From the IMG/VR virus record IMGVR_UViG_3300045919_000631, positions 1-64,000 of that record: 64,000 nucleotides of DNA; one strand, 5' to 3'. A model generated the notes under the pieces. The model saw only the letters and a list, made by a program, of their open reading frames with translations. It was not told where the DNA came from and searched no databases. Position numbers and translations under genes: made by a program. Of this stretch, positions 1-64,000 are shown piece after piece. Source of the stretch: a virus. The number at the start of each line of letters is the position of its first letter. Positions within the stretch are counted from its first letter, which is position 1.

Positions 1-278
1 GTCCAAAAATCATTATCAATATCTTTAATATCTGGAAAGTATCCACTCTCTGTTTTACGTTGCCAGATTTGCTGCGCTTCAAAAAGTGCCTGGTCATCAG
101 CGTCGCGTTCATTAGCTCTCCCCTCACTGGTAATAATTGCCGTGTATGGTTTAGTGGTAATTTCAGCACCACCAACCTGCCCGTACTTTGTGTAGTATGA
201 TGCACCATCGATAATCATGGTCCATTGCTGGACAGATCCTAGGCTTGTTCTCGAATAAAGAGTCGGAAGTGTTTTCAT
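1..278 (-). CDS. DNA-ligase-like N-terminal domain protein, partial
   Basis: Runs off the left edge of the window; only the first 92 residues are visible, from the ATG at 278. The pattern LYSRTSLGSVQQWTMIIDG, then a YGQVGG stretch, then NERDADDQALFEAQQIWQRK resembles the small N-terminal domain of many phage ATP-dependent DNA ligases. This is recognition from memory of the family; no catalytic lysine motif lies in the visible part. The start overlaps the stop of the gene at 275..463 by ATGA, so the two are probably translationally coupled. It could instead be a stand-alone WGR-like protein. Confidence 0.5.
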   Translation of the reverse strand, partial: MKTLPTLYSRTSLGSVQQWTMIIDGASYYTKYGQVGGAEITTKPYTAIITSEGRANERDADDQALFEAQQIWQRKTESGYFPDIKDIDNDFW

Positions 279-463
279 GGTGATTTATCTTTGATAAGTT
301 GTTCAATGTCAGCTAAAATTTCTTCTCTTGTCTTGCATTTTTCTTCTCCCGTGACATGATCCATGAAAGTGTTTTCATACCAGTCAACAAATTCCTGGGA
401 CATTAAAATATCATACACGATAATACTGTCAGCGAGGGTGATATGGTTGGCGCGCATACCCAT
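275..463 (-). CDS. small hypothetical protein
   Basis: 62 residues, acidic, no family recognised. Two in-frame ATGs (463 and 457) lie directly below a class-1 promoter-like site at 464..479, so the second ATG would sit about at the transcription start. The stop overlaps the start of the ligase-like gene by ATGA, suggesting a two-gene unit. Confidence 0.6.
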   Translation of the reverse strand: MGMRANHITLADSIIVYDILMSQEFVDWYENTFMDHVTGEEKCKTREEILADIEQLIKDKSP

Positions 464-479
464 ATGATATCACAGTTCC
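464..479 (-). promoter_or_regulatory. class-1 phage promoter (GGAAC-N5-TATCAT)
   Basis: On the minus strand GGAAC, 5 nt, TATCAT, then ATG almost at once. This is the weakest -10 match of the set; spacing agrees with the other 17 copies. Confidence 0.5.
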
Positions 480-489
480 TTTTGAGAGT

Positions 490-837
490 CTATATTGGAT
501 TGTCGTAGTCACCGCTATCATTTGGAAAACGTAGCTGCAACTTTCTCAACCAATCTCTTAAACCATCTTCAGCGTATCCAGCCTCAATAAAATTAGACTC
601 AAGTTCATCAGGATTATAAACACCCACAAGCTTTTTACCAAGTTTATCCCAAGCTGCTTGAACTTTTGGATCAGCAAACACTTCTTCGAGGTTATCCAAA
701 GCATCAGTAGCTGCTTTATATGTAGTCACTAACTTTTGCATGCTTTGGATATATTCAATATCTTTATCAACATGCTCAACACCTTTCATAAAAGCATCAT
801 CGTTTTCCATAAGTTTTACAACGTCATCAAACTTCAT
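490..837 (-). CDS. hypothetical protein with FMxGVE N-terminal motif
   Basis: 115 residues, no family recognised. The N-terminus MKFDDVVKLMEN is followed by DDAFMKGVEHVDKDIE. This is very like the start of the next gene (857..1453) and the N-termini of 14102..14380, 14383..14652 and 20656..20904. A shared short leader on unrelated bodies suggests a targeting or processing signal, such as the capsid-targeting peptides of T4 internal proteins, but that is inference. Confidence 0.65.
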   Translation of the reverse strand: MKFDDVVKLMENDDAFMKGVEHVDKDIEYIQSMQKLVTTYKAATDALDNLEEVFADPKVQAAWDKLGKKLVGVYNPDELESNFIEAGYAEDGLRDWLRKLQLRFPNDSGDYDNPI

Positions 838-856
838 AATAGTATTAATTTAAATA

Positions 857-1453
857 TTAGCCTTTTTCAGGTTTACGTTGAAGCACTCCGTTTTTATACC
901 ACGCTTTAGAGCCATTAGCCCATTCTATAGCAGGTCCATCGTCGCGATGAAACACTCCGTTTTTATACCACTCTTTACGGCCATCAGCCCATTCTATAGC
1001 AGGTCCATCGTCGCGATGACATTTTCCGTTTTTATACCACTCTTTAGAGCCACTAGCTCGTTCTATAGCAGGTCCATCGTCGCGATGACGTTTTCCGTTT
1101 TTATACCACACTTTAGTGCCATCAGCATATTCCACTGCAGGTCCATCGTCGCGATGCCATTTTCCGTTTTTATACCACACTTTAGTGCCATCAGCATATT
1201 CCACTGCAGGTCCATCGTCGCGATGACGTTTTCCATCTTTCCACCACTCTTTGGTGCCATCAGCAAACATGATGCAATCTTTTTCTAAACTTTTTGGTTT
1301 ATTTTTAAGACTTTTAGCGACCCAACCTTCTCCACACTTCTCATACTTAGTTGGATCAACTCCGATTTTATAGAAAAACGCTTCTTTATCAACGTCATCT
1401 AAGCCATTCATGAAGTCGTTTTCGAGAAGAGTATATAGCTCGTTGAAGGTCAT
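857..1453 (-). CDS. MORN-like tandem repeat protein
   Basis: 198 residues. After an N-terminal region of about 60 residues beginning MTFNELYTLLENDFMNGLDD come about six tandem repeats of 22-24 residues with the core WYKNGKxHRDDGPAxE. Such Tyr/Gly/Asp-rich repeats resemble MORN/YwqK-type repeats found in many phage and bacterial proteins; the function is unknown. The N-terminal motif NDFMNGLDDVDKE is shared with the neighbouring gene at 490..837. Confidence 0.75.
   Translation of the reverse strand: MTFNELYTLLENDFMNGLDDVDKEAFFYKIGVDPTKYEKCGEGWVAKSLKNKPKSLEKDCIMFADGTKEWWKDGKRHRDDGPAVEYADGTKVWYKNGKWHRDDGPAVEYADGTKVWYKNGKRHRDDGPAIERASGSKEWYKNGKCHRDDGPAIEWADGRKEWYKNGVFHRDDGPAIEWANGSKAWYKNGVLQRKPEKG
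900..1245. repeat. in-gene tandem repeat, unit about 66-72 nt
   Basis: Five near-identical copies of a block containing ggtccatcgtcgcgatg recur every 66-72 nt. They encode the HRDDGPA repeats of the 857..1453 protein. Two adjacent units (around 1099 and 1165) are almost identical, so unit number may change by slippage or recombination. Confidence 0.85.
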
Positions 1454-1465
1454 TAGTAATATTTA

Positions 1466-1503
1466 CAAAAAAAGCCCGGAGCTGCGACTTTCAGCTCCGG
1501 GCT
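1466..1503 (-). terminator. Rho-independent terminator
   Basis: Minus strand: a 12-bp stem AGCCCGGAGCTG with its complement, a 7-nt loop, then seven T residues. It follows the SPFH gene and closes that operon. Confidence 0.9.
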
Positions 1504-1526
1504 TATATCCTTATATCCAGACTCTA

Positions 1527-2921
1527 TTACTTACCTTGAAACTTGCTATCAAGCAAGCCCAAGTTCTTAAGCAGACTGATGTTAATCAGGTCTGCATTTG
1601 CACTACCTCCACCAGCGGTATTACCCGCACTAGCACTAGCTCCAGAGCCAATGACAACATGTGGCACTGAAATCTTACTAAGTTCTGCAGCTACTCCGAT
1701 ATCGCGTTTTACAGCTAGTTCAGCGATAACTCGGTCATGCTCAGACATTGCCCCCGCCAAAGCCAAGCTCTTTTGCTGAGCTTCTGCCATAGTGATCTGA
1801 GCTTTTGCATTTTCTTCCGCAGCTTGCCTATTGAGGCGAGCTACCTCCAGTTGCTGCGCGGCTTTGAGCTCAGCAACTGCCTTTTCCTGTGCTGCTGCAG
1901 TTTCTGCAGCAATTTTAGTCTGAGTTGCGACTGCAACTAGTTTTGCAGCTTCAGTCTCAGCTACGACCTTTTCTTGGTTAGCTTTAGTCGTAGCTACAGT
2001 TGCATCCTGAGTTGCTTTGATAGTCGCAGTTGCTGCGATTTTATTAGCTTCGGCCTCGATTTCAGCCTTTTCGCGATAACCCTTTTCAACTACCATCAAG
2101 CGTTGCTGCACTTCCTTTTCTCGCTGAGCCTTTGAGTTCTCGGTTGCCAGGAATGCATCTTTCTTGACGGCAAACTGTTTCTGAGTCATCTCATCATACT
2201 TCGTGCCAGTTACAGAAAACTGCTTAACTTGAATACCCAGTTCTGTAAGCGGTGAAGGCTCGGAGATTTTCGGCTTCCCAGATTTTTCATCTAGAATGAC
2301 CTCTGTAGCAAAGACAGTAATCGGCTGACCCTTTGCATCAAACTGGTCCTTGAGAACTCGTTCCACGCGTCGCATCTCAAAGAGACCGCTCATGAGTTGT
2401 TCTTGCACAACTTGAGTATATTCAGCTTTTCGCGATGTCTGGTTCTCTGACGAGGTCATCAGCGGCGCCGAGGACTTTAGACAGTTCACTAGATATGCTT
2501 TTACAGCTGCTCGAACATTTCGATGAGTCCCGTCAGCATCAGGTAGCTGTTGGTGGAACAAGAGTCTTTGCTTATCTGTGATGGGAGTTTCAATGCGTGT
2601 CACCGTAGACATCTTCGCAGTGCCACCATCATTGAACGTGACTTCCACAGAGTCGTCGCCAGGAGATTCCTTAGACGGTTCGGTGTAGTCAAGGGTGATA
2701 TACTTTGGATAGGTCCAGACCGTTCCCCAACCCTTCCAATAGTATCCACCGGAATCGATTGTGCGGATTTCTCCGTTAATCGATTGAACGATTTGCCAGT
2801 TATGGTTATCGTTATGACCAACCGTGCCGTTAAAGGCAAGGCCAGCAATAACAATAACAACAACAGCAAGAATCAACTTAACGAGCGAGGCAATAGGAGC
2901 CCCTTCGGAGTTATTAGCCAT
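1527..2921 (-). CDS. SPFH/Band-7 (prohibitin/stomatin-like) membrane protein
   Basis: 464 residues from the preferred ATG at 2921; an upstream in-frame ATG at 2969 would overlap the preceding gene. Residues 12-30 form one transmembrane helix. Residues about 40-235 fit an SPFH/Band-7 domain, about 260-420 are an Ala/Glu/Lys-rich coiled coil, and the tail is Gly/Ser/Ala-rich. SPFH proteins oligomerise at membranes and organise other proteins. In a phage this could alter host inner-membrane domains or protease (FtsH-like) complexes; that role is inference. A strong terminator follows. Confidence 0.85.
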   Translation of the reverse strand: MANNSEGAPIASLVKLILAVVVIVIAGLAFNGTVGHNDNHNWQIVQSINGEIRTIDSGGYYWKGWGTVWTYPKYITLDYTEPSKESPGDDSVEVTFNDGGTAKMSTVTRIETPITDKQRLLFHQQLPDADGTHRNVRAAVKAYLVNCLKSSAPLMTSSENQTSRKAEYTQVVQEQLMSGLFEMRRVERVLKDQFDAKGQPITVFATEVILDEKSGKPKISEPSPLTELGIQVKQFSVTGTKYDEMTQKQFAVKKDAFLATENSKAQREKEVQQRLMVVEKGYREKAEIEAEANKIAATATIKATQDATVATTKANQEKVVAETEAAKLVAVATQTKIAAETAAAQEKAVAELKAAQQLEVARLNRQAAEENAKAQITMAEAQQKSLALAGAMSEHDRVIAELAVKRDIGVAAELSKISVPHVVIGSGASASAGNTAGGGSANADLINISLLKNLGLLDSKFQGK

Positions 2922-2958
2922 ATGTTTTGTTTTTATTTGTTTATGTTTACTGACAAAA

Positions 2959-3210
2959 TTAGAATTCAACCGGCTCTTTAACTATGACCCGGATATCTTT
3001 TCTCTTCAACCGATTAATAATTTCATTTGCATCCATTTGTGCGGCTTTAAATGCGGGATCTCTCGATGAGAAAGCAAATTGCCGACAATCATACATGTTT
3101 AAATTACCGATTCTATGTTTTATAAAAAGAAACCTAATTCGATGAACTTGCCACCATTTTTCTCCGAGACCATTTTCAAAATACGTAAGGGTGTATTTAA
3201 GTTTTTTCAT
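2959..3210 (-). CDS. hypothetical protein
   Basis: 83 residues, basic and aromatic-rich, no family recognised and no clear membrane segment. The start overlaps the stop of 3207..3452 by ATGA, so it is the second gene of a short operon read from the promoter at 3458..3473. Confidence 0.65.
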   Translation of the reverse strand: MKKLKYTLTYFENGLGEKWWQVHRIRFLFIKHRIGNLNMYDCRQFAFSSRDPAFKAAQMDANEIINRLKRKDIRVIVKEPVEF

Positions 3211-3452
3211 GGTTTGATATCTTTAACAGCTTCAACCTCTTTCTGAAGAGCCTTTTTCTTTGACTTCACTGCTTTAACCACTGCTTTTTTATTAGTGGCT
3301 AAACGTTCAGCTTCTTCTTGGAGAAAGTCTGTTTGTCTATCATCATTGAGCAATTTGCTCTTAATCCAGTGATCAAGCCAAGCAGATCGGAAGATCCAGT
3401 AGCAAAGAGCTAGAAGACTGATTATTGCAAGAAATCGTTCGAAGAGAATCAT
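3207..3452 (-). CDS. membrane-anchored coiled-coil protein
   Basis: 81 residues. Residues 3-22 form a hydrophobic helix (FLAIISLLALCYWIF). Residues about 40-80 are Lys/Glu/Ala-rich and likely helical. A class-1 promoter at 3458..3473 places the ATG 5 nt below the -10 box. Function unknown; the SPFH protein is encoded two genes downstream, so a membrane-associated role is plausible. Confidence 0.7.
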   Translation of the reverse strand: MILFERFLAIISLLALCYWIFRSAWLDHWIKSKLLNDDRQTDFLQEEAERLATNKKAVVKAVKSKKKALQKEVEAVKDIKP

Positions 3453-3457
3453 ACCTT

Positions 3458-3473
3458 ATTTTATGACATTTCC
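3458..3473 (-). promoter_or_regulatory. class-1 phage promoter (GGAAA-N5-TAAAAT)
   Basis: The -10 box ends 5 nt before the ATG at 3452. The site overlaps the 3' end of the upstream gene. Confidence 0.75.
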
Positions 3474-4015
3474 TGTATAACTTTTTTCATTGCTGATTTA
3501 ATCTCTCGGAGATCTTTAGCAAGGTCTTTCTTTGTGTATGTGTCAAAACCTTTTTGCATTGCTGATGCAGCAATATCAAGTCCAACGTCTTCGAAGCGTT
3601 TAAGCTTCTCGAGCCAATAATCGTTTTGAAAAGCTCGCAGATCAGCCCGGATTTGATCTGGAGTCAAGGCCTCTCCGTCTCTGTTCAGAAAATATTCTGC
3701 GTCGCGACCAAGACCAAGCTCAAGCTCGGCATCGATATAATATGCACGCATACGCGGCGACAAATCAACGAAATCTTCATCAATGAGAGTTGAAAGATTA
3801 TAGCCTGATTTCTTTTTAGGATAATCATGCACAGTACCTTTGATGAAGCGAAATTGGCCATCTTCATTTACGCCAGTTTCAAGGTGACCCCAAAACTTCC
3901 AATGCTCATGCGGGGTACTATTTTCCCAGGCTCCATCAGAGAGTTGCCCAGAAATTTCGTGCTCCCAAATTGCGTGCAAGCCTTTACTAGGAAATAACCA
4001 CGTATGTTTGTTCAT
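3461..4015 (-). CDS. hypothetical protein
   Basis: 184 residues, no family recognised. The N-terminal half is Trp/His/Gly-rich (WEHEISGQLSDGAW); the C-terminal half looks helical and charged. It is preceded by its own class-1 promoter and is probably transcribed on into the small membrane-protein genes downstream. Confidence 0.65.
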   Translation of the reverse strand: MNKHTWLFPSKGLHAIWEHEISGQLSDGAWENSTPHEHWKFWGHLETGVNEDGQFRFIKGTVHDYPKKKSGYNLSTLIDEDFVDLSPRMRAYYIDAELELGLGRDAEYFLNRDGEALTPDQIRADLRAFQNDYWLEKLKRFEDVGLDIAASAMQKGFDTYTKKDLAKDLREIKSAMKKVIQEMS

Positions 4016-4023
4016 TCGTGGTT

Positions 4024-4039
4024 ATTTTACTGATTTTCC
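4024..4039 (-). promoter_or_regulatory. class-1 phage promoter (GGAAA-N5-TAAAAT)
   Basis: The -10 box lies 8 nt before the ATG at 4015. Confidence 0.75.
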
Positions 4040-4043
4040 CTAT

Positions 4044-4670
4044 TTACCAACCTTCTTCAATCACTGGCATATACACATTAGCATTATATCGGATTTCGTT
4101 TTGTGCTTCGAGTTTACTTTCTCGAGTAGCTCGAATAAAAAATCGAAAGCCTTTATGCGTAGTTGGCATTCCTCTATGAAAAGTGAGCCAATCAAAGAAT
4201 ATAGGTTTCGCTTCAGGCGCAATCATGCGATGAAAAACTTTTTCTTCGCATAATTTTTCCACTTCAGTGTCCCATTTCTTATAGATTTTCTCACCAACTG
4301 GAGGTATCTCCATCTCTGCTTCGCCTATTGCAAATTGCGTCAAAGAGCAATTACCCCACAGACACATGCAGTGCTGTGACCTATACTCTGGTGTCTCATA
4401 ATTTGGCTGTTTATCCTCGCGTGTGCGAGGCACGTCATCGTGATGCCAACCAGGAATACAAGGCCACATTCCAGGCATAAGCATATGAACACGCGAATCA
4501 ACAAGAATATCGTTCCAAGGAAGATAGTCTAGAAATCGTTTTGTGAGAACGCCACCGTTGGCTAAAGCAAATTCTCGAGTGGCACGATGGAGCATTGGCT
4601 CCGTTTTGATAGTGTGTTCATCAGCTTTTTCTAGCTGAGGCCCAAACGCTAAATAGCTTGTAATATTCAT
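4044..4670 (-). CDS. hypothetical protein, possible 2OG-Fe(II) oxygenase-like fold
   Basis: 208 residues. An HxD-like pair in PGWHHDDVPR (about residues 77-86) and a distal FHRGMPTTHKGFRFFIR segment (about 165-181) look like the metal-binding His/Asp/His and 2-oxoglutarate-binding Arg of the double-stranded beta-helix oxygenases. Spacing is not decisive and the family is unproven. It lies downstream of the NAMPT operon but is separated from it by a terminator (4672..4701). No promoter of either class was seen upstream. Confidence 0.5.
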   Translation of the reverse strand: MNITSYLAFGPQLEKADEHTIKTEPMLHRATREFALANGGVLTKRFLDYLPWNDILVDSRVHMLMPGMWPCIPGWHHDDVPRTREDKQPNYETPEYRSQHCMCLWGNCSLTQFAIGEAEMEIPPVGEKIYKKWDTEVEKLCEEKVFHRMIAPEAKPIFFDWLTFHRGMPTTHKGFRFFIRATRESKLEAQNEIRYNANVYMPVIEEGW

Positions 4671-4671
4671 T

Positions 4672-4701
4672 ATAAAAAAGCCGGTGGTATTAGCACCGGC
4701 T
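4672..4701 (-). terminator. Rho-independent terminator of the NAD+ operon
   Basis: Minus strand: stem AGCCGGTG/CACCGGCT with a 7-nt loop followed by six T residues, just after the NAMPT-family stop at 4713. Confidence 0.9.
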
Positions 4702-4712
4702 TGGTTGATTTA

Positions 4713-6230
4713 TTAAGCTAACGCTTTTTCTACATTTGCCTGGACTCGAGCTCGAATTTCTGCGAGACTCTGATCAACAAGCAGCTTACCATCTCTGAAT
4801 ACTTCCTTGAGCTGATTAAACTCGCTATTAACGAGCTCTCTCGGCTGGCGATCAAGTGCGATATAATCACCGTTACCATCTTTAACAACGAGAATAAATC
4901 CTCGTGCCGATTTCTTTAAGCCCGAATCTGTCTTCGGATCTTTGAAGATTTCTCTGGTTTCTCCATTGACAATACCAGCTGTTGCCTTCATGGCAAAGCC
5001 GAGTGTGTCGCGTGTTGTATAGGTGTAAGTGTAAGAACCAACACCGAGAACAACATTTGTCGAGGCGAAGCCTTTATCTTTCAGGCCAGACATGATTTGT
5101 TCACACCGCTCAAGCGTGATACTATCACCGTAAATGAGACCGATATGACTATCAAGGACTCTAAATCCTTTATCGGTTACGGTCCCGCCAAAGATATCCC
5201 AGAGACACTGAATAGCGCCTTTGAACTCAGGACTATCACGACGAGCTTGAGGATCGCCAACAATAATCTTTACAGGGTCACCAGAATCTGGACGAATGAC
5301 AACTCTATCGATTGGGAATCCTCCCTTTCGTGCAAGGATATCTTCTTTGAGCTTTGGCAAGAACTTTGTGATAACCTGCCAGAAATCAAAAGAATCCGAT
5401 ACGATAGAAACGATACCCTTTGGATATACTTCTGTGATGAGTCTCTTGAAGGTATCAAACTCACCGTCTTTAGTGCCCATGCACATAACGCTGTGTTCAG
5501 TAGCTGGAACCGATGTTCCAATAAGCTCTTTGTCAGCATTGGCATTGTAATACTCTTCAGCGAAGTCGATTGCAGGCACTGTATCAGTACCGACAAACGA
5601 AGTCAAGTGACCGAGGCCACTCGAAGCACCATCAAAGGCACCGTTCATTCCGCGGAAGCTAAAATCGTGCGCTTGGAAAGGCACGAAGTTTACATCACCA
5701 CCGGTTTCTTTTGCATAGCGTGTGAGCAGCTGCTTATACTTATATGCAGTTGTCGCACTTGTGCAAGTCTTCCAGATGGAGTTACTGATATTGGTTTCCA
5801 AATAGTTTGTCAACCAAAAGAACTCAGGCTTTGTGTTCTCAATTGTAAAGAGAGGAACACGTGCATTTACTGCAGAGCCCTCAGGGAGAGCTCGAACCGA
5901 TAGCGGCAAATACCCCAGATCGTGTAGCGCTTCGATGTGGTCAACTGGAACTGCTCCCACACCTAAAGATGTATCCATTCGTCGTTTATAAGCACCAACG
6001 ACTTGCGCCTTTGGTAGCTTGAAAAAGCCTTCGTCAAAATTCTTGACAAGGTCTTTGATGTATGCCTGAAGACCAACGGAGACGATTTTTTCGTCAACAC
6101 CCGTAGCTTTCGCAGCGTGCTTTACAGAACGCGGCGTGAAGTTCGAGTAAACAAGCTCAGTCCCTTGTGGATACTGTCGCCTGTGATCGGTCTTATAGAA
6201 GTCCAACTGTGTTAGTGGATTTATTTTCAT
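4713..6230 (-). CDS. nicotinamide phosphoribosyltransferase family (NAMPT or Namat)
   Basis: 505 residues, close to the usual 470-500. The N-terminal QLDFYKTDHRRQYP, the catalytic His at about 246 (PATEHSVM), RPDSGDP at 313-319 and GVGSYTYTYTTRDTLG at 396-411 match the NAMPT fold. NAMPT makes NMN from nicotinamide and PRPP. Its phage relative Namat joins nicotinamide to ADP-ribose pyrophosphate to give NAD+ directly. No NMN adenylyltransferase lies in this window, and the partner gene is PRPP-synthetase-like, which is the NARP1 arrangement. The sequence alone does not settle the substrate. It overlaps the NADAR stop by ATGA and is last in the operon. Confidence 0.93.
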   Translation of the reverse strand: MKINPLTQLDFYKTDHRRQYPQGTELVYSNFTPRSVKHAAKATGVDEKIVSVGLQAYIKDLVKNFDEGFFKLPKAQVVGAYKRRMDTSLGVGAVPVDHIEALHDLGYLPLSVRALPEGSAVNARVPLFTIENTKPEFFWLTNYLETNISNSIWKTCTSATTAYKYKQLLTRYAKETGGDVNFVPFQAHDFSFRGMNGAFDGASSGLGHLTSFVGTDTVPAIDFAEEYYNANADKELIGTSVPATEHSVMCMGTKDGEFDTFKRLITEVYPKGIVSIVSDSFDFWQVITKFLPKLKEDILARKGGFPIDRVVIRPDSGDPVKIIVGDPQARRDSPEFKGAIQCLWDIFGGTVTDKGFRVLDSHIGLIYGDSITLERCEQIMSGLKDKGFASTNVVLGVGSYTYTYTTRDTLGFAMKATAGIVNGETREIFKDPKTDSGLKKSARGFILVVKDGNGDYIALDRQPRELVNSEFNQLKEVFRDGKLLVDQSLAEIRARVQANVEKALA

Positions 6231-6694
6231 GTTATTAGTTTTCTTACTTGTATCAGAGCCTGCCCCAGAAGGTTTTGTCCTTTCCAGTTAGCGGGATCTA
6301 AGATTTTGTCGTCATTTGCTCCGAGGCCGACGCCCCAGATATTATCAACTGGCGATGCTTCAACTAGGATTCTATCTCCAGTATCTCGTAGATTTTGCCC
6401 GAGCTCACTGTTTTGCTGAAACTTGAGTAGATTGACATATGTCATCAACCCAAATTTGACGCATTCCCAAGCCTTTGCGTCGAATCCTTTGACTAGCCTA
6501 CCGAGCTTTTTTGCTTCAGCAGGGTTTGTCTCCTTAAAAATTTTGTCTTTGATTTCTTCATCACCGAAGAAGTCAGCTTTATACCACATGAACGCTTGTT
6601 CGCTATTAGCGAAAACTCCCGTAGGGGCTGGATACCAATTACTGTAGATATCGGCTGTGCCCCAGAAATAAATTGCTTTGTCTGTAATTCTCAT
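6227..6694 (-). CDS. NADAR (YbiA-like) N-glycosidase family protein
   Basis: 155 residues, full length for the family. YFWGTADIYSNWYPAP (9-24) and NSEQAFMWYKADFFGD (about 30-45) are the classic NADAR signatures. The C-terminal GVGLGANDDKILDPANWKGQNLLG completes the fold. Known NADAR proteins cleave N-glycosidic bonds, including removal of ADP-ribose from guanine in DNA, and YbiA/RibX acts on riboflavin intermediates. Inside an NAD+ operon it may recover ADP-ribose or reverse ADP-ribosylation; that is inference. Confidence 0.9.
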   Translation of the reverse strand: MRITDKAIYFWGTADIYSNWYPAPTGVFANSEQAFMWYKADFFGDEEIKDKIFKETNPAEAKKLGRLVKGFDAKAWECVKFGLMTYVNLLKFQQNSELGQNLRDTGDRILVEASPVDNIWGVGLGANDDKILDPANWKGQNLLGQALIQVRKLIT

Positions 6695-6697
6695 AAA

Positions 6698-7165
6698 TTA
6701 TTTTACTTCGCTAATCAAACGTTCTATCCATTTATTATAATCATCGTATAGTGGAATTCTATACTTTTCAGCGATAATCTCAACATTTCCTTTTCGCCAG
6801 AACCCTTCGGGGCAGCAGATTATAAGTTTGTCTGATTTTGCGTTTAATCCAAGTTCAAGTAAGCTAATTGGTGACTTTGTATTTGGAGCCAGATACATTG
6901 CGATAATATCGGCATCGGATAACCCTCGAAGCTCCCATGTTACTTGCTCTTTAAATACTGGATTTGTGATGCTTTGTACATAATCTACATCAAACTTTTT
7001 ACGCCGCGGATTTAAGATTGTGCAGTTATAAGGACTGAGCCAATTTGTTACCTCTGTCTGCCAATCCACTGCCTTATCCATATCAATGGATCCGGCTAGA
7101 AAGATTACAGGATTTTTTACTGGGATATCATACGGTTCTGGTGCAATGAAAACTTTAGCGCTCAT
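6698..7165 (-). CDS. nucleoside 2-deoxyribosyltransferase-like protein
   Basis: 155 residues. IFLAGSIDMDKAVDWQ (21-36), a central PVFKEQVTWELRGLSDADI and SLLELGLNAKSDKLIICC fit the nucleoside 2-deoxyribosyltransferase-like superfamily (SLOG/TIR-related Rossmann fold). The ELG glutamate is the likely nucleophile. Members transfer deoxyribose between bases or hydrolyse nucleotides. The start overlaps the stop of 7162..8040 by ATGA and the stop lies 3 nt before the NADAR start, so it is part of the same operon. Its substrate here is unknown. Confidence 0.8.
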   Translation of the reverse strand: MSAKVFIAPEPYDIPVKNPVIFLAGSIDMDKAVDWQTEVTNWLSPYNCTILNPRRKKFDVDYVQSITNPVFKEQVTWELRGLSDADIIAMYLAPNTKSPISLLELGLNAKSDKLIICCPEGFWRKGNVEIIAEKYRIPLYDDYNKWIERLISEVK

Positions 7166-8040
7166 GTATAAAAGATTTCCTCAAGTTTAGTAACTGTTAC
7201 TCGCGGTTCCATAACCCATTGAGTTTCTCCGCCCCAGCTATCCGTTGTGAAGATTTGGTCAATTCCTCCATCAATAAGGACTCTTGTACCTTTCGAGAAG
7301 ATACCGTGCGTCACATACAGGGCAATGGTTCCTGCATTTTTAGCACGGAGAGCTTTTGCAAGCTCAATAAATGTACGACCACCATCACAAATGTCATCGC
7401 AAATGATAACAGAAGCACCTTTTAAATCGTCTGCATAGACGATAGTCTCCTTAATTTGACCGGTCGCAAGATCACGAAGCTTATCGCAGCGAATAAAGCT
7501 ACTATGATCGTAAAGTTTCGCAAGAGCTGCAGTCTTTTTATTTGCGCCAGCATCTGGGCTCACAAAGATGGGCTTTGCAGTAATAATATACTTGTTAAGC
7601 TCAGCAAACTCTCCAATAATTTCTTGCTGGCTAAGAACAAGACTATTATTGATAAGTGCTGGAGTTACATCAGAATGCGGATCAACAATAGCGACGGAAT
7701 GAAAGTTTAAGCTATTGATATAATTTGCAAAAACTCTCAAACTAAAAGGTTCACCTTTATCACATACTCTATCTTGTCGGCCATATGGTACATATGGCAT
7801 AAAAAGTTTAATATTAGTTCTTGGCTGAACCAGTTCTTTTACTGCATCTTGAATCAAAGCAAGTTCAAATAGGTCAACAGCATCATGAATACGAGCAGTA
7901 ATCATCACTGGATTAGTAGTGTGATTAAATGCATAGTTTTCACTATCAAGTTTCACTCCAATCTCACCACCAGGAAAGAGGAAGCGATTGTTTTGCTTTA
8001 CCCATTCACCTTCAAAGCCAGGAACTTTAATTTTGAACAT
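7162..8040 (-). CDS. ribose-phosphate pyrophosphokinase family (PRPP synthetase or Adps)
   Basis: 292 residues, a little shorter than the usual 310-320. YGRQDR (86-91), DPHSD (120-124), SPDAGANKK (161-169) and the PRPP loop VIICDDICDGGRT (211-223) are all present. The N-terminal 40 residues are unlike housekeeping Prs. Family members make PRPP from ribose-5-phosphate and ATP; the phage relative Adps pyrophosphorylates ADP-ribose. It is first in a four-gene operon ending with a NAMPT-family gene, with a class-1 promoter 5 nt before the ATG. Confidence 0.92.
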   Translation of the reverse strand: MFKIKVPGFEGEWVKQNNRFLFPGGEIGVKLDSENYAFNHTTNPVMITARIHDAVDLFELALIQDAVKELVQPRTNIKLFMPYVPYGRQDRVCDKGEPFSLRVFANYINSLNFHSVAIVDPHSDVTPALINNSLVLSQQEIIGEFAELNKYIITAKPIFVSPDAGANKKTAALAKLYDHSSFIRCDKLRDLATGQIKETIVYADDLKGASVIICDDICDGGRTFIELAKALRAKNAGTIALYVTHGIFSKGTRVLIDGGIDQIFTTDSWGGETQWVMEPRVTVTKLEEIFYT

Positions 8041-8045
8041 ATTAT

Positions 8046-8061
8046 ATTGTATTGAATTTCC
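8046..8061 (-). promoter_or_regulatory. class-1 phage promoter of the NAD+ operon
   Basis: GGAAA-N5-TACAAT, ending 5 nt before the ATG at 8040. Start and end of the four-gene operon are thus both marked (terminator 4672..4701). Confidence 0.75.
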
Positions 8062-8264
8062 TATTGAACGTTGTGTTCATCATTTCTAAGAAAGTTTTCC
8101 ATTGCACTTAATGGTTTAGGTGCGTCATAATCAGGTTCTTCATCCTCGTCTTCAGCTTCGCAATGCTCACCGCATTCACTGCACATATCACCGTGCATTA
8201 CGCGAGCACCGCAGCAATTAGATACACAGCCACCAGAAAAGTAATCAAAATAATCGTCACTCAT
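8061..8264 (-). CDS. small zinc-ribbon acidic protein
   Basis: 67 residues. CVSNCCGARVMHGDMCSEC gives the Cys pairs of a zinc ribbon at about residues 13-31, followed by a strongly acidic stretch. Similar short zinc-ribbon proteins are common in T4-like phages. The start overlaps the stop of the metallophosphoesterase gene by ATGA. Confidence 0.7.
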   Translation of the reverse strand: MSDDYFDYFSGGCVSNCCGARVMHGDMCSECGEHCEAEDEDEEPDYDAPKPLSAMENFLRNDEHNVQ

Positions 8265-8953
8265 GGGTTTTCTCGTTTATGGTCTCTAACATCAAGGTCT
8301 CTGTGGCTCAAAAGTTCAATTACATAAGAAGCAGCAACTGGGCCACCGAAAGATTCGATACCAACATCAAGACGCTTACCAAGACCAGTATCAGGACGAG
8401 TCAATGGGAGATCTCCGTGTGAGTGGCCACAAATATGGATTGAATTATGTCCCATACGCTCATGCGATATGATTGGAAAGTGACAAAGCACGAAAAGCTG
8501 CTTATTGACTTGAACAGTTGCGTACTGATGCAAAAATACGACACGACGATTTGGATTATTGTCTAACTCAAAATCGAGAGGATACACCTCATACTTTAGA
8601 GTACCGTCGTAATCAATAGCTGTTGGGTAATTTCTAAAGAGTGTGTTCTTGTATGCTTGGCCTTGACCACTATTATGATTTCCCCAAAGCAAATAAAGCG
8701 TTTTAAACTTTAAGCGACGAACAAGAGCCCAGAAATCAGCAGCTTCAGCCTTGATAATAAAATCACCAACGTGAAAGACAATACCGTCATCTGGTACGCG
8801 AGTATTCCAAGTTTGAACTAAAGCCTCGTTACAGTCTTTAGCGTTGGAAAACCCTCGAGGTTTCCAGATAAAGTCTTTATCATGACCATAGTGAAGGTCG
8901 CTAACAAAGAAGACTTTTTCGTCAGGATGCTGGATTTTTAGTGGCTTGAACAT
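8261..8953 (-). CDS. calcineurin-like metallophosphoesterase
   Basis: 230 residues. Metal-binding motifs appear in order: SDLHYGH (18-24), HVGDF (about 61-65), WGNHNSG (about 90-96), a central CHFPI segment and ICGHSHGDL (about 173-181). Members hydrolyse phosphomono- or diesters with two metal ions; the substrate is unknown. Unusually for this window it has a good Shine-Dalgarno-like GGAG about 9 nt before the ATG, and a long inverted repeat (8983..9046) instead of a class-1 promoter upstream. Confidence 0.88.
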   Translation of the reverse strand: MFKPLKIQHPDEKVFFVSDLHYGHDKDFIWKPRGFSNAKDCNEALVQTWNTRVPDDGIVFHVGDFIIKAEAADFWALVRRLKFKTLYLLWGNHNSGQGQAYKNTLFRNYPTAIDYDGTLKYEVYPLDFELDNNPNRRVVFLHQYATVQVNKQLFVLCHFPIISHERMGHNSIHICGHSHGDLPLTRPDTGLGKRLDVGIESFGGPVAASYVIELLSHRDLDVRDHKRENP

Positions 8954-8982
8954 TTATTATTTCTCCATCTTTTGTAAGAGGA

Positions 8983-9046
8983 AATGCTAAATGATAATAT
9001 AAACCGAGCCCATCTTTATAGACCCAGCATATATTATCATAGCATT
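8983..9046. repeat. long intergenic inverted repeat (17-bp stem)
   Basis: AATGCT plus ATGATAATATA on the left pair with TATATTATCAT plus AGCATT on the right: 17 bp broken by a single bulged base, around a 28-nt loop. It fills most of the gap between 9062..9613 and the metallophosphoesterase gene. There is no T-tract on the minus strand long enough for a classical terminator; it may be an mRNA processing or stability hairpin, or an operator. Confidence 0.85.
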
Positions 9047-9061
9047 TTACAAAGTAAAGGG

Positions 9062-9613
9062 TCATCCCAAATAAGCTTTAATTACTTCTTCAGCGAAAGC
9101 TTTCCAATCATTGCGATCACTTTCGCGAAGCCATTCCCATCCTATTGGATGCCCCATCGCTTCATATGCAATTTGCGCTACGTGAATATCGTCTTCTTTA
9201 TCAAAGCCAAGCCATCTGATATGAGGGTGATGCGTTACGTTGAGTTTATAATTAGGAGTTGGATCAGAATCTGATACTTCAACCCACGGGCCTTGATTAA
9301 AATACCAACAGAAGTCAGTTGGCAATACTGCCTCTCCGATTTCTAGTTGTCTAAAGCCTTCTGGCATTGATACTCCTAGCTCAGGAGCTGGTTTCTTTGT
9401 TACCTGCTTTTTAACTTTCTTACGAATAAACTTTGTGAGTCCAAGATCTTTATGGAAAGGTGTGCCGATGAGGTGGTCAATTATGAAGGCACCACTCGGA
9501 ACCCATTTTTGGGTCCAGATATTTAACATTAAATCGTTTTCACGAATAGGTTCACCTGTTCTAAGGATGCGCCAGCCGTCAGGAATTGGTGGTAATTTTT
9601 GCTTTGAGTTCAT
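9062..9613 (-). CDS. hypothetical protein with two PxGWRxLxxGE repeats
   Basis: 183 residues. Two related segments, IPDGWRILRTGEPIRENDL (about 10-28) and MPEGFRQLEIGEAVLPTDF (about 85-103), form a repeat seen in many phage hypothetical proteins. The C-terminal part (YEAMGHPIGWEWLRESDRND) resembles another small phage module. Function unknown. The start codon lies 35 nt inside the preceding gene. Confidence 0.65.
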   Translation of the reverse strand: MNSKQKLPPIPDGWRILRTGEPIRENDLMLNIWTQKWVPSGAFIIDHLIGTPFHKDLGLTKFIRKKVKKQVTKKPAPELGVSMPEGFRQLEIGEAVLPTDFCWYFNQGPWVEVSDSDPTPNYKLNVTHHPHIRWLGFDKEDDIHVAQIAYEAMGHPIGWEWLRESDRNDWKAFAEEVIKAYLG

Positions 9614-9800
9614 TTTTTGCTTCGAGTTTAATTATTTTCTCTTTGAATAGCTCTGCTTGTAATGCGAAAAGTGCTGCTTTTACACGAACGATATCATCAG
9701 TATCGAAGACAGTTTCGAGCAGCAGTTTTTTATTGTAATAAATTTTTAAAGTCTTGTGGTTAGTGTCCCAGTATACAGTTTCAAATGTAATGTCGTGCAT
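9579..9800 (-). CDS. small hypothetical protein
   Basis: 73 residues; an N-terminal beta-rich part and a C-terminal charged helix. No family recognised. The start overlaps the stop of 9800..10012 by one base, so translation is probably coupled. Confidence 0.6.
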   Translation of the reverse strand: MHDITFETVYWDTNHKTLKIYYNKKLLLETVFDTDDIVRVKAALFALQAELFKEKIIKLEAKNELKAKITTNS

Positions 9801-10012
9801 TAGCTAATAAGTGCAGAGATTTTCGTATGCACAGCATGTGCGGCTTCGTGCTCTTTATTTAGCTCATCGTTCTTTGCGCCAAGATAGATAATAACTACAT
9901 CATTATCTGCAATTTGCTGCTTATTACGCACCTTGAGGTCTTCAAGATCTTGAATTGTTTTCGTGAACGACGAGAGGATGTCGGTAAGTTTTTTCTTTTT
10001 AAAGAGTGGCAT
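9800..10012 (-). CDS. small coiled-coil protein
   Basis: 70 residues, a basic start (MPLFKKKKLTD) then a predicted amphipathic helix rich in Lys, Asp, Asn and Glu. No known function. First gene of a three-gene unit behind a class-1 promoter 8 nt from its ATG. Confidence 0.65.
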   Translation of the reverse strand: MPLFKKKKLTDILSSFTKTIQDLEDLKVRNKQQIADNDVVIIYLGAKNDELNKEHEAAHAVHTKISALIS

Positions 10013-10020
10013 AGATTTAT

Positions 10021-10036
10021 ATTTTACGGAAGTTCC
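10021..10036 (-). promoter_or_regulatory. class-1 phage promoter (GGAAC-N5-TAAAAT)
   Basis: The -10 box is 8 nt before the ATG at 10012; the GGAAC box reaches the stop codon of the bilin reductase gene. Confidence 0.78.
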
Positions 10037-10704
10037 TATTGAGAAAGTTCTGGAAACAAGTAACGATTAATGTAGATGTTAACCATGTCTTCAGGATAAC
10101 CACATCCCATTAAAAATCGCTTTGTATAAACGTTTTCTTTTTGATTTTTGCAGTAATAGTTATGTTCTGGTATGAAGCTCGAATTGACTACAGTTTTGCC
10201 AACATTTGCTAGATAATAATCCATGCTTTTACAAGCAACATCAATAATCTTATTGAGCTCATCATCTGAACTAACATTACCAGCAGCAATCATAAAAGGA
10301 GAAAATATTCTCTTTCCCCAATCTGGCAATTCCCTATCTTTCTTCCACGTGAGAGGTTTTACTGTCTCTTCAAACCACTTCATCATAAAATGGTCTTTAT
10401 CGCCAGTAATCGAAAAATCGTGAAAGATGCCAGTAATTTTATTGGCGCCAGCCATCAAATCAAATCCATATATTGGAGATGCGTCATCAGTCTTTGGAAA
10501 GATTGTAATATGCATTATCCACATCTTTTTGGATTCACGCACATCCAATACTTGAATATGTGCGCGCCTATACGTATCTGATTTCCAAACTTTATTAAAC
10601 CAATTGAAGGCTTCTAATTGCCGCTCTTCAATTGGTTTACCTGATTTATCTAGCTTAGCAGTTAACTCATCTGCTAAGCTTTGCATTCTGTCAAAAATTG
10701 TCAC
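10036..10704 (-). CDS. ferredoxin-dependent bilin reductase (PebS/PcyA/PcyX-like)
   Basis: 222 residues, typical for the family. The central core MHITIFP (64-70), SPIYGFDLMAGANKITGIFHDFS (76-98; conserved Asp at 82) and the C-terminal NVYTKRFLMGCGYPEDMV followed by LFPE match ferredoxin-dependent bilin reductases. These reduce biliverdin IX-alpha to phycobilins using reduced ferredoxin. The gene overlaps the heme oxygenase gene by ATGA, giving a two-step heme to biliverdin to bilin pathway like that of cyanophages and of metagenomic phages with PcyX. The exact product (phycoerythrobilin or phycocyanobilin) cannot be told. Confidence 0.85.
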   Translation of the reverse strand: MTIFDRMQSLADELTAKLDKSGKPIEERQLEAFNWFNKVWKSDTYRRAHIQVLDVRESKKMWIMHITIFPKTDDASPIYGFDLMAGANKITGIFHDFSITGDKDHFMMKWFEETVKPLTWKKDRELPDWGKRIFSPFMIAAGNVSSDDELNKIIDVACKSMDYYLANVGKTVVNSSFIPEHNYYCKNQKENVYTKRFLMGCGYPEDMVNIYINRYLFPELSQ

Positions 10705-11237
10705 GCAATTCGCGCAATAATTTGCGTGTTATAATAAAATGCATCTTTCGCCTCTCCAGCTAATTCAGGCACAGCAAGCTCTCTCATTTTTTGACGAAGA
10801 ACTGGAAGATTATCAAATTCATACCAGAGGCCTGCACCTGGGACTAAAGATTTTAGCATTTGGCCTCCAAACATATCTCCAGCATATCGTACGTAAAAAT
10901 GTGCTTTAATTTTATTAACATCAGTGAGCTCAATAAGATAATTGTAATAATCAATTGTCTCCCAATAAATTTTCGCGGGTGTGCCAACTTTTGCGTTAAT
11001 CTCAGCGAGATCTTTTCTAATGTTTGGAAGGCGTGCAATTCCTGAAAAGTCTGTAAGAATGCCCGCTTTTTCAGCAATAGGCTCAAGCGCTGCATAGACA
11101 AGTGTCATCTGCGTAATATACGCTTGAATTTCTTTTTCTGTCGCTGCTTTAGCAAAAAGCAGCCGCATGAACGGAGTGTTCTCTGCGGCTGCGTGTTCTG
11201 TAGCTGTTAATTCTCTTAAAGATAGTGTATTTGACAT
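10701..11237 (-). CDS. heme oxygenase
   Basis: 178 residues. The proximal-helix His is at about 15 (TATEHAAAENTPFMRLL) and the Gly-rich distal helix is HFYVRYAGDMFGGQML (about 125-140), both hallmarks of HO-1-type enzymes. It opens heme to biliverdin, CO and iron. Shorter than plant and bacterial HOs (about 210-240). The downstream bilin reductase is coupled by ATGA, so biliverdin is probably passed on. Phage-borne copies are auxiliary metabolic genes. Confidence 0.88.
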   Translation of the reverse strand: MSNTLSLRELTATEHAAAENTPFMRLLFAKAATEKEIQAYITQMTLVYAALEPIAEKAGILTDFSGIARLPNIRKDLAEINAKVGTPAKIYWETIDYYNYLIELTDVNKIKAHFYVRYAGDMFGGQMLKSLVPGAGLWYEFDNLPVLRQKMRELAVPELAGEAKDAFYYNTQIIARIA

Positions 11238-11275
11238 ACACTAATTTTAAAGTCTAACTATCAGAAATCAATGAT

Positions 11276-11971
11276 TTAAAGAATACCTTCTTTGATGAGT
11301 CGGTCCATGAGTTTCACGCCAGGGACATTGAAGGAACGGAGCACCTCAATTGCACATTTAATAAGGTCATCTGTATATTCACGACCGGTGTTAGTATCAT
11401 TAATGCAATCAAGAATATCTGAATAGTGATTTCTATCAATGATAGCAATGGCAAGTTCGTTTTCCTCAAGTGACTTAGAGTTCATCTCTTTAAGAACTCG
11501 TGTCAAAGCAGAAATTACCTCATATCGGTTGATGATTATGGATGTCAAAAATGGAGAGAAATCAACATTAGCGTCGATATCAATCCCGCGAAACACTCTA
11601 GGCAAAAGTGTTGAAATCAGTTGCGTGTTAAGCCGAGCTTGGAAACGACTCCCTCTAACGAGGCCGGCGCTTCCAAGCTGAGCCACTGCAATGCGACGAA
11701 GACCTTTAGCGCGATCCTTCTCATCTTTAAACGGTGCGCCATCATTGACTGTAATTTTAAAATCTCGGACACAATTAGCAACACACTTCGGTTGGTCATT
11801 GTGAGGATATCCTAGCGCATAAGCGACTGCGGATTCAACGCACATTTCACCCGGCACTGGTTCTCCTTCAGTGTCTGCAACAAGGCCTGCATCCACGACT
11901 TCAACAACATGGCGAGCTTGAGCCAACGTAATTGGCGCAAACGAATTTTTCTTTAGTTTTTTAGTTGGCAT
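11276..11971 (-). CDS. hypothetical protein
   Basis: 231 residues, no family recognised. It has a Lys-rich start, a Cys-containing stretch (CVESAVAYALGYPHNDQPKC, about 44-63) and a helical C-terminal half. A class-1 promoter lies 8 nt from the ATG. No terminator was seen between it and the heme oxygenase start 38 nt downstream, so HO and the bilin reductase may be co-transcribed with it. Confidence 0.65.
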   Translation of the reverse strand: MPTKKLKKNSFAPITLAQARHVVEVVDAGLVADTEGEPVPGEMCVESAVAYALGYPHNDQPKCVANCVRDFKITVNDGAPFKDEKDRAKGLRRIAVAQLGSAGLVRGSRFQARLNTQLISTLLPRVFRGIDIDANVDFSPFLTSIIINRYEVISALTRVLKEMNSKSLEENELAIAIIDRNHYSDILDCINDTNTGREYTDDLIKCAIEVLRSFNVPGVKLMDRLIKEGIL

Positions 11972-11979
11972 ACTATTTT

Positions 11980-11995
11980 ATTTTATAGTTTTTCC
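11980..11995 (-). promoter_or_regulatory. class-1 phage promoter (GGAAA-N5-TAAAAT)
   Basis: 8 nt before the ATG at 11971; probably also drives heme oxygenase and bilin reductase. Confidence 0.75.
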
Positions 11996-12018
11996 CTTAG
12001 TCAATAAGTTAGCTAAAT

Positions 12019-12095
12019 TGGTACCATCGGAGGGGCTCGAACCCTCGACCCTCGGTTTAGAAAACCGATGCTCTGTCCGGCTGAGCTACAATGGT
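12019..12095 (-). tRNA. tRNA-Arg(TCT)
   Basis: 77 nt with encoded CCA. Loop TTTCTAA in a perfect TCGGT/ACCGA stem; seven paired acceptor positions including one G-T. Confidence 0.93.
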
Positions 12096-12104
12096 ATAAA
12101 ATTT

Positions 12105-12485
12105 TTAATCAATCTCTCCTTTTTCTTCGATTTCTTCCTCATCCTCTTCGTCGAGTTCTCCAATCCGTTCCAAAGCAAAATCAATTACACCAGAACCTGT
12201 CCCAAACCCATACTCGCCACATTCAAACAATTTCTTCAGTGTTGCTGCCTCTTCGTCAGAAAGTTCTTTGACTTTAAATGAACGAAGCCAATCATTATAG
12301 CCACAAAAAATTATTTGCTCGTTAGTACCAAAATACACTTCTTGTTCTGTATCTCCAACTTTTTCAAAGTACTTTGCGGTAATTTTCTTAATTTCTTCCC
12401 ATTCATCAGCTTCTACAACGTGAAAAAAATCGAGGTCAAACTCATCAGCGTAATTTGTATTTCCAATAATTAGAACTTTAGACAT
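12105..12485 (-). CDS. hypothetical acidic-tail protein
   Basis: 126 residues; a compact N-terminal domain beginning MSKVLIIGNTNYADEF and a run of about 15 acidic residues near the C-terminus. No family recognised. A class-1 promoter sits 5 nt before the ATG, and the stop lies 9 nt before tRNA-Arg, which may be co-transcribed. Confidence 0.65.
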   Translation of the reverse strand: MSKVLIIGNTNYADEFDLDFFHVVEADEWEEIKKITAKYFEKVGDTEQEVYFGTNEQIIFCGYNDWLRSFKVKELSDEEAATLKKLFECGEYGFGTGSGVIDFALERIGELDEEDEEEIEEKGEID

Positions 12486-12490
12486 ACCAG

Positions 12491-12506
12491 ATTGTATGGA
12501 AGTTCC
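12491..12506 (-). promoter_or_regulatory. class-1 phage promoter (GGAAC-N5-TACAAT)
   Basis: 5 nt before the ATG at 12485. Confidence 0.75.
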
Positions 12507-12515
12507 CGCAGGGGA

Positions 12516-12543
12516 AAGGCTCCCATATTTCTATGAGAGCCTT
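12516..12543 (-). terminator. hairpin below the outer-membrane protein gene
   Basis: AAGGCTC/GAGCCTT 7-bp stem with inner CATA/TATG pairing around GAAA on the minus strand. Only three T residues follow, so it may be a weak terminator or a 3'-stabilising hairpin. Confidence 0.55.
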
Positions 12544-12577
12544 CATTCGTAGTCCGGAGACAACGCGTGACAGTAAA

Positions 12578-13297
12578 TTAGAACTTCAAGCTATAACCGC
12601 CGCTATAACCTGTGATTTGTCCATTGTTGTTAGTAAAGCCATTGCGATGAACAAAGACACCTGCTCCGAGATCACCATGCTTGGTTACATATCCAACACC
12701 AAGACCACCAGTATAATAGCGCTTTGCGTTCTTATATGCAGCAACTGTGAAGGAGCCAGGATCGTTGAAACCGACGCCAAAGCTTGGGACTACCTTGAAG
12801 CCCTTATAGACAGGGATCCGAACTTTAGTGGTGCCTTCATAATTGACTGAATGATTTTTCGTGTCAAAACGTGCTGTCAGATCAAGAGGAATGATCGTTG
12901 AGTTACCGCTCACTCTGATAAACGGCACTGTATTGTTCTTGAAACCATCAAATGCAGCTGTTCGGCTCACATTCTTGTAAGTTGCTCCAAGCTCTAAATC
13001 AGCAATAGTCGCTACGAATTTGTAGCTTGCTGTGACATCAACTCGCTTGAAAAGGCCAGCCTTAACGGTGGTCTTATTCAAATTAGCTGTATCAATATTG
13101 CTGTAGGTCTCGACACCGACACCAACACCGTAAAGGCTTGTTGATGCGCCTGCTGTCGCAACATTTGTTTCTGTCACAACACCTTGCTCAAGAAGCTTCG
13201 ATGTATATCCAACGTTGGCAGTCACATCGAAGGGAACTCCTGCGAATGCAATGCCGGCTGTAAGCACAAGAAGTGCAATTAGTTTAGTTTTATTCAT
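12578..13297 (-). CDS. phage-encoded outer-membrane beta-barrel protein
   Basis: 239 residues. A signal peptide (basic start, hydrophobic LIALLVLTAGIAFA, cleavage near residue 19) is followed by alternating polar/aromatic beta strands. The protein ends YSGGYSLKF; a C-terminal aromatic is the usual BAM recognition signal. It should be exported and folded into the host outer membrane. Candidate roles are receptor masking (superinfection exclusion) or nutrient uptake; neither is shown. It has its own class-1 promoter 8 nt before the ATG. Confidence 0.8.
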   Translation of the reverse strand: MNKTKLIALLVLTAGIAFAGVPFDVTANVGYTSKLLEQGVVTETNVATAGASTSLYGVGVGVETYSNIDTANLNKTTVKAGLFKRVDVTASYKFVATIADLELGATYKNVSRTAAFDGFKNNTVPFIRVSGNSTIIPLDLTARFDTKNHSVNYEGTTKVRIPVYKGFKVVPSFGVGFNDPGSFTVAAYKNAKRYYTGGLGVGYVTKHGDLGAGVFVHRNGFTNNNGQITGYSGGYSLKF

Positions 13298-13305
13298 ACA
13301 GTCTT

Positions 13306-13321
13306 ATTTAATCACTGTTCC
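13306..13321 (-). promoter_or_regulatory. class-1 phage promoter (GGAAC-N5-TTAAAT)
   Basis: 8 nt before the ATG at 13297. Confidence 0.7.
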
Positions 13322-13352
13322 CAACTGCATCAACTTTCAAAGTGGTGAAAAT

Positions 13353-13438
13353 TGGTACGCAAGGAGAGATTCGAACTCTCAAGGACATTTGATCCTAAGT
13401 CAAATGGTTCTACCAGTTTCCCTTTCGTCCACTTGCGC
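13353..13438 (-). tRNA. tRNA-Leu(TAG)
   Basis: 86 nt with a long variable region and CCA; loop CTTAGGA in a TTTGA/TCAAA stem. Its 5' part is also the 3' end of the HNH gene. Confidence 0.92.
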
Positions 13439-14059
13439 AAGTAAAAGTTTATCTATTCGTTTGTAATAACTGCCATAATTGCTTGGTATTTTTAATTCTC
13501 TTAAAGTGTCTTGCATATTAAAGTTGTTTTTCTTGTACGTGTGGATTAGATCTTCATCGGATACTCGAAGTTTACAATTTTTTTGCTTTTTGCGGCGGTA
13601 TGTTGGTGTTTGAGCATGGCAATTCGGGCATAATCGTCTCAAGTTTTTAATTCTGTTGTCAGATCTAATTCCATTTATATGGTCAGTTTCCAGCGGAATT
13701 GGAAAATCGTTCCAAGCTGATAACCCGCAACCACCGCACTGATCAGGCCAGTGAAGCACTTCTGTTAAATGACGCTTAATAACACTGCCACCAATATTAG
13801 AATTTGCTGTGAATACGGTTGGATCAGCATATTGTGAGTATTTACCGGGCTTGATTAAGGCTGTTACTCCTTTATGCTGTGGATTGCCAGCATAATTAAT
13901 GCCAAGCTCAGCATTATATTTCATCCATGTTCCATGTGATATGCCTAGCTTTCTTTTAATTTCAAAATTAGAGATTGTATTGTTTGACTCTTCAATCCAT
14001 CTAATAATTTCAGCTTTTCTGGCGGATATCTTTAATCTTTTTCCTTCTCTGGTAGTCAT
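13400..14059 (-). CDS. HNH homing-type endonuclease
   Basis: 219 residues. The N-terminal part looks like a helix-turn-helix (ISNFEIKRKLGISHGTWMKY). The HNH domain has CGGCGL (about 107), the LETDHINGI segment (about 124) and CPNCH (about 144), giving the Cys4 zinc and His-Asn-His core. It makes a nick or double-strand break; genes of this kind usually spread by homing. The last 39 nt overlap tRNA-Leu(TAG), and the stop TAG is part of the tRNA D arm. Confidence 0.88.
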   Translation of the reverse strand: MTTREGKRLKISARKAEIIRWIEESNNTISNFEIKRKLGISHGTWMKYNAELGINYAGNPQHKGVTALIKPGKYSQYADPTVFTANSNIGGSVIKRHLTEVLHWPDQCGGCGLSAWNDFPIPLETDHINGIRSDNRIKNLRRLCPNCHAQTPTYRRKKQKNCKLRVSDEDLIHTYKKNNFNMQDTLRELKIPSNYGSYYKRIDKLLLAQVDERETGRTI

Positions 14060-14101
14060 AGCTCATATATTTATATCACGACTACCGTTACACCATACGC
14101 C

Positions 14102-14380
14102 CTAAAAAATACTGTTCTTATTGGAGATCTTGTATTCAATAATAGTCCCAGTCGTGTTAATCGTCAGAGTTTCGCCTTTTAATAAAGATTGAATTGCATC
14201 TCCTTGCGTTAAATTCAAATAACTCCAGCATGTTGGAGGATTCGCTTTTAAGTATCTAAGACTTAGTAAAAACTCTAACGCTCCGGTGCATGGAAATGTT
14301 GTCTTGCAAATAACACTGAGATTATTTTCTATATCTTCTTCTATCGCATCAATCCCGTTCAAAAAATCAGCATCGTTCAT
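14102..14380 (-). CDS. hypothetical protein with ADFLNGIDAIEED leader
   Basis: 92 residues, no family recognised. The N-terminus MNDADFLNGIDAIEEDIEN matches the leaders of 14383..14652 and 20656..20904 and residues 13-30 of 490..837. The body differs. Third or fourth gene of the operon from 16078. Confidence 0.65.
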   Translation of the reverse strand: MNDADFLNGIDAIEEDIENNLSVICKTTFPCTGALEFLLSLRYLKANPPTCWSYLNLTQGDAIQSLLKGETLTINTTGTIIEYKISNKNSIF

Positions 14381-14382
14381 AA

Positions 14383-14652
14383 TTAGAATCTTTTGTATCG
14401 TATAATTTTAAGACCTTCAATTTTTCTGCCTATATGATCTAATTGCATATCAATTGTGACTGTCTCTCCTCGGAGGAGTGCTTCTCGTCTTCTATCAATA
14501 TCAAAGGTTGGCCAACATCTAATCATATCGCCAAGCAAAAAAAGTTCAATATGATGCACTTGATTATCATCATAAATCAGCTCTTGAGTAATTAGCAATT
14601 TGTCGTTGATTTCTTTTTCAAGAGCATCAACCCCAGCTAAGAAATCGTTCAT
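14383..14652 (-). CDS. hypothetical protein with NDFLAGVDALEKE leader
   Basis: 89 residues. It shares the N-terminal motif and some layout with its neighbour at 14102..14380, suggesting ancient tandem duplication. The start overlaps the stop of 14649..15842 by ATGA. Confidence 0.65.
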   Translation of the reverse strand: MNDFLAGVDALEKEINDKLLITQELIYDDNQVHHIELFLLGDMIRCWPTFDIDRRREALLRGETVTIDMQLDHIGRKIEGLKIIRYKRF

Positions 14653-15842
14653 CCTTTTGAATTAGCAAAATCTCCAGGACCATCTTCTTCATCTTCAGAA
14701 GAGTCTTTAAACTTATCTTCTGATGCATCGTTGTATGCATCCCATTGAGCTTGAGCTTGGCTAATTAAGCTCTTGAAAAGATTAGCAGATTGATTATTAT
14801 TCTGCATGGCAAGCTTAATTGTTGCAGCGTCTTGTTGAAGAAGTAGCTTATAAACAAGAGGCAACAGCTTCATATCTTTTTGCGGGACATGCGTTGCTAG
14901 ATTTGTGTATAGAGCTGGACCACTCATAATATCAGTAACTTCATCATCAACAGTCTCTTTATCGAGATTTGACTGAGAAGTGACATCCATTGAGAGATAA
15001 TCGTAAAGACCTTTTACAATTTCATGAACAAGATATGGGAAGAATGGAGCTTTTGCATTGATGACATATCCATTTCCTTCAGGCTCAACTTCTTCAGAGC
15101 CCATTGCCATATCATTGAGCATTTCTTTTGGAATTTGTTGATGTGGCGTTGCATAGTATACTGCTTGAACAATGACAGCTAAAGCACCATAAGCTTTTGT
15201 AAGCTCAGGAGAAATGTGGTCGAGTTGATCGCTAATCAGCTGAAAGAGATAAAGCTTATTAACAGCGTTGCCTTGTGTAATTAAATTTGCAAATTGTCTC
15301 TTCAATGAAGATTCATCAACATCAGCTAATACATCAGCAAGCTCTAAATTAATTTTTTCAGCCTCTGTCAAATCATCAGGGCCTTGAGGTTGCTCTTCGG
15401 CAAGCTCTTTTTCTTGTTCAGTGATTGCATTATCGAGATTTGCAGCTGTTAATTGTGCATCAATTCGAATTGCACCTTTATCAATTAACTCTTTAAACAT
15501 CGCAAACTCAGGCAAATCTAAGACAACTTGCACAGCCAAGTGTTCAAGCTGCTCTTCATGGCCTTGTTGCAATTGTCCAGCTTTACGAATCGCTCCCATC
15601 ACTGTTTGAAGCAGCTGTGGTAATTGAATTTGACTTGCTGGCTTACCGAGATAGTGCTCAAGACGCTGAACCGTTTTCTTATAGCTTTCACTCGTTACGA
15701 GCTCCAGATAGCGCTGACCATTTGGTCCAGGCTCTGGCATAATTTCTTCAACAGGAAGCGGCTTTTTATAAAGAGCTTGCTTACTCTTATGAAAGAGGTT
15801 TGGAGCACCGCTTGTATCGATTGCTTCTTTAAAAGTTTTCAT
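14649..15842 (-). CDS. large hypothetical phage protein
   Basis: 397 residues. The N-terminus MKTFKEAIDTS resembles the T4 capsid-targeting peptide (MKTYQEFIAE-like). The rest is mostly helical with an acidic, Gln-rich middle and an Asp/Glu/Ser-rich C-terminus. No catalytic motif recognised. It is coupled by ATGA at both ends (15839 and 14649). An internal head or scaffold-type role is possible but unproven. Confidence 0.65.
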   Translation of the reverse strand: MKTFKEAIDTSGAPNLFHKSKQALYKKPLPVEEIMPEPGPNGQRYLELVTSESYKKTVQRLEHYLGKPASQIQLPQLLQTVMGAIRKAGQLQQGHEEQLEHLAVQVVLDLPEFAMFKELIDKGAIRIDAQLTAANLDNAITEQEKELAEEQPQGPDDLTEAEKINLELADVLADVDESSLKRQFANLITQGNAVNKLYLFQLISDQLDHISPELTKAYGALAVIVQAVYYATPHQQIPKEMLNDMAMGSEEVEPEGNGYVINAKAPFFPYLVHEIVKGLYDYLSMDVTSQSNLDKETVDDEVTDIMSGPALYTNLATHVPQKDMKLLPLVYKLLLQQDAATIKLAMQNNNQSANLFKSLISQAQAQWDAYNDASEDKFKDSSEDEEDGPGDFANSKG

Positions 15843-16078
15843 TTAGCCAAATTGCGGCGTTTTGCTTTGAAGAGGGTTACATCCTTTTCTTCATCCTCAC
15901 TCTTTGCAAGAGCTTTGGGGCGAGGTGTTATACCTGGCTTTGTGGGCTGCAACGGATGTGGTGTTGCTGGTCGCGTTCCTGGCGTTGCAGGCGTGCGCAC
16001 TGGTGTCTTTACAGGAGGTGGTAGTGTTTGAGGCATTTCTTTTAGAAGATTCTTGACAATGCTATCGTAGGTAAACAT
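15839..16078 (-). CDS. small proline-rich protein
   Basis: 79 residues. A short amphipathic start (MFTYDSIVKNLLKEMP) leads into a Pro/Thr-rich linker (about 17-58) and a charged C-terminus. Both promoter classes lie upstream: a late-type box ends 5 nt before the ATG, and a class-1 site lies 25 nt away. The operon could therefore be active early and late. Confidence 0.65.
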   Translation of the reverse strand: MFTYDSIVKNLLKEMPQTLPPPVKTPVRTPATPGTRPATPHPLQPTKPGITPRPKALAKSEDEEKDVTLFKAKRRNLAK

Positions 16079-16083
16079 TAAAA

Positions 16084-16091
16084 TATTTAAT
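16084..16091 (-). promoter_or_regulatory. late-type promoter box ATTAAATA
   Basis: Minus strand, exactly 5 nt before the ATG at 16078. Confidence 0.65.
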
Positions 16092-16103
16092 GCTATTTAG
16101 CCA

Positions 16104-16119
16104 ATAATAGAGATTTTCC
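16104..16119 (-). promoter_or_regulatory. class-1 phage promoter (GGAAA-N5-TATTAT)
   Basis: 25 nt above the ATG at 16078, just below the 3' end of tRNA-His. Confidence 0.6.
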
Positions 16120-16130
16120 TTTTGAGAAAT

Positions 16131-16206
16131 TGGGGTGCCCAAGGAGGATTGAACTCCCTCTCCAAGCTCCACAGGCTAGTGTGCAAACCAATACACTATG
16201 AGCACC
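16131..16206 (-). tRNA. tRNA-His(GTG)
   Basis: 76 nt with CCA. An extra 5' G pairs with the C discriminator, the hallmark of tRNA-His. One T-T mismatch in the anticodon stem. Confidence 0.92.
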
Positions 16207-16422
16207 ATAAAGTTCATACACTGTTATATCAGCCTGAACGCGCGCCGTGGAACTGGGTGATATGTTTAGCCTCTTGTGGCTCCTATTTGTTACCAAATAT
16301 AGCAGTGTAAAGGTTAGCCGCTAAGCCAGCCAGAACGGTTTCTCAGGACGTATATTTTACAGCAATGGTTTGTGCTCACTGGATCATAATATAATGACCT
16401 ATACGCTTAGCCCTGAGAAAGT
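16207..16422 (-). ncRNA. unidentified structured segment between tRNAs
   Basis: 216 nt with no ORF. It holds nested inverted repeats: TTTCTCAGG (16339..16347) with CCTGAGAAA (16412..16420), and inside them CGTATA with TATACG. The outer pair encloses 82 nt. A separate ATTTG-TTAC-CAAAT hairpin lies to the left. No tRNA T-loop or CCA was seen. It may be a stable RNA of unknown function, like T4 RNA C and RNA D in the T4 tRNA cluster, or decayed tRNAs. Confidence 0.45.
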
Positions 16423-16497
16423 TGGAAGACCGGGACGGAATTGAACCGACGAATAACAGGTTTGCAAGCTGCTGCCTAACCATTCGGCATCCGGTCT
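16423..16497 (-). tRNA. tRNA-Cys(GCA)
   Basis: 75 nt with CCA, U discriminator; loop TTGCAAA. The closing base pair of the anticodon stem (31-39) is a C-C mismatch. Confidence 0.88.
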
Positions 16498-16502
16498 AAA
16501 AA

Positions 16503-16577
16503 TGGTGCCTCCACTGTGAATCGAACACAGATTGACTGATTCGTAATCAGTTATTCTATCCATTGAAATATAGAGGC
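16503..16577 (-). tRNA. tRNA-Arg(ACG)
   Basis: 75 nt with CCA; loop TTACGAA in a perfect ACTGA/TCAGT stem. Confidence 0.92.
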
Positions 16578-16586
16578 TCAAAAAAT

Positions 16587-16663
16587 TGGTGGAGATGGTA
16601 GGACTCTAACCCACAGTTATAACTCGTTCGAAGCGAGGTCGGCTCTACTTTGCCAGCATCTCC
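16587..16663 (-). tRNA. tRNA-Arg(TCG)
   Basis: 77 nt with CCA, perfect seven-pair acceptor GGAGATG/CATCTCC. Loop CTTCGAA; T loop TTAGAGT is unusual. D and variable arms are slightly irregular. Confidence 0.75.
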
Positions 16664-16668
16664 AAAAT

Positions 16669-16744
16669 TGGTGCGCAAGGAGGGACTTGAACCCTCAGAA
16701 TCAGCCTTCTCAGAGCTGCGGCTATACCGTTCGCCTACAAGCGC
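16669..16744 (-). tRNA. tRNA with GAG anticodon (nominally Leu)
   Basis: 76 nt with CCA, perfect acceptor. Loop CTGAGAA in a CAGCT/GGCTG stem gives anticodon GAG, a Leu anticodon. There is no long variable arm, unlike the other Leu tRNAs here. The real amino acid is therefore uncertain. Confidence 0.75.
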
Positions 16745-16749
16745 AAAAA

Positions 16750-16977
16750 TTAACGACGTCTGTGATAATGACCATACCATCCAATATCAGCACGCCAAAA
16801 AATGAATGGTGCAGGATAGTAATACTGAGGTTGCGCAACAATAATATTTAGCGCACATTCAGCAGAGGGCATTGGTTGATAGCTGACTTGCTGATACACG
16901 ACCGGTACCGGCTGATGAACGGGAGCAGCAACGCAACCACCGAGAAATAAAGCTGCAATAAGAGTTAAGTATTTCAT
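16750..16977 (-). CDS. small putative lipoprotein
   Basis: 75 residues. A signal peptide with lipobox LGGC (Cys15) should give a lipid-anchored protein of about 60 residues. The mature part is Gln/Pro/Tyr-rich and ends WYGHYHRRR. Function unknown. It lies between tRNA genes; a late-type ATTAAATA box lies 9 nt before the ATG. Confidence 0.75.
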   Translation of the reverse strand: MKYLTLIAALFLGGCVAAPVHQPVPVVYQQVSYQPMPSAECALNIIVAQPQYYYPAPFIFWRADIGWYGHYHRRR

Positions 16978-16985
16978 ACGTAATA

Positions 16986-17195
16986 TTATTTAATTTCCCA
17001 CTCTAACCGAATATCAGTCCATGTTGGAGGGCAATAACAATAACCATCGCCATGATCCGCGCAACAGCCAACGTACTCCATTTTAACAGTAACTTTACTT
17101 AAATCTGTAACACCTTTTTCTTTAAGGCTTTTAATAAGATTTTCTATGCTGCAGCCTTCAGCGTCTGTTAGAGATAGTGTATCAACTTTTTTCAT
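16986..17195 (-). CDS. small Cys-rich hypothetical protein
   Basis: 69 residues; a cluster GCCADHGDGYCYC (about 44-56) could bind metal. No family recognised. It lies directly before the lipoprotein gene and just below tRNA-Arg(CCT), 4 nt from its 3' end. Confidence 0.65.
   Translation of the reverse strand: MKKVDTLSLTDAEGCSIENLIKSLKEKGVTDLSKVTVKMEYVGCCADHGDGYCYCPPTWTDIRLEWEIK
16987..16994 (-). promoter_or_regulatory. late-type promoter box ATTAAATA
   Basis: Minus strand, 9 nt before the lipoprotein ATG at 16977. Confidence 0.45.
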
Positions 17196-17199
17196 AAAT

Positions 17200-17275
17200 T
17201 GGTGCGGTCACTTGGACTTGAACCAAGACCAGCTGTTTAGGAAACAGCAACTCTTTCCAATTGAGCTATGACCGC
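17200..17275 (-). tRNA. tRNA-Arg(CCT)
   Basis: 76 nt with CCA; loop TTCCTAA in a perfect GCTGT/ACAGC stem; perfect acceptor. Confidence 0.93.
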
Positions 17276-17280
17276 GTAAA

Positions 17281-17405
17281 TGGAGTCGGATAGCGGAATC
17301 GAACCGCCTGTACTTCGAAGGTACGATCACCGTAGGCTTAATACCAACCAGGAGAGGCGTAAATGGTGCCTCTGAAGAGAATCGAACTCTATCTCCATAC
17401 CCGAC
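17281..17405 (-). pseudogene. interleaved pair of tRNA halves
   Basis: In minus order: 5' acceptor half GTCGGGT; a T arm with loop TTCGATT; 3' acceptor half CAGAGGC plus ACCA; 5 nt; 5' acceptor half GCCTCTC; a D-arm-like GG loop; an anticodon-like arm with loop CTTCGAA; a second T arm; and 3' acceptor half ATCCGAC plus TCCA. The first half pairs with the last (7 of 7 with one G-T) and the second with the third (6 of 7). This is one tRNA-like gene nested in another, or a 3'-half-before-5'-half arrangement. Recombination debris is the simplest reading. Confidence 0.6.
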
Positions 17406-17411
17406 ATAAAT

Positions 17412-17495
17412 TGGTGCCCAAGGTGGGACTCGAACCCACAAAACCGGAGATTTTAAGTCTCTAAACTGTGCCATTCGCTATAAGGTCACAAGGGC
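17412..17495 (-). tRNA. tRNA-Leu(TAA), imperfect acceptor
   Basis: 84 nt with CCA and a long variable region; loop CTTAAAA. Acceptor positions 5 and 6 are T-T mismatches. A second tRNA-Leu(TAA) lies at 31512. Confidence 0.82.
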
Positions 17496-17501
17496 AAAAA
17501 A

Positions 17502-17585
17502 TGGTGCCAGAGGTCGGACTCGAACCGACACGCCTTTCAGCGACTGATTTTGAGTCAGTTACGTCTACCGATTTCATCACACTGG
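17502..17585 (-). tRNA. tRNA-Leu(CAA)
   Basis: 84 nt with CCA and a long variable arm; loop CTCAAAA in an ACTGA/TCAGT stem. Confidence 0.93.
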
Positions 17586-17592
17586 CATTAAA

Positions 17593-17680
17593 TGGCGGAA
17601 AATGATCGCATCGAACAATTACGGTTTTTGCCGTACTACTGATTTCAAGTCAGTTTGAGGAGCCAACCTCAGCATCTTCC
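17593..17680 (-). tRNA. tRNA-Ser(TGA)
   Basis: 88 nt with CCA, G discriminator and a long variable arm; loop CTTGAAA. Confidence 0.92.
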
Positions 17681-17766
17681 AAAAATTGTTGTAAATTTTT
17701 TGAACATCTCTAATGAACTCTGCATTAAAATATTTAATCATATGCATTAAAACATTCAAGTAAAAT

Positions 17767-17856
17767 TGGCGGAGAGCAGGGGACATGATCCACAACCCAT
17801 TTAAGGATCTCATCGTTTAGCAAACGAGCCTAGTATGCCTATCTAGTTTACTCTCC
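17767..17856 (-). tRNA. tRNA-Ser(GCT)
   Basis: 90 nt with CCA, G discriminator and a long variable arm; loop TTGCTAA. The T loop ATCATGT departs from the TTC consensus. Confidence 0.85.
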
Positions 17857-17865
17857 AAAAATTTA

Positions 17866-18114
17866 TTACGCCATCACTTTGTCTTTTAATCGACGAGCAA
17901 TGCTGTAGTGTTTATTAAACTCGTTAGTTAACTTTTCACTACGAGCAATCTTTGCAGCCTGTGCATGAAATGTATAAAGAGCTCTCGGATCTTTACAATT
18001 CTCAATGCCAGGTACACTATTAACAAAATTGTGATAATCGTTCTCAGAGTCAAGCGCGGCTCTATTAATTGCAGCAACGCTTAAGATGTTATTTACAGCT
18101 TCGTTAAAGGTCAT
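17866..18114 (-). CDS. hypothetical protein with MTFNEAVNNIL start
   Basis: 82 residues, helical, Ala-rich. The N-terminus MTFNEAVNNILSVAA resembles those of 857..1453 and 14649..15842. A late-type AATAAATA box lies exactly 5 nt before the ATG, so it is probably a late gene. Function unknown; an internal virion protein is possible. Confidence 0.68.
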   Translation of the reverse strand: MTFNEAVNNILSVAAINRAALDSENDYHNFVNSVPGIENCKDPRALYTFHAQAAKIARSEKLTNEFNKHYSIARRLKDKVMA

Positions 18115-18119
18115 GTAAT

Positions 18120-18127
18120 TATTTATT
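18120..18127 (-). promoter_or_regulatory. late-type promoter box AATAAATA
   Basis: Minus strand, exactly 5 nt before the ATG at 18114; lies at the 3' end of the next small gene. Confidence 0.65.
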
Positions 18128-18248
18128 TCTTCTTAAAGCGCTTCCAGAACTTTGATTTCTCGATTAATAGCGCAATGCCATCAACAACAAGCTCCCAAAG
18201 AACAGCGCCGCCAAATTTGACGAATAGGGTAATGAGTAGGGTCCACAT
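18123..18248 (-). CDS. small membrane protein
   Basis: 41 residues starting MWTLLITLFVKFGG, with one or two hydrophobic segments and a basic tail (KFWKRFKKK). A longer in-frame reading back to 18359 would run through tRNA-Gly and is rejected. The late-type ATTAAATA box exactly 5 nt before the ATG at 18248 supports this start. Function unknown; size and basic tail would suit a holin-like or other small membrane protein. Confidence 0.6.
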   Translation of the reverse strand: MWTLLITLFVKFGGAVLWELVVDGIALLIEKSKFWKRFKKK

Positions 18249-18253
18249 CCATA

Positions 18254-18261
18254 TATTTAAT
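18254..18261 (-). promoter_or_regulatory. late-type promoter box ATTAAATA
   Basis: Minus strand, exactly 5 nt before the ATG at 18248, directly below the tRNA-Gly 3' end. Confidence 0.62.
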
Positions 18262-18266
18262 AAAAT

Positions 18267-18341
18267 TGGTGCAGCGCCAGGGTATCGAACCCTGTCCTCA
18301 AGTTTGGAAAACTCACATGCGTCCATGAACACCTGCGCTGC
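18267..18341 (-). tRNA. tRNA-Gly(TCC)
   Basis: 75 nt with CCA, perfect GCAGCGC/GCGCTGC acceptor. Loop TTTCCAA in a TGAGT/ACTTG stem. The discriminator is A rather than the usual U for Gly. Confidence 0.8.
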
Positions 18342-18483
18342 GAAATTTCTTGATGGCAACTAATACAATACACAACCCAGCAAACACTAACCCATACGTG
18401 GACGGCTCTGGCACAACTGGGTGATGTTTTGCATTCCAGTCAGTCATGGCGCTATCTAATGTTTGTGTTGTGGTTGCTGGCAT
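18313..18483 (-). CDS. small protein with PEP-CTERM sorting signal
   Basis: 56 residues: a short N-terminal part MPATTTQTLDSAMTDWNAKH, then VPEPSTYGLVFAGL, a hydrophobic helix and a basic KKFR cluster. VPEPSTxG plus helix plus basic end is the PEP-CTERM signal recognised by exosortase in some Gram-negative bacteria. There is no N-terminal signal peptide. The start lies 4 nt below the tRNA-Ile 3' end, and the last 29 nt overlap tRNA-Gly, whose D-to-anticodon region supplies the TGA stop. It is too short for most gene callers. Confidence 0.6.
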   Translation of the reverse strand: MPATTTQTLDSAMTDWNAKHHPVVPEPSTYGLVFAGLCIVLVAIKKFRSAGVHGRM

Positions 18484-18487
18484 AAAG

Positions 18488-18563
18488 TGGTGGTAGTAGA
18501 GGAAATCGAATCCCCAACATTCCGCTAATCGGGCGGACGCTCTACCAATTGAGCTATACTACC
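18488..18563 (-). tRNA. tRNA-Ile(GAT)
   Basis: 76 nt with CCA, perfect acceptor and D arm. Loop CCGATTA: position 33 is C, where almost all tRNAs have U. Confidence 0.87.
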
Positions 18564-18632
18564 AAAAAGTCATTAGATTTCAAAATCCTTAGCCCTCAGA
18601 ACATTTTTTTTTTCTGATTATTTTTCGTTGGC

Positions 18633-18680
18633 TCAAAATCTCAATACAACTGAACCTTGATCTGTGTAAGTAAGTTTCAT
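18633..18680 (-). CDS. possible 15-residue peptide behind a class-1 promoter
   Basis: Reads MKLTYTDQGSVVLRF and a stop, starting 6 nt below a perfect class-1 promoter. The same promoter would drive the downstream tRNA-Ile to Ser group, so this may be a leader peptide or chance. Confidence 0.3.
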   Translation of the reverse strand: MKLTYTDQGSVVLRF

Positions 18681-18686
18681 TGAATT

Positions 18687-18702
18687 ATTATATTTTTGTT
18701 CC
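18687..18702 (-). promoter_or_regulatory. class-1 phage promoter (GGAAC-N5-TATAAT)
   Basis: Perfect copy inside the tRNA island, just below tRNA-Gly(GCC). Probably drives tRNA-Ile and the genes beyond. Confidence 0.75.
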
Positions 18703-18707
18703 TAAAT

Positions 18708-18782
18708 TGGTGCGCCGGACAGGGATCGAACCTGCGACATTCTCGTTGGCAACGAGATGCACTACCGCTGTGCTACCGACGC
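18708..18782 (-). tRNA. tRNA-Gly(GCC)
   Basis: 75 nt with CCA; loop TTGCCAA in a perfect TCTCG/CGAGA stem; A discriminator. Confidence 0.91.
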
Positions 18783-18789
18783 ATTGAAT

Positions 18790-18866
18790 TGGCAGGCCCG
18801 CATGGATTCGAACCATGTCAAAAAGCTTCAAAGGCTTCTGTGCTAAAACCGTTACACCACGGACCC
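18790..18866 (-). tRNA. tRNA-Gln(TTG)
   Basis: 77 nt with CCA, G discriminator; loop CTTTGAA. Confidence 0.9.
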
Positions 18867-18872
18867 ATAAAA

Positions 18873-18948
18873 TGGATGCCAAGGAGGGACTCGAACCCAC
18901 AACCTAATCCTTCAGAGGGATCCGCGCTACCAATTACGCTACTCGGCA
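18873..18948 (-). tRNA. tRNA-Gln(CTG)
   Basis: 76 nt with CCA; loop CTCTGAA in a GATCC/GGATT stem. Confidence 0.9.
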
Positions 18949-19010
18949 AAAATCAGGTGTATTAGGTTCCTGTAAACTTCACTAATACACTACTCTTTCG
19001 AGTGTGAAGA

Positions 19011-19088
19011 TGGCTCCGGCCCGTGGTAACGATCCACGCTTAACACGGGTAACAACCGTGTGCTTAACGCCATGCCAGCCCGACCGGA
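19011..19088 (-). tRNA. tRNA-Asn(GTT)
   Basis: 78 nt with CCA, G discriminator; loop TTGTTAC in a CACGG/CCGTG stem. The T loop is the unusual ATCGTTA. Confidence 0.87.
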
Positions 19089-19094
19089 ATAAAC

Positions 19095-19430
19095 TTATTT
19101 TAAATCATCAATTCTATCAGCTCTCAATCCTGTATTTGGAATGATTTGAATGGCTCTATCATCCCAAATCTGAACCGCTGTGTAATCTTTTTGATTGGTG
19201 ATCTCCATATCAATTCCGTGCTTTATTAGCCAGGTTTTAATTGCTGGAATCGCATCTGGATTGGATGCTCTTGCTGTAAAAAGCTTTACTGTTTGTCCTG
19301 ATGTAAGCCATCGACGAACCCGTAGGAGCATTAAAGGTACAGGCTCGCCGATATGTTCATGGCCCTTATACCCATCGTACTGAGCAAGTGTGCCGTCTAG
19401 ATCAACTAAAATTACACCAGAATTGTTCAT
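19095..19430 (-). CDS. HAD-superfamily hydrolase
   Basis: 111 residues. Motif I is VDLDGTLA (9-16; nucleophile Asp in DxDGT) and motif II is LFTARAS (about 50-56). A late acidic motif is IWDDRA (about 88-93). The compact size matches small HAD phosphatases common in large phages, sometimes annotated as nucleotidase or PNK-like phosphatase. Substrate unknown. A class-1 promoter lies 5 nt before the ATG. Confidence 0.8.
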   Translation of the reverse strand: MNNSGVILVDLDGTLAQYDGYKGHEHIGEPVPLMLLRVRRWLTSGQTVKLFTARASNPDAIPAIKTWLIKHGIDMEITNQKDYTAVQIWDDRAIQIIPNTGLRADRIDDLK

Positions 19431-19435
19431 TTCAA

Positions 19436-19451
19436 ATTATAATAATGTTCC
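19436..19451 (-). promoter_or_regulatory. class-1 phage promoter (GGAAC-N5-TATAAT)
   Basis: 5 nt before the ATG at 19430. The GGAAC box is also one arm of the inverted repeat at 19447..19515. Confidence 0.78.
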
Positions 19452-19515
19452 AGTCACTGGGTTTGCTTTGCAAACTTTGTTTCGTTTATGACTACAGAAA
19501 TAAGTGAGCTGGAAC
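19447..19515. repeat. inverted repeat with inner hairpin
   Basis: GTTCCAG (19447..19453) pairs with CTGGAAC (19509..19515), extended by CACT/AGTG. Inside is a GTTTGC-TTT-GCAAAC hairpin. It covers the promoter box of the HAD gene. It also lies beside a 13-nt direct repeat, TATGACTACAGAA, at about 19488 and 19528 that brackets the start of the GIY-YIG gene. Confidence 0.7.
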
Positions 19516-19528
19516 AATAAATACTTAT

Positions 19529-20158
19529 ATGACTACAGAATTTCTACCAGAGTGTATCTCTGCTTTTAAAGCTTCACGAAAATGTGGAATTTATAAATTA
19601 ATAAGTCCTAACGAATATTACTATATTGGATCGTCTAATAATATTAGGCTACGGTGTTTAAATCACCTGCATAGGCTTAAAAATAATACCCACCCTAACC
19701 CACGCGTACAAAATAAATTTAATGCACATCCAAGTGATTGGAAGGTTTTAATTTTGGAGGAATGTGTTGAAGACTGTATTCTTACAATTGAACAAAAATA
19801 TTTAGATAAAAATTATGGGTTAGAACTTTGTATGAATAATAATCCAATTGCTGGCAAACCTCCGACCAATACAACAGGTATCGGACGCTTTCTAGGCGGT
19901 AAACACGCTCCAGAAGCTAGAGCTAAAATATCAGCAGCAAATATAGCTCGATCAACACCAGAATATAGAAAACGTATGTCTGATATCACAAAATTAAATG
20001 GTAATAAACCACCCAGCCACCCGATTGGGTATATAGTACCTTTAAGTGTGCGCGATAAAATCAGTAATACCCTAAAAGGTCATACAGTTTCTATAGAAAC
20101 GAGAACAAAAATAAGTAATACTTTGAGAAAAAGAAAAGACTTTAAACTACTCATTTAA
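19529..20158 (+). CDS. GIY-YIG homing endonuclease (Seg-like) with NUMOD3 repeats
   Basis: 209 residues. CGIYKLISPNEYYYIGSS (18-35) is the GIY-YIG catalytic motif. The C-terminal half has NUMOD3-type DNA-binding repeats (HAPEARAKISAAN, LSVRDKISNTLKGH, SIETRTKISNTLRK). It is the only plus-strand gene within the minus-strand tRNA island and overlaps the tail of 20147..20659 by 12 nt, as expected of an inserted mobile gene. Confidence 0.9.
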   Translation: MTTEFLPECISAFKASRKCGIYKLISPNEYYYIGSSNNIRLRCLNHLHRLKNNTHPNPRVQNKFNAHPSDWKVLILEECVEDCILTIEQKYLDKNYGLELCMNNNPIAGKPPTNTTGIGRFLGGKHAPEARAKISAANIARSTPEYRKRMSDITKLNGNKPPSHPIGYIVPLSVRDKISNTLKGHTVSIETRTKISNTLRKRKDFKLLI

Positions 20159-20659
20159 AAATTTCTCCATTTTATTTAAAATTTCATGCGCTACATCTTC
20201 GCGTAGTAGCTGATTCATATAGCCCATGAAAGGTCTAACGTTTATAACCTTGAGCGGCCCAATATCAGAAAGAAATGCTTTCTTTGATTCAAGTGGTAAA
20301 TTAAAACCGTTATCAGGCAAATCATCAACGAGAACAGAACGACCAACTGGAAAATTAAGCTTCTCAACGTGACTGTTTTGAGTATCTTCTCGAGCATAGA
20401 TATTACCCCGGTCAAAGCCAAGATCAAAAGTGTCTACCATCATATGCGCATACTCTCTACATGCTGCTGTGAGCATATAAACATCGCTGTATCTCTCTCT
20501 AACAAGCTTTAGAAATTCTTTTGCACCAGGACGCAGAGTCGTATAATACTTTGATCCATCAGGAAATACAATTCGGGTTGCTCCACCTGGCAAATTGCCA
20601 TAAGCATATTGCGAGTGAATGAGCGTTTCATCGAGATCAATAAAAATATATTTGTTCAT
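20147..20659 (-). CDS. FCP1/NIF-like HAD phosphatase
   Basis: 170 residues. FIDLDETLIHS (about 6-16) carries the DxDET motif of the NLI-interacting-factor/FCP1 phosphatases. LRPGAKEFL (about 43-51), the YMLTAACREYA segment and the VLVDDLPDN motif complete the fold. These enzymes dephosphorylate proteins or small phosphate esters. Last gene of the four-gene glycosyltransferase operon, coupled by ATGA at 20656. Confidence 0.85.
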   Translation of the reverse strand: MNKYIFIDLDETLIHSQYAYGNLPGGATRIVFPDGSKYYTTLRPGAKEFLKLVRERYSDVYMLTAACREYAHMMVDTFDLGFDRGNIYAREDTQNSHVEKLNFPVGRSVLVDDLPDNGFNLPLESKKAFLSDIGPLKVINVRPFMGYMNQLLREDVAHEILNKMEKFLNE

Positions 20660-20904
20660 TGTAATTCTTCTTTTGTTAAAGCCCAGCGTGTGCCTGTAAA
20701 TCTAGAGGCTATTACTTTTTTGTTTCTTAACTTTTTCCAATACCTCACCATTGCATCATCAGAGTCCCACAAAAACGATCCAAAGGGTTTTGATTGTATC
20801 CCATCTTTATTCTCTGGGCCAGTGGTCTTAAAAAAGAGTAAATTAGTCTTAATGAATTCAGGACCCTCTTCTATCGCATCAACACCAGCTAAAAAATTGT
20901 TCAT
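20656..20904 (-). CDS. hypothetical protein with NNFLAGVDAIEEG leader
   Basis: 82 residues. The N-terminus MNNFLAGVDAIEEGPEF is nearly identical to that of 14383..14652, although the rest is unrelated. ATGA overlaps couple it to the glycosyltransferase upstream and the phosphatase downstream. Function unknown. Confidence 0.65.
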   Translation of the reverse strand: MNNFLAGVDAIEEGPEFIKTNLLFFKTTGPENKDGIQSKPFGSFLWDSDDAMVRYWKKLRNKKVIASRFTGTRWALTKEELQ

Positions 20905-21872
20905 AAAAATACTTCTTTAAATTTCTGCATGACGTTCTTTGGGGAGAATCTCTCTGTATACATATCACACTCAAAGGCGTTAACTTTAGCTTTATTAATC
21001 TTAATCATTTTCTCGTACAAATCTTCCAAGCCACTATACAATATGGCTTTAGTGCCAAGAATATCTAAATGAGCTCTATCATATTGATGAACCATTTGAT
21101 TATCCCACCAGCCGTCCCAAGTAAAGATTGCTTTGCCCATTGCACTAAATTCAGCAACAGCAAGACCAAAAGTCTCGCCATCAGCTCTTGCATGAATCAT
21201 TGCATCTGCGGTGTTAATAAATTTACGTTTATACGTTCCATCAACATCAGCATTAAAAGGTAAAAATTTAACGCGTGAGTGGTCAATAAAAGGCGTTGTG
21301 TTCATAAACACGAAATACAAATCAGGCCGTCTATCTAAAGCAGCTAAAATTGCAGCATGGACAAATGGTAGGTTAAATTGATCCTTACCACCTAGTCGCC
21401 CAAACACAAATGCATCCTTAGGAATGCTTAGCTCGTCACGCAAATCCGTATCAATGCGAGGCATATCAACTATATGCGGAACCCACAGCGGTTGGCTGTA
21501 TTTTTTCGCAATATATTCTGATACACCTGCATAGACATCACCATAGGGCTCAGTCATGACAAAAACGCAATGAATGCCAACTTTACAGTTATTTGGAATC
21601 CAATCTCTTGTACCCCAACGAGCCATAACGATGACATCTATTTTCTCTTTGTCGATGATCTTCGGTAAATCATTTTGCATGTCGTCGTAAAGAATACAAC
21701 GAACATTTGCTTTCTCAAATTTTTCAATGGGCATAGTGCCATTGCCAATGTTGCCTTTACCGCTAATGGCAAATGCATCCAATCCTAAAACTGATTGCAA
21801 ACCTTTTGCGTAATCTAACGCAACAACGCCAGTGCCGCGCTCTAATGTATTAACGTGAAAAGCAACTTTCAT
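20901..21872 (-). CDS. GT4-type glycosyltransferase
   Basis: 323 residues, GT-B fold. The N-terminal MKVAFHVNTLERGTGVV is a sugar-acceptor loop. The C-terminal part has RLGGKDQFN (about 159-167), HARADGETFGLAVAEFSAMGKAIF (about 232-255), including the E-x7-E-like nucleotide-sugar site of GT4 enzymes. It could modify phage DNA, virion proteins or host surface sugars; there is no clue to the substrate. Confidence 0.85.
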   Translation of the reverse strand: MKVAFHVNTLERGTGVVALDYAKGLQSVLGLDAFAISGKGNIGNGTMPIEKFEKANVRCILYDDMQNDLPKIIDKEKIDVIVMARWGTRDWIPNNCKVGIHCVFVMTEPYGDVYAGVSEYIAKKYSQPLWVPHIVDMPRIDTDLRDELSIPKDAFVFGRLGGKDQFNLPFVHAAILAALDRRPDLYFVFMNTTPFIDHSRVKFLPFNADVDGTYKRKFINTADAMIHARADGETFGLAVAEFSAMGKAIFTWDGWWDNQMVHQYDRAHLDILGTKAILYSGLEDLYEKMIKINKAKVNAFECDMYTERFSPKNVMQKFKEVFL

Positions 21873-22081
21873 AAATTTAGAATGTATCCAAGCCCATCAC
21901 AGCTTTCACATGGACCAGATCCATAATTTTCGCCCCAATCTGGATGAGGACACGGCAATACTGCTACTCCTTGTTCATCCCAATATTCTCTGCCAGATCT
22001 GTCACATGCTGGGCATTTTCTATACGTCTGTTTGCCAGTGATTATGTTTCTAAGAGTCTCTGTCTCTATTTCGATAAACAT
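21869..22081 (-). CDS. small DnaJ-like zinc-finger protein
   Basis: 70 residues. CPACDRSG (19-26) and CESCDGLG (about 58-65) are CxxCxxxG repeats, as in the DnaJ zinc domain. Likely binds one zinc ion. First gene of the glycosyltransferase operon, with a class-1 promoter 5 nt before the ATG. Confidence 0.72.
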   Translation of the reverse strand: MFIEIETETLRNIITGKQTYRKCPACDRSGREYWDEQGVAVLPCPHPDWGENYGSGPCESCDGLGYILNL

Positions 22082-22086
22082 TCAGT

Positions 22087-22102
22087 ATTTTATGAATGTT
22101 CC
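22087..22102 (-). promoter_or_regulatory. class-1 phage promoter (GGAAC-N5-TAAAAT)
   Basis: 5 nt before the ATG at 22081; drives the zinc-finger, glycosyltransferase, small-protein and phosphatase operon. Confidence 0.78.
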
Positions 22103-22120
22103 TAGTAATGTCAAGAAAAA

Positions 22121-22196
22121 TGGAGCCCAAGATCAGGATTGAACTGATGACATCTGCGCTACAAGGGCAGCACTCTACCAACTGAGTTACATGGGC
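22121..22196 (-). tRNA. tRNA-Thr(TGT)
   Basis: 76 nt with CCA; loop CTTGTAG. Position 31-39 is a C-C mismatch, and acceptor position 6 is T-T. Confidence 0.87.
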
Positions 22197-22211
22197 ATGC
22201 TAACAAAAAAA

Positions 22212-22288
22212 TGGTCAGTATGAGATGAATTGAACATCCAACCTCTTGAACCCAAATCAAGCGCTCTACCAAGTTGAGCTACATACTG
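22212..22288 (-). tRNA. tRNA-Pro(TGG)
   Basis: 77 nt with CCA; loop TTTGGGT in a perfect CTTGA/TCAAG stem; perfect acceptor. Confidence 0.93.
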
Positions 22289-22382
22289 AAAAAGTTATTT
22301 ATGAGCCGGGCAATTGCATGCCTATGCATCTCCATATAGGGACTTTAACCCATGGGACTAACTCACGCCATATCTGGCAAAT
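22289..22382 (-). other. intergenic segment with tRNA-like fragment
   Basis: 94 nt, no ORF. On the minus strand it has a T-arm-like GGG-TTAAAGT-CCC, a GCCA-GATA-TGGC hairpin and a TGCAT-AGGC-ATGCA hairpin. There is no CCA end or matching acceptor stem. Probably a decayed tRNA; a CATAAATA box lies near 22300. Confidence 0.4.
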
Positions 22383-22460
22383 TGGTGGAGAATAGGGGCA
22401 TCAAACCCCTCTGTATCATGATTGCAAATCAAGCGTCCACATCAAGCAGACCCATTCCCC
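22383..22460 (-). tRNA. tRNA-Ala(TGC)
   Basis: 78 nt with CCA and A discriminator; loop TTTGCAA. The acceptor GGGGAAT/ATTCTCC has the G3-U70 pair that defines alanine tRNAs. Confidence 0.9.
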
Positions 22461-22732
22461 AAATCTAAAATTATTTGATCAACGTTGCCTATCAGCAACT
22501 TGATGTTATTTTCTCTTACCACTGCTTCAAGTTTTTCTTGATCAAGCTTTAATTTATACTCATTTTTAGGATCAAGATAAATATCTCTATCAGGTAAATA
22601 GAAATCTGGATAATATCTTCGTTTCCTACCGTTGCTGTCAGTCCAATAAAATTTTATTTCACGTGATCGCTCCCATCTAATATTTTTCTCATCTAAAAAT
22701 TCTGCTAACTTTACTTCCCAACTTGAGTCCAT
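22442..22732 (-). CDS. PD-(D/E)XK/Vsr-like endonuclease fragment
   Basis: 96 residues. SSWEVKLAEFLDEKNIRW (3-20) and RRYYPDFYLPDRDIYLDPKN (about 37-56) match the C-terminal endonuclease module found in many phage homing-type nucleases. A normal DNA-recognition N-terminus is absent, so it may be a remnant or a minimal enzyme. Its last 19 nt lie inside tRNA-Ala, which supplies the TGA stop. Confidence 0.65.
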   Translation of the reverse strand: MDSSWEVKLAEFLDEKNIRWERSREIKFYWTDSNGRKRRYYPDFYLPDRDIYLDPKNEYKLKLDQEKLEAVVRENNIKLLIGNVDQIILDLGNGSA

Positions 22733-22830
22733 CCAAATATCTCTATATTTGTATTTATGGTAATTTGTTTCTCCACCGCAATTTGGATTCGCTGTAATTT
22801 ATGGTGGACTGACAAAGAATCAAACCATAT

Positions 22831-23043
22831 TTATCGATTTACTGTCCAAATATCATCTAAATCGTTTTGCTCATCTTCCTCGGATGGCTCCATACCAAAA
22901 GTATCATATGCTGAATCTTCTGGATTCCATACTTGCTCACCAGAAAACAAATGCTCTCCTTTGGCATTCTTTCCAACTGACTTGGAGCCTTTTAAAATTC
23001 TGTATCCAAGAGCGCTCCACTCTTTGAATGTTTTCGTTGTCAT
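22831..23043 (-). CDS. small hypothetical protein
   Basis: 70 residues. The first half (FKEWSALGYRILKGSKSVGK) resembles a short motif of ArdC-like and related phage proteins. The second half is very acidic. No firm family. The gap upstream (23044..23336) holds structured DNA and no recognised promoter. Confidence 0.6.
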   Translation of the reverse strand: MTTKTFKEWSALGYRILKGSKSVGKNAKGEHLFSGEQVWNPEDSAYDTFGMEPSEEDEQNDLDDIWTVNR

Positions 23044-23336
23044 AAAATGTTTGGAGCCCTAGGGTGCAAAATGCATCCCGAACTCCGCCTTCGCATAATC
23101 GCTACCTCGAGTACTTAACGCGACTTTCGGTTCAGCTTTTTTGGGTTTAGGTTGAGAGTAGAGCACAACACGAACGTACCGAGCTCCGATAGTCCGATCA
23201 CTGATGCTTTGTGAGTGATACAAACCTAAAATTGGTATATGTCATACAGATCCGGCCATATACAACCGCCTGCGACGTTCGTCGTTCGCACCCCCCTGTG
23301 TTTTTATTTCAATTGCCTTTCAGGTCTTGCAAAATT
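23044..23336 (-). other. 293-nt non-coding segment with inverted repeats
   Basis: No ORF. TTTAGGTT (23146..23153) pairs with AACCTAAA (23223..23230), enclosing 85 nt. Inside, ATCACT (23197..23202) pairs with AGTGAT (23214..23219). The minus strand also reads a T-arm-like GTACG-TTCGTGT-TGTGC. There is no intact tRNA. It may be a stable RNA or decayed tRNA genes. Confidence 0.42.
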
Positions 23337-23413
23337 GGTGCCCCCGCTCGGACTTGAACCGAGAACCTGACGCTTAAAAGGCGCCAGCTCTGACCAATTG
23401 AGCTACAAGGGCG
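23337..23413 (-). tRNA. tRNA-Lys(TTT)
   Basis: 77 nt with CCA; loop CTTTTAA; seven acceptor pairs with two G-T. Confidence 0.92.
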
Positions 23414-23418
23414 AAAAT

Positions 23419-23459
23419 GGTGGACCTACTGAGTGTTATGACTTATTCTTTTCGGCCCG
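23419..23459 (-). other. 41-nt CCA-ended mini tRNA-like element
   Basis: Minus strand: GGGCCGA at the 5' side pairs at 6 of 7 positions with TAGGTCC, then ACCA. The pairing includes a G3-U70-type pair. Only about 23 nt lie between, so there is room for one small arm. Either a 3' remnant of a tRNA or a minihelix-like RNA. Confidence 0.4.
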
Positions 23460-23465
23460 TAAAAT

Positions 23466-23872
23466 GGTGTAGGCGGCCGGATTTGAACCGGCGTGTATGC
23501 TGCCTTGTCAACCAGTTTCTACAAGTTTAGATTTATAAAATTCATAACGAGCAGCATAAATCAAACTGCATCGCAATTACTCTAACATTCTAACTTTCTA
23601 CTAGAACTGCGGATAAGGTTAGCCAACTCCGCAGTGCCATCTCACTGTTACGATTTGGTAGATAGTGAGAATCTTTACCAACTCGTTCACCTTTAATTAG
23701 GCGAATGAGAGCTCTCCGGACGGGATGGTGACTAGGTCACGAACCTTCGCGAAGAAACTCTTAACTGAATTTACAATGTTGTTTATTGTTTGAAGCGATA
23801 TTAAAGAGCATTGCATCATTGCTCTACTTGCTACTGGACTTTCCGGCATCATATAGAATCCAGAACGCCCAC
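23466..23872 (-). ncRNA. ssrA: transfer-messenger RNA (tmRNA)
   Basis: 407 nt. The 5' end GTGGGCG-TTCTGGATTC matches the conserved tmRNA start. The 3' end has a T arm GCCGG-TTCAAAT-CCGGC and CGCCTAC-ACCA, and the 5' and 3' acceptor halves pair at all seven positions (one G-T). Before the T arm, CTAAACTTGTAGAAAC matches the conserved CUAAGCAUGUAG-like segment, and CCAGT/ACTGG forms helix P2. A GAGCA...TGCTC hairpin fits PK1. The likely tag reading frame runs 23796..23761: ASNNKQHCKFS then TAA. It lacks the usual hydrophobic LAA/VAA end. tmRNA rescues stalled ribosomes with SmpB. Confidence 0.88.
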
Positions 23873-23891
23873 AAATTCAAAGAACATCCAA

Positions 23892-23907
23892 ATTATACTG
23901 AAGTTCC
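23892..23907 (-). promoter_or_regulatory. class-1 phage promoter of the tmRNA (GGAAC-N5-TATAAT)
   Basis: Perfect copy. The -10 box lies 19 nt above the mature tmRNA 5' end, leaving a leader of about 12 nt for RNase P removal. Confidence 0.8.
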
Positions 23908-23918
23908 AAAAGAAAAAT

Positions 23919-24014
23919 TGGTGGTCCTATATTTCGTTTCCATTTGAACTACTCCCCAAATTTTACAATTGATATTATTTGGCTTTCATTCTGAGTCTAC
24001 CGCAGCCTAGGACC
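23919..24014 (-). other. 96-nt tRNA-like element with CCA, degenerate
   Basis: GGTCCTA at the 5' end pairs perfectly with TAGGACC at the 3' end, followed by ACCA, like a tRNA acceptor. Inside is a D-arm-like CTG...CAG and a CCAAAT...ATTTGG hairpin, but no normal anticodon or T arm. Pseudo-tRNA or tRNA-like RNA. Confidence 0.45.
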
Positions 24015-24027
24015 TATGGTGGCAAAA

Positions 24028-24103
24028 TGGTGGGTGCACCGGGACTCTAACCCAGAACCAACTCCTTAAGAGGGAGCGACTCTAACAATTGAGCTATACA
24101 CCC
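24028..24103 (-). tRNA. tRNA-Lys(CTT)
   Basis: 76 nt with CCA; loop CTCTTAA; T loop TTAGAGT. Confidence 0.9.
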
Positions 24104-24114
24104 AGAAAATTAAT

Positions 24115-24325
24115 TGAGTATTGCCGGGCTTGATTCCGGCTCAATGTGTTCTCACACGACTGCACCATCTCAGTTTACTGCAATCAGGGCTGCGTTACTT
24201 CTGAGCGCGACTTCAGACATTCCGCTGCGGCCGGTCGCTGGTTTCCGTGTTTATCACCAGTGCAGATTTTATTCCAGATCTCAACCCATACCCCTGTTGC
24301 GTGGGTCCATCCCCACCGATACTCA
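24115..24325 (-). ncRNA. unidentified 211-nt structured RNA
   Basis: TGAGTAT/ATACTCA close the two ends (24115..24121 with 24319..24325). Minus-strand hairpins inside include GTGGG-GATGGA-CCCAC, GCGAC...GTCGC, CTCAG...CTGAG, a GTGT-GAGA-ACAC GNRA tetraloop and GCCGG...CCGGC. It is more GC-rich than its surroundings. The plus-strand ORF here (24114..24353) looks spurious. It does not match tRNA, tmRNA, 6S, SRP or RNase P RNA as far as I can see. Confidence 0.5.
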
Positions 24326-24330
24326 AAAAA

Positions 24331-24408
24331 TGGCGTCCCTGAAGGGATTTTAACCCTTGTTGATGCATTGAGAATGCAGTTTCCTAAGACAGACTAGAAG
24401 ACAGGGAC
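24331..24408 (-). tRNA. tRNA-Glu(CTC)
   Basis: 78 nt with CCA, G discriminator, perfect GTCCCTG/CAGGGAC acceptor; loop TTCTCAA. Its 5' end overlaps the stop of 24394..24741. Confidence 0.88.
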
Positions 24409-24741
24409 GTTCTGTTGCAAAGCTTCATCGATCTTTGCTTGAAACTCTGGGCTCTCATATCTATTAATAAGAGCTGCAAAGTATCTATAAAGGCTTGTAT
24501 GTGTTGGACGCGAGCGAATCGTATCAACAATTCCTCGATAAGCGGCAACAGACATTCGCGCTTTGAAGCGCTGTTCATTTACGAAGTTGATAGAGACCTC
24601 TTTTGCTTTTTCGATATCATCATCGTAATTATTTTTAATGATACCAAACAATGTTCGGAAAATGGAAGGGTGTGCAACATTCTCTTTCCCCGTTGCTTGA
24701 CCTTTCCATGATTGGAATTGCTTACCAAGGTTATGAATCAT
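24394..24741 (-). CDS. hypothetical protein
   Basis: 115 residues, mostly helical, no family recognised. A class-1 promoter lies 8 nt before the ATG. The last 15 nt overlap tRNA-Glu(CTC), and the TAG stop is the conserved CTAG of the tRNA D arm, so tRNA and mRNA share a transcript. Confidence 0.65.
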   Translation of the reverse strand: MIHNLGKQFQSWKGQATGKENVAHPSIFRTLFGIIKNNYDDDIEKAKEVSINFVNEQRFKARMSVAAYRGIVDTIRSRPTHTSLYRYFAALINRYESPEFQAKIDEALQQNVPVF

Positions 24742-24749
24742 GCAACATA

Positions 24750-24765
24750 ATTATATCACTGTTCC
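24750..24765 (-). promoter_or_regulatory. class-1 phage promoter (GGAAC-N5-TATAAT)
   Basis: 8 nt before the ATG at 24741. Confidence 0.8.
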
Positions 24766-24782
24766 GTGTGAGAACTTTAAAA

Positions 24783-24857
24783 TGGTAGCCCCACCGGGAT
24801 TCGAACCCGGATAATCGCAGTGAAAGTGCGGTAAACTAACCGTTATTCTATGAGGCC
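24783..24857 (-). tRNA. tRNA-Glu(TTC)
   Basis: 75 nt with CCA; loop CTTTCAC in a CGCA/TGCG stem. Confidence 0.9.
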
Positions 24858-24863
24858 GTAAAT

Positions 24864-24939
24864 TGGTATCACGTTCAGGTGTTATTTTAACGCGATGGAA
24901 GTATCCTAACTGGTCCTGTTGCTACTGCAGTAGCGAGAT
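24864..24939 (-). other. 76-nt CCA-ended tRNA-like remnant
   Basis: Fills the space between tRNA-Glu(TTC) and tRNA-Met. The 3' end ACGTGAT-ACCA pairs only 5 of 7 with the expected 5' acceptor. It pairs better with nearby ATCGCG to make a hairpin. There is no canonical anticodon or T arm. Probably a pseudo-tRNA. Confidence 0.4.
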
Positions 24940-25014
24940 TGGAGGCAGGGACGGCGTTTAAATCCGTTGCTGAAGGTTATGAGCCTACTGAGTTATCACA
25001 TACTCTACCCTGCG
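24940..25014 (-). tRNA. tRNA-Met(CAT), initiator-like
   Basis: 75 nt with CCA. Loop CTCATAA; acceptor CGCAGGG/CCCTGCC pairs except at 1-72, which is C-C. A 1-72 mismatch is the mark of bacterial initiator tRNA (normally C-A). The T loop TTTAAAC is slightly unusual. Confidence 0.82.
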
Positions 25015-25022
25015 TCAAAAAA

Positions 25023-25099
25023 TGGTACCAGGTGAGGAACTCGAATCCCCAACATCTTGAATGTAAATCAAGTGCTCTAACCAATTGAGCTAACCCGGC
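25023..25099 (-). tRNA. tRNA-Val(TAC)
   Basis: 77 nt with CCA; loop TTTACAT in a perfect CTTGA/TCAAG stem. Confidence 0.93.
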
Positions 25100-25104
25100 A
25101 TAAC

Positions 25105-25227
25105 AAAGTACTTTTTATTAGATCGGGGTTTAAAGCCGATTTGCCTTAACCATTAGGCTATCTTGGCATGGAGCCAGGAGTTGGATTTGAACCAACGTGT
25201 CTTTTAGACATTGCTGTGAGTACTTTT
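25105..25227 (-). pseudogene. permuted-order tRNA halves (3' half before 5' half)
   Basis: Minus order: variable-arm-like TGTCT-AAA-AGACA, T arm GTTGG-TTCAAAT-CCAAC, 3' acceptor TCCTGGC, TCCA; one base; then 5' acceptor GCCAAGA, TA, a canonical D arm GCCT-AATGGTTA-AGGC and an anticodon-like arm around TTTAAAC. The two acceptor halves pair at 6 of 7 positions. AGTACTTTT occurs on both sides (25107 and 25219). Either a circularly permuted tRNA gene or two truncated tRNAs side by side. Confidence 0.5.
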
Positions 25228-25383
25228 AACTAAGCGCATTTATTTTCGAGATAATAGTTCGAATTTTATTTTGGATTGCTGTGTGCGCTTAAAGATGTTG
25301 TAAGTGTACTGCCATACTATACTATGCGAGACCCGGCTAAACGTAATCCAGCAGGAGACTTCGAACCTCCCCTTCTTACAAAT
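25228..25383 (-). other. non-coding segment with hairpin and T-arm-like fragment
   Basis: TAAGCGCA pairs with TGCGCTTA over a span of about 64 nt (about 25231 to 25294). Further up, GGAGG-TTCGAAG-TCTCC is a good T arm, but no CCA follows it. No convincing ORF. Decayed tRNAs or an unknown RNA. Confidence 0.4.
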
Positions 25384-25459
25384 TGGCACGTCCGGCCGGA
25401 GTTGAACCGACATAAGGTGGATTTGGAGTTCACTGCCCTACCACATGGACCACAGACGT
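25384..25459 (-). tRNA. tRNA-Trp(CCA)
   Basis: 76 nt with CCA, G discriminator; loop CTCCAAA. One A-C mismatch in the anticodon stem. Confidence 0.9.
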
Positions 25460-25665
25460 GTAAAATTTGTAGTCCATTTTTCATCATGTTACCATGGGAT
25501 GGACCGATCCGTTTCCACTCTTTAGTCTGGAAGCTCAGCGAGCTTAGGGCTCGGAACCTTATTAAGATTCTTACACTCTACTGCAACCACTCTTTTGCGC
25601 AGCATAATCTCCAGCGAACTTTGTGATCGTTGCCAAAGGTGTCTGCGCTTACATTGAGCAGAAAT
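25460..25665 (-). other. 206-nt structured non-coding segment
   Basis: No ORF. Minus-strand hairpins: GTCCAT/ATGGAC (25472..25477 with 25499..25504) enclosing CATG-GTAA-CATG with a GNRA loop, and AAGCTC-GCT-GAGCTT further up. Possible stable RNA. Confidence 0.42.
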
Positions 25666-25760
25666 TGGTGCTAGTTTTATCTGAATCTTGCCCTTGGGCC
25701 TAATAAGAACTGCAACTTAATCAGGATACGAGGCTTGCCAACATCAGACCTTTAACTAGC
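25666..25760 (-). other. 95-nt tRNA-like element with CCA, degenerate
   Basis: GCTAGTT pairs perfectly with AACTAGC followed by ACCA. The interior has a GCCC-AA-GGGC hairpin flanked by CTT/AAG, but no standard anticodon or T stem. Similar in size and style to the element at 23919..24014. Confidence 0.45.
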
Positions 25761-25769
25761 AAAGGAAAT

Positions 25770-25844
25770 TGGTGGTAGAAGAGGGGCTTGAACCCTCAAC
25801 CTTATCCTTATGACGGATTTGCGCTACCATTGCGCCATTCTACC
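25770..25844 (-). tRNA. tRNA-Met(CAT), elongator-like
   Basis: 75 nt with CCA, perfect GGTAGAA/TTCTACC acceptor; loop GTCATAA. Could be tRNA-Ile2 if the wobble C is modified to lysidine. Confidence 0.9.
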
Positions 25845-25848
25845 GAAA

Positions 25849-25923
25849 TGGTGGGCCAAGAGGGACTTGAACCCCCAACGCCGAGATCTTCACTCTCGCG
25901 CTCTACATTGGAGCTATTGACCC
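25849..25923 (-). tRNA. tRNA-Phe(GAA)
   Basis: 75 nt with CCA; loop GTGAAGA in a perfect CGAGA/TCTCG stem. Confidence 0.92.
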
Positions 25924-25937
25924 ATTTAAATTGAATG

Positions 25938-25955
25938 CCTAGCATTTCTGCTAGG
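25938..25955. terminator. hairpin CCTAGCA-TTTC-TGCTAGG
   Basis: A 7-bp stem with a 4-nt loop lies between the small membrane protein gene and tRNA-Phe. On the plus strand it is followed by a T-rich tract; on the minus strand it may act as a processing hairpin. Confidence 0.5.
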
Positions 25956-25967
25956 ACTTTTGTTTTC

Positions 25968-26063
25968 TTATTCGCTACAAGACTTGTTGTTGTAGTCTTC
26001 GTGAGTTATTACTCCAACTAAAGCAACAGCCAAATAGGCGATTATGATGGTTACAATTTGCAT
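25968..26063 (-). CDS. 31-residue single-span membrane protein
   Basis: Starts MQIVTIIIAYLAVALVGVIT (one transmembrane helix) and ends with a short polar tail. An AAAGGA Shine-Dalgarno-like sequence lies 4 nt before the ATG. It is too short for most gene callers. Function unknown. Confidence 0.55.
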   Translation of the reverse strand: MQIVTIIIAYLAVALVGVITHEDYNNKSCSE

Positions 26064-26114
26064 TGTTTCCTTTGTCCTTAGAACTGATGCCCGTAGGTTA
26101 ACCAGTTGTTAAAA

Positions 26115-26150
26115 TGGTGGGATTAATAGTAATCGACTTCTTAAAAGAAA
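26115..26150 (-). other. CCA-ended tRNA 3' remnant
   Basis: The minus strand ends TAATCCC-ACCA after a GATTA-CTAT-TAATC hairpin, right below tRNA-Asp. No 5' half found. Confidence 0.4.
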
Positions 26151-26226
26151 TGGCCCCCACACGGGAAATCGAATCCCGATAAATGGATAGACAATCCATG
26201 GTACTAAGCCGTTGTACGATGTGGGG
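26151..26226 (-). tRNA. tRNA-Asp(GTC)
   Basis: 76 nt with CCA, G discriminator; loop TTGTCTA in a perfect ATGGA/TCCAT stem; perfect acceptor. Confidence 0.93.
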
Positions 26227-26233
26227 CTTTAAA

Positions 26234-26851
26234 TTACAGCCAGCTTGGTCCTTTTTGATCAACTGGAATTTTTAAAATCTTTCTTACTAACCATTTTACC
26301 CACCAATACGCGGTGAGCTTTAATGATTGAAATTTTAAGAGCGTATGATTACCAACAATAATTGAAGCACCATAACGCTTAACAACTCTTACATGGCCTG
26401 CTGTTTCGTGGCAAAGTTTAGTGACATCAACGATACTACCACCATAGGCTTGATCGCTCCAATTGTCAACTAAAATATCTGCTCCCATTCTGTTTCCAGA
26501 ACCTTTTACAACACCTCGTAAAATTGCGTGGCTTGCTCCTTTTACACTAAAAATTTGATTACCAAGACCATTTTGCGATTCACCGAATGAACCGTGTAGC
26601 ATTGTCGTGGCGTGATTATTAATATCAACCGAGCATTCAGCTCCTTGATTGACTACTAGACCGCTGAGACTTACGATACTAAAATCGCAAATCTTTAAAA
26701 TGCTTGCATATTGCACAGGGTGATCTGGCGTTAATACGGCATTGTCTCCTGGGTTATTTGCTGGTGTTGGATTAGAACTACCGGCGTTTGATTCCCAGAC
26801 ATTGTTGCTTACTGATAGGTAATTAACATCTACTTTGGTTGAACTGCTCAT
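26234..26851 (-). CDS. hypothetical beta-rich protein
   Basis: 205 residues from MSSSTKVDVNY. Repeated short hydrophobic/polar alternation (CSVDINNHATTMLHGSF, HAILRGVVKG) suggests a beta-helix or beta-sandwich. The C-terminus is Trp/Lys-rich. A reading frame reaching back to 26932 would cross tRNA-Tyr and is rejected. A late-type AATAAATA box exactly 5 nt before this ATG supports it. Likely a late, perhaps virion, protein; family not recognised. Confidence 0.65.
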   Translation of the reverse strand: MSSSTKVDVNYLSVSNNVWESNAGSSNPTPANNPGDNAVLTPDHPVQYASILKICDFSIVSLSGLVVNQGAECSVDINNHATTMLHGSFGESQNGLGNQIFSVKGASHAILRGVVKGSGNRMGADILVDNWSDQAYGGSIVDVTKLCHETAGHVRVVKRYGASIIVGNHTLLKFQSLKLTAYWWVKWLVRKILKIPVDQKGPSWL

Positions 26852-26856
26852 GATGT

Positions 26857-26864
26857 TATTTATT
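26857..26864 (-). promoter_or_regulatory. late-type promoter box AATAAATA
   Basis: Minus strand, exactly 5 nt before the ATG at 26851. Confidence 0.65.
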
Positions 26865-26868
26865 AAAA

Positions 26869-26953
26869 TGGTGGGCATAGAAGGACTCGAACCTTCGGAG
26901 ACGTTAGTCAGCTGATTTACAGTCAGCCACAATTGCCGCTATGTGATACACCC
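26869..26953 (-). tRNA. tRNA-Tyr(GTA)
   Basis: 85 nt with CCA and a long variable arm; loop CTGTAAA in a perfect GCTGA/TCAGC stem. It completes the set of 20 amino acids. Confidence 0.93.
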
Positions 26954-27207
26954 GAAACTGCGCAGTCTCTCCTGCTGTCAAGCCTAGATCATCGCGCTCG
27001 GCTTTCAGGCTAAATTGGCCTGGCTTTTATTTAAAGACGATCCAGGGCTCGTCATAAAGAACAACTAACTTATTGACTCTTCGTCCTCACAAGCACGGAT
27101 TTACATCCTTCCTGGTTTTGGGGCCCGCAAAACATTTCCTATAATAAGAAATGGCGGCTATTTCATACGCTTCGAGGCGCGCTTTTGCCTATATCTAAAT
27201 TGAACTG
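26954..27207 (-). other. 254-nt non-coding structured segment
   Basis: No ORF. Minus-strand hairpins GGAT-GTAA-ATCC (27097..27108, GNRA loop), GACGA...TCGTC (27036..27053) and CAGGC-CAATTTA-GCCTG. No tRNA parts recognised. Possible stable RNA. Confidence 0.4.
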
Positions 27208-27242
27208 TAAAAGAAAACCCTAAGCTTTTTGGGCTTAGGGTT
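27208..27242 (-). terminator. Rho-independent terminator
   Basis: A 10-bp stem AACCCTAAGC/GCTTAGGGTT with a 7-nt loop; on the minus strand it is followed by TTCTTTT. It closes the short unit starting at the promoter 27386..27401. Confidence 0.85.
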
Positions 27243-27264
27243 AAAAGTAAAACTGTCTTTAACC

Positions 27265-27354
27265 CTAAGATGTCCCTTTATCTGCCAAACCATGTGGTTC
27301 TAGCGCAACGTTCGAGTTGCTTGTAAACCAAATTGTTTGATACATTGAGAGCAT
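27265..27354 (-). CDS. possible 29-residue protein
   Basis: Reads MLSMYQTIWFTSNSNVALEP and ends LADKGTS. It lies between a perfect class-1 promoter and a strong terminator, with an ATTAAATA box 9 nt upstream, so the interval is clearly a transcription unit. Whether the product is this peptide or an RNA is unclear. Confidence 0.4.
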   Translation of the reverse strand: MLSMYQTIWFTSNSNVALEPHGLADKGTS

Positions 27355-27385
27355 TTGTGAAATTATTTAATCTAACTTCCGGTAT

Positions 27386-27401
27386 ATTATAGTATAGTTC
27401 C
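27386..27401 (-). promoter_or_regulatory. class-1 phage promoter (GGAAC-N5-TATAAT)
   Basis: Perfect copy, 31 nt above the small ORF at 27354 and about 145 nt above a terminator. Confidence 0.75.
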
Positions 27402-27447
27402 TGAAATTCAACCTATTTATTTTTGGGATATGAATGGGGCTTAATCT

Positions 27448-27825
27448 TCATTTACCAAAAAAGAAGAGATAATCATCGTGATTAAGCTCGAGTCTATCAT
27501 TTTTGTTCGCGCTAAGAACTTGGAGCCAACCATTATATGCTTGCACGAGCTCATGATGCTCCATAATCTTTTCTTGACATTCAGTTAGATCACGCTGAAG
27601 AGTTGCATCAATCCGAATCTGTGGACTAAAAGAGCCTTTTGTATTAGAGTAACTAGCAGCAACTGAATCATGGACTTCAATGCCACCGTCCCCAATACTC
27701 TTCATCACTTCTTTCTTTTTATTTTCCCACCATTCAAATTTAGCTTGATGAGTATCTCGTTTAGTCAGCGCCGCTGAAGCTAGTTCCGATGCTGTATATA
27801 AAAATTTCCATTCGTGACGTTTCAT
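27448..27825 (-). CDS. hypothetical helical protein
   Basis: 125 residues with long charged helices (KFEWWENKKKEVMKSIGD and a second near 80-105). No family recognised. The start is 3 nt below the stop of the HNH gene at 27829, so the two are co-transcribed. Confidence 0.65.
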   Translation of the reverse strand: MKRHEWKFLYTASELASAALTKRDTHQAKFEWWENKKKEVMKSIGDGGIEVHDSVAASYSNTKGSFSPQIRIDATLQRDLTECQEKIMEHHELVQAYNGWLQVLSANKNDRLELNHDDYLFFFGK

Positions 27826-27828
27826 AAA

Positions 27829-28470
27829 TTATTGATATAGATAGGGTTTCCATTCTTCTCTGATTACAGTACCCTCAGGTACAATTTGATGCAAGTTAAT
27901 ACCTTTTAAGGGTTTTACTTCTTTACCGTGGATATCGTAATAAGGAAAATGGCTATCTTTTTTATTATTGCATTCCCAGCAAGCCAGCACTAAATTAAAA
28001 TCATCATTGCTTCCACCTTTGCTTTTTGGGAGACAGTGATCCTTAGTTGCTGCGCTATATGGAATCTTTTCGTAGCAATATTGACATACACCTTTGTATA
28101 TGTCATAGAGCCGACGAAGAGAAATACTTTGACCGCTTTTTGGACGGTGCCCAAAGTTTCTTGTGCAGACTAAAATTGTGGGGATTGCCCAGCATCTATC
28201 TTCTCCAGTTAACTGATCTGGAGCAGAACGAAGACAAGGTTGGTCGTCAAAAAGTGATACTTCATTGTTAAACCAGCGTAGAGTATTAATCCCTTCTCCA
28301 AGCACTAAATCAGCTCCGTGCCAAGACACAGCATTACCTACAGCATCGATACCTTTTACACGGCCGCACATAAGGTGCCGAAAAGCAGCGCGAGCAGTAA
28401 TGACGTTGAACGCTTCGTGCGCAACGTTGCAGATTAAACTTGTGCGAGTATGTGGAGCTACAACTTTCAT
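27829..28470 (-). CDS. HNH endonuclease (McrA-like)
   Basis: 213 residues. CQYCYEKIPYSAATKDHCLP (about 122-141) gives the first Cys pair and the catalytic His. The LACWECNNKKDSHFP segment (about 156-170) gives the second Cys pair and the Asn of the HNH core. The N-terminal 110 residues are a separate domain. It may be a homing enzyme or attack host DNA. It lies 5' of a small helical-protein gene and 3' of 28534..28758. Confidence 0.85.
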   Translation of the reverse strand: MKVVAPHTRTSLICNVAHEAFNVITARAAFRHLMCGRVKGIDAVGNAVSWHGADLVLGEGINTLRWFNNEVSLFDDQPCLRSAPDQLTGEDRCWAIPTILVCTRNFGHRPKSGQSISLRRLYDIYKGVCQYCYEKIPYSAATKDHCLPKSKGGSNDDFNLVLACWECNNKKDSHFPYYDIHGKEVKPLKGINLHQIVPEGTVIREEWKPYLYQ

Positions 28471-28480
28471 TCAGAATAAT

Positions 28481-28508
28481 GCCGAGGCTGGGCTTACCAT
28501 ACCTCGGC
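28481..28508 (-). terminator. hairpin terminator-like
   Basis: GCCGAGG/CCTCGGC 7-bp stem on the minus strand, followed by ATTATT. It lies below 28534..28758 and above the HNH gene. Confidence 0.6.
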
Positions 28509-28533
28509 TGGTTATAATTATAATATCCAGGAT

Positions 28534-28758
28534 TTACTTAGCGACTACACCGGACTGATTGAGAGCTGACGCAAGATCACGAGCATCAACTGGAGTCCAT
28601 TCAGACTGCCATTGATTAATCACGTTCAAAACCTTTGCACCATCTCCAACAATACGGAAAGAACCGTCATTGACGCGCTCAAGTGTGATGTTGAAACGCT
28701 TTGGTCTGACAGACTTATTAGCTAAATAACTATTCCATTGTTCGTTGATTTTCTTCAT
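28534..28758 (-). CDS. small hypothetical protein
   Basis: 74 residues, basic N-terminal half (KSVRPKRFNITLERV). No family recognised. A class-1 promoter lies 7 nt before the ATG; a hairpin follows the stop, so it is a one-gene unit. Confidence 0.65.
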   Translation of the reverse strand: MKKINEQWNSYLANKSVRPKRFNITLERVNDGSFRIVGDGAKVLNVINQWQSEWTPVDARDLASALNQSGVVAK

Positions 28759-28765
28759 ACACTCT

Positions 28766-28781
28766 ATTATAGGTTAGTTCC
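28766..28781 (-). promoter_or_regulatory. class-1 phage promoter (GGAAC-N5-TATAAT)
   Basis: 7 nt before the ATG at 28758. Confidence 0.8.
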
Positions 28782-28800
28782 GGAAAAAACAAGGTATCTC

Positions 28801-28956
28801 TTATGTTCTTTCAATAACTTTTTCTTTAGTTGTGTCTGCTGAGTTATCATCAATGGGCAGTGCCCATGCTGATGTAATCAGTTTTATTGGTTCGGTACTA
28901 CCTTGTAAAATAATTACTTGGCCAGGCGCTAGTTCAATTAGTTCGTCGGGCTTCAT
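28801..28956 (-). CDS. small paralogue, IELAPGQVIILQG family
   Basis: 51 residues. The core IELAPGQVIILQGSTEP is clearly related to the protein encoded just upstream (28953..29126), so the two arose by tandem duplication. ATGA overlap couples them. Predicted small beta-barrel-like fold; function unknown. Confidence 0.6.
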   Translation of the reverse strand: MKPDELIELAPGQVIILQGSTEPIKLITSAWALPIDDNSADTTKEKVIERT

Positions 28957-29126
28957 CCATTCCCTATTCCACTTTTATTGCAAGGATCTGCATTTGCGTC
29001 ATACTCCTCTTCAATAGGCACAATAAAAGTTGTGAGCAACGTTTTATACGGTTGAGTAGTTCCTTGAAGGTAAATAATCTCTCCAGGCTTTATTTCTATT
29101 ACTTTTTTAGGGTCCCAGGTTGTCAT
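28953..29126 (-). CDS. small paralogue, IEIKPGEIIYLQG family
   Basis: 57 residues. The core IEIKPGEIIYLQGTTQP matches its neighbour at 28801..28956. ATGA overlaps at both ends (29123 and 28953) place it in a run of coupled small genes. Function unknown. Confidence 0.6.
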   Translation of the reverse strand: MTTWDPKKVIEIKPGEIIYLQGTTQPYKTLLTTFIVPIEEEYDANADPCNKSGIGNG

Positions 29127-29341
29127 AAATTTGTTACTTGCTGATGAACGAAAATAATTTCCATCTCAAAATCTTTTTTACTCTTGCAAAGAGCTTGTTG
29201 CCTAAAAATACACTGCGCATTTTCACTTTCACTTTGAAAGGTCAAATCCGGGTTATCAAAAACACTCACAAACCCAGATCGGTCATAAACAAATAAATAG
29301 CCACTCATTTTGGCTCTATATACTATATCTTTCGGATCCAT
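29123..29341 (-). CDS. small hypothetical protein
   Basis: 72 residues: MDPKDIVYRAKMSGYLFVYD and a helical tail. No family recognised. Coupled to the following gene by ATGA. Confidence 0.6.
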   Translation of the reverse strand: MDPKDIVYRAKMSGYLFVYDRSGFVSVFDNPDLTFQSESENAQCIFRQQALCKSKKDFEMEIIFVHQQVTNL

Positions 29342-29488
29342 TTAATTGAATTGTATATCCAAAAGCTCTTGATAAAGTTCTCTCAATAAACGCGCGGCGA
29401 TTGCTGCTTGTTCATTGTTAAGACCTTCTCCTCGAGCTACGGAAGATTCTATGGTGATAATAATTCTATCAACTATTTCTGCTTGCAT
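29342..29488 (-). CDS. 48-residue helical protein
   Basis: Reads MQAEIVDRIIITIESSVARG and ends YQELLDIQFN. The stop falls immediately before the ATG of 29123..29341, and the start is 16 nt inside the metallopeptidase-like gene. The tight packing supports it as a real coupled gene. Function unknown. Confidence 0.55.
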   Translation of the reverse strand: MQAEIVDRIIITIESSVARGEGLNNEQAAIAARLLRELYQELLDIQFN

Positions 29489-29958
29489 AAATTTGCTGGA
29501 AACTCTATAGGGTCAAATTGAATCCGTTTTTTAATTTGCATATAGGCTCTTAATACTTTGTATCTATAATGTTGAGCATACTTCACTGCGTCGATTTCTG
29601 CTGGTGAATTTTTATATTTCTCAGGCGTGCTTTCATCATACATTGCGTTTGTATGAGGGATTCTTATAATCTTGTATTGTATAAAGTGTCTAAGCTCATG
29701 TAGCAAATCTACAATAAAATTTGCTGAGTCTTTAATCTCTTGTGACATGTAAATTGTATGCACAAGACCTGGCTCTACTCGATAATACGAATACCATCCT
29801 TTTACCAAGCGAATTGAAATTTGATATTTCTTTGTGGGTCTTTTGTGGTGAATACATTCTTCCTTTAGAATTGAAGATAGTATAAGTGATAAAACTTGAA
29901 AATCGATACTAAACTTCTTTAAAATTCCTTGAGAAGGTTTAAACTTAATATGGCACAT
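29473..29958 (-). CDS. putative zinc metallopeptidase-like protein
   Basis: 161 residues. LLHELRHFIQYK (about 85-96) is an HExxH-like zinc motif (HELRH), and a downstream Glu in SPAEIDAVKYAQ (about 117-128) could be the third ligand, as in SprT- or gluzincin-like proteins. Activity not certain. Overlaps the upstream gene by 14 nt. Confidence 0.65.
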   Translation of the reverse strand: MCHIKFKPSQGILKKFSIDFQVLSLILSSILKEECIHHKRPTKKYQISIRLVKGWYSYYRVEPGLVHTIYMSQEIKDSANFIVDLLHELRHFIQYKIIRIPHTNAMYDESTPEKYKNSPAEIDAVKYAQHYRYKVLRAYMQIKKRIQFDPIEFPANLCKQK

Positions 29959-30241
29959 CTTCTTCGTCTTTTACGGGGAATCTTGCAGGCTTATATTCGC
30001 TTCCAGAGAGCTCTTCCATTTCAAGTGCTCTGATATATTCAGCCTCTTTTATAATGTCTTCGGGCATTTTTGAAGCAGTTGTTGAACGTGCAAGCCTCCG
30101 CTCAAATTCATCTTCTGTAATTAATTCAGCCATAGATCTATCAAAAGCTTCTTGGCTTGAACGATCCCATCCATCGGGATCTAAAACTACTCCATCATAT
30201 GTTTTAAGCCACTCTATGCTACTCTTTTTAACAGGTTCCAT
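29945..30241 (-). CDS. hypothetical acidic protein
   Basis: 98 residues, rich in Glu, Asp and Ser; helical. No family recognised. First gene of a run of six coupled small genes behind a class-1 promoter 14 nt away. Confidence 0.6.
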   Translation of the reverse strand: MEPVKKSSIEWLKTYDGVVLDPDGWDRSSQEAFDRSMAELITEDEFERRLARSTTASKMPEDIIKEAEYIRALEMEELSGSEYKPARFPVKDEEDVPY

Positions 30242-30255
30242 TTGAGATAAATGCT

Positions 30256-30271
30256 ATTTTAATGTTGTTCC
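30256..30271 (-). promoter_or_regulatory. class-1 phage promoter (GGAAC-N5-TAAAAT)
   Basis: 14 nt before the ATG at 30241; diverges from the plus-strand gene at 30290. Confidence 0.75.
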
Positions 30272-30289
30272 TTGATAAATATTAAAACG

Positions 30290-31510
30290 ATGATTTCGCG
30301 ACCAATTTCAGATGTGTATGCTCGTATTATTCTTAATGAGTATAGCGAAGGGTTTATTAAAGCTCAAATGGAGCGTTTAAAACGCTCAGCTGGTCCACAC
30401 GTGACTGAAGAAATGATGCGCTCATATATTGAGCGATTTGATCAATTAAAGTCAGGACAGGCATCGAAAGCGCAAATTATCCAGCTTGTTAGACAATTTA
30501 TAGCAGGTGGTCAAATCGCTGCTGATCCGCAATATGGTCCAAGAGATGCTGAGCGCATTAAAAAATTAGCGGCAAATCCGCTTGAGCTTGGGTTTTATAA
30601 CTGGCATGATTTGGAAATCGTCAAGGACTCATTTAGAGATCCTGCTGATAAAAAAGCACAAAAAATGGCTAATCCTGAGGACACAGGAGCGGAATTGATT
30701 TATAATGATCATGGTTTTCAGATTTATTGGGCTGAAGATATGAACGCTTGTATAAAGTTTAAGCAGTGGATCACAAATAAAACAGCAAAAAGTGGTGAAA
30801 CTGGTAATGCGTATGGATGGTGTATTAGTTATAAACCATCCAGTAATCTATACGCAAATTATCGATTTGGAAAAGATAGAGCGAATGCTAGCATTTATTT
30901 CGTTGTTGATTGGAACATCCCACCAAGCAATCCAAACCATTGTATCGTTTTAATGGCTTTACAAGATGGTCGGTACAGATTATCTGATGCAACAAATAAC
31001 ATGTCAAGAGAAACTGTCACAGGATGGGACACTGTTGTTCAATGGATTCCAAAGATTCGTGATTTGAAAGGATTGATTACGTTTAAACCATTTTCTGAAG
31101 CAGAAGAGCTTTACAATATAACTCGCACAGCTACAGCTGCTGACTTTGCTGGATATACAAGATATAATGTTAAGCAGGCGTATATCGGTGCTGGTAAGCC
31201 AATTAATTCTGAAGACTATCTCAAACTCCCTCAAGAGTTGCAGCATTTATATGTTAATGTTCGCTGCCCAACGCCAGAAAATGATAACTTGAATTTGTTG
31301 CTGTATGGTATCTTTGCTAATACAGACGCTGATAGAGTTAGAGCTGCGATTAAAACTGTTAGAGATTTATACTTACAGAAAGACCCAAATTACAGAGAGC
31401 CTCTATTGTGTGAGCCAACTGTGATGAAAGGCGATAATCAAACATACAAATATTATCGCAAACTTGTCAACGATGCTATCGAGGCAAAAGGTAAAGGTCG
31501 AAGAAACTGA
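30290..31510 (+). CDS. conserved large-phage hypothetical protein
   Basis: 406 residues from the ATG at 30290; an upstream in-frame TTG at 30272 is less likely. The middle (GNAYGWCISYKPSSNLYAN, about 163-181; SIYFVVDWNIPPSNPNHCIVL; DGRYRLSDATNNM) matches a pattern seen in hypothetical proteins of other large phages. No catalytic role known. A tRNA-Leu on the opposite strand begins 2 nt after the stop. Confidence 0.7.
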   Translation: MISRPISDVYARIILNEYSEGFIKAQMERLKRSAGPHVTEEMMRSYIERFDQLKSGQASKAQIIQLVRQFIAGGQIAADPQYGPRDAERIKKLAANPLELGFYNWHDLEIVKDSFRDPADKKAQKMANPEDTGAELIYNDHGFQIYWAEDMNACIKFKQWITNKTAKSGETGNAYGWCISYKPSSNLYANYRFGKDRANASIYFVVDWNIPPSNPNHCIVLMALQDGRYRLSDATNNMSRETVTGWDTVVQWIPKIRDLKGLITFKPFSEAEELYNITRTATAADFAGYTRYNVKQAYIGAGKPINSEDYLKLPQELQHLYVNVRCPTPENDNLNLLLYGIFANTDADRVRAAIKTVRDLYLQKDPNYREPLLCEPTVMKGDNQTYKYYRKLVNDAIEAKGKGRRN

Positions 31511-31511
31511 G

Positions 31512-31598
31512 TGGTAGGGATAATCGGACTCGAACCGATACACTTTTACAAGTATTTGCTCTTAAGGCAAATGTGTCTACCAATTTCACCATATCCCC
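31512..31598 (-). tRNA. tRNA-Leu(TAA), second copy
   Basis: 87 nt with CCA and a long variable arm; loop CTTAAGA in a perfect TTTGC/GCAAA stem. Better formed than the TAA copy at 17412, and lies outside the main island. Confidence 0.92.
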
Positions 31599-31601
31599 AT
31601 A

Positions 31602-32516
31602 TCACTCATCAGTCTTTACTACGTGAAATACAGCGTCAACTCCACGACCATATTTTTCAATTAGGCCCATGTCTTGCATGTCTTTCAAGATAATATATGC
31701 TTGCGATGGCGTTAATCCAAGCTCTTTTATAACTCTTCCTTTAGAGATAAAAGGCTCATTCTTCATTGCAAGAATTTTGGTAATATTAGCATCTTGACGC
31801 TTCTTCTTATTGAGAGGGATCTCTTCAGTTTCTTTGGGACCACTAAAGAGAAACCCACTCTCTGTCATAAAGCTATTAAAATCGTTACAAGAACCGAAAC
31901 GGTTTTTATATACAGAGATTACCCGCGCTGAAGAGTCTTCAGTGTCTTCATCGAGAGTAATTTGCATATTAACATCGCATATATGAGGAATGAGAGAGTT
32001 GCCTTTCAAGGTGCCTGCCTTTGTGAGGTGCATCACAAAGATAACAACACATTCATGATCTTTTGCGTGCTTAACTAAGCTATTAATTGCAAATGTCTCA
32101 TGCTCTCTTGTGTTCATATCTTCATCCTTTTCAAGAGCTTGGAATGAATCAATTACAAGCACATCATTATCCTCAATAGCTTTCAACAATTTATCAACGT
32201 CGGTCTCATTTGCGATGCGCACGTTTTGCACATTAAGACGCTTGCAATTATATGCAAGTTGGTGCAAACTTTCTTCACCAGATGCATGAGCAACGGTGTA
32301 ACCAGCTTTGCTAAGCGATTCAAGTAATTGAAGCAAAAACGTGGTTTTGCCTAAGCCAGCGCGAGCCGTAATAGTGATACTTGACCCCGGAAGCAATCCC
32401 TCGCCAAAGATTCTATCCAGCTCTTCAACGTTAGATTTAATACGACGATAAAATACATCAGGTATTTGTACATCAGAAGCTTTTACAAATTCTGTTCGTT
32501 CAAGTCCAAGGTTCAT
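31602..32516 (-). CDS. RadA/KaiC-like RecA-fold ATPase with C-terminal winged helix
   Basis: 304 residues. Walker A is TARAGLGKTTF (50-60), Walker B is VLVIDSFQAL (119-128), and VIFVMHLTKAGTLKGNSLIPH is the sensor/loop region of RadA/DnaB-type ATPases. The C-terminal 60 residues (ISKGRVIKELGLTPSQAYII) form a winged helix. Likely a DNA-recombination or replication accessory ATPase. Coupled to 32513..32944 by ATGA. Confidence 0.82.
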   Translation of the reverse strand: MNLGLERTEFVKASDVQIPDVFYRRIKSNVEELDRIFGEGLLPGSSITITARAGLGKTTFLLQLLESLSKAGYTVAHASGEESLHQLAYNCKRLNVQNVRIANETDVDKLLKAIEDNDVLVIDSFQALEKDEDMNTREHETFAINSLVKHAKDHECVVIFVMHLTKAGTLKGNSLIPHICDVNMQITLDEDTEDSSARVISVYKNRFGSCNDFNSFMTESGFLFSGPKETEEIPLNKKKRQDANITKILAMKNEPFISKGRVIKELGLTPSQAYIILKDMQDMGLIEKYGRGVDAVFHVVKTDE

Positions 32517-32944
32517 GCAGTAATTTGAATATACTCCTCGCTAATTTTCTTATTAAAATGTCTCATAAAACAGTCTTCAATATATGAGAGTTCCCGTTTA
32601 TGTTTGATGCATGCTTCTGTGTCTGCCTCATCAATAGTTTCTGTTATCAATGATTTATAGCATAGAGCAAGCCAGGTGCTGTATGCATTTAATTTATATT
32701 GACTATGCTCTTCTTCAGAGATGCCAGCGTCTTGGCGTTTTTGTTTTTCGGCACCTTTTTTTGCAAAGGTTTGAAGAAACAATTGGAATTTATTTTTGTA
32801 CTTTTTCTTCACAAGTTTTTGCAGAAACTTATGATAAATTGGTACTATCTCACCGGTAAGAGTGCATTTAGCTTGATAAGAGGAAGGGACTTCCACCGCA
32901 CCGTCTGCGAAAAAATACTTGAAATTTTTCTTTTGTCTGGCCAT
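32513..32944 (-). CDS. hypothetical basic protein
   Basis: 143 residues. The N-terminus (MARQKKNFKYFFADGAVEVP) and a Lys-rich middle suggest nucleic-acid binding; the second half is helical. No family recognised. First gene of the ATPase operon, so possibly a loader or partner of the RadA-like protein. Confidence 0.6.
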   Translation of the reverse strand: MARQKKNFKYFFADGAVEVPSSYQAKCTLTGEIVPIYHKFLQKLVKKKYKNKFQLFLQTFAKKGAEKQKRQDAGISEEEHSQYKLNAYSTWLALCYKSLITETIDEADTEACIKHKRELSYIEDCFMRHFNKKISEEYIQITA

Positions 32945-32946
32945 AG

Positions 32947-32954
32947 ATTAAATA
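32947..32954 (+). promoter_or_regulatory. late-type promoter box ATTAAATA
   Basis: Exactly 5 nt before the GTG start at 32960. Confidence 0.62.
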
Positions 32955-32959
32955 ATTCA

Positions 32960-33226
32960 GTGAATGAGTTAATTAAGTTAATTAATATTCTTAAAGAGTA
33001 CTCTAAAAAAGTGTACCCTGATTATGATAGAGGAACGGTGCTAACACACTTTCCGAAAAAGTTTTACCAAGATTTGTTATCAAATATTGAAAAACTTAAT
33101 ACTGATATTGTCTACAAAACAGAAATAAATCAAAAAGAATATCTTGTTGTGTTAGCACCGAGTTATGATGATACTCATAATTTTTTTGCTTCTCTATCCT
33201 CTAGCGCAATTGATGACGAGGATTAA
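32960..33226 (+). CDS. hypothetical protein (GTG start)
   Basis: 88 residues. The open frame extends back to 32699, but that part is antisense to 32513..32944. A GTG placed 5 nt after a late-type box is the better start. Sequence NELIKLINILKEYSKKVYPD is helical; the end is acidic (SSAIDDED). Function unknown. Confidence 0.6.
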   Translation: MNELIKLINILKEYSKKVYPDYDRGTVLTHFPKKFYQDLLSNIEKLNTDIVYKTEINQKEYLVVLAPSYDDTHNFFASLSSSAIDDED

Positions 33227-33447
33227 TACGCAGCAAACCATTGCTCACGCTGAGTATCAATCCATCTATCACTAAGCTCAGCAGCTCCCATAACAGAGCC
33301 GGTATCCTCGCTTACTAGGATGCCTGGTCCATATTTTGGATTAGGTTTGAAGGTCCAGTAGACCCCCATTCCAAAAACACGACCAGGTCGGTCAATACGT
33401 AGAATGCCTGTTTTAAGGCAATGAATTAAATAATCAGCAATGCTCAT
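33223..33447 (-). CDS. small hypothetical protein
   Basis: 74 residues with GRVFGMGVYWTFKPNPKYGPG in the middle. No family recognised. A class-1 promoter lies 7 nt before the ATG; convergent overlap of 4 nt with the plus-strand gene. Confidence 0.6.
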   Translation of the reverse strand: MSIADYLIHCLKTGILRIDRPGRVFGMGVYWTFKPNPKYGPGILVSEDTGSVMGAAELSDRWIDTQREQWFAAY

Positions 33448-33454
33448 GACCTAT

Positions 33455-33470
33455 ATTATATTACAGTTCC
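33455..33470 (-). promoter_or_regulatory. class-1 phage promoter (GGAAC-N5-TATAAT)
   Basis: 7 nt before the ATG at 33447; last copy before the structural region. Confidence 0.8.
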
Positions 33471-33493
33471 GTGGAGGTCCACTTTAATGAATC

Positions 33494-33501
33494 AATAAAT
33501 A
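33494..33501 (+). promoter_or_regulatory. late-type promoter box AATAAATA
   Basis: 9 nt before the ATG at 33511, first of the structural cluster. Confidence 0.55.
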
Positions 33502-33510
33502 ATAACACAT

Positions 33511-36500
33511 ATGAGTTTCGTCAAAATCTCTGAACTACCACAAAATTCTGTATTGTCCCAGGACGATTTACTCGCAATGGTGCATAGCACAGCTGGTACA
33601 CTTGTTACATATAAAGTAGGTTTATCAGATTTAGATTCTCGGTATGTTCAGCTCTTTGTACCCCTTTCTGGTGGTATAATGAATAGCAGTTTAAATGTTC
33701 TTGGCTCAATCAGTGCTCGCGATAATTTATTTGCAGCTGGTATGCTTGTTGGCAGCTTATCAACAACGACATTTAACGTTTTTAGTTTAACAGCAAGCAA
33801 TTTATCAGCCAATAATGTTTTTATTGGTGTGCTTTCTGGATCAAATGCAGGATTTATTAATTTATCAGCGTTTTCATTGAACGTTTTCTCTCTTTCAGCG
33901 ATCAATGAACGTGTTAATAGCTTAACAGCAAATTACATAAACACAACGAGCTTAACTGCTTATAATTTATCTGCGACAAATATTAGAGGAGCTAGTGGTG
34001 TATTTGATACAGCAACAATTACTTCAATATCAGCGGCTTCATTAGTTGTTGTAAATGCTACAGTTGGAACCCTCTCAGCAACGAACATTACTTCTAGTGG
34101 TGGCAATTTTTCAACAACAAACGCAAATGTTATTGACTTATCAGCATATCATTTATCAGCTAATCAAATTGTAAATTCTCAGATTTGGACTGATCCAGTA
34201 GCAAATACAGTCGGTATCAATACTAAAGCCCCAAATAATGCACTGACAGTTATTGGTACTATTAGCGCGGTCGGTGCTGTTACATATACAGCACCGCGAC
34301 CAAATCTAGTTTATGTAGCAACTTGGGGTGATGATACTAACGTTGGTACAAATCCTTCAGCCCCATTTAAGACAATTAAAAAGGCTTGTCAATTTGTATC
34401 ACAAAACCAGGGTATGACATATCCAGTCACTCAAACAGCTGGTCAGCCAGTGACTCAATATACAATTTTCGTAATGACAGGCACCTATACGGAACAGAAT
34501 CCGATTTATGTGCCGCAATCAACTTCAATCATCGGTGATGGTTTAAGACGTGTAACTATTATCCCAGCAAATCTTTATTACGATGTTCTTTGGGTTAATA
34601 ACGCCTGCTATGTTTGGGGCATTACTTTTAGAAGTCATTTAGAGCCATCAGCTGCAATAGCGTTTCCAAATCTTGACTCAACAAAGCCACAATTTCAAAT
34701 TGCGTTTAATACTTCTGGATATGCAATTTCAGCTGTGGGAACGAATGATTATTATCGCACATACAAACCACTAATCACAACAAGCCCATATCCACAAGGT
34801 TGCTCTTCAATTACGCAATCAGTTAGTGCTCCAAATCAGTTTACAGTTGCGCAAACAATTTCAGGGCGACCATCATTCTTTAATACAGCATCATCTCGCG
34901 TTGCAACTGAATTCACAACATTTATTAATGTTGTGCTCGGTGGTCAAACAGCAGTGCCTGCAACGTTCCCGACATACCCAGCAAATATTCCAGTTACAGC
35001 AGGAACAGCAATTACAATTTTAACAGCAAATAGATCAGCTATTCAAGCTTATTCATCTGCATATTGGACAGCAAATTACCCAGGTGTTCTTACAACACCA
35101 CAATTAACAGCATCGACAAGAGATATGGGTGCGTTTGTTGACACAATTGTTGCTGATCTAAAAACAGGATCAAATCACAGAGCTGTTGAATTTGGTGATA
35201 TCTTTTATGTTGGCACAATTAATCAAAGCGGTTCTGGTAATAATATTCCATTACCCGCTGGTGTAGTTGGTCCATGTAATGGAGTGTTTGGAGCTACATA
35301 CAATTACATTAATGCAGGATCCGGTTTAAATCTTTCTGCATATGCGGATTCAACAACATTTATTTTATCTGAGTTTAAAGCCCTCACAGGTATTTTAACA
35401 AATGGACAAAATTCAGTTGTTCTTTTCCCAACACTAACTCCAACAACTGATGAATTAGCTGCAGCAAATCTTCTCAGCGCAAATCGTTCATTCTTTCAAG
35501 CTGAGTTAACAGCATATGTTGATAATAACTTCCCTGGATTCAATTATACTAAGTCAACTGCTGCAACAATTTCAGCTGCAAAAGCACGTGCTTATCGTGA
35601 TGCAGGTTGGATTGTAGATGCTATTGCTTATGATTTACAAAAAGGTACAAATTCACGCGCTGTAACATATGCAAATTCATATTACTATCCAGGATATAGC
35701 CGTATTGCTGGTCAGGAAATTGCCACAGCAAAAACGCTCGGATATTTGAGTTATCTAGCTTCTTATGTTATCAATAATAGCGCTGCTCAAACAACGTATG
35801 GTGGATGCGGTCTTCGAATTGATGGAAGTCTTTGTCGCGGTCCTCTCAGAAGCTTTGTAACCGACTCCTTTACGCAAGTAAATGAAGGTGGATTGGGAAT
35901 GCATATACTCAATAACGGATATGCTCAACTTGTATCTACATTTACTGTTGGTTGCCGTATTGGATTGCTTGCAGAGTCTGGTGGTCAGATGACAGTCAAT
36001 ACTTCAAATTGTACATTTGGTCTTTCTGGACTTGTTGCAAACGGATATTCATCAACGCCAGTATTGTCAGGTATTTTAAGTGCAGACGCTGCTTATAATT
36101 CAATTTATATCACAGTGAGTGGTGTCTTACCGAGATATGATGCTCCAGATTATTTGACATATCCAATGCCTGTAACGGTTCCATATGTTGGTCTTGTTAT
36201 GACAGTGGATGGAGATACTTCAAACACGCTCTATATTGTGGCTTCGGCATCACTTGTTGATGCAGCAAGATATTCATACAATTTGACATTTAATCAAAAT
36301 GTTCAAGCACCTCTTAAATCATTAAGTGCTGTCAAGTTTTACGTTCGAAGTGAAATTGCAACAAATTCACACGCCTTTGAATATGTCGGGTCGGGTACGC
36401 AACTCAGTCAGTTATCTCAAGCAATTCCAGCACTTGGTGGTGTAGCAAACCCTGACAATGAAGCCATTGCTTTAAGCGGTGGTGCAGTGTTCTTCACAAG

Positions 36501-36633
36501 CACAAACACTCAAGGTAACTTCAAAGTTGGTAACAATTTTACAATTCTTCAAGACACTGGCACAATTCAAGGAACCACATTCCAGAGATCTATCTTGGCA
36601 CTGGTTACGCCTTTAACTTTAGCGCTTGAATAA
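33511..36633 (+). CDS. large tail-fibre or virion beta-helix protein
   Basis: 1040 residues. Residues 1-250 are Ser/Ala/Asn-rich with repeated xxLSAxNxx units, typical of trimeric fibre stalks. Around 245-260, NALTVIGTISAVG matches the short segment repeated in the next fibre proteins. Residues about 270-380 (YVATWGDDTNVGTNPSAPF; TIKKACQFVS; SIIGDGLRRVTIIP) begin a pectate-lyase-type right-handed beta helix. Likely a distal fibre or adhesin subunit; enzymatic activity is unknown. Confidence 0.8.
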   Translation: MSFVKISELPQNSVLSQDDLLAMVHSTAGTLVTYKVGLSDLDSRYVQLFVPLSGGIMNSSLNVLGSISARDNLFAAGMLVGSLSTTTFNVFSLTASNLSANNVFIGVLSGSNAGFINLSAFSLNVFSLSAINERVNSLTANYINTTSLTAYNLSATNIRGASGVFDTATITSISAASLVVVNATVGTLSATNITSSGGNFSTTNANVIDLSAYHLSANQIVNSQIWTDPVANTVGINTKAPNNALTVIGTISAVGAVTYTAPRPNLVYVATWGDDTNVGTNPSAPFKTIKKACQFVSQNQGMTYPVTQTAGQPVTQYTIFVMTGTYTEQNPIYVPQSTSIIGDGLRRVTIIPANLYYDVLWVNNACYVWGITFRSHLEPSAAIAFPNLDSTKPQFQIAFNTSGYAISAVGTNDYYRTYKPLITTSPYPQGCSSITQSVSAPNQFTVAQTISGRPSFFNTASSRVATEFTTFINVVLGGQTAVPATFPTYPANIPVTAGTAITILTANRSAIQAYSSAYWTANYPGVLTTPQLTASTRDMGAFVDTIVADLKTGSNHRAVEFGDIFYVGTINQSGSGNNIPLPAGVVGPCNGVFGATYNYINAGSGLNLSAYADSTTFILSEFKALTGILTNGQNSVVLFPTLTPTTDELAAANLLSANRSFFQAELTAYVDNNFPGFNYTKSTAATISAAKARAYRDAGWIVDAIAYDLQKGTNSRAVTYANSYYYPGYSRIAGQEIATAKTLGYLSYLASYVINNSAAQTTYGGCGLRIDGSLCRGPLRSFVTDSFTQVNEGGLGMHILNNGYAQLVSTFTVGCRIGLLAESGGQMTVNTSNCTFGLSGLVANGYSSTPVLSGILSADAAYNSIYITVSGVLPRYDAPDYLTYPMPVTVPYVGLVMTVDGDTSNTLYIVASASLVDAARYSYNLTFNQNVQAPLKSLSAVKFYVRSEIATNSHAFEYVGSGTQLSQLSQAIPALGGVANPDNEAIALSGGAVFFTSTNTQGNFKVGNNFTILQDTGTIQGTTFQRSILALVTPLTLALE

Positions 36634-36636
36634 ATA
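36629..36636 (+). promoter_or_regulatory. late-type promoter box AATAAATA
   Basis: Overlaps the upstream stop codon and lies exactly 5 nt before the ATG at 36642. Confidence 0.65.
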
Positions 36637-36641
36637 ATTTT

Positions 36642-37004
36642 ATGGCAACAACAGTAGCATTAAATCACTTCGTTAGAGCATCAGTTTTATTAACAACGAC
36701 ACTGACGCAAGTGTATTCCGCACCTGCAAATCAAGCATCGATTGTTTTAACAGCGCTAGCTACTAACACGACATCAAGCCCGCAGACAATTACCTTAGGT
36801 GTCTCCGGTAATGGTGGAACAAATCAAGCAACCCTTCCTTACTTTGATATTGTAAAGAATTTTCAAATTCCAGCAAATGACACAGCGAATTTAGCAATTG
36901 GTAAAATTGTATTGAATAACTACGATGCTCTTTATGCAAGTGCTCAAACTTTATCAGCTATCAATGTAACTCTTTCAGTGCTTGAGACTTTAAATACACA
37001 ATAA
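36642..37004 (+). CDS. small beta-rich virion protein
   Basis: 120 residues, Thr/Ala/Asn-rich with alternating beta pattern (ASIVLTALATNTTSSPQTIT). Similar short proteins accompany fibre genes in cyanophage-like myoviruses. Probably a structural or decoration protein; family not recognised. Confidence 0.65.
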   Translation: MATTVALNHFVRASVLLTTTLTQVYSAPANQASIVLTALATNTTSSPQTITLGVSGNGGTNQATLPYFDIVKNFQIPANDTANLAIGKIVLNNYDALYASAQTLSAINVTLSVLETLNTQ

Positions 37005-37005
37005 T

Positions 37006-38418
37006 ATGTCAAACTCGTTTCCGCAAACAATTGGTGGTAAACTATTGGTCAACTCTCCGCTTAGTGCATCGAGTGATCGCTATACCTTTTTAAGTTTACC
37101 AAACGCTGAGCCAAATCTTGGCGCTCCACGTGGTTTGTCTGGAACGTGCTATTTTAATGTCACTGAACCAGTTTCAGGCACAAGAGTTTGGTCTTCAAGC
37201 GCGAGCATAACTCAATTCGGAAATAATATTGGTATTGGTTTGGATTTGCCAAGAGAAAAATTAACAGTTGTTGGCAATATTTCAGCAACAGGCACAATTT
37301 ACGGAACATTAAACGGTGCAAACTCTGCAGCAGCAGGCAATGATACATACGTTCAATATAATAGCGGTGGACGTTTTGGTGCAGATTCTGCATTTACATG
37401 GAATAGAACATATTCAGGCCTGATTATTGGTGGGTTTACTAATCAGTTATCTGCAAACAACGGTCAAATAATTGGCGCTGGTGGTAATTACGTTCAAGCA
37501 GCTCACACAAATTCAATTATTCTCGGAACCAACATCACAACAAATGCTGCTAATTATACATTTGTTAATAATCTTAGCACTCCAGGGAGCATCGTTGGTA
37601 ACAATATTTTTGCTACAAATGCTATTGGTGTTGGAACACTTACACCGAATCAACAGCTAACAGTTGTTGGTAATATTTCAGCAACAGGTAATTTATATGG
37701 AACTCTTCAATTGCCTCAAACTGCATTGCTTGCAGCTGGTTTTGATACATATGTTCAGTATAATAGCAGTGGCAATTTAGCTGGTAATTCAACATTTACA
37801 TACAATTATAATTTAACTGGGTTAAAAGTTGGTATTACTCACATACTCACAGGCACAAGATCGTCAATCTTGGGTGGTCAAAGCAACTGCGTGTCAAGTA
37901 ATTTTGGAATTGTTGGTGGTGGTAATAACAACAATGTATCTTCTGACTACGCTTCTATTCTCGGCGGACGTTGTAATTCATCGCAAGGCACTCATGCAGT
38001 TGTTGGTGGTGGTAATTGCAATAGCGTTATTGCATCTGGTTATGCAAGTAGCATTGTCGGTGGTGAGTTAAATACAGTCACGAGCGATTATGGCGCTGTT
38101 TTAGGCGGTAGAAGTAACACCTTATCACATAATGATGCTTTTATTCTCGGTTCAAACTTGGCATCAAATGCAGTTTGCACAACATTTGTTAACAATCTTA
38201 GTACTCCAGGAACATTATACGGCAATTTAATGCAAGCATCGTCAGCGACAGTTACTGGTAATCTTAGCGCCAAAGGCAATATTCAAGGTAATATTGTTGC
38301 TAACACCTTAACATTAAATTCTGCATCATTCTTTCCGACATTAACAGCAACCAACTCTTATATAACAATAACTGTTGGAACATCATCACTAGCTCTGCCG
38401 CTTTACAGATATACTTGA
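37006..38418 (+). CDS. fibre/adhesin with YadA-like head repeats
   Basis: 470 residues. Short blocks LTVVGNISATG (about 86, 220) alternate with DTYVQYNSGG-type segments. Residues about 285-380 are head repeats of the form SxIxGGxxNxxSSxx, as in YadA/Hep_Hag trimeric adhesins. Likely forms a trimeric fibre. It has the same modular plan as the following 1599-residue protein. Confidence 0.8.
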   Translation: MSNSFPQTIGGKLLVNSPLSASSDRYTFLSLPNAEPNLGAPRGLSGTCYFNVTEPVSGTRVWSSSASITQFGNNIGIGLDLPREKLTVVGNISATGTIYGTLNGANSAAAGNDTYVQYNSGGRFGADSAFTWNRTYSGLIIGGFTNQLSANNGQIIGAGGNYVQAAHTNSIILGTNITTNAANYTFVNNLSTPGSIVGNNIFATNAIGVGTLTPNQQLTVVGNISATGNLYGTLQLPQTALLAAGFDTYVQYNSSGNLAGNSTFTYNYNLTGLKVGITHILTGTRSSILGGQSNCVSSNFGIVGGGNNNNVSSDYASILGGRCNSSQGTHAVVGGGNCNSVIASGYASSIVGGELNTVTSDYGAVLGGRSNTLSHNDAFILGSNLASNAVCTTFVNNLSTPGTLYGNLMQASSATVTGNLSAKGNIQGNIVANTLTLNSASFFPTLTATNSYITITVGTSSLALPLYRYT

Positions 38419-38447
38419 TGACTATTTGGGCTTCACATAGTCTATAA

Positions 38448-38455
38448 ATTAAATA
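38448..38455 (+). promoter_or_regulatory. late-type promoter box ATTAAATA
   Basis: 7 nt before the ATG at 38463. Confidence 0.55.
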
Positions 38456-38462
38456 ATTAGAC

Positions 38463-41400
38463 ATGAGCCAGAACGTTAATTACCGCGACACTAATTTTAC
38501 TAGTTTAGTGAGTTTGGGTATCGGAACTGATAATCCTAACCATGCGCTAACTGTTGTCGGCAATATCTCTTCAACTGGTAATATCTATGGTAACTTTGTT
38601 GCTGCGTCCGGTGCAGGAAGCGCTGGCGGAGTTAATTCTCAAGTTCAGTTCAATAATTCAGGCTTACTTGCAGGCGATAGCGGCTTAACCTACACAAATT
38701 CAACAAGCACTCTAACAGTTTCTAATGAGTATGTTAAAACAGCACTTGCAATTGGTATATTAAGCGGAGCTAGTGCATTAACAGTTGTTGGTAATATCTC
38801 AGCCTCTGGCATCATTTACGGTAATATTCCATTACTAAGTGCTCTTGCATCTGCTTTTGGACCAAATACGCAAGTTCAATATGCTAGTGCAGGATTGCTT
38901 GCGAGCGTTCCAACATTTACGTACAACCCCGTAAATAGCAGCGTAAATGTTCCAAACGTTTATACAAGCAATATTATTTTAAGCTCTTTAGCTGTTGGAG
39001 CTTTAAGTGGCTCAGAAGTTGCTACTATTGTTGGTAATTTGTCAGTGACTGGTACAATCTACGGCAACTTAAGCACAAATCAATTTTTGTTATCTGCAGC
39101 AGGTCCAACAAATTCAGTTCAGTTCAATTTAAACGGTAAACTCTCTGCAGACGCTGGCTTGACCTATACGCAGGCAACGAGCACATTATTTGCTCGCAAT
39201 ACTAACATAACACTCTTAACTGCAACATCGAGTGTTTTCACAAGCAAAGTTGGTATTAATACTATTACACCAAATGAAATGCTCACCGTTGTTGGTAATA
39301 TCTCAGCAACAGGAAGCATTTACGGCTCAGTAACAATTCCACCAGTCACTGCAACAGGTGTTGCTGCAGGTATAAACACACAAGTTCAATATAATCGCAG
39401 TGGTATTTTAAGTGCAAATGCTGGGTTTGCTTATTTTGATAATTTAAGCAGTGTTGTAGTCGGTTCAGGCAATTCATTAAGTGGCCTCAGCGCATTTAAC
39501 AGCGCGATTCTTGGCGCGAATAACATAGTATCGCATCCAAATGTTTTCACTCTTGGTTCTAATTTAACATCATTTGCGGCAAATTATACTTTAGTAAATA
39601 ACTTAAGCACAAATGGTCAAGTTGCAGCAAATACAGTTGTTGCAAATACTTTATCAGCAGCTGGGTCTATTTTTGGAACATTTCCTCAATTATCTGCAGC
39701 CGGTGCAGCAGCAGGCGCTGCAACTTGGGTTCAATATAATACAGGCGGTGCACTCGGGGCTGATGCAGGTTTTATTTATCTTCGCACTATAAGCGGCGTT
39801 CAAATAGGTGCAAATAATGTGGTGAGTGGCCTTTATAGTGGTGCTCTTGGTCAAAACAATACAGTATCGCATAATAATGCTTTTGCTTTTGGCACTAATT
39901 TAGTATCTAACACAGCTAATTTCACTTACGTCAATAATCTTAGTACCCCTGGTCAAGTACGTGCAAGTTGTGTAACTGTTGTGGGTGATATTTCTGCAAC
40001 AGGTACTGTATATGGCACTGTAGTATTGCCAGCACTAACATCAACAGCTTTTGCAGCTGGTTCAGCTACAAATATTCAGTTTGCAAAGAATAGTCTTCTC
40101 GCAGGTGATAACGCATTTGTTTATTTGCAGAGTCTCACAGCTTTACAAGTTGGTTCAAATCAAGCAATTAGTGGTCCATTTAGCAGTCTTGTTGGTGGAT
40201 TGAGTAATACGATTACGGCTAGTGCATCATTTATTGCTGGTGGCGTCAACAATAGAGTTGATGGCATTAATTCAGTTATCAATGGCGGTACATATAATCG
40301 TTCTTGGAGTGCAAATTCATTTATTGGAGCCGGTACGAATAATACAGTTGTAAATGATTTAGCAGTTGCTCTCGGTGGCAATAATAATATCGTGAGCGGT
40401 AGTGGATCTGCTAACGTAGGTGGTATTGTAAATGTTGTAAATGGATGTTACTCGGCAAATATTGGTGGTGCTCTCAATAATGTTCAAGGTACGTGCGCAG
40501 CTTCAGTTGGTGGTGCCTTTAATCAACCGGCAGGAACGTTTTCAGGCACTGTCGGTGGATGCAATAATATTGCTTGCTGTGCTGGTAGCTCAGTTGTTGG
40601 TGGCTTTTCAAATCTAGCATGTGGAAATTGTTCAACAATTGCTGGAGGCGTTTGCAATACGACAAAAGGTCCATATGCAGCTATAATTGGAGGTTGTTGC
40701 TTAACAGAAACGGGCATTGCATCAGTTCTTGTTGGTGGCCTCACTAATACAATTACTGGATCTGGTTCAGTTATTGCAGGTGGTTTAAACAATACTGCAA
40801 CAGCTAATTATTCTTTAATTGGTGCTGGTTATAATAATGCAATCAACAATACAGTTTCTGGTAGCGTTATTCTCGGTGGTTCAAATAATACTATTACCCA
40901 CAATGATGCAATTGTTCTCGGCACCGGTCTCTCGTCAGTTTCAGCAAATTACGTTGTTGTAAGTAACTTAAGTGCTAAATTTAACATTTATGCAAGCAAT
41001 TTACCGACAGCACCTACTGGCGAATCACAGGCTATATATGTTAGTGCAGGCAATTTTGCAACCAATCAAGGATTTCAATATCTTCCGCAGTTAAGTGCTC
41101 TCGTCGTTGGTAAAGGCAATTCCACAGTTGGGTTGTATGGTACAGTTGCTGGTGGTTATTGCAATATTTTAAGCGGTGATTGCAGCTTTATTGGTGGTGG
41201 TAATAATAATACCACTGGATACGGTACTAATATAGTAATTGCTGGTGGTGGATTTAATACATCATTCGCTTCTTATGCAGCAATGGGTGGTGGTTTTTGT
41301 AATATTAATAATACCACCTATGGGTTTGTTGGTGGTGGCCGCTGCAATAATAATACAGCTGATGCAGGTGTTTTAGTCGGTGGTTGTAGTAATATTAATA

Positions 41401-43262
41401 ACGGGTACTGCGGTGCTTTTATTGGTGCTGGATTTGGAAACTTTGTGTGCCAGCTTGGATCAGTAATTGTTGGTGGTGTTAGTAATACAGCTTGCGGTGC
41501 TTATTCTATTATAGCTGGTGGTAGAGTTAATAATATAGCAGCAAACACTGATGCAGCAGCTATATTAGGTGGGTGCGGTAATTATACATGCGGTTTTTGT
41601 TCATTTATCGGTGGTGGTTGTTTTAACTGTGTGCGAGACCATTTTAATGCGATAGTTGGTGGTGCAGGAAATCAAATTCAGCAAGGTCAAGCTTGGTCAA
41701 CTATTGCTGGAGGTCTTAGCAATTGCATAACAGGGTACTACACTAATCCAGCCAATCATTCATTTATTGGTGGTGGTTGTTTTAACACTGTGTATTGCGT
41801 TGACGGTGGTTTTATTGGTGGTGGTTATAGCAATTTAATACAAAGCACGTATGGATTTACCAACGGTCTTGGTAAAAACACAGCATCATCAATCGTTGGT
41901 GGCACAAATAATTGCATATTAAGCTCATACAACTTTATCGGTGGTGGTACAAATAACTTTATAAAAGCTTGCTACAGTTCAATTAATGGCGGTGCTAATA
42001 ACTCACTAAGCGGCTGTAACAGCTTTATTGGCGGTGGCTTTAGTAATTCTGCATCGGGTAATTGCGCCAGCATCGTCGGTGGTTATTGCAATATTTTAAG
42101 CAGTGATTGTAGTTTTATTGGTGGTGGCAATAATAATACCACTGGATACGGTACCAATATAGTAATTGCTGGCGGTAGTAATAATACTGCTAGTGGATTT
42201 TACACCACTATAGTTGGTGGGTGTGTAAATTGTATTTGCACCGGAGCTATTTATAGCTTTATTGGTGGTGGTCGTAATAACACAGCTGCTGTTGATACTT
42301 CAATAGTTGTCGGTGGATGCTATAATACCGCTTACGGTGGTTGTGGTGCTTTTGTTGGTGGTGGTTATCTAAATTTTACTAACGCAATAGCTGGAGCAGT
42401 CGTTGGTGGTTATCAAAATTGCTCAACTAGCGGTAACTACACTACTATAGGTGGTGGTCGCCAAAATACAGTTTGTGCTGAAGTTGCAGTAATTGCTGGT
42501 GGTTGCCAAAATTTCTCATGTGGACAGTATTCAGGTATTTTAGGTGGACAATTAAATCAAGTAAGAGATCATTGGTCATCAGTTGTTGGTGGGTGTGTAA
42601 ATTGCATACAACAAGGTAATTGTTATTCAACCATCGTTGGTGGTTTAAGCAATTGCATAACTGGTAATTATAACACTCCAGCAAACTTTGGATTTATTGG
42701 TGGTGGGGTTTGCAACCAACTGTATTGCGCAGATTCTGGCGCAATTGTCGCTGGACAATACAATTGCATTGTCCATCAAAATAACGGAGCAATTAACTTG
42801 GGTAAAAATATTGCTTCAGCAATTGTTGGTGGCACAAATAATTGCATATTAAGCTCATACAACTTTATCGGTGGTGGTACAAATAACTTTATAAAAGCTT
42901 GCTACAGTTCAATTAATGGCGGTGCTAATAACTCACTAAGCGGCTGTAACAGCTTTATTGGCGGTGGCTTTAGTAATTCTGCATCGGGTAATTATGCTAC
43001 TATCGTTGGTGGATATTGCAATTTAGTGACAACTGATTGCTCAGGCATTCTCGGTGGTATGTTCAATAAAGTTAGCCACGCTTGCTCGTTTACAGTTGGT
43101 GTCAATCTTTCAACAAACGCGACAAACACAACCTATATGAATAATTTGAGCGTTCAAACGTTATTGAATGCTGGCGGGCTTCCAAGCACCTCAGCTGGAC
43201 AGCCAAAAGGAACAATTTATTATTGCTCCACTGACTCAAATAGGCTATATTACGTGCCTTGA
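38463..43262 (+). CDS. giant trimeric adhesin-like tail fibre
   Basis: 1599 residues. The N-terminal third repeats LTVVGNISATGxIYG units with QVQYNxxGxL segments. The C-terminal two thirds have dozens of YadA-like head repeats with core FIGGGxxNxxxGxxSxIxGG, many with paired Cys. It ends ADSNRLYYVP-like, in a short C-terminal domain. Expected to be a long trimeric host-binding fibre. Contains an exact 169-nt internal duplication. Confidence 0.85.
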   Translation: MSQNVNYRDTNFTSLVSLGIGTDNPNHALTVVGNISSTGNIYGNFVAASGAGSAGGVNSQVQFNNSGLLAGDSGLTYTNSTSTLTVSNEYVKTALAIGILSGASALTVVGNISASGIIYGNIPLLSALASAFGPNTQVQYASAGLLASVPTFTYNPVNSSVNVPNVYTSNIILSSLAVGALSGSEVATIVGNLSVTGTIYGNLSTNQFLLSAAGPTNSVQFNLNGKLSADAGLTYTQATSTLFARNTNITLLTATSSVFTSKVGINTITPNEMLTVVGNISATGSIYGSVTIPPVTATGVAAGINTQVQYNRSGILSANAGFAYFDNLSSVVVGSGNSLSGLSAFNSAILGANNIVSHPNVFTLGSNLTSFAANYTLVNNLSTNGQVAANTVVANTLSAAGSIFGTFPQLSAAGAAAGAATWVQYNTGGALGADAGFIYLRTISGVQIGANNVVSGLYSGALGQNNTVSHNNAFAFGTNLVSNTANFTYVNNLSTPGQVRASCVTVVGDISATGTVYGTVVLPALTSTAFAAGSATNIQFAKNSLLAGDNAFVYLQSLTALQVGSNQAISGPFSSLVGGLSNTITASASFIAGGVNNRVDGINSVINGGTYNRSWSANSFIGAGTNNTVVNDLAVALGGNNNIVSGSGSANVGGIVNVVNGCYSANIGGALNNVQGTCAASVGGAFNQPAGTFSGTVGGCNNIACCAGSSVVGGFSNLACGNCSTIAGGVCNTTKGPYAAIIGGCCLTETGIASVLVGGLTNTITGSGSVIAGGLNNTATANYSLIGAGYNNAINNTVSGSVILGGSNNTITHNDAIVLGTGLSSVSANYVVVSNLSAKFNIYASNLPTAPTGESQAIYVSAGNFATNQGFQYLPQLSALVVGKGNSTVGLYGTVAGGYCNILSGDCSFIGGGNNNTTGYGTNIVIAGGGFNTSFASYAAMGGGFCNINNTTYGFVGGGRCNNNTADAGVLVGGCSNINNGYCGAFIGAGFGNFVCQLGSVIVGGVSNTACGAYSIIAGGRVNNIAANTDAAAILGGCGNYTCGFCSFIGGGCFNCVRDHFNAIVGGAGNQIQQGQAWSTIAGGLSNCITGYYTNPANHSFIGGGCFNTVYCVDGGFIGGGYSNLIQSTYGFTNGLGKNTASSIVGGTNNCILSSYNFIGGGTNNFIKACYSSINGGANNSLSGCNSFIGGGFSNSASGNCASIVGGYCNILSSDCSFIGGGNNNTTGYGTNIVIAGGSNNTASGFYTTIVGGCVNCICTGAIYSFIGGGRNNTAAVDTSIVVGGCYNTAYGGCGAFVGGGYLNFTNAIAGAVVGGYQNCSTSGNYTTIGGGRQNTVCAEVAVIAGGCQNFSCGQYSGILGGQLNQVRDHWSSVVGGCVNCIQQGNCYSTIVGGLSNCITGNYNTPANFGFIGGGVCNQLYCADSGAIVAGQYNCIVHQNNGAINLGKNIASAIVGGTNNCILSSYNFIGGGTNNFIKACYSSINGGANNSLSGCNSFIGGGFSNSASGNYATIVGGYCNLVTTDCSGILGGMFNKVSHACSFTVGVNLSTNATNTTYMNNLSVQTLLNAGGLPSTSAGQPKGTIYYCSTDSNRLYYVP
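41895..42063 (+). repeat. 169-nt exact duplication, copy 1
   Basis: Identical to 42825..42993, 930 nt downstream in the same frame of the adhesin gene. A further near-identical block (about 41166 and 42095) has the same offset, so a segment of about 930 nt was duplicated and has partly diverged. Confidence 0.9.
42825..42993 (+). repeat. 169-nt exact duplication, copy 2
   Basis: Second identical copy; see 41895..42063. Confidence 0.9.
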
Positions 43263-44158
43263 TTTTTGACTGATGCAATTATTGCATTAACATCAAACAA
43301 TTCATTTGTGCTATATGGATACTCGTGATCTTGACCATCAAAATTATAGTCAAAGATAAAGCTATCAATTAAATGCTCCATATCGCGTTTTGCAGTTGGA
43401 TAGATATTATCGTGAATATTATATCCAAATGTTGTATGCGATGTACCGACCCAAGCAACTGTTGACGGCAATCCTAGCGTAGCGGCAGCATGTTGCATGC
43501 TACTATCAATCAATAAACGCTTTTTTGACATTAAAAGCATAGCCATGAACTCACGCTTACCAATTTCAGGCAGTGCCTCAGTCCCATTTAATTTAAAGCC
43601 GGTTGGTCTTGATACTTGAATAATATGATGCGTATCTTTAAAAGCGTCAACCACTTGTTGGGCCTGATAAATTGGAAAATCTCTGGTCCAGCTATACGGT
43701 TTTTGTGAAGCCCAGGCACCTCCACAAGTTTGAAATATCATTATTGGCTTAGGATTGGCGTATTTTTGTTGAACATTTTCAAGCTCTCGAGCATTAAAAT
43801 ATAGACGCGGAGTCTCATTGTTATATTTCAATTTAAACAATTCACACCAGCTGATAATAACGTGCTGCTTCTTTTGAATATGAGCGGCTGTAAAGTATGG
43901 CTCGTTTTTAAAGATTAATGTGTCTTTATCTTGAATATAATCTCTATAAAAATAAGGATGAGCTCCAGAGCGGTATACTCTTGCGACATTTGGGTTATTT
44001 AAATAAACTTCAGGCCAAGGTGTAACAACAATTAAATCACGTTCAGGATGATTTGCTTTAATTGCAGCCGCTACAGCTGTCGATGCAATGATTTTTCCAA
44101 GACCACCTTCAGGAATAAAAACGGAATAGCTTTTTGGCTCACTTAATACTAATGTCAT
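43250..44158 (-). CDS. GT9-like glycosyltransferase (heptosyltransferase family)
   Basis: 302 residues. VFIPEGGLGKIIASTAVAAA (about 13-32) is the N-terminal Rossmann motif of the ADP-heptose:LPS heptosyltransferase family. RLLIDSSMQHAAATLGLPSTV (about 213-233) is the matching C-terminal nucleotide-sugar motif. Lying next to the fibre genes, it could glycosylate the fibre or host surface sugars. Overlaps the fibre gene tail to tail by 13 nt. Confidence 0.78.
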   Translation of the reverse strand: MTLVLSEPKSYSVFIPEGGLGKIIASTAVAAAIKANHPERDLIVVTPWPEVYLNNPNVARVYRSGAHPYFYRDYIQDKDTLIFKNEPYFTAAHIQKKQHVIISWCELFKLKYNNETPRLYFNARELENVQQKYANPKPIMIFQTCGGAWASQKPYSWTRDFPIYQAQQVVDAFKDTHHIIQVSRPTGFKLNGTEALPEIGKREFMAMLLMSKKRLLIDSSMQHAAATLGLPSTVAWVGTSHTTFGYNIHDNIYPTAKRDMEHLIDSFIFDYNFDGQDHEYPYSTNELFDVNAIIASVKNQGT

Positions 44159-44187
44159 GAAGCTACTTACATAACACTAACAATCTA

Positions 44188-44397
44188 TCAAGACTTATTG
44201 GCAATTAAATCATCAAAAGTACTGACTAGGGTGGTGTGGAGGCTTGGATATGCTAAGTTCTTATCAAAGATTTTACAGAAACTATCAGTTTGTTTTAGTT
44301 CTTCAACGCGGGCTAATATACTTTGACACTCAATTAGGGCCCATTTATTGTAGCTATAATGTTGTTGAACAGTATTTACTAGAGTTTGCCAATCCAT
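44188..44397 (-). CDS. small hypothetical protein
   Basis: 69 residues from MDWQTLVNTVQQHYSYNKW; the longer frame to 44439 is rejected because a TATAAATA late box lies exactly 5 nt before this ATG. Helical, function unknown. Divergent from the plus-strand gene at 44420. Confidence 0.6.
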   Translation of the reverse strand: MDWQTLVNTVQQHYSYNKWALIECQSILARVEELKQTDSFCKIFDKNLAYPSLHTTLVSTFDDLIANKS

Positions 44398-44402
44398 TTG
44401 AT

Positions 44403-44410
44403 TATTTATA
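44403..44410 (-). promoter_or_regulatory. late promoter box TATAAATA (minus)
   Basis: Perfect T4-type late box, exactly 5 nt before the ATG at 44397; shares bases with the divergent box 44407..44414. Confidence 0.72.
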
Positions 44411-44414
44411 AATA
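44407..44414 (+). promoter_or_regulatory. late promoter box TATAAATA (plus)
   Basis: Perfect T4-type late box, exactly 5 nt before the GTG at 44420. Confidence 0.72.
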
Positions 44415-44419
44415 TACTT

Positions 44420-45085
44420 GTGATATCTGTACCTTTCACAATTTACGATTATAATAACTCCGTATTAACTGCAGCGTCTGGTTATTCCGTGCAATTTAAC
44501 ACTTTTAAATTTTCAACAGACTTCACTTCTATTACAGCGGGTATATCCGATAAAAAAGTTGTTTGGAATTTTGGTGATGGTACAACCTCAGCTGAGTTAA
44601 CAGCTACGCACTGGTATAAATATCCTGGGACTTATCTCGTTCAGCTAAATCTTTTTGATCAGTTTGGGCAAGGTACTCAAAATTCTTATGTAAGCTCAAT
44701 AGCAATATATAATTATATACCCGATACTATTATTATATCATCAACTGTGCAGCCAATTTTAACAAGCGGTGAAGCTGTTACTCAATTATTTTTAACAAGA
44801 TATAACTCTTGGCAAATGTCATCAAGTGCTGAAAACACTGTAATAAATTTGACAGTATCAGGCAATCAATCACCTTTTTATAGTGCATCGGCATATAATT
44901 CAGATAAATTTGCTCACCTAAAATCATCGAGTCGATTTGCTTTAAGTTCTACGTTTGGACTAACTGTAGTCGATCAAGTATCCACAACTAACAATCCGAT
45001 ATTTTTACTAGTTAATGGAACTAATTATTTGGTAGGCACGAGCGGTGTGAGCTCATTTTATTACATTGAAGATTCAAAGATATAG
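44420..45085 (+). CDS. PKD-domain virion protein (GTG start)
   Basis: 221 residues. VVWNFGDGTTSAELTATHWY (about 47-66), followed by PGTYLVQLNLFDQFG, is a PKD (Ig-like) domain. PKD domains mediate protein or sugar contacts on phage and bacterial surfaces. The rest is beta-rich. The GTG start is supported by the late box 5 nt upstream. First gene of the plus-strand cluster to 56 kb. Confidence 0.78.
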   Translation: MISVPFTIYDYNNSVLTAASGYSVQFNTFKFSTDFTSITAGISDKKVVWNFGDGTTSAELTATHWYKYPGTYLVQLNLFDQFGQGTQNSYVSSIAIYNYIPDTIIISSTVQPILTSGEAVTQLFLTRYNSWQMSSSAENTVINLTVSGNQSPFYSASAYNSDKFAHLKSSSRFALSSTFGLTVVDQVSTTNNPIFLLVNGTNYLVGTSGVSSFYYIEDSKI

Positions 45086-45099
45086 ACTATAATAAAGAA

Positions 45100-45798
45100 A
45101 TGGTAATTTTTGATCCCACTAACCACACATATAAAAATCCAGAAAGTGGTGAGTTTTATAAGTCAGTTTCAACTCTTTTATCTCAATACAAGAAGCCATT
45201 TGATGCAAAGTTTTTTTCGAAGATAGTCGCTAAGAGAGAAGGCGTTTCACAGCAAGCTATTTTAGATAAATGGGATAAAAATACTCAAGAAGCGTGCATA
45301 AAGGGTAAAGATATTCACAGCATTATTGAAGGTTACATAAAAAATGACGCTTATGATATTGAAAACTTATCTTTGATAGACGAGTTTAAAAAAGTTTTTA
45401 ACAAGGAAGAATTTAAAGTTTTTCATAGTGAGAAAATCTTGTTCAGTGACGAACATAAAGTAGCCGGCACTTCAGATTGTATTGCTGATAACATAAAAGG
45501 TAATACTTTTGATGTTTACGATTTTAAAACAAATAAAAATTTCCAATTCTTTAATAAATATAATGAGTACCTCTTAAAACCTCTAGAACATTTACAGAAT
45601 TGTCATTTCAATGTCTACGCTTTGCAACTATCACTATACGCTTTTTTATATAGTAAAATGTCTGGTAAATCTGTTCGAAAATTAGCACTTTATTACTATG
45701 ATGACACTAAGTTCAACTATATTAATGTCCCGTACATGCGTTGGGATATTGCTGTTTTATTAAAACATTATGGATCCAATCATCCTGAAAAAAGTTAA
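45100..45798 (+). CDS. PD-(D/E)XK nuclease (RecB-like)
   Basis: 232 residues. VAGTSDCIAD (about 121-130; Asp of motif II), FDVYDFKTNKN (about 137-147; the D-x-K core) and the following YALQLSLYAFLYSK (QxxxY motif) fit the RecB/Cas4-like nuclease fold. It cuts DNA; the role may be genome processing, recombination or host DNA attack. It sits between virion genes, which is unusual. Confidence 0.82.
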   Translation: MVIFDPTNHTYKNPESGEFYKSVSTLLSQYKKPFDAKFFSKIVAKREGVSQQAILDKWDKNTQEACIKGKDIHSIIEGYIKNDAYDIENLSLIDEFKKVFNKEEFKVFHSEKILFSDEHKVAGTSDCIADNIKGNTFDVYDFKTNKNFQFFNKYNEYLLKPLEHLQNCHFNVYALQLSLYAFLYSKMSGKSVRKLALYYYDDTKFNYINVPYMRWDIAVLLKHYGSNHPEKS

Positions 45799-46036
45799 GA
45801 CGCTTTTGATGACTTGCACTGCTGATAATTGCAGCAGCGTTAAAAGCAAATTGATGACAATATTAAAACCAACTGAGGCTGACTTAATGTATATTCATTT
45901 TTTGGATATTGAGCCTCATTTCATCAAAGAAACCTGCAAGATACCTGCATCTCAGGTAATTCCTCAATTTAACGATTACTTTCAATCGAGCAATCCTGTG
46001 ACATATTTGTATGTTGATGACTACTTAGAGACCTGA
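45770..46036 (+). CDS. hypothetical protein
   Basis: 88 residues, helical; MDPIILKKVKTLLMTCTADN. Starts 29 nt inside the nuclease gene. No family recognised. Could be a partner of the nuclease or a small morphogenesis protein. Confidence 0.6.
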   Translation: MDPIILKKVKTLLMTCTADNCSSVKSKLMTILKPTEADLMYIHFLDIEPHFIKETCKIPASQVIPQFNDYFQSSNPVTYLYVDDYLET

Positions 46037-46043
46037 TAACGTA

Positions 46044-46051
46044 ATTAAATA
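46044..46051 (+). promoter_or_regulatory. late-type promoter box ATTAAATA
   Basis: Exactly 5 nt before the GTG at 46057. Confidence 0.65.
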
Positions 46052-46056
46052 ATCTT

Positions 46057-49000
46057 GTGCTATCAGGGTTAAATACATTAAGTCCAGTATCATTTAATTA
46101 CAATAACGACAGCGATTTATCTGTAAATCAGACGCCTTTTGCTACACAACAGGGGCTTAATCTCAATTTTGTAAGCCTTTTAAGTTCGTGTCGAGACGAA
46201 GCTGTGTTAAATTATTCAAACACATTTTTATCCGACTTAATTGATATAAACGATTGCATGCAAATTGCAGCAAAGCAATCTATCCCCTTACGGTTTTCGA
46301 CATATTTTGCATTTAACTCTTACCCATCAATTAATATAGCATCAAGCTATTTGCAAATTATTTCAAATCCTGGCAATATCTCAGCTTTAACGTTTGTCAA
46401 CACGTTATGCGACTCATTAAATTCATATTTTGTATTTAGCGACGTTGATGGTATATCTTGCAAAATAAGCACAATAGATAACTCTATTACTAAGTTTTTG
46501 ACTGTCGACCCAGCAACAAGTGCTTGCATTTTTTCCGTTGAAACATCAGCAATAACAGCTATTAGTTCTAATCGATTTGAGTATGCATTAGATAATAGTG
46601 GATTCTTAAAACTTTTTTATAGAGGTGCTGGGACTCTTTGCACTGTATCTAAAGTTAATAACAGTCTTAGCGCTGTGCCCATTGCTGTTATAAATCCGTT
46701 TAGTACAATTCTTACAACTTCATATAAACCAGTAACGCCTCCAAATATAAGAAATAACTTTGTTTATTATGATGGGATTAAAAACTTTAAAGTAAATTCT
46801 GCAAAATCAATTTCAACTCAACAGAATTACGCCGCGCATTACGAGCATGAGAGCCAGAGTAATTTTCAAAATAGTGTGTCAGCTGGTATCGATTTTTTTA
46901 AATTAAAAAACACTCTAAGCGATAATTATTGGATTAATGATACTTTGCCTTTTGATAAAAAAACAGTTCAAAGAAGATACTCAAACATTTTATCAAAGCA
47001 AAATAGTGAAAAATTTGCGGCGGATTTGCAATTTAACTACGCTTACTACACAAAAGAGTATTATTTTGCTCCAGATATAACAACTAAATTTACTTTACCT
47101 GACTCCTTATACCCATACCTGAATATTAATATTAATGATAGCAGCCTTGCATTGGCAGGATCATATGGTGGTATGTCTCCTGTATTTTCTGATAAAATTT
47201 TTAAGCAAAATGATGTCAATTTAAACTTGACAGATTTTAATAATTCAAACGGTCTGTATTTATTTTCATGGTTATATACAAGCAGTAATCAGCTCACCTC
47301 ATATTGGGTTGATAGATATTATTACCCAAAAAGCACCTCACTGACAAATGCTTACACAGGTGCTTCATATCAAATTTTCTCTTACGTATCTGATTTATCT
47401 GCATATTTGTCTCTCAATAGTGTAAGCAATTTTCTATACTATGATATTAAGAGTTCGCAGGTATTAGAGCCTCTGGCAACTTATTATTATTCAAGAATAG
47501 GATCAAATTACATCGAAAAGGTAGTTAGTAAATTTGCAACTGCCTTAAGTTCGTTAGATTCAAGTTACTTCACGATTAGTAACCCAAGTAACGCGTTCTC
47601 GGTTGCATTTAACTTAAATTGCGACCGTATCAGCAACGTTAAGACACCTTTATTAGTTGGTAATAACTTTGATGAAGGAGTTAGTGTATATAAAGGCGGA
47701 ACTGAAAACATTTTCACTCCAGGCTATTTTATATCAACTGATAAGCTTATTAATTTTTATGATATTGATGATGCCTTAACGTTTACATTAAACTTAAGCA
47801 CATATGTTGGTAGCTCCGTAAAGATATTGGATGTAGTAAATACTGGATTTGACCATCCACAGAAAGTGTTTTATGTTAATACAGCAAATAGCTATCCAGG
47901 ATTTATTGATTTTAGTCTTGATGGTAAAGTACTAAACAAAGTCGAGTTTTCAAACCTTGCTAATAAATTTGATGCAGGTATAAGTGGAAAAACGTATATC
48001 GGTAATGCCAATATAATTTACTACAACACAAATGGAGCACTTACTAGCGCTTATAATTTTGATTATATCAATAATACTCACGATTTAGGTACAGTATATG
48101 CTAACCCAAGCGGTTGCTTTGTATCTTTTAACAGCTCTCTTTGCGCGTTATCAGGCACACACGGTGTTGTTTTTGGTAAATATGGTGTATCTAAAGCAAA
48201 TAACGTGATTTATTTTAGAAATTTAGCAACAGGTATATATTCTGAATACGTTGCTTTAAGTACATCAAATGCTGTATTTGACTTACAGTCTTATAACAAC
48301 TTGTTGTATGTGCAAACTAATACAAAAGTATCAGCTATTGATTCTCTTAAAAACGTTGTAAGCACGTTTTATCTAAACACGAGTGCTGTATCTGGGCTTG
48401 CAATTGATTTTATTAACAAAGATTTTTCTACAAAATTGCTAAGCTATTCTGTAGATATTAGTGGTCGCATTATTGTCGATACGTTTAATATTGATACCAC
48501 AAAATTGGAGTCAACGTTTGCAACTAACTTAACTGCAATCTCTTCACAGTATCAAGAGATTGCAAATAATATCAACACACAATTATTCACTCCAGTAAAT
48601 TTCACAACTATTAATAGCATTAATAAATTTGATACTAATGATATCATTGTGCGTGCTGATTTATTTTCTGGAAATAATTACAAGAATAAAACAACTCAAA
48701 TAATTGGAAGCAGTATGACCAGCAATCAGCGTTTATTACTATCATTTGACCCGACAAATGGTATAATAAAATTGTATATTGATGGTGTGCTCACTAATTT
48801 TGCTTCAATTTCAGCTAATACATTTTTGAATAGTTACTTTCTTGCAAATACTTTCGGAGTTGGTGTACCATACATTGGAAATATACCAGTGACTAGTTTA
48901 ATTGCTTCTTGTAGTTGTGCTCCTATGGACTATCAATTAGCAAATTTTAAAGTGTATAACAATGCTTTAACTGATGATGAAGCAAAATTTGACTCACTAT

Positions 49001-49254
49001 TGAATAAGCGTATTCAAGGCATAAATTTTGACGTACCACAAGGCACGCGCAATAATACAGATTCTATAGCATCATTTAATAAATTCTTAATACCAGGCCG
49101 CAAAAATAACAACATAAAAGTGTATATCAAAAATTTGAATCTTAGTCAAGCATCGCAATTACAGCTTATCTCTCTTTTACAGAGCAAGTTAGTTGATGTT
49201 TTACCAGCTAATACCAATAACGTAGAGTTTGATTTTTCAATAAACAATGAGTGA
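46057..49254 (+). CDS. large virion structural protein (GTG start)
   Basis: 1065 residues, beta-rich, Asn/Ser/Tyr-rich. Near 920-985 a LamG/concanavalin-like pattern appears (LLLSFDPTNGIIKLYIDGVL, then NFKVYNNALTDDEAKFD), suggesting a sugar-binding jelly-roll domain. Likely a baseplate or fibre-attachment protein. The GTG start is fixed by the late box. The stop overlaps the next start. Confidence 0.72.
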   Translation: MLSGLNTLSPVSFNYNNDSDLSVNQTPFATQQGLNLNFVSLLSSCRDEAVLNYSNTFLSDLIDINDCMQIAAKQSIPLRFSTYFAFNSYPSINIASSYLQIISNPGNISALTFVNTLCDSLNSYFVFSDVDGISCKISTIDNSITKFLTVDPATSACIFSVETSAITAISSNRFEYALDNSGFLKLFYRGAGTLCTVSKVNNSLSAVPIAVINPFSTILTTSYKPVTPPNIRNNFVYYDGIKNFKVNSAKSISTQQNYAAHYEHESQSNFQNSVSAGIDFFKLKNTLSDNYWINDTLPFDKKTVQRRYSNILSKQNSEKFAADLQFNYAYYTKEYYFAPDITTKFTLPDSLYPYLNININDSSLALAGSYGGMSPVFSDKIFKQNDVNLNLTDFNNSNGLYLFSWLYTSSNQLTSYWVDRYYYPKSTSLTNAYTGASYQIFSYVSDLSAYLSLNSVSNFLYYDIKSSQVLEPLATYYYSRIGSNYIEKVVSKFATALSSLDSSYFTISNPSNAFSVAFNLNCDRISNVKTPLLVGNNFDEGVSVYKGGTENIFTPGYFISTDKLINFYDIDDALTFTLNLSTYVGSSVKILDVVNTGFDHPQKVFYVNTANSYPGFIDFSLDGKVLNKVEFSNLANKFDAGISGKTYIGNANIIYYNTNGALTSAYNFDYINNTHDLGTVYANPSGCFVSFNSSLCALSGTHGVVFGKYGVSKANNVIYFRNLATGIYSEYVALSTSNAVFDLQSYNNLLYVQTNTKVSAIDSLKNVVSTFYLNTSAVSGLAIDFINKDFSTKLLSYSVDISGRIIVDTFNIDTTKLESTFATNLTAISSQYQEIANNINTQLFTPVNFTTINSINKFDTNDIIVRADLFSGNNYKNKTTQIIGSSMTSNQRLLLSFDPTNGIIKLYIDGVLTNFASISANTFLNSYFLANTFGVGVPYIGNIPVTSLIASCSCAPMDYQLANFKVYNNALTDDEAKFDSLLNKRIQGINFDVPQGTRNNTDSIASFNKFLIPGRKNNNIKVYIKNLNLSQASQLQLISLLQSKLVDVLPANTNNVEFDFSINNE

Positions 49255-50704
49255 TATAAAAAAATATGAATTCAGTGACGGTTCTCTGTTTACGTTAACG
49301 GGCTCTAATTATATTGGGTACTTTAATATAACTGATAATGTTGCGTACGCTGGCAAATACACTCAAGATGTTGCATTAGCTAACAAAAGCAATGTTAAAA
49401 CAGCAGTGACAATTTCTGATAAGTTTTTTAATAGATTAATCAATCAAAACATATCCTTGTCGTATAGCTTATCTGATTTTGTCTTTTATCCTGGAGAACT
49501 TCTTAACAAAAACTCAATCAATGTTAAATTAGAATATGCTTTCGAAAATTTTATTGATGTATACAGAGCCTGTTTTATGGCTTCATCAAATTTACCTTAT
49601 AGTTTTCAAAATTTTGCAGCTTTATCGTCAACAAGTGGTGGACTTAGTATTGTTTGGGCAAACTCCGCAACGAGTTTTGCAGCAGGATTTTCCGCCTTAA
49701 GTGCTTTATATCCACAAATTCAATCATCTAGCCGTATTTGCTACGCTCCTAACAAATACTCAACAAATAAGACTCTAATTGTTGCAAATTCAGCATCACT
49801 TCATGTTTTTAAAGTTAATCAAAGCCAAAACACTTTCACGTTCGTATTTTCTTCAGCGTTTGTCGCAACTAATAATAGTCTTGACTATAATCAACTAACG
49901 TTTAAAAATATCACAAGCATAGCCCGTGATGGAAATTCTTTTTACGTTTGCGATGCTGGCAATGCAATTGTATATGCTTATGATATTTCTGATGTCTTAG
50001 CTGAAGACCGTGCACTTGGCAAACAATTTAATCTCAAAAATTCAATAAATCATAACGCTTTGCTTATTCAGCCAACTATAGTTGAAGCATCAGAAAATTA
50101 TGTGTTTGTGTATGATAGCTCTTCTAATTTAGTTTATTTTTATGATGCTAATTTTAATCATATTAATACGTATCGAAATTCAAAGTTTTTTAGCAAACAT
50201 CCTGTTGTAGATTTGACTTACTATAAGCCATATAATCAACTATTTGCACTTACTCAAGATTTCAATATTGCTAAGATCAATCTAGATACAAGCTCAACAA
50301 TTGTTGCTCTTAATACTGCCTATACCGTATCCGGAGAGCTTGCTAAAAAGATTATATTTTCAAACTCTAATTCAGATGTGTTTTACTTGATGACGAACTC
50401 GTCTTTATATAAAAAGTTTGTATCAAACCCAGAACCAAACATCGGGTCTTTCTTTTTTAATTACAAATACGACACTGATCAAACTGCTGTATATTGGGAT
50501 ACATATTCTGTTAATTGGAGCGCGGCTAATATTAACTGGGATTACGGTCCAAAATCGGCATCTTTTAGTTCAGCCTCAGCAGTAAATATATACGACATTG
50601 ATACCTTCAATTCTGATTTAAGTTCTGATGATATCATGCTATATGCATTCAATTCATTTTTGAACTATAATGAGATTACAGTATTTAACTCAATTTTAAA
50701 ATAA
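49247..50704 (+). CDS. beta-propeller-like virion protein
   Basis: 485 residues. Repeated blade-like segments (SIARDGNSFYVCDAGNAIVY, ASENYVFVYDSSSNLVYFYD, DLTYYKPYNQLFALTQD) suggest an NHL/YVTN-type beta-propeller. Start overlaps the upstream stop; its own stop overlaps the next start by one base. Probably a baseplate or fibre component; no specific family. Confidence 0.68.
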   Translation: MSDIKKYEFSDGSLFTLTGSNYIGYFNITDNVAYAGKYTQDVALANKSNVKTAVTISDKFFNRLINQNISLSYSLSDFVFYPGELLNKNSINVKLEYAFENFIDVYRACFMASSNLPYSFQNFAALSSTSGGLSIVWANSATSFAAGFSALSALYPQIQSSSRICYAPNKYSTNKTLIVANSASLHVFKVNQSQNTFTFVFSSAFVATNNSLDYNQLTFKNITSIARDGNSFYVCDAGNAIVYAYDISDVLAEDRALGKQFNLKNSINHNALLIQPTIVEASENYVFVYDSSSNLVYFYDANFNHINTYRNSKFFSKHPVVDLTYYKPYNQLFALTQDFNIAKINLDTSSTIVALNTAYTVSGELAKKIIFSNSNSDVFYLMTNSSLYKKFVSNPEPNIGSFFFNYKYDTDQTAVYWDTYSVNWSAANINWDYGPKSASFSSASAVNIYDIDTFNSDLSSDDIMLYAFNSFLNYNEITVFNSILK

Positions 50705-51144
50705 TGGCTGACGTTTTTACAGTTCCAACAAACACCTCAACAGTAAATTTCGATATTTACCCGAGAACATCTGTTCAAATATCTAATTCAACAGACACAA
50801 GTGATGAGTATGTTAATACGGTTATTATTAATAAATCTCTTGCAAAGCTTTTATTGAATTATTCAGTGCTTATATCATATTTTAACTATAAATTTACTGG
50901 TATATATACTCCTGGGACTGTGATTGTATCATCAGATATTAAGCCGTTATCTACACCACAAAAGCTGTCAATTGCAACAATAATAGATGATAATTTCTTT
51001 GTGGGGATAAATGAAAAAACAGCTCCGCAAGTATTAACAAGAATATTTTCATCTCTGTTACAAGCTAACTCAGCAATATTACAACAAACAAACATCGAGA
51101 TATCAAATCTCGATGATGCACTGAAAGTCGTTACAGCACTATAA
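50704..51144 (+). CDS. small virion protein
   Basis: 146 residues; a beta-rich N-terminal half, and a C-terminal helix ILQQTNIEISNLDDALKVVT that may trimerise. No family recognised. Coupled to 49247..50704. Confidence 0.6.
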   Translation: MADVFTVPTNTSTVNFDIYPRTSVQISNSTDTSDEYVNTVIINKSLAKLLLNYSVLISYFNYKFTGIYTPGTVIVSSDIKPLSTPQKLSIATIIDDNFFVGINEKTAPQVLTRIFSSLLQANSAILQQTNIEISNLDDALKVVTAL

Positions 51145-51146
51145 AG

Positions 51147-51154
51147 AATAAATA
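51147..51154 (+). promoter_or_regulatory. late-type promoter box AATAAATA
   Basis: Exactly 5 nt before the ATG at 51160. Confidence 0.65.
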
Positions 51155-51159
51155 ATTTT

Positions 51160-51816
51160 ATGGCTCTTCCTAATTTAGCAGGTAATGCAATTAACACTTC
51201 ATATGTTGGTGTATTGCACGTTAATGGTGCTAGTCCTTCAGCAATACCAGCTAGTGGCGTCACTGTTGTTTCTGATGGTAATGGTAATTCAAGCTCTCTC
51301 AGTGTTGGTCGAGCTGGTAACGGAGCGACCGTAACCGGGACATTTATTGCAAACGGCTTAACATTTCCAGGATCTGGTGGTGGTGTAACAACTTTAGTTG
51401 ATCTAATTTATCCGGTTGGTTCTATATACCTATCAGTGGCAGCAACAAATCCAGGAACGTATTTTACTGGCACGACATGGATTGCTATCGCGCAAGGTAA
51501 AATGTTAATGGGCACAGGAACTGGCACAGATAAAAACGGCAACACTTTTACGGGATTGTCTGGTGATGATGTGTTAACTGGTGAATATACTCATCAATTA
51601 ACGACAGGTGAAATGCCTGCTCACTCACATCAATTGAACACATTAGGTTTAGGGCAAGCAGATGGTAATACAACAAATGCGGATCAGGGTGTTCTTTTTA
51701 ATTCTATTGGCATTTCGGGGGCTTCATCCAATTCAACAGGATCTGCTGGTGGTGCACTTGCTCACAATAATATTCCACCATATTTTGGCGTTAATATCTG
51801 GCAACGAACAGCATGA
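51160..51816 (+). CDS. phage tail-collar domain protein
   Basis: 218 residues. LIYPVGSIYLSVAATNPGTY (about 84-103), GTTWIAIAQGKMLMGTG, the GEMPAHSHQL motif and the C-terminal NNIPPYFGVNIWQRTA are the tail-collar domain found in T4 gp12-type short tail fibres and related host-binding proteins. Likely a receptor-binding or short-fibre protein. The stop overlaps the next start by ATGA. Confidence 0.85.
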   Translation: MALPNLAGNAINTSYVGVLHVNGASPSAIPASGVTVVSDGNGNSSSLSVGRAGNGATVTGTFIANGLTFPGSGGGVTTLVDLIYPVGSIYLSVAATNPGTYFTGTTWIAIAQGKMLMGTGTGTDKNGNTFTGLSGDDVLTGEYTHQLTTGEMPAHSHQLNTLGLGQADGNTTNADQGVLFNSIGISGASSNSTGSAGGALAHNNIPPYFGVNIWQRTA

Positions 51817-53180
51817 GCTACAATGTTATCATTTTTGCATCATTTCCTTCAACTATATTTGTCGACCCTCAGCAAGAGCTCGCCAATTATGGTAGCGTAA
51901 GCCATTATTTTAATTTACAACCAGCGTTTCAGACGGCAACAATTGTGCCGCATAATGTAGCATCCATAACATCGCTAAATATAACGAGCAACGGTGTTGA
52001 TGACGGTAACTTTGATATTTTTCCTATAAAATATGCAAATGAAGATATTAACTTTGTTGTAAAACTTAAAGATATCAAAGGCTTTGATGTAAAGGACTAT
52101 AAATTGCTGCCTTTAAGTAGTTTTACTTTTTCTCTTAGTTCTTCCGTAGGTGCAAATCTTTCGTCTGCATCTTTTCAGAACAATATTGGAACCTTAAGCT
52201 CGTTAACGCAGGGTGGTTTCTTCAAAGGTCTACTTACATGTCCAGTCACTGCAAATAACGTTAAGATAAAAGCTATCTACAATGACGGAATTATTAATTT
52301 AACTGGATCATCAGCTACATTTTCAATTTATAGTAGTGGCGGCCTTTATCAGCTGCGGAAAGTTAATGAAGATTTTGATCAAGCTAACGCTTTTAAGTAT
52401 TTAGCCACACAGCCTGCGTTAATTGATAGACCTATGCTAATGGATCAGTTTCTCGGTCAAATAGTTGGCACTGCGACTGCTAATCCAAATACACTTGGTA
52501 TTGAGGTGTATGAAAAAATTTCAAACTTTGTATCTAACTTAGAAGATATTGAGTATTGCAATGTTGATGCATTGAAGTCATTGCTTGATTCAGTTAATGT
52601 CCCTTATGAAAACTTTGATTATGATTTACCGCCAAGTTTTAAACGCTTAGTTGATATATTATCTGTTAAGCACAAGCTAATATTTGGGCAATCAAATCAA
52701 TATCAAGGCAATTACAATCCAAAAGGGTTTGTTAATAGCGCGATATATGGATTAAACAGAGGCACTCAGTTAAATATCAATAGCGCAATTTTATCTAGTG
52801 GAAGTCTTGCACAGTATATTTTAACTCATGAAAAATTTAGTGACACATATAACCTCGTTAGTACAGACCTTACAGGTATTTCTGGGGTACCATATATTCA
52901 CGATACTGCCTATCCTCTCAGCGCTGTCTCTACTAATTGGGGCTGGTCCTTGGTACTTCCCGGAACTGTATCCGGAACAGGAGTGTCAAAATACTACGAC
53001 TTCTACAAATATACCCCAGCTGTAGAGGGAACACTTCTGCAGAAATTTCTAGATTTTGATAATAGCAATAACACTCTGTTACAAACAAACAGCACAATTA
53101 ACGAGTTCACCAGACAAGGTGGTATTATAGACAACGTTTTGCTGCATAACATATACACAAACCTTGAAATATTGTCTTAA
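51813..53180 (+). CDS. hypothetical virion protein
   Basis: 455 residues. The N-terminal 170 residues are beta-rich, with Ig-like strands. The C-terminal part is mixed helical (KYLATQPALIDRPMLMDQFL). No family recognised; position suggests baseplate assembly. Confidence 0.65.
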   Translation: MSYNVIIFASFPSTIFVDPQQELANYGSVSHYFNLQPAFQTATIVPHNVASITSLNITSNGVDDGNFDIFPIKYANEDINFVVKLKDIKGFDVKDYKLLPLSSFTFSLSSSVGANLSSASFQNNIGTLSSLTQGGFFKGLLTCPVTANNVKIKAIYNDGIINLTGSSATFSIYSSGGLYQLRKVNEDFDQANAFKYLATQPALIDRPMLMDQFLGQIVGTATANPNTLGIEVYEKISNFVSNLEDIEYCNVDALKSLLDSVNVPYENFDYDLPPSFKRLVDILSVKHKLIFGQSNQYQGNYNPKGFVNSAIYGLNRGTQLNINSAILSSGSLAQYILTHEKFSDTYNLVSTDLTGISGVPYIHDTAYPLSAVSTNWGWSLVLPGTVSGTGVSKYYDFYKYTPAVEGTLLQKFLDFDNSNNTLLQTNSTINEFTRQGGIIDNVLLHNIYTNLEILS

Positions 53181-53188
53181 ATATTGTA

Positions 53189-55555
53189 ATGCTACTCACA
53201 TCAAATAGATACTCAATCATTACTGTGCTTAATAGTGTAACAAACACTATTAATGATGATAAGTTTGATGCAAGAGTTCCTTTTTCATTTTTAGAGTTTC
53301 TTAACTACTCTAAAGCGCTAGATAACCACTTGATAAATCTGTCTGATTATCAAGATTACCTCAAAAAATGGAACGGGGTTACTAATAATACGCAAAATGA
53401 TTTACCGACACAAGTGCGTGAGCAGTTTATTGTTTTTTTAAAAACTGTCGCACTTAACTACACAACTTCGGAAGAAAAGAGATATCTATCAAATATTGAT
53501 TACTCATCAAATGATGATCTTGAGATTGCTACCCCGTTCTTTGTTAACAAAGTAAAACAAGTAATTTTGTATTTTGCTGATAAACGAGATACTTTTAAAC
53601 AAACTCTAGCTATTGCAGCAAATAAAGGAACCAATCACGGAACTGAAGAGTTTATTCGAGCATTTATTATTGATAATTTTATCGGTAATGAAAGTTCAAC
53701 GCAATTTACAACTACAGATTCTACATCAGCAATTACTTCAAAACTGCATATTGAGATTGAGGAAGGGTATGATATCAATAATGATTATTTTGATTTAGAT
53801 CCGTATGAGGCACCAGCTTTTTATAATGCAGAGAATGATAGATCTGCGTATTTTTCGTCGAATACTAATAGCATTGACCCGGAAATTTTTCTTAATGGAG
53901 ATCAAGCCATAATCAACCTCATAAATTATGAACAAGTTATCCTTGATAGTATACCAACTTTAGCTGTATTAATAAACACTCCTGATCTAACGTTGCTTGA
54001 AAATAGCGACTTCATAGACTATTCTAATCATACTAGATCAAATATTAAACTGCTACTAACAGCAAAACTCATACAAAAATTTGTTGGCACTGATTTTTAC
54101 TATCTTAGCACAAACACATTTGGCGAAACTTTGAGTGGACGTTTATTTGAAGCAACCTCACCGTACGCAAATTTATTAAACTTACATTATCCATCAACAT
54201 TAACAGTTCCTGCAAGTGCTACTTTATATGACCGTGATGTGGGTTTATTTTATCGGCCTTCTATTCAGAACATTTATTCACTGCAGACCCCGTTTTCATA
54301 TTCACTAAAATCATCTTTATGTGCTAACAGTGTGTACGTGTTTCCGGACCCTTCGAAATATGGAAACGTTTCTGGGGTTAGTAAGACTACGTTCAATTCA
54401 CCGTTTTTATACGAACAGCATGGTGAGGATATTCAAAGAAATATTTCTTCAAATAACGCTTATGGCCACTCGTTTGTGACTAATAACAATACAACTTTTG
54501 AAAGTTATAACTCAAGAGAACAAAACAAATTTAAGAGTGTGGCAAACAAGCTATATAATTCAGGAATAGCTACTACAAATGTTTCTGACCCTTTTGGTAA
54601 TGTTATTGTAGGTTTTAAGCAGCAGAATACTCTATTCATTAATAATTGGACCAATAACGTTAGTCTATCTTCTTGGGGCCTTGGGCTTTCTGCGTTAAAT
54701 ACAATTCCTTATACGAGTAATATCAAAACTGCAAACACCCTGCCGTTTTTAAATACATCTACAGCTCCGAGTAATATACAGGGATTAGCAACTCCATTAT
54801 CTATATACGATGAGCGTGAAACAAATGGTGATTTTTACGTTTTTAATGCTTTATCGAGTCAATTTACTTCTCTCACTGCTGCTTTTAGTGATGTTCTAAC
54901 AAAATATCCTACAGAGTCTAATTATATTAGATATGCATTACATAATGTTGAAATATATGATTCTACTTATGTATTCACTACATTTGCTTATAAGCTTATA
55001 GATCGCATAGATTTTGATGGACAATTTAAAAAATCTCCGAGTGTTCCACTTAGTTTACATGTGTATAGCAATCATTTAGCAAGTAACGTGTTTAATGTTA
55101 GTAAAACTCTCAACGTAGCGACCTATACACTAGTTGATAATGTTTCAGCACAATATAACAACCGTCAATTTACTTTATCATTTTATCAATACGACACAAG
55201 GCTTAATACTTGGAAGCAGTTGACATTTTTATCAAGTAATGTTTTTCAATATGCTGTTAACTCTAAATTAGACGCAAATAATTTAAAGCTATCATATAAC
55301 AGCCGTCAAGATGTGTATAATATTATTGTCGATTTAAAGGATTTAAATAGAAATATTTTTATACATAACTTGGTTTTAAAGATTGCTAACGGTCGTGTTG
55401 AGATAACAAAAGATATCCTATATGCTTGCACAAATAATAACTGCACGATTAATTTTTATGATGGCAGCAATAGCATTCAAAACGTTAATATTTTATCAAA
55501 CGCTTTATCTAGCATACCGTACATAAGTACTTCAAATGGCACTTACCAATTTTAA
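53189..55555 (+). CDS. large hypothetical virion protein
   Basis: 788 residues, Asn/Ser/Tyr-rich. The N-terminal region is helical and charged, with a central acidic stretch; the second half is beta-rich. Related in composition to 46057..49254. Baseplate or tail role inferred from position only. Confidence 0.65.
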   Translation: MLLTSNRYSIITVLNSVTNTINDDKFDARVPFSFLEFLNYSKALDNHLINLSDYQDYLKKWNGVTNNTQNDLPTQVREQFIVFLKTVALNYTTSEEKRYLSNIDYSSNDDLEIATPFFVNKVKQVILYFADKRDTFKQTLAIAANKGTNHGTEEFIRAFIIDNFIGNESSTQFTTTDSTSAITSKLHIEIEEGYDINNDYFDLDPYEAPAFYNAENDRSAYFSSNTNSIDPEIFLNGDQAIINLINYEQVILDSIPTLAVLINTPDLTLLENSDFIDYSNHTRSNIKLLLTAKLIQKFVGTDFYYLSTNTFGETLSGRLFEATSPYANLLNLHYPSTLTVPASATLYDRDVGLFYRPSIQNIYSLQTPFSYSLKSSLCANSVYVFPDPSKYGNVSGVSKTTFNSPFLYEQHGEDIQRNISSNNAYGHSFVTNNNTTFESYNSREQNKFKSVANKLYNSGIATTNVSDPFGNVIVGFKQQNTLFINNWTNNVSLSSWGLGLSALNTIPYTSNIKTANTLPFLNTSTAPSNIQGLATPLSIYDERETNGDFYVFNALSSQFTSLTAAFSDVLTKYPTESNYIRYALHNVEIYDSTYVFTTFAYKLIDRIDFDGQFKKSPSVPLSLHVYSNHLASNVFNVSKTLNVATYTLVDNVSAQYNNRQFTLSFYQYDTRLNTWKQLTFLSSNVFQYAVNSKLDANNLKLSYNSRQDVYNIIVDLKDLNRNIFIHNLVLKIANGRVEITKDILYACTNNNCTINFYDGSNSIQNVNILSNALSSIPYISTSNGTYQF

Positions 55556-56027
55556 TACTCTCATCTTAACGTTGTCTTCAACACCTCCAGTTGCAAACAC
55601 TAATGCTATGTTTGTTTTATCTGCTGCAATTCAAGGAATAACTCAGGTTCAACTCAATTACAATCTATTAAGTGCTTTTTCTTCTAAGATGTACAAAACA
55701 ACTTTAAATTGGACCTCAAGCGCAACAGCGGCGGTTAACGCGTCTTATGATAACTCAACTTTGCTTCCTTTTAATTCAGCATATACCAGCTACGTATATT
55801 CTCCATCAACGTCAGGTATAACAACAAAGCAAGCTGCGTTCAGTGTTTACTTTGAAAATGGTGCTATTCACACTTTTCGCGTTGGTCTCTTTATTTTAGG
55901 TGATAGCTTAATTGATCTTGACTTGAATGTCTTGAATGTTCAGAATATTGCTCAGCTTGGCTACAGCGTATTAAACGTCCAATCCAATAAACAAAACGTT
56001 GTTTTTAACGTATCCGATTTACGCTAA
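55536..56027 (+). CDS. small beta-rich virion protein
   Basis: 163 residues, Thr/Ser/Asn-rich with alternating strands; starts 20 nt inside the preceding gene. No family recognised. Overlaps the next minus-strand gene tail to tail by 9 nt. Confidence 0.62.
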
Positions 56028-57944
56028 ATAATTAGCAGTAACGTCTTTAATATAAAATGGTGAGTGGCCAGAATACCCTACACCAAATTTAAGATTCGTT
56101 GGAATTGCGCTCAACGCAAGACCGGTATTGATTGATGTTACAAGATTATATTTGTTATTTTGCAGTGCATATACATCTATCTGCTGCATATAGCGGCGAA
56201 GGCCGACACGAACAGTTCTTTCAATACTATCAAGCCCGTAAAACGTTGCAGGATTAACTGCAGCAGATGAAATGTAATTAAAGTTTGTACCTGTTCTTAA
56301 TGCAATTTGACTTGGAATTAATCCTGTCAAGCCTGTTGTAAACGCTGCTATTGAATTTTTTTGACTAAAAGCACCAGTAACGTCAAATCCAAGTGCCATA
56401 TAAATTCCAGAAATTGATGATAATGGTGTTGATGTATTATTACCAACTGTGGTTAATCCTGGTCCGCATGCGCCACCAGTTAGTGTTTGAACATTGGCAT
56501 CTATAAAGAATACACTAAAACCATAAGTACTGATTGTTGAAAATCCTGTTGACAATAAATTGAAAGTGAACCCAATTGTAAAATCATAATTTGCTTTAAA
56601 TGCTGATACAAACAACATTGAGCTGCAATACAATGGATATGTCGGTGTCGGTGTTGGAGTCGGTGTAGGGGTTGGAGTCGGTGTCGGGGTCGGTGTTGGT
56701 GGGCATGGTACAACTAACTGATCACCGTTTTGAGCCAATAGTGGATCAGATAACTCATCTGTCAGTGGGCATACAGTTGGTGTAGGTGTGACAGATGGTG
56801 TTGGAGTAGGGGTCGGTGTAGGGGTCGGGGTATTAGTAGGAGTCGGAGTAGGGGTCGGTGTTGGAGTATTAGTAGGGGTCGGTGTAGGACTTAAAGGAGG
56901 TGTAGGTGTCGGCGTGGGGGTTGGAGTCGGTGTTGGAGTATTAGTTGGAAGCGGAGTCGGTGTAGGTGTCGGAGTAGGAACAAACGGAGTCGGTGTTGGA
57001 GTATTTGTTGGTACTGGTGTTGGAGTTGGAGTTGGTGTCGGAGTACCAGGTACTGGTGTTGGGGTAGGTGTTGGGGTAGGTGTATTAGTCGGTGGTGGAA
57101 CCGGAGTCGGTGTGGGCGTTGGGGTAGGTGTACTAAATACTGGTGTTGGAGTAGGTGTTGGAGTCGGTGTATTAGTTGGAGTGGGGGTTGGAGTCGGCGT
57201 GTTTGTGGGCGTCGCTGTTGGTGTGGGAGTAGGAGTCGGGGTATTAGTAGGGGTTGGAGTCGGTGTAGGTGTCGGAGGATCGGTATTAGCTGTAAACTCT
57301 AATAGAGCATCAGATAATATTGAAACGTCGGGGTTTTGTGAAAGAGATATACTCGTTGGAGTTATTGTAAAATTAGTTTTTGGATTACTAATTGTATCTC
57401 CATTGATATTAAAATTGGAACCAAAATAGATTCCACCTGACGTCATGTTCTTAGAATCAGCTGATGTTACCCAATCACCACTTCCAATACCATTAACGTT
57501 TGTACCTGCTAAAGCTAGGCCAAGTGGACCGCCAGGAATAGAACTTGATAATGTCCAACCTCTGTATGAACCATTTTGAAAAGTTGCGGTTCCTCCAATA
57601 ATATCAATAGAAAGATTGACTATTAAAAGAGTGGAGTCGATTGATCGACCAGCTGATGCTGTTATTGCAGATTTACCTGTTGGTAAAGTAACATCAGCAA
57701 ACATTGTTGTGCTGACACCATCACCAACAATACTGCCTTGTGATACACCATCAAAGTATAAAGTATACGCAACATCAGTTGGAATAGGTGTTCCAAAAGC
57801 ATATATTTTATAACGAATTGTGCTTCCAGCGCTATACCCAACTGTCATTATAGCACCAACAATATTGTTTAATGCTTGCGATAATGTTGAGGATGATATT
57901 GTACCAATACCCTCAATATGGTCAAATGTAGCTCTTGTTGACAT
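56019..57944 (-). CDS. virion protein with long Pro-Thr repeat linker
   Basis: 641 residues: an N-terminal beta domain (about 1-225), about 180 residues of [12 protein letters not shown] repeats, a short Cys-containing insert ([20 protein letters not shown]), more PT repeats, and a C-terminal beta domain (about 455-641). PT linkers act as stiff, glycosylatable spacers in surface proteins. Likely a tail-surface or fibre protein. A GT9-like transferase is encoded nearby, which makes linker glycosylation an attractive guess. Confidence 0.72.
56640..57275. repeat. Pro-Thr coding microsatellite
   Basis: Short repeats such as ggtgttggagtcggtgta run through this stretch, encoding PTPTPT on the minus strand. 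The plus strand reads a meaningless GVGVGV frame. Confidence 0.9.
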
Positions 57945-57945
57945 A

Positions 57946-59757
57946 TTATTCTACAATGATATTATCAAGAATAGTCTTGTTGAACAAGAACGGAAATTTA
58001 AAATACGGCAGTTGAATATCAGTAGATTTCACTTGAATGTCTGTTGAATAGTTAGGATTAAACACCAGTAAAGTCAACCCACTTGAATTGATAACTAATC
58101 CATCGTCTAAAATTCTTCGCATACTATAATTTGCTACACCTGCAACGCTAAGGATTTGCGATACTAAATCACTCAAAGATACAAGCTGACCAAGCGTGCA
58201 ATTATCTGGAGCAAAATAGTTTTGAAAGATTGTATTCACACTATTTTTAATACTGTTTGAATCTACTCTAGCATCAGATGTCTTTGTTATTACTATGAAA
58301 GTTGTCTTTGCAATATCAGGAGTTAATGTCTCGCCGGATCCGGCTAATCCTAGCGTAAATGCTGTGTATATAGGATCTTGAGGCACAAGCTCCATATTTA
58401 GAGCTTTCAACGGATTCATTGTTGATATTATCGCGTTTTTTTGTGAATTTTGTAAAAAATACTGAGTGTTACTACTATCAACACTTTGGATGCGAGGTAC
58501 AGCAAAAATATAAACGTTGTTGTCTTGTCCAGCATGTGCAAAATTTACTTCATTTGACAAAAATCTAGGATCTCCGTTTGGTGATGCTAAACCTAGGTCG
58601 TAAAAGTATTTAATATAATTCTCTATAAATGAGTTATTATTAACTGCCTTAACATCAATTACAATGTTTGAAAAATTCTTTGATATAAAAGTCTTAAAAT
58701 CATCAGATGTCAGTAAACGATTTTGGCTAAAAAACGTCTTCGGAGAGTTTACTCTAATTTCATCAACTGTCTCTTTTTCTCTTGAAGATGAAGATGCGAG
58801 ATTATTTGAAAAGCTTATATTAGTTGCAAGATTAACGGAGATATAATTTAGTGTTGATGAAAATACGTCTGCAGATATCTTATTGAACTGAGGAGACTGA
58901 AAGAAATTAATTGTTTGGCCGTTTAATTGATTGGCTGATATAACACCAGATGCACCATCGCTTTGGAGATAATAAACATAAACTTGGTCATTTGTATTTA
59001 ATTTTTTGCCAAATACTCCGTTACCAAATTTAATTTCATAAAACTCGTTTTCGTTCAATCTAAGCTCATATTTTAAAGCATCTCCAGATTCTAAAAATAA
59101 AGAACTTGTCGGCACATACTCATTATATTTACCAGTTGTTGCATCAAGCACATATACTCCAAACCCTCCATCAATAAATAGTGGATTATTGGTTACAGTG
59201 TCTTTAACGACGACAGTTACTGTTTCCCAATTTTCACCTGTTGCAAACTGCGCAGGATACTCAATCCATTTGCCTTGTTTTAATAAATTTTCTTCATATA
59301 GCGTTGCCAGGTCTTCAGTTCCTGATAATGTCTTGCTGAAAGTTATATCGGATGGGAAAGAAAAATATATACCATTAACATCAAAAAACGAATATCTCGG
59401 GAGTGTGTATATACCAGTAGGAATATCTGATCCCGCTGTTGCCTCAAACGCTAAAAGCCCTGTTTGAAAACCTGTTGGCTTATAATTCATAAGCTTTACA
59501 AGTTTGTTCATATTCTCATATAAAGCTGCTTGGTCAAATTGAGCCTCTGCTCCTGTATTATTAAGATAGAACAAAAGATAGTGATAACTTAGTGCTATAA
59601 CATCCATTATAGCGCTGATATTACTCCCTTCAAAATTTTGATCAGTAAAGACCCCACCTTGCGTTAGCCTGTCTCTAATTAAACTTTTGAGCGTAAGTGC
59701 ATCAAAGGTTGCGTAACCGTTGCGTGGTAGTGTGAGATCTGTGAAAGTTGTTGCCAT
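57946..59757 (-). CDS. baseplate wedge protein, T4 gp6-like
   Basis: 603 residues (T4 gp6 is about 660). The N-terminus has the characteristic layout: [20 protein letters not shown], then [20 protein letters not shown], then [20 protein letters not shown]. This is a hallmark of gp6/Baseplate_J-type wedge proteins. It bridges baseplate wedges. Adjacent to the gp25-like gene, as in T4. Confidence 0.88.
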
Positions 59758-59760
59758 TTG

Positions 59761-60240
59761 TTAATTTTTGAAGAAGCCTGTTTTATCTAAAGTACCTTTA
59801 AAGCTTACTTGCTCAGTACTAAAAGAAGGGACACTTATATTAAAAGTTATTGTATATGATTGATTTTCTGAGTCAGGAGAAACATCAATGTTAATTATAT
59901 TTACACGTGGTTCAAATTTTTGAACATTTTCAAATATTGTCGTACCTATGATTCGAGCCCGTGCGTCACTTACTGGAGCAAATAAAATATCTCCAAAATT
60001 AGCACCAAAAATGGGATTTAAGGGTTTTTGTCCAGGCGATGTTGTTATTATATTAATAATGCTGTTAAATATTGCACCGAGGTTGTTATTTACAATTACA
60101 TCTGTTACTTGCTGCTTCTTATAAAGTTGATTGTTAAATGTTAGCCCTAATGTTAAATCAAGCTGCAAATCTGTATAAGTCTTAGCATTGCCTCTGCTAG
60201 GATTTATATTGTTTAAGATATCGAGCTTTAGGTTAGCCAT
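59761..60240 (-). CDS. baseplate wedge protein, GPW/gp25-like
   Basis: 159 residues. QLDLTLGLTFN (about 26-36), NPIFGANFGDILF (about 75-87) and PRVNIINIDVSPDS (about 110-123) fit the gp25-like fold. It sits at the start of sheath polymerisation in T4-like tails and may keep a lysozyme-like fold without activity. Its stop lies 3 nt before the gp6-like start. Confidence 0.88.
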   Translation of the reverse strand: MANLKLDILNNINPSRGNAKTYTDLQLDLTLGLTFNNQLYKKQQVTDVIVNNNLGAIFNSIINIITTSPGQKPLNPIFGANFGDILFAPVSDARARIIGTTIFENVQKFEPRVNIINIDVSPDSENQSYTITFNISVPSFSTEQVSFKGTLDKTGFFKN

Positions 60241-60282
60241 GGCATAATTATTTAGGCCTAGAACAGAAAATCACAAAGAGAG

Positions 60283-60290
60283 ACTAAATA
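60283..60290 (+). promoter_or_regulatory. late-type promoter box ACTAAATA
   Basis: 6 nt before the ATG at 60297; one mismatch to the usual box. Confidence 0.45.
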
Positions 60291-60296
60291 ATGATA

Positions 60297-60890
60297 ATGC
60301 AACGTAAATTTTTAACTTTGGTCGAGAACTCAATAGCTCGCTTTAGCAATGGCGGGTTTCTAGTGGGTGATGTTGTTAAATTTGCTCCTAGTTTTAAGAG
60401 CAAAGAGTCCTTTAAAGAGCTTACCGATGATGTCAAAAAGTATATTACAGACTTCATGAAGACTGATAAGCCTTTACGTGTTGTTGATATCGTCACAAGC
60501 AAATTAACACCTGGACCAGGCAACAGCGATAATCGCGGTGCAAAGTTTTCTGTCGTGCTAGCAACCGAATTAGCGCCAGGTAGTTTTGATTTACAGAACA
60601 AAGTTACAGTGCCAGGTGATTTGTTAATTGCTGACAACCCATATCCAAATTTACCTCCAATTGCAAATAGTCTCCGTAAAAAAGAGAAAATTAATTTAAA
60701 GCCAGTAAAACCTGAAGAGGATGAAGAGGTTGTCAACGCACCATATGACCAAACTCTTCAGAGTCAAATTGGAGACACTGTAAAACGTGGAGACCGGTCA
60801 CTTGGAAATGTTAATGTTAAGATCCCATCCAAGTCGGTCAAAACGCCGATGACTGCAGGTAGCTATACTAAGATGTATGTTGGTGGCTAA
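60297..60890 (+). CDS. conserved T4-like-phage hypothetical protein
   Basis: 197 residues from MQRKFLTLVENSIARFSNGG; an in-frame ATG two codons earlier (60291) is possible. The N-terminal GGFLVGDVVKF segment is like conserved hypothetical proteins of cyanophages and other T4 relatives. Function unknown. Convergent with the clamp loader gene. Confidence 0.7.
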   Translation: MQRKFLTLVENSIARFSNGGFLVGDVVKFAPSFKSKESFKELTDDVKKYITDFMKTDKPLRVVDIVTSKLTPGPGNSDNRGAKFSVVLATELAPGSFDLQNKVTVPGDLLIADNPYPNLPPIANSLRKKEKINLKPVKPEEDEEVVNAPYDQTLQSQIGDTVKRGDRSLGNVNVKIPSKSVKTPMTAGSYTKMYVGG

Positions 60891-61807
60891 GCCAACTTTT
60901 GTAGAGCTAACATACAAGCAAAAGAATTAATTTCTTTGTCAGCCACAAAAACATCTCTATAAAGATGTTCACTAATAACTGAGATCAAATCAGGTTTAAT
61001 AACTGAATTAATTTTGCTATCATTGTAAATGAAGTTCAAAAATTGGCGAAGTAGGCTGCTATAATCACCTTGAAACCTTGATTCGTTTTCAATTAAAAAC
61101 TTTCTTAGCTCTAGAGCTTTCTTATCCGCTAAGAACTTCCAAACACTAGCAAGCATTTCTGTATCTCCTATTTCGTTTGAAAGATTTAGAGTGCCGCTAA
61201 CGCTATATCTTTGCAAACCACTGAGAACCTTGCGAATATCAGGGTAACAGTTTTTAATGTATTGGACAAGCAATCTCTTTTGACTTTCAGGGATTACTAT
61301 TTTCTCTTTGTTAAGAACATCGACTGCACGTGATAAAACACCTTGAATTGGTGGAGTTAAATCGAATGCTTGAGCTCTGCTTTGCAAGGCTAACATTATC
61401 TTATGTTTAAAATTAGCTGTAAAGATAAAGCGTGTAAAGTTCTGATACTCCTCAACAGTATTGCGAAGTGCTCGTTGTGCGTCAATTGATAGCCCATCAC
61501 ATTCATCTAATATAACAACTTTTAATGCGCCATCAATGCTTTTTGTCTGAGCGAAGTTAGTTACCTTGTTTCTAATCGTATCGATGCCATTTTCATCAGA
61601 AGCGTTAATATAAAGATACTGGCATTTGAGTATGTCTTGAACAATAACTCGTGCAAGTGTTGTCTTACCAATACCTGACGGACCCACAAAGATAAAATGT
61701 GGTATGTCACCTTTTAACGAAGAGAAATATGCTCTATTATCTGGAGATAAAATAATATCATTAAGCGTTTTAGGCTTATGACGTTCTTGCCATAATGTTT
61801 CGAACAT
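60887..61807 (-). CDS. sliding-clamp loader large subunit, T4 gp44-like
   Basis: 306 residues from MFETLWQERHKPKTL; an upstream in-frame start at 61831 would overlap the dUTPase gene. Walker A is VGPSGIGKTTLA (41-52) and Walker B is VVILDECDG (about 101-109). LQSRAQAFDL carries the SRC-like motif, with Ala in place of Cys. It loads the replication clamp with the gp62-type partner. Confidence 0.88.
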   Translation of the reverse strand: MFETLWQERHKPKTLNDIILSPDNRAYFSSLKGDIPHFIFVGPSGIGKTTLARVIVQDILKCQYLYINASDENGIDTIRNKVTNFAQTKSIDGALKVVILDECDGLSIDAQRALRNTVEEYQNFTRFIFTANFKHKIMLALQSRAQAFDLTPPIQGVLSRAVDVLNKEKIVIPESQKRLLVQYIKNCYPDIRKVLSGLQRYSVSGTLNLSNEIGDTEMLASVWKFLADKKALELRKFLIENESRFQGDYSSLLRQFLNFIYNDSKINSVIKPDLISVISEHLYRDVFVADKEINSFACMLALQKLA

Positions 61808-61808
61808 A

Positions 61809-62267
61809 TTATTTCTTATCTGATGATCCAAAACCTTTTTCGCCTCGAGCTGTTTCAGTTACTTCAGTTGCCCAATCAACGTTGGCCTGGATTAGTGGGT
61901 ATACAATAATTTGTGCAATTTTATTGCCTTTTGTCACTTGATATGGAATATCACTTTGATTATACAACTTAATGCCCATATTTCCGCGATATGGATTATC
62001 TATAATTCCAAAATGTGGCTGTACTCCAAACTTAAATCCAAGACCTGAACGGCCTTCTACGCGAAACCAATAACCTGGTGTGATATACGCCAGTTGCAGG
62101 CCGACATCAACGATACCACTTCCTCTTGCATCAATAAGTTTGTCTTCTACTGCAACTAAATCCAATCCACTATCTCCGATATATGGGTCTGAATGATTAT
62201 AAGCAGGGAGCATTGCATCTGGATGTGTCTTTACGAATTTAATTGTTACTGGAAACATATATTTCAC
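61809..62267 (-). CDS. dut: dUTPase (trimeric Dut type)
   Basis: 152 residues. All five motifs are present: DSGLDLVA (about 30-37), DVGLQLAY, GRSGLGFKFGV (about 73-83), IIDNPYRGNMG (about 88-98) and the C-terminal GEKGFGSSDKK. Hydrolyses dUTP to dUMP, keeping uracil out of DNA. One base from the clamp loader start. Confidence 0.92.
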   Translation of the reverse strand: MKYMFPVTIKFVKTHPDAMLPAYNHSDPYIGDSGLDLVAVEDKLIDARGSGIVDVGLQLAYITPGYWFRVEGRSGLGFKFGVQPHFGIIDNPYRGNMGIKLYNQSDIPYQVTKGNKIAQIIVYPLIQANVDWATEVTETARGEKGFGSSDKK

Positions 62268-62317
62268 ATTATAGAAGTTAGAACTATTAAATCAAGAAGA
62301 TATAATAAGTAATTAAG

Positions 62318-62812
62318 ATGGAAGCACAAAACAAAGATATCAGTAATACCAATATTAGCGATACCGTTAATCAGCTTGTGGCTCAACTTCAGGCACCAGC
62401 TGGGAGAAAAGATGAAAAAGAGTTCTCTCTTAAAAGAGAAGAGCTTGAAGACTTTATTATTCAGCAATCAGGGCAACTTGTAAAAGGGAGTGTTGAATTT
62501 ATTGAAGAGCTAAAAGAAATGCTCGTTTCTGCCCCAGAGGCAAAAGACGTTGAAGCTTTGTCTAAGTATGTCGCAGCTACTGCAGCAGCTATAGAGAGTT
62601 TAAATAAAGTTTACACTGCTAATAAGACTGAAGCTTTAAAGATAAAACTCAAAAACATGGATATTGAGAGTAAGAAGCAGCTACAATCAGCAGATATTGG
62701 AAGCCGACTTGTTATGAATAGAGAAGAAATTCTTAAACGGCTTATTGATGATGCAAAGCTTATTGAAGCAGAGGTTACGACAGTATCTCCATCGTTGACT
62801 TCTCGATCTTAA
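62318..62812 (+). CDS. probable terminase small subunit-like protein
   Basis: 164 residues, helical. EALSKYVAATAAAIESLNKV (about 87-106), followed by Lys-rich helices, resembles the central helical hairpin of T4 gp16-type small terminase subunits. Moderate resemblance only; it could be another coiled-coil protein. Ends inside the next convergent gene. Confidence 0.5.
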   Translation: MEAQNKDISNTNISDTVNQLVAQLQAPAGRKDEKEFSLKREELEDFIIQQSGQLVKGSVEFIEELKEMLVSAPEAKDVEALSKYVAATAAAIESLNKVYTANKTEALKIKLKNMDIESKKQLQSADIGSRLVMNREEILKRLIDDAKLIEAEVTTVSPSLTSRS

Positions 62813-63662
62813 CAATTTCGTCTTTAAACGCATCAACTTTTACCTGCAGATGTTCCATATCAGTCAAGGTAAACTTAAAAAGAATTGCTTTGCGGTTAGG
62901 GTCTAAATCTTTTGGATTTATTTGTTTGAAGAAAGATATGAAATCGCTCAAGTCACCGAGAACACTCTTGAGTAAATTTAGTATCTGTAGCTGATTTACA
63001 ATTGCTCGATTATAATATAGGATATCAGTTACTAAATTAGTGCCATGAGCTGTTTTAGCTGTGTTCACATTTACATCAACTTGCAAGCCACTAAGACCAC
63101 GCTTTAAAAGGGTGTCAGTATAGTAACTAAATGTTTTTAGCACCTTTAATTCATTTTGAGAAATTTTGTTATATAGTGATGCTGATATTCCGACCGGTAA
63201 AAAATATTGTTTACTGTATGTATCGTAGTATGGAGATGTGTTATTATCAAGCACACATATAGTATTTGCTATATCCCCTGTATCATCAGAAAATTGTTTG
63301 AAATAGACGTTATTGTTGATAGCTGACTGAACACGAACCTGGAACTGTTCAGACATTGCAAAATATTTCTCAATGAAAAATAATTTAAACGAATCATCAA
63401 GCTGTTTTTCACCGGCGGGATTTCCAAAAGCATCAAAATTAGGAACAGTGAAATTGGCATCGTTTAATGTTGCAAATAAGCCACCAACTGAACTCAACAT
63501 ATCATAGGAACTATTAGCTTTAGCAAACTCAATGCACTGATTAATTTCAGCAATATATGTTCCCATAGCTGAAAGTATGTTGGTGCTTGAGTTGTAAAAG
63601 GAAATGCTAGTTGCTTCTACAATATTAACGTAGTCAGGAAGAAGTGTTTGCTTATAGGACAT
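62775..63662 (-). CDS. hypothetical virion protein
   Basis: 295 residues, helical with many aromatic residues; the C-terminus (KVDAFKDEIVKIEKSTMEIL) is a coiled coil. No family recognised. Starts 11 nt inside the following partial gene, so co-translated with it. Probably tail or baseplate related by position. Confidence 0.65.
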   Translation of the reverse strand: MSYKQTLLPDYVNIVEATSISFYNSSTNILSAMGTYIAEINQCIEFAKANSSYDMLSSVGGLFATLNDANFTVPNFDAFGNPAGEKQLDDSFKLFFIEKYFAMSEQFQVRVQSAINNNVYFKQFSDDTGDIANTICVLDNNTSPYYDTYSKQYFLPVGISASLYNKISQNELKVLKTFSYYTDTLLKRGLSGLQVDVNVNTAKTAHGTNLVTDILYYNRAIVNQLQILNLLKSVLGDLSDFISFFKQINPKDLDPNRKAILFKFTLTDMEHLQVKVDAFKDEIVKIEKSTMEILS

Positions 63663-64000
63663 TTTCGTTAAATTTAAGATCTGTGAAGTCGTACGTTTTT
63701 ACTGCAATAATTTTGTTAACAAAATCAGTGTCATCAATAAAATGATATTCAATACCAATTATATAATATATTCCAAGGAACTTATTATCGAAATCGTTGT
63801 CGATGTATTCACCTCTACGATCAACGCTAATAAATTTGCTAGTGTCTCTATGCATTGATCCACCAACAATTATTTCTACACCTAGGTTTAAAGCTAAAGC
63901 ATCTCTTAATAACTGATTTCGGCCAAATGATAAATGTGAATATGATTCAAATTTTGGGTATGTTGCAAAAACATTTTTAGAAGCATAATTTAACTTTTGA
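63652..64000 (-). CDS. hypothetical protein, partial
   Basis: Open through the right edge of the window; 115 C-terminal residues are visible. GVEIIVGGSMHRDTSKFISV lies near the middle. An in-frame ATG at 63855 is internal rather than the start. Probable baseplate or tail component; family not recognised. Confidence 0.65.
   Translation of the reverse strand, partial: QKLNYASKNVFATYPKFESYSHLSFGRNQLLRDALALNLGVEIIVGGSMHRDTSKFISVDRRGEYIDNDFDNKFLGIYYIIGIEYHFIDDTDFVNKIIAVKTYDFTDLKFNENVL

Follow-up and report, generated by a model that had tools for sequence, protein, structure and literature searches.

A viral NARP1-type NAD+ operon with two additional enzymes that probably release ADP-ribose

NARP1 is known as a two-enzyme pathway that rebuilds NAD+ after defence (the facts on NARP1 used here are drawn from PMC12774641 and PMC13232231). 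What might two further enzymes contribute when their genes are inserted between those of the pair? The question is raised by four genes in a viral DNA of 64,000 nucleotides (positions 1 to 64,000 of IMG/VR record IMGVR_UViG_3300045919_000631; hereafter the window). Judged by their sequences, the four genes probably rebuild NAD+ after its destruction by bacterial defences, and we read the operon, with a probability of about 0.6, as NARP1-type NAD+ reconstitution plus two accessory enzymes releasing ADP-ribose.

The four open reading frames are tightly packed on the minus strand in the order Adps-like gene (PRPP-synthetase family, 7162-8040, 292 aa), DRT (PF15891 Nuc_deoxyri_tr2, deoxyribosyltransferase-like, 6698-7165, 155 aa), NADAR (PF08719, 6227-6694, 155 aa) and Namat (NAMPT-like, of the nicotinamide ADP-ribose transferase type, 4713-6230, 505 aa). 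Their three junctions are, in this order, an ATGA overlap of 4 nt, a gap of 3 nt and a second ATGA overlap of 4 nt. The family calls of the initial annotation were solid, all four proteins matching above the curated Pfam cut-offs (Pribosyltran_N/Pribosyl_synth, PF15891, NADAR with 3.9e-42, and NAPRTase/NAMPT_N). Downstream from Namat, folding confirmed an intrinsic terminator on the minus strand (4678-4702), in which a 9-bp stem (AAGCCGGTG...CACCGGCTT) is followed by a run of T; its energy is −14.5 kcal/mol (z = −4.4). A promoter-like element, GGAAATTCAATACAAT, is located on the same strand (8046-8061), 5 nt upstream of the Adps ATG. It belongs to a phage-specific family of repeats, GGAA-N5-8-TANAAT-N4-9-ATG. 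When this pattern was tightened slightly (TAWAAT), 12 matches were counted where 0.31 would be expected, and 11 of them were on the minus strand; on comparison with the sigma-70 consensus, no such site was present at 8046-8061. Two more minus-strand genes (8061-8264 and 8261-8953) lie upstream and end 20 nt before the Adps start codon, and thus a transcript of exactly four genes is not proven. The locus had been described as exactly four genes bounded by a promoter and a terminator; the reading frames, their junctions and the terminator stand.

For the outer pair, residues 398-408 of Namat read GSYTYTYTTRD, an exact match to the published signature of the selectivity-clamp helix, GSX-phi-X-phi-X-phi-TRD (PMC12774641), and the FGMGG...RD motif of true Nampt-type phage enzymes was not found in this protein. 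Its best PDB matches are 9W5W and 9W5X, structures of SPbetaL1 Namat, and 17 of the 20 NAD+-contact residues are identical to that crystallised enzyme (the differences being R40K, A362S and F392Y). K41 aligns with R40 and is a candidate for the stacking Arg, Lys or Tyr of the selectivity-clamp loop, but the loop is of different length; the Nampt-like catalytic core is conserved. Adps, encoded in the same operon two genes upstream of Namat, retains the catalytic residues of PRPP synthetase (RQDR, H122, K187/R189 and DD), by which it is a catalytically intact PRPS-like enzyme, and is 39% identical to SPbetaL1 Adps over 186 aa. Its 5'-phosphate loop reads DDICDGGRTF where DDMIDTGGTL otherwise stands. 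This altered loop is common to Namat partners, whereas the ordinary PRPS of one viral locus (L129) retains the housekeeping loop; it does no more than suggest a preference for ADP-ribose over ribose-5-phosphate, as residues cannot prove substrate choice. Because the diagnostic residues match, the outer pair is, on this reading of its residues, NARP1 rather than plain salvage. The match to NARP1 made in the initial annotation is upheld by these residues. Adps would convert ADP-ribose and ATP into ADP-ribose pyrophosphate, and Namat would join this with nicotinamide to form NAD+ directly, without an NMNAT step.

The NADAR protein carries the YbiA-type catalytic set E32, K39 and E112, plus D117 and W120 (read against PMC11543638 and PMC11125620). 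The catalytic Glu and Lys, and a last strand that bears Glu instead of Asp or His, place it in the YbiA subfamily. It would liberate ADP-ribose that is bound to guanosine or held in related N-linked conjugates. The toxin-antitoxin pairs DarT1-NADAR and YarT-YbiA share with this locus a NADAR in which E and K are conserved, along with the YbiA-type glutamate; at that position the window has glutamate, DarT1-type proteins Asp and phage gp30.3-type proteins His. In contrast to these pairs, the NADAR of the window is without an adjacent ART toxin and sits with NAD+ synthesis genes. The two middle genes had been regarded as the new part of the operon; for NADAR this must be narrowed, since its closeness to phage NAD+ salvage genes was observed earlier (PMC9503650), while no description of NADAR or DRT together with NARP1 was found in the NARP1 literature examined.

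The NADAR and DRT families recur beside the NARP1 pair in many viruses and bacteria. A total of 80 viral DRT loci were collected without reference to NAD genes, and their neighbours within 8 kb were counted by direct phmmer; alignment queries were used for the DRT and Nampt searches, and single-protein scans for DRT, NADAR and Nampt gave few or no relatives. A PRPP-synthetase-like/Adps gene, a Namat gene or both were present at 38 of the 80 loci, including L129 with a housekeeping-type PRPS only; this and the other locus counts come from related genomes and are not independent. At these 38 loci all 70 neighbouring genes were on the same strand, and at 27 of them the genes were within 460 nt. 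Among contigs of at least 100 kb carrying both genes, 12 of 25 were linked, as against 9.5% expected (P = 8e-7). NADAR was present at 14 of the 35 viral DRT loci with Namat but at none of the 42 without NARP1 genes, the corresponding numbers for macro being 14 of 35 and 1 of 42. At one viral locus (L082), Adps-Namat-NADAR-DRT-macro are consecutive.

In bacteria, 24 of 80 DRT loci, about 15 of them in Aquimarina, form islands including NrtR, Adps, DRT, NADAR, macro, ARH, PARG, KptA and Namat. NrtR is an ADP-ribose-sensing repressor. In Spongiivirga citrea (L225) the genes read NrtR-Adps-DRT-Namat. The 24 loci with Adps/Namat contained NrtR (22), NADAR (16), KptA (16), macro (15), ARH (14) and PARG (6), while the 56 loci without Adps/Namat contained NrtR (1), NADAR (0), KptA (2), macro (0), ARH (3) and PARG (1). 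The nearest relatives of the four proteins of the window differ from one another, and on the DRT tree a minimum of 20 changes of linkage state is required (shuffled minimum, 43). A single inherited four-gene block is not supported by these observations, and assembly of the operon was therefore repeated.

Could NADAR and DRT be independent counter-defence genes in the same transcript as a genuine NARP1, neither of them feeding NAD+ synthesis? NADAR would then shield phage DNA from guanine ADP-ribosylation, in agreement with the reversal of DNA guanosine-ADPr by NADARs (PMC11125620), and the target destroyed by DRT would be some nucleotide signal unrelated to it. Anti-defence genes do cluster in phages (PMC11984713), and DRT occurs also without NARP1. 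The linkage with NARP1, however, is specific, same-strand and often overlapping, both in phages and on bacterial chromosomes; the bacterial NARP1-DRT islands are under an ADP-ribose-sensing repressor; and NADAR and macro are nearly absent from DRT loci without NARP1 genes. We regard such independence as rather unlikely.

According to the preferred reading, NADAR and DRT probably supply ADP-ribose to the NARP1 pair, and the phage would thereby evade NAD+-depleting and ADP-ribosylating defences. A DRT-Nudix fusion in phage Tunturi_5 also favours this reading. A biochemical precedent is RyDEP-NARP1 of phage DyoEdafos (PMC13232231, preprint 2026), where an accessory glycosidase encoded inside the NARP1 operon turns an NAD+-derived molecule into ADP-ribose, from which the pair forms NAD+. 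RyDEP is a RyR-domain O-glycosidase for 2'/3'cADPR, whereas the window has NADAR and an NDT-fold protein, for which N-glycosidic bonds are expected. The cassette for combined NAD+ repair and de-ADP-ribosylation proposed at the outset gains support from this precedent and from the linkage counts, except for the role it gave to DRT as a processor of a nucleotide by-product. DRT directly adjoins Nampt in NARP2-type operons (9 of 80, with NADAR there in 0 of 80) and is therefore not a by-product enzyme specific to Adps/Namat chemistry.

What, then, is the substrate of DRT? No report on the function of PF15891 proteins was found in the literature examined. The AlphaFold model (pLDDT 93.9) gave Foldseek matches to 4MCJ, YtoQ, MilB, DNPH1, NDT and TIR, and the protein has an invariant E104 (LLELG), NPRR (52-55) and N127, with a near-invariant RK. 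The protein thus has the N-glycosidase/NDT fold and a catalytic-type glutamate, E104 being the putative nucleophile, and NPRR and RK would fit a larger, pyrophosphate-bearing substrate. DRT may split the N-glycosidic bond of another nucleotide derived from NAD+, the likeliest being an ADP-ribose conjugate or a cyclic ADP-ribose-type signal, and the cleavage would disarm the signal and return ADP-ribose to the pathway. Alternatively, DRT could be a nucleosidase of the MilB/DNPH1 type acting on a mononucleotide, either NMN (releasing nicotinamide for Namat), AMP (formed in the reaction of Adps) or a signal made of a deoxynucleotide. MilB and DNPH1 do act on 5'-mononucleotides, and a gene for a HAD-like phosphatase is repeatedly found next to DRT, the two being fused in L040. 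This activity appears improbable, as the bacterial islands pair DRT with ADP-ribose hydrolases and the NPRR and RK residues seem to fit the larger substrate; the supply of nicotinamide from NMN is weakened in particular because DRT also adjoins Nampt/NadM operons, whose intermediate is NMN and in which its cleavage would serve no purpose. The adjacency to Nampt, an enzyme unable to use ADP-ribose directly, is also an observation against the main reading.

An NMNAT gene had been named in the initial annotation as the sign of a plain salvage route. A search of the 109-kb record, possibly an incomplete one, detected 14 of 14 controls but no CTP_transf_like/NMNAT domain (PF01467); Nudix and macro domains were likewise not found in this record. 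A NARP2-like route, in which an ordinary PRPP synthetase and a Nampt encoded by the outer genes make NMN and a host or undetected phage NMNAT completes the synthesis, is very improbable and was rejected. Although Namat can still use PRPP at a reduced rate (PMC12774641), its signature, the changed loop of Adps, the missing NMNAT and the gene company (at Nampt-type loci Adps 0 of 80 and NadM-like 68 of 80, against Adps with Namat in 68 of 77) all argue against it.

Among known systems, the NARP1 of phages SPbetaL1, Bas63 and DyoEdafos shares the enzyme families, the diagnostic residues, the single transcript and the lack of NMNAT, but the window has NADAR and DRT between Adps and Namat. The NARP2/NadV-NadM salvage (KVP40 type) likewise gives phage NAD+ from nicotinamide, and DRT and macro genes can adjoin its Nampt; it works from PRPP by way of Nampt and an NMN adenylyltransferase, whereas no such adenylyltransferase is encoded in the window, where the Namat signature is present. 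The NARP1 of Paenibacillus foliorum (PMC12774641) is an Adps-Namat pair with NAD+-forming activity in a bacterium, to which the islands described here add NrtR, DRT, NADAR, macro, ARH, PARG and KptA, a set that suggests the recycling of ADP-ribose.

The linkage data suggest that NARP1 stands at the centre of a wider, modular pathway, present in phages and bacterial chromosomes, that takes ADP-ribose from many conjugates. Tentatively, and at somewhat less than even odds, the cassette could be the phage version of a widespread, undescribed system recycling ADP-ribose to NAD+. In the bacterial NrtR islands, NADAR, macro, ARH, PARG and the NDT-fold core enzyme would release ADP-ribose, from which Adps and Namat would rebuild NAD+, and NARP1 would be this pathway as captured, or put together again several times, by phages. 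DRT would then be an ADP-ribose N-glycosidase of a new class, or even a base-exchange enzyme, the latter making NAD+ directly from N-linked ADP-ribose and nicotinamide. If true, this would give a physiological role to bacterial NARP1, left open by its describers, and a testable function to PF15891 proteins, and would extend RyDEP, the single known case of an immune signal turned into fuel, to N-glycosidic molecules, for example N1-cADPR, N7-cADPR, His-ADPR or guanosine-ADPr.

PF15891 genes are also found away from NAD+ genes (42 of 80 viral and 56 of 80 bacterial loci were without nearby Adps/Namat), and some cultured phages, X1 and DLP_6 among them, have DRT amid genes of DNA metabolism; both observations speak against the main reading.

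The window covers positions 1 to 64,000 of a virus record of 109,280 bases and is a T4-like myovirus fragment, as judged from a contractile tail sheath, a T4-type terminase and a gp32-like protein. The ORFs for Adps (292 aa; 7162-8040), DRT (6698-7165), NADAR (6227-6694) and Namat (505 aa; 4713-6230) lie on the minus strand; in this order, the first two and the last two each overlap by 4 nt, and 3 nt separate DRT from NADAR. Their placement and family assignment agree with the initial annotation, all four ORFs passing the Pfam cut-offs, and the terminator claimed there was recovered at 4678-4702 (minus strand; -14.5 kcal/mol, z = -4.4). Upstream of the operon, two further genes stop 20 nt short of the Adps start codon, which makes read-through possible. 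The claimed promoter carries no sigma-70-like site; its element belongs to a repeated class, GGAA-N5-8-TANAAT-N4-9-ATG. The stricter form GGAA-N5-8-TAWAAT-N4-9-ATG occurs 12 times in the window, where 0.31 matches would be expected, with minus-strand copies of the element at, for example, 3450-3473, 4013-4039, 10010-10036, 11969-11995, 18678-18702, 19428-19451, 22079-22102, 23885-23907, 24739-24765, 28756-28781 and 33445-33470. Because its -10-like box ends just 4-9 nt upstream of the start codon, the element suggests a phage-specific promoter whose mRNAs would have almost no leader.

The best solved relatives of the 505-aa protein are 9W5X and 9W5W, both structures of SPbetaL1 Namat. What tells Namat apart from Nampt is a helix motif, GSX-phi-X-phi-X-phi-TRD, in which aromatic residues grip the adenine of ADP-ribose pyrophosphate (Lan et al., PMC12774641). 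The window protein has GSYTYTYTTRD at this position, in contrast to FGMGGALLQQVDRD or similar in 80 phage Nampt-type loci, and 17 of its 20 NAD+-contact residues are identical to those of SPbetaL1 Namat, the exceptions being R40K, A362S and F392Y. Adps keeps the PRPP-synthetase residues RQDR, His122, Lys187, Arg189 and Asp215-Asp216, while its 5'-phosphate loop reads DDICDGGRTF against DDMIDTGGTL in E. coli Prs, and an altered loop of the same kind is found in nearly all Namat partners. A domain search of the 109-kb record found no NMN adenylyltransferase domain. Taken together, the Namat motif, the NAD+ contacts, the Adps loop and the absent NMN adenylyltransferase domain justify assignment of the outer pair to NARP1, the substrate of Adps being putative.

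A second Namat-like clade, with the longer clamp helix GSFTYQGAVTPDAIITRDT and partner Adps loops of DDINSMGGTF type, was seen in scanned loci L025, L027, L029-L034, L039, L041, L066 and L071. Namat is split into two ORFs in L061, L063, L065, L067 and L152, in some with about 700 nt between them, possibly by introns or homing-endonuclease insertions. The closest relative of the window Namat among the matches listed, with the signature present, is encoded by the Prs-Namat-NadM operon of L080. This contig (CAKLQF020000015.1) bears the label Acinetobacter phage and also carries bacterial genes.

A viral scan seeded by DRT, blind to NAD genes, gave 80 loci, many from related contigs: there are 71 non-identical DRT sequences, and 30 of these are linked. 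In 38 of the 80 loci, DRT has within 8 kb an Adps-like (PRPP-synthetase) gene, a Namat gene or both, counting L129, which has only an ordinary, housekeeping-type PRPS, with the housekeeping-form loop. All 70 Adps/Namat neighbours in these 38 loci share the DRT strand, and the nearest is at most 460 nt away in 27. Among the other scanned contigs, 19/43 carry a Namat/Nampt-like gene elsewhere; where a contig of 100 kb or more carries both, the two genes are linked in 12/25 cases, against 9.5% expected at random placement (P = 8e-7). NADAR was present in 14 of the 35 viral loci with Namat against 0/42 without NARP1 genes, and macro domains in 14/35 against 1/42. The order is Adps-Namat-NADAR-DRT-macro, consecutively, in L082-L084 and Adps-macro-NADAR-Namat-DRT in L092/L093. 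This varying gene order, at least 20 changes of linkage state on the DRT tree, and nearest relatives that differ among the four window proteins point to an operon assembled repeatedly rather than inherited as one block. In viral NARP1 loci, members of a HAD-like phosphatase family repeatedly adjoin Adps and DRT (L021, L035, L109, L117, L142, L040), and in L040 the phosphatase is fused to DRT.

In bacteria, Adps/Namat were present in 24 of the best 80 DRT loci (Pfam searches of representative proteins bore out the family assignments), about 15 of them from Aquimarina, so that the following counts are not fully independent. Loci with and without Adps/Namat differed in NrtR (22/24 vs 1/56), NADAR (16/24 vs 0/56), macro (15/24 vs 0/56), ADP-ribosylglycohydrolase (14/24 vs 3/56), KptA (16/24 vs 2/56) and microbial PARG (6/24 vs 1/56). 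The same association occurs in Chitinophaga, Saprospiraceae and one Pseudomonadales genome, and all 13 bacterial Namats found match the Namat signature. Spongiivirga citrea (L225) has NrtR-Adps-DRT-Namat, and the window order Adps-DRT-NADAR-(..)-Namat recurs in L240 and L247. ADP-ribose releases the repressor NrtR (PMC12735969), and the chromosomal islands are possibly an ADP-ribose-to-NAD+ recycling system. Islands with NrtR, Adps, DRT, NADAR, macro, ARH, PARG, KptA and Namat include L225, L240, L247, L178, L191, L230, L181, L205 and others.

As a control, 80 Nampt-type viral loci were examined. NadM-like genes were present in 68, macro in 33 and DRT in 9, with Adps and NADAR each in 0/80, indicating that DRT and macro serve both NAD+ routes and that NADAR goes with NARP1. 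DRT lies within 200 nt of Nampt on the same strand in 9/9 cases, often as macro-DRT-Nampt; such triplets stand in the NARP2-type operons L277, L298, L302, L304 and L312.

The window NADAR keeps E32 and K39, with E112 in the last strand and D117 and W120 present, and, of the five residues that contact ADP-ribose in the oomycete structure 8BAU, it matches four, with Arg changed to Lys at the fifth; by these residues it is classed as YbiA type rather than as the DarT1 type, which has Asp, or the phage gp30.3 type, which has His. DRT belongs to PF15891, and FLAG, WQ, NPRR, E104 and N127 are invariant among 66 relatives. Its structure model (pLDDT 93.9) matched first 4MCJ, an uncharacterised protein, and next YtoQ, MilB (CMP N-glycosidase), DNPH1 (deoxynucleotide N-glycosidase), deoxyribosyltransferases and a TIR protein.

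The placement of DRT fits an enzyme releasing ADP-ribose or destroying an ADP-ribose-type signal. Against a role in feeding NAD+ synthesis, many DRT genes sit away from NAD+ genes, as they do in the cultured phages X1 and DLP_6. An NMN nucleosidase is argued against, since such activity would be futile beside Nampt, which DRT adjoins in 9/80 loci. An ADP-ribose-releasing DRT would make sense there because Nudix cleavage can bring ADP-ribose into the Nampt route. NadM has a Nudix domain (PMC9503650), and DRT-Nudix fusions exist, including a Klosneuvirus Nudix protein. Beside Adps and Namat, DRT as an N-glycosidase would turn N-glycosidic NAD+-derived molecules into fuel, and NADAR, by the same logic, would act on guanosine-ADPr. 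RyDEP, likewise within a NARP1 operon, converts 2'cADPR and 3'cADPR into fuel (PMC13232231) but is an O-glycosidase, unlike the activity proposed for DRT.

NARP1 itself is already known, and a 2022 paper (PMC9503650) had noted NADAR close to phage genes for NAD+ salvage. A literature search of partial coverage returned no report tying PF15891 to NAD+ metabolism and no description of NrtR-controlled islands. A larger system behind the window operon is plausible.

In Tunturiibacter phage Tunturi_5 (L339, 5980-9768), an annotated MutT/Nudix hydrolase of 1262 aa has a DRT domain at its start, and its gene adjoins the portal gene. Other genes of the record studied here, at window 10036-10704 and elsewhere in the 109 kb, specify a ferredoxin-dependent bilin reductase, a heme oxygenase and a QueC homologue, and 26 tRNA genes are spread across 20 kb of its minus strand (window 12019-31598).
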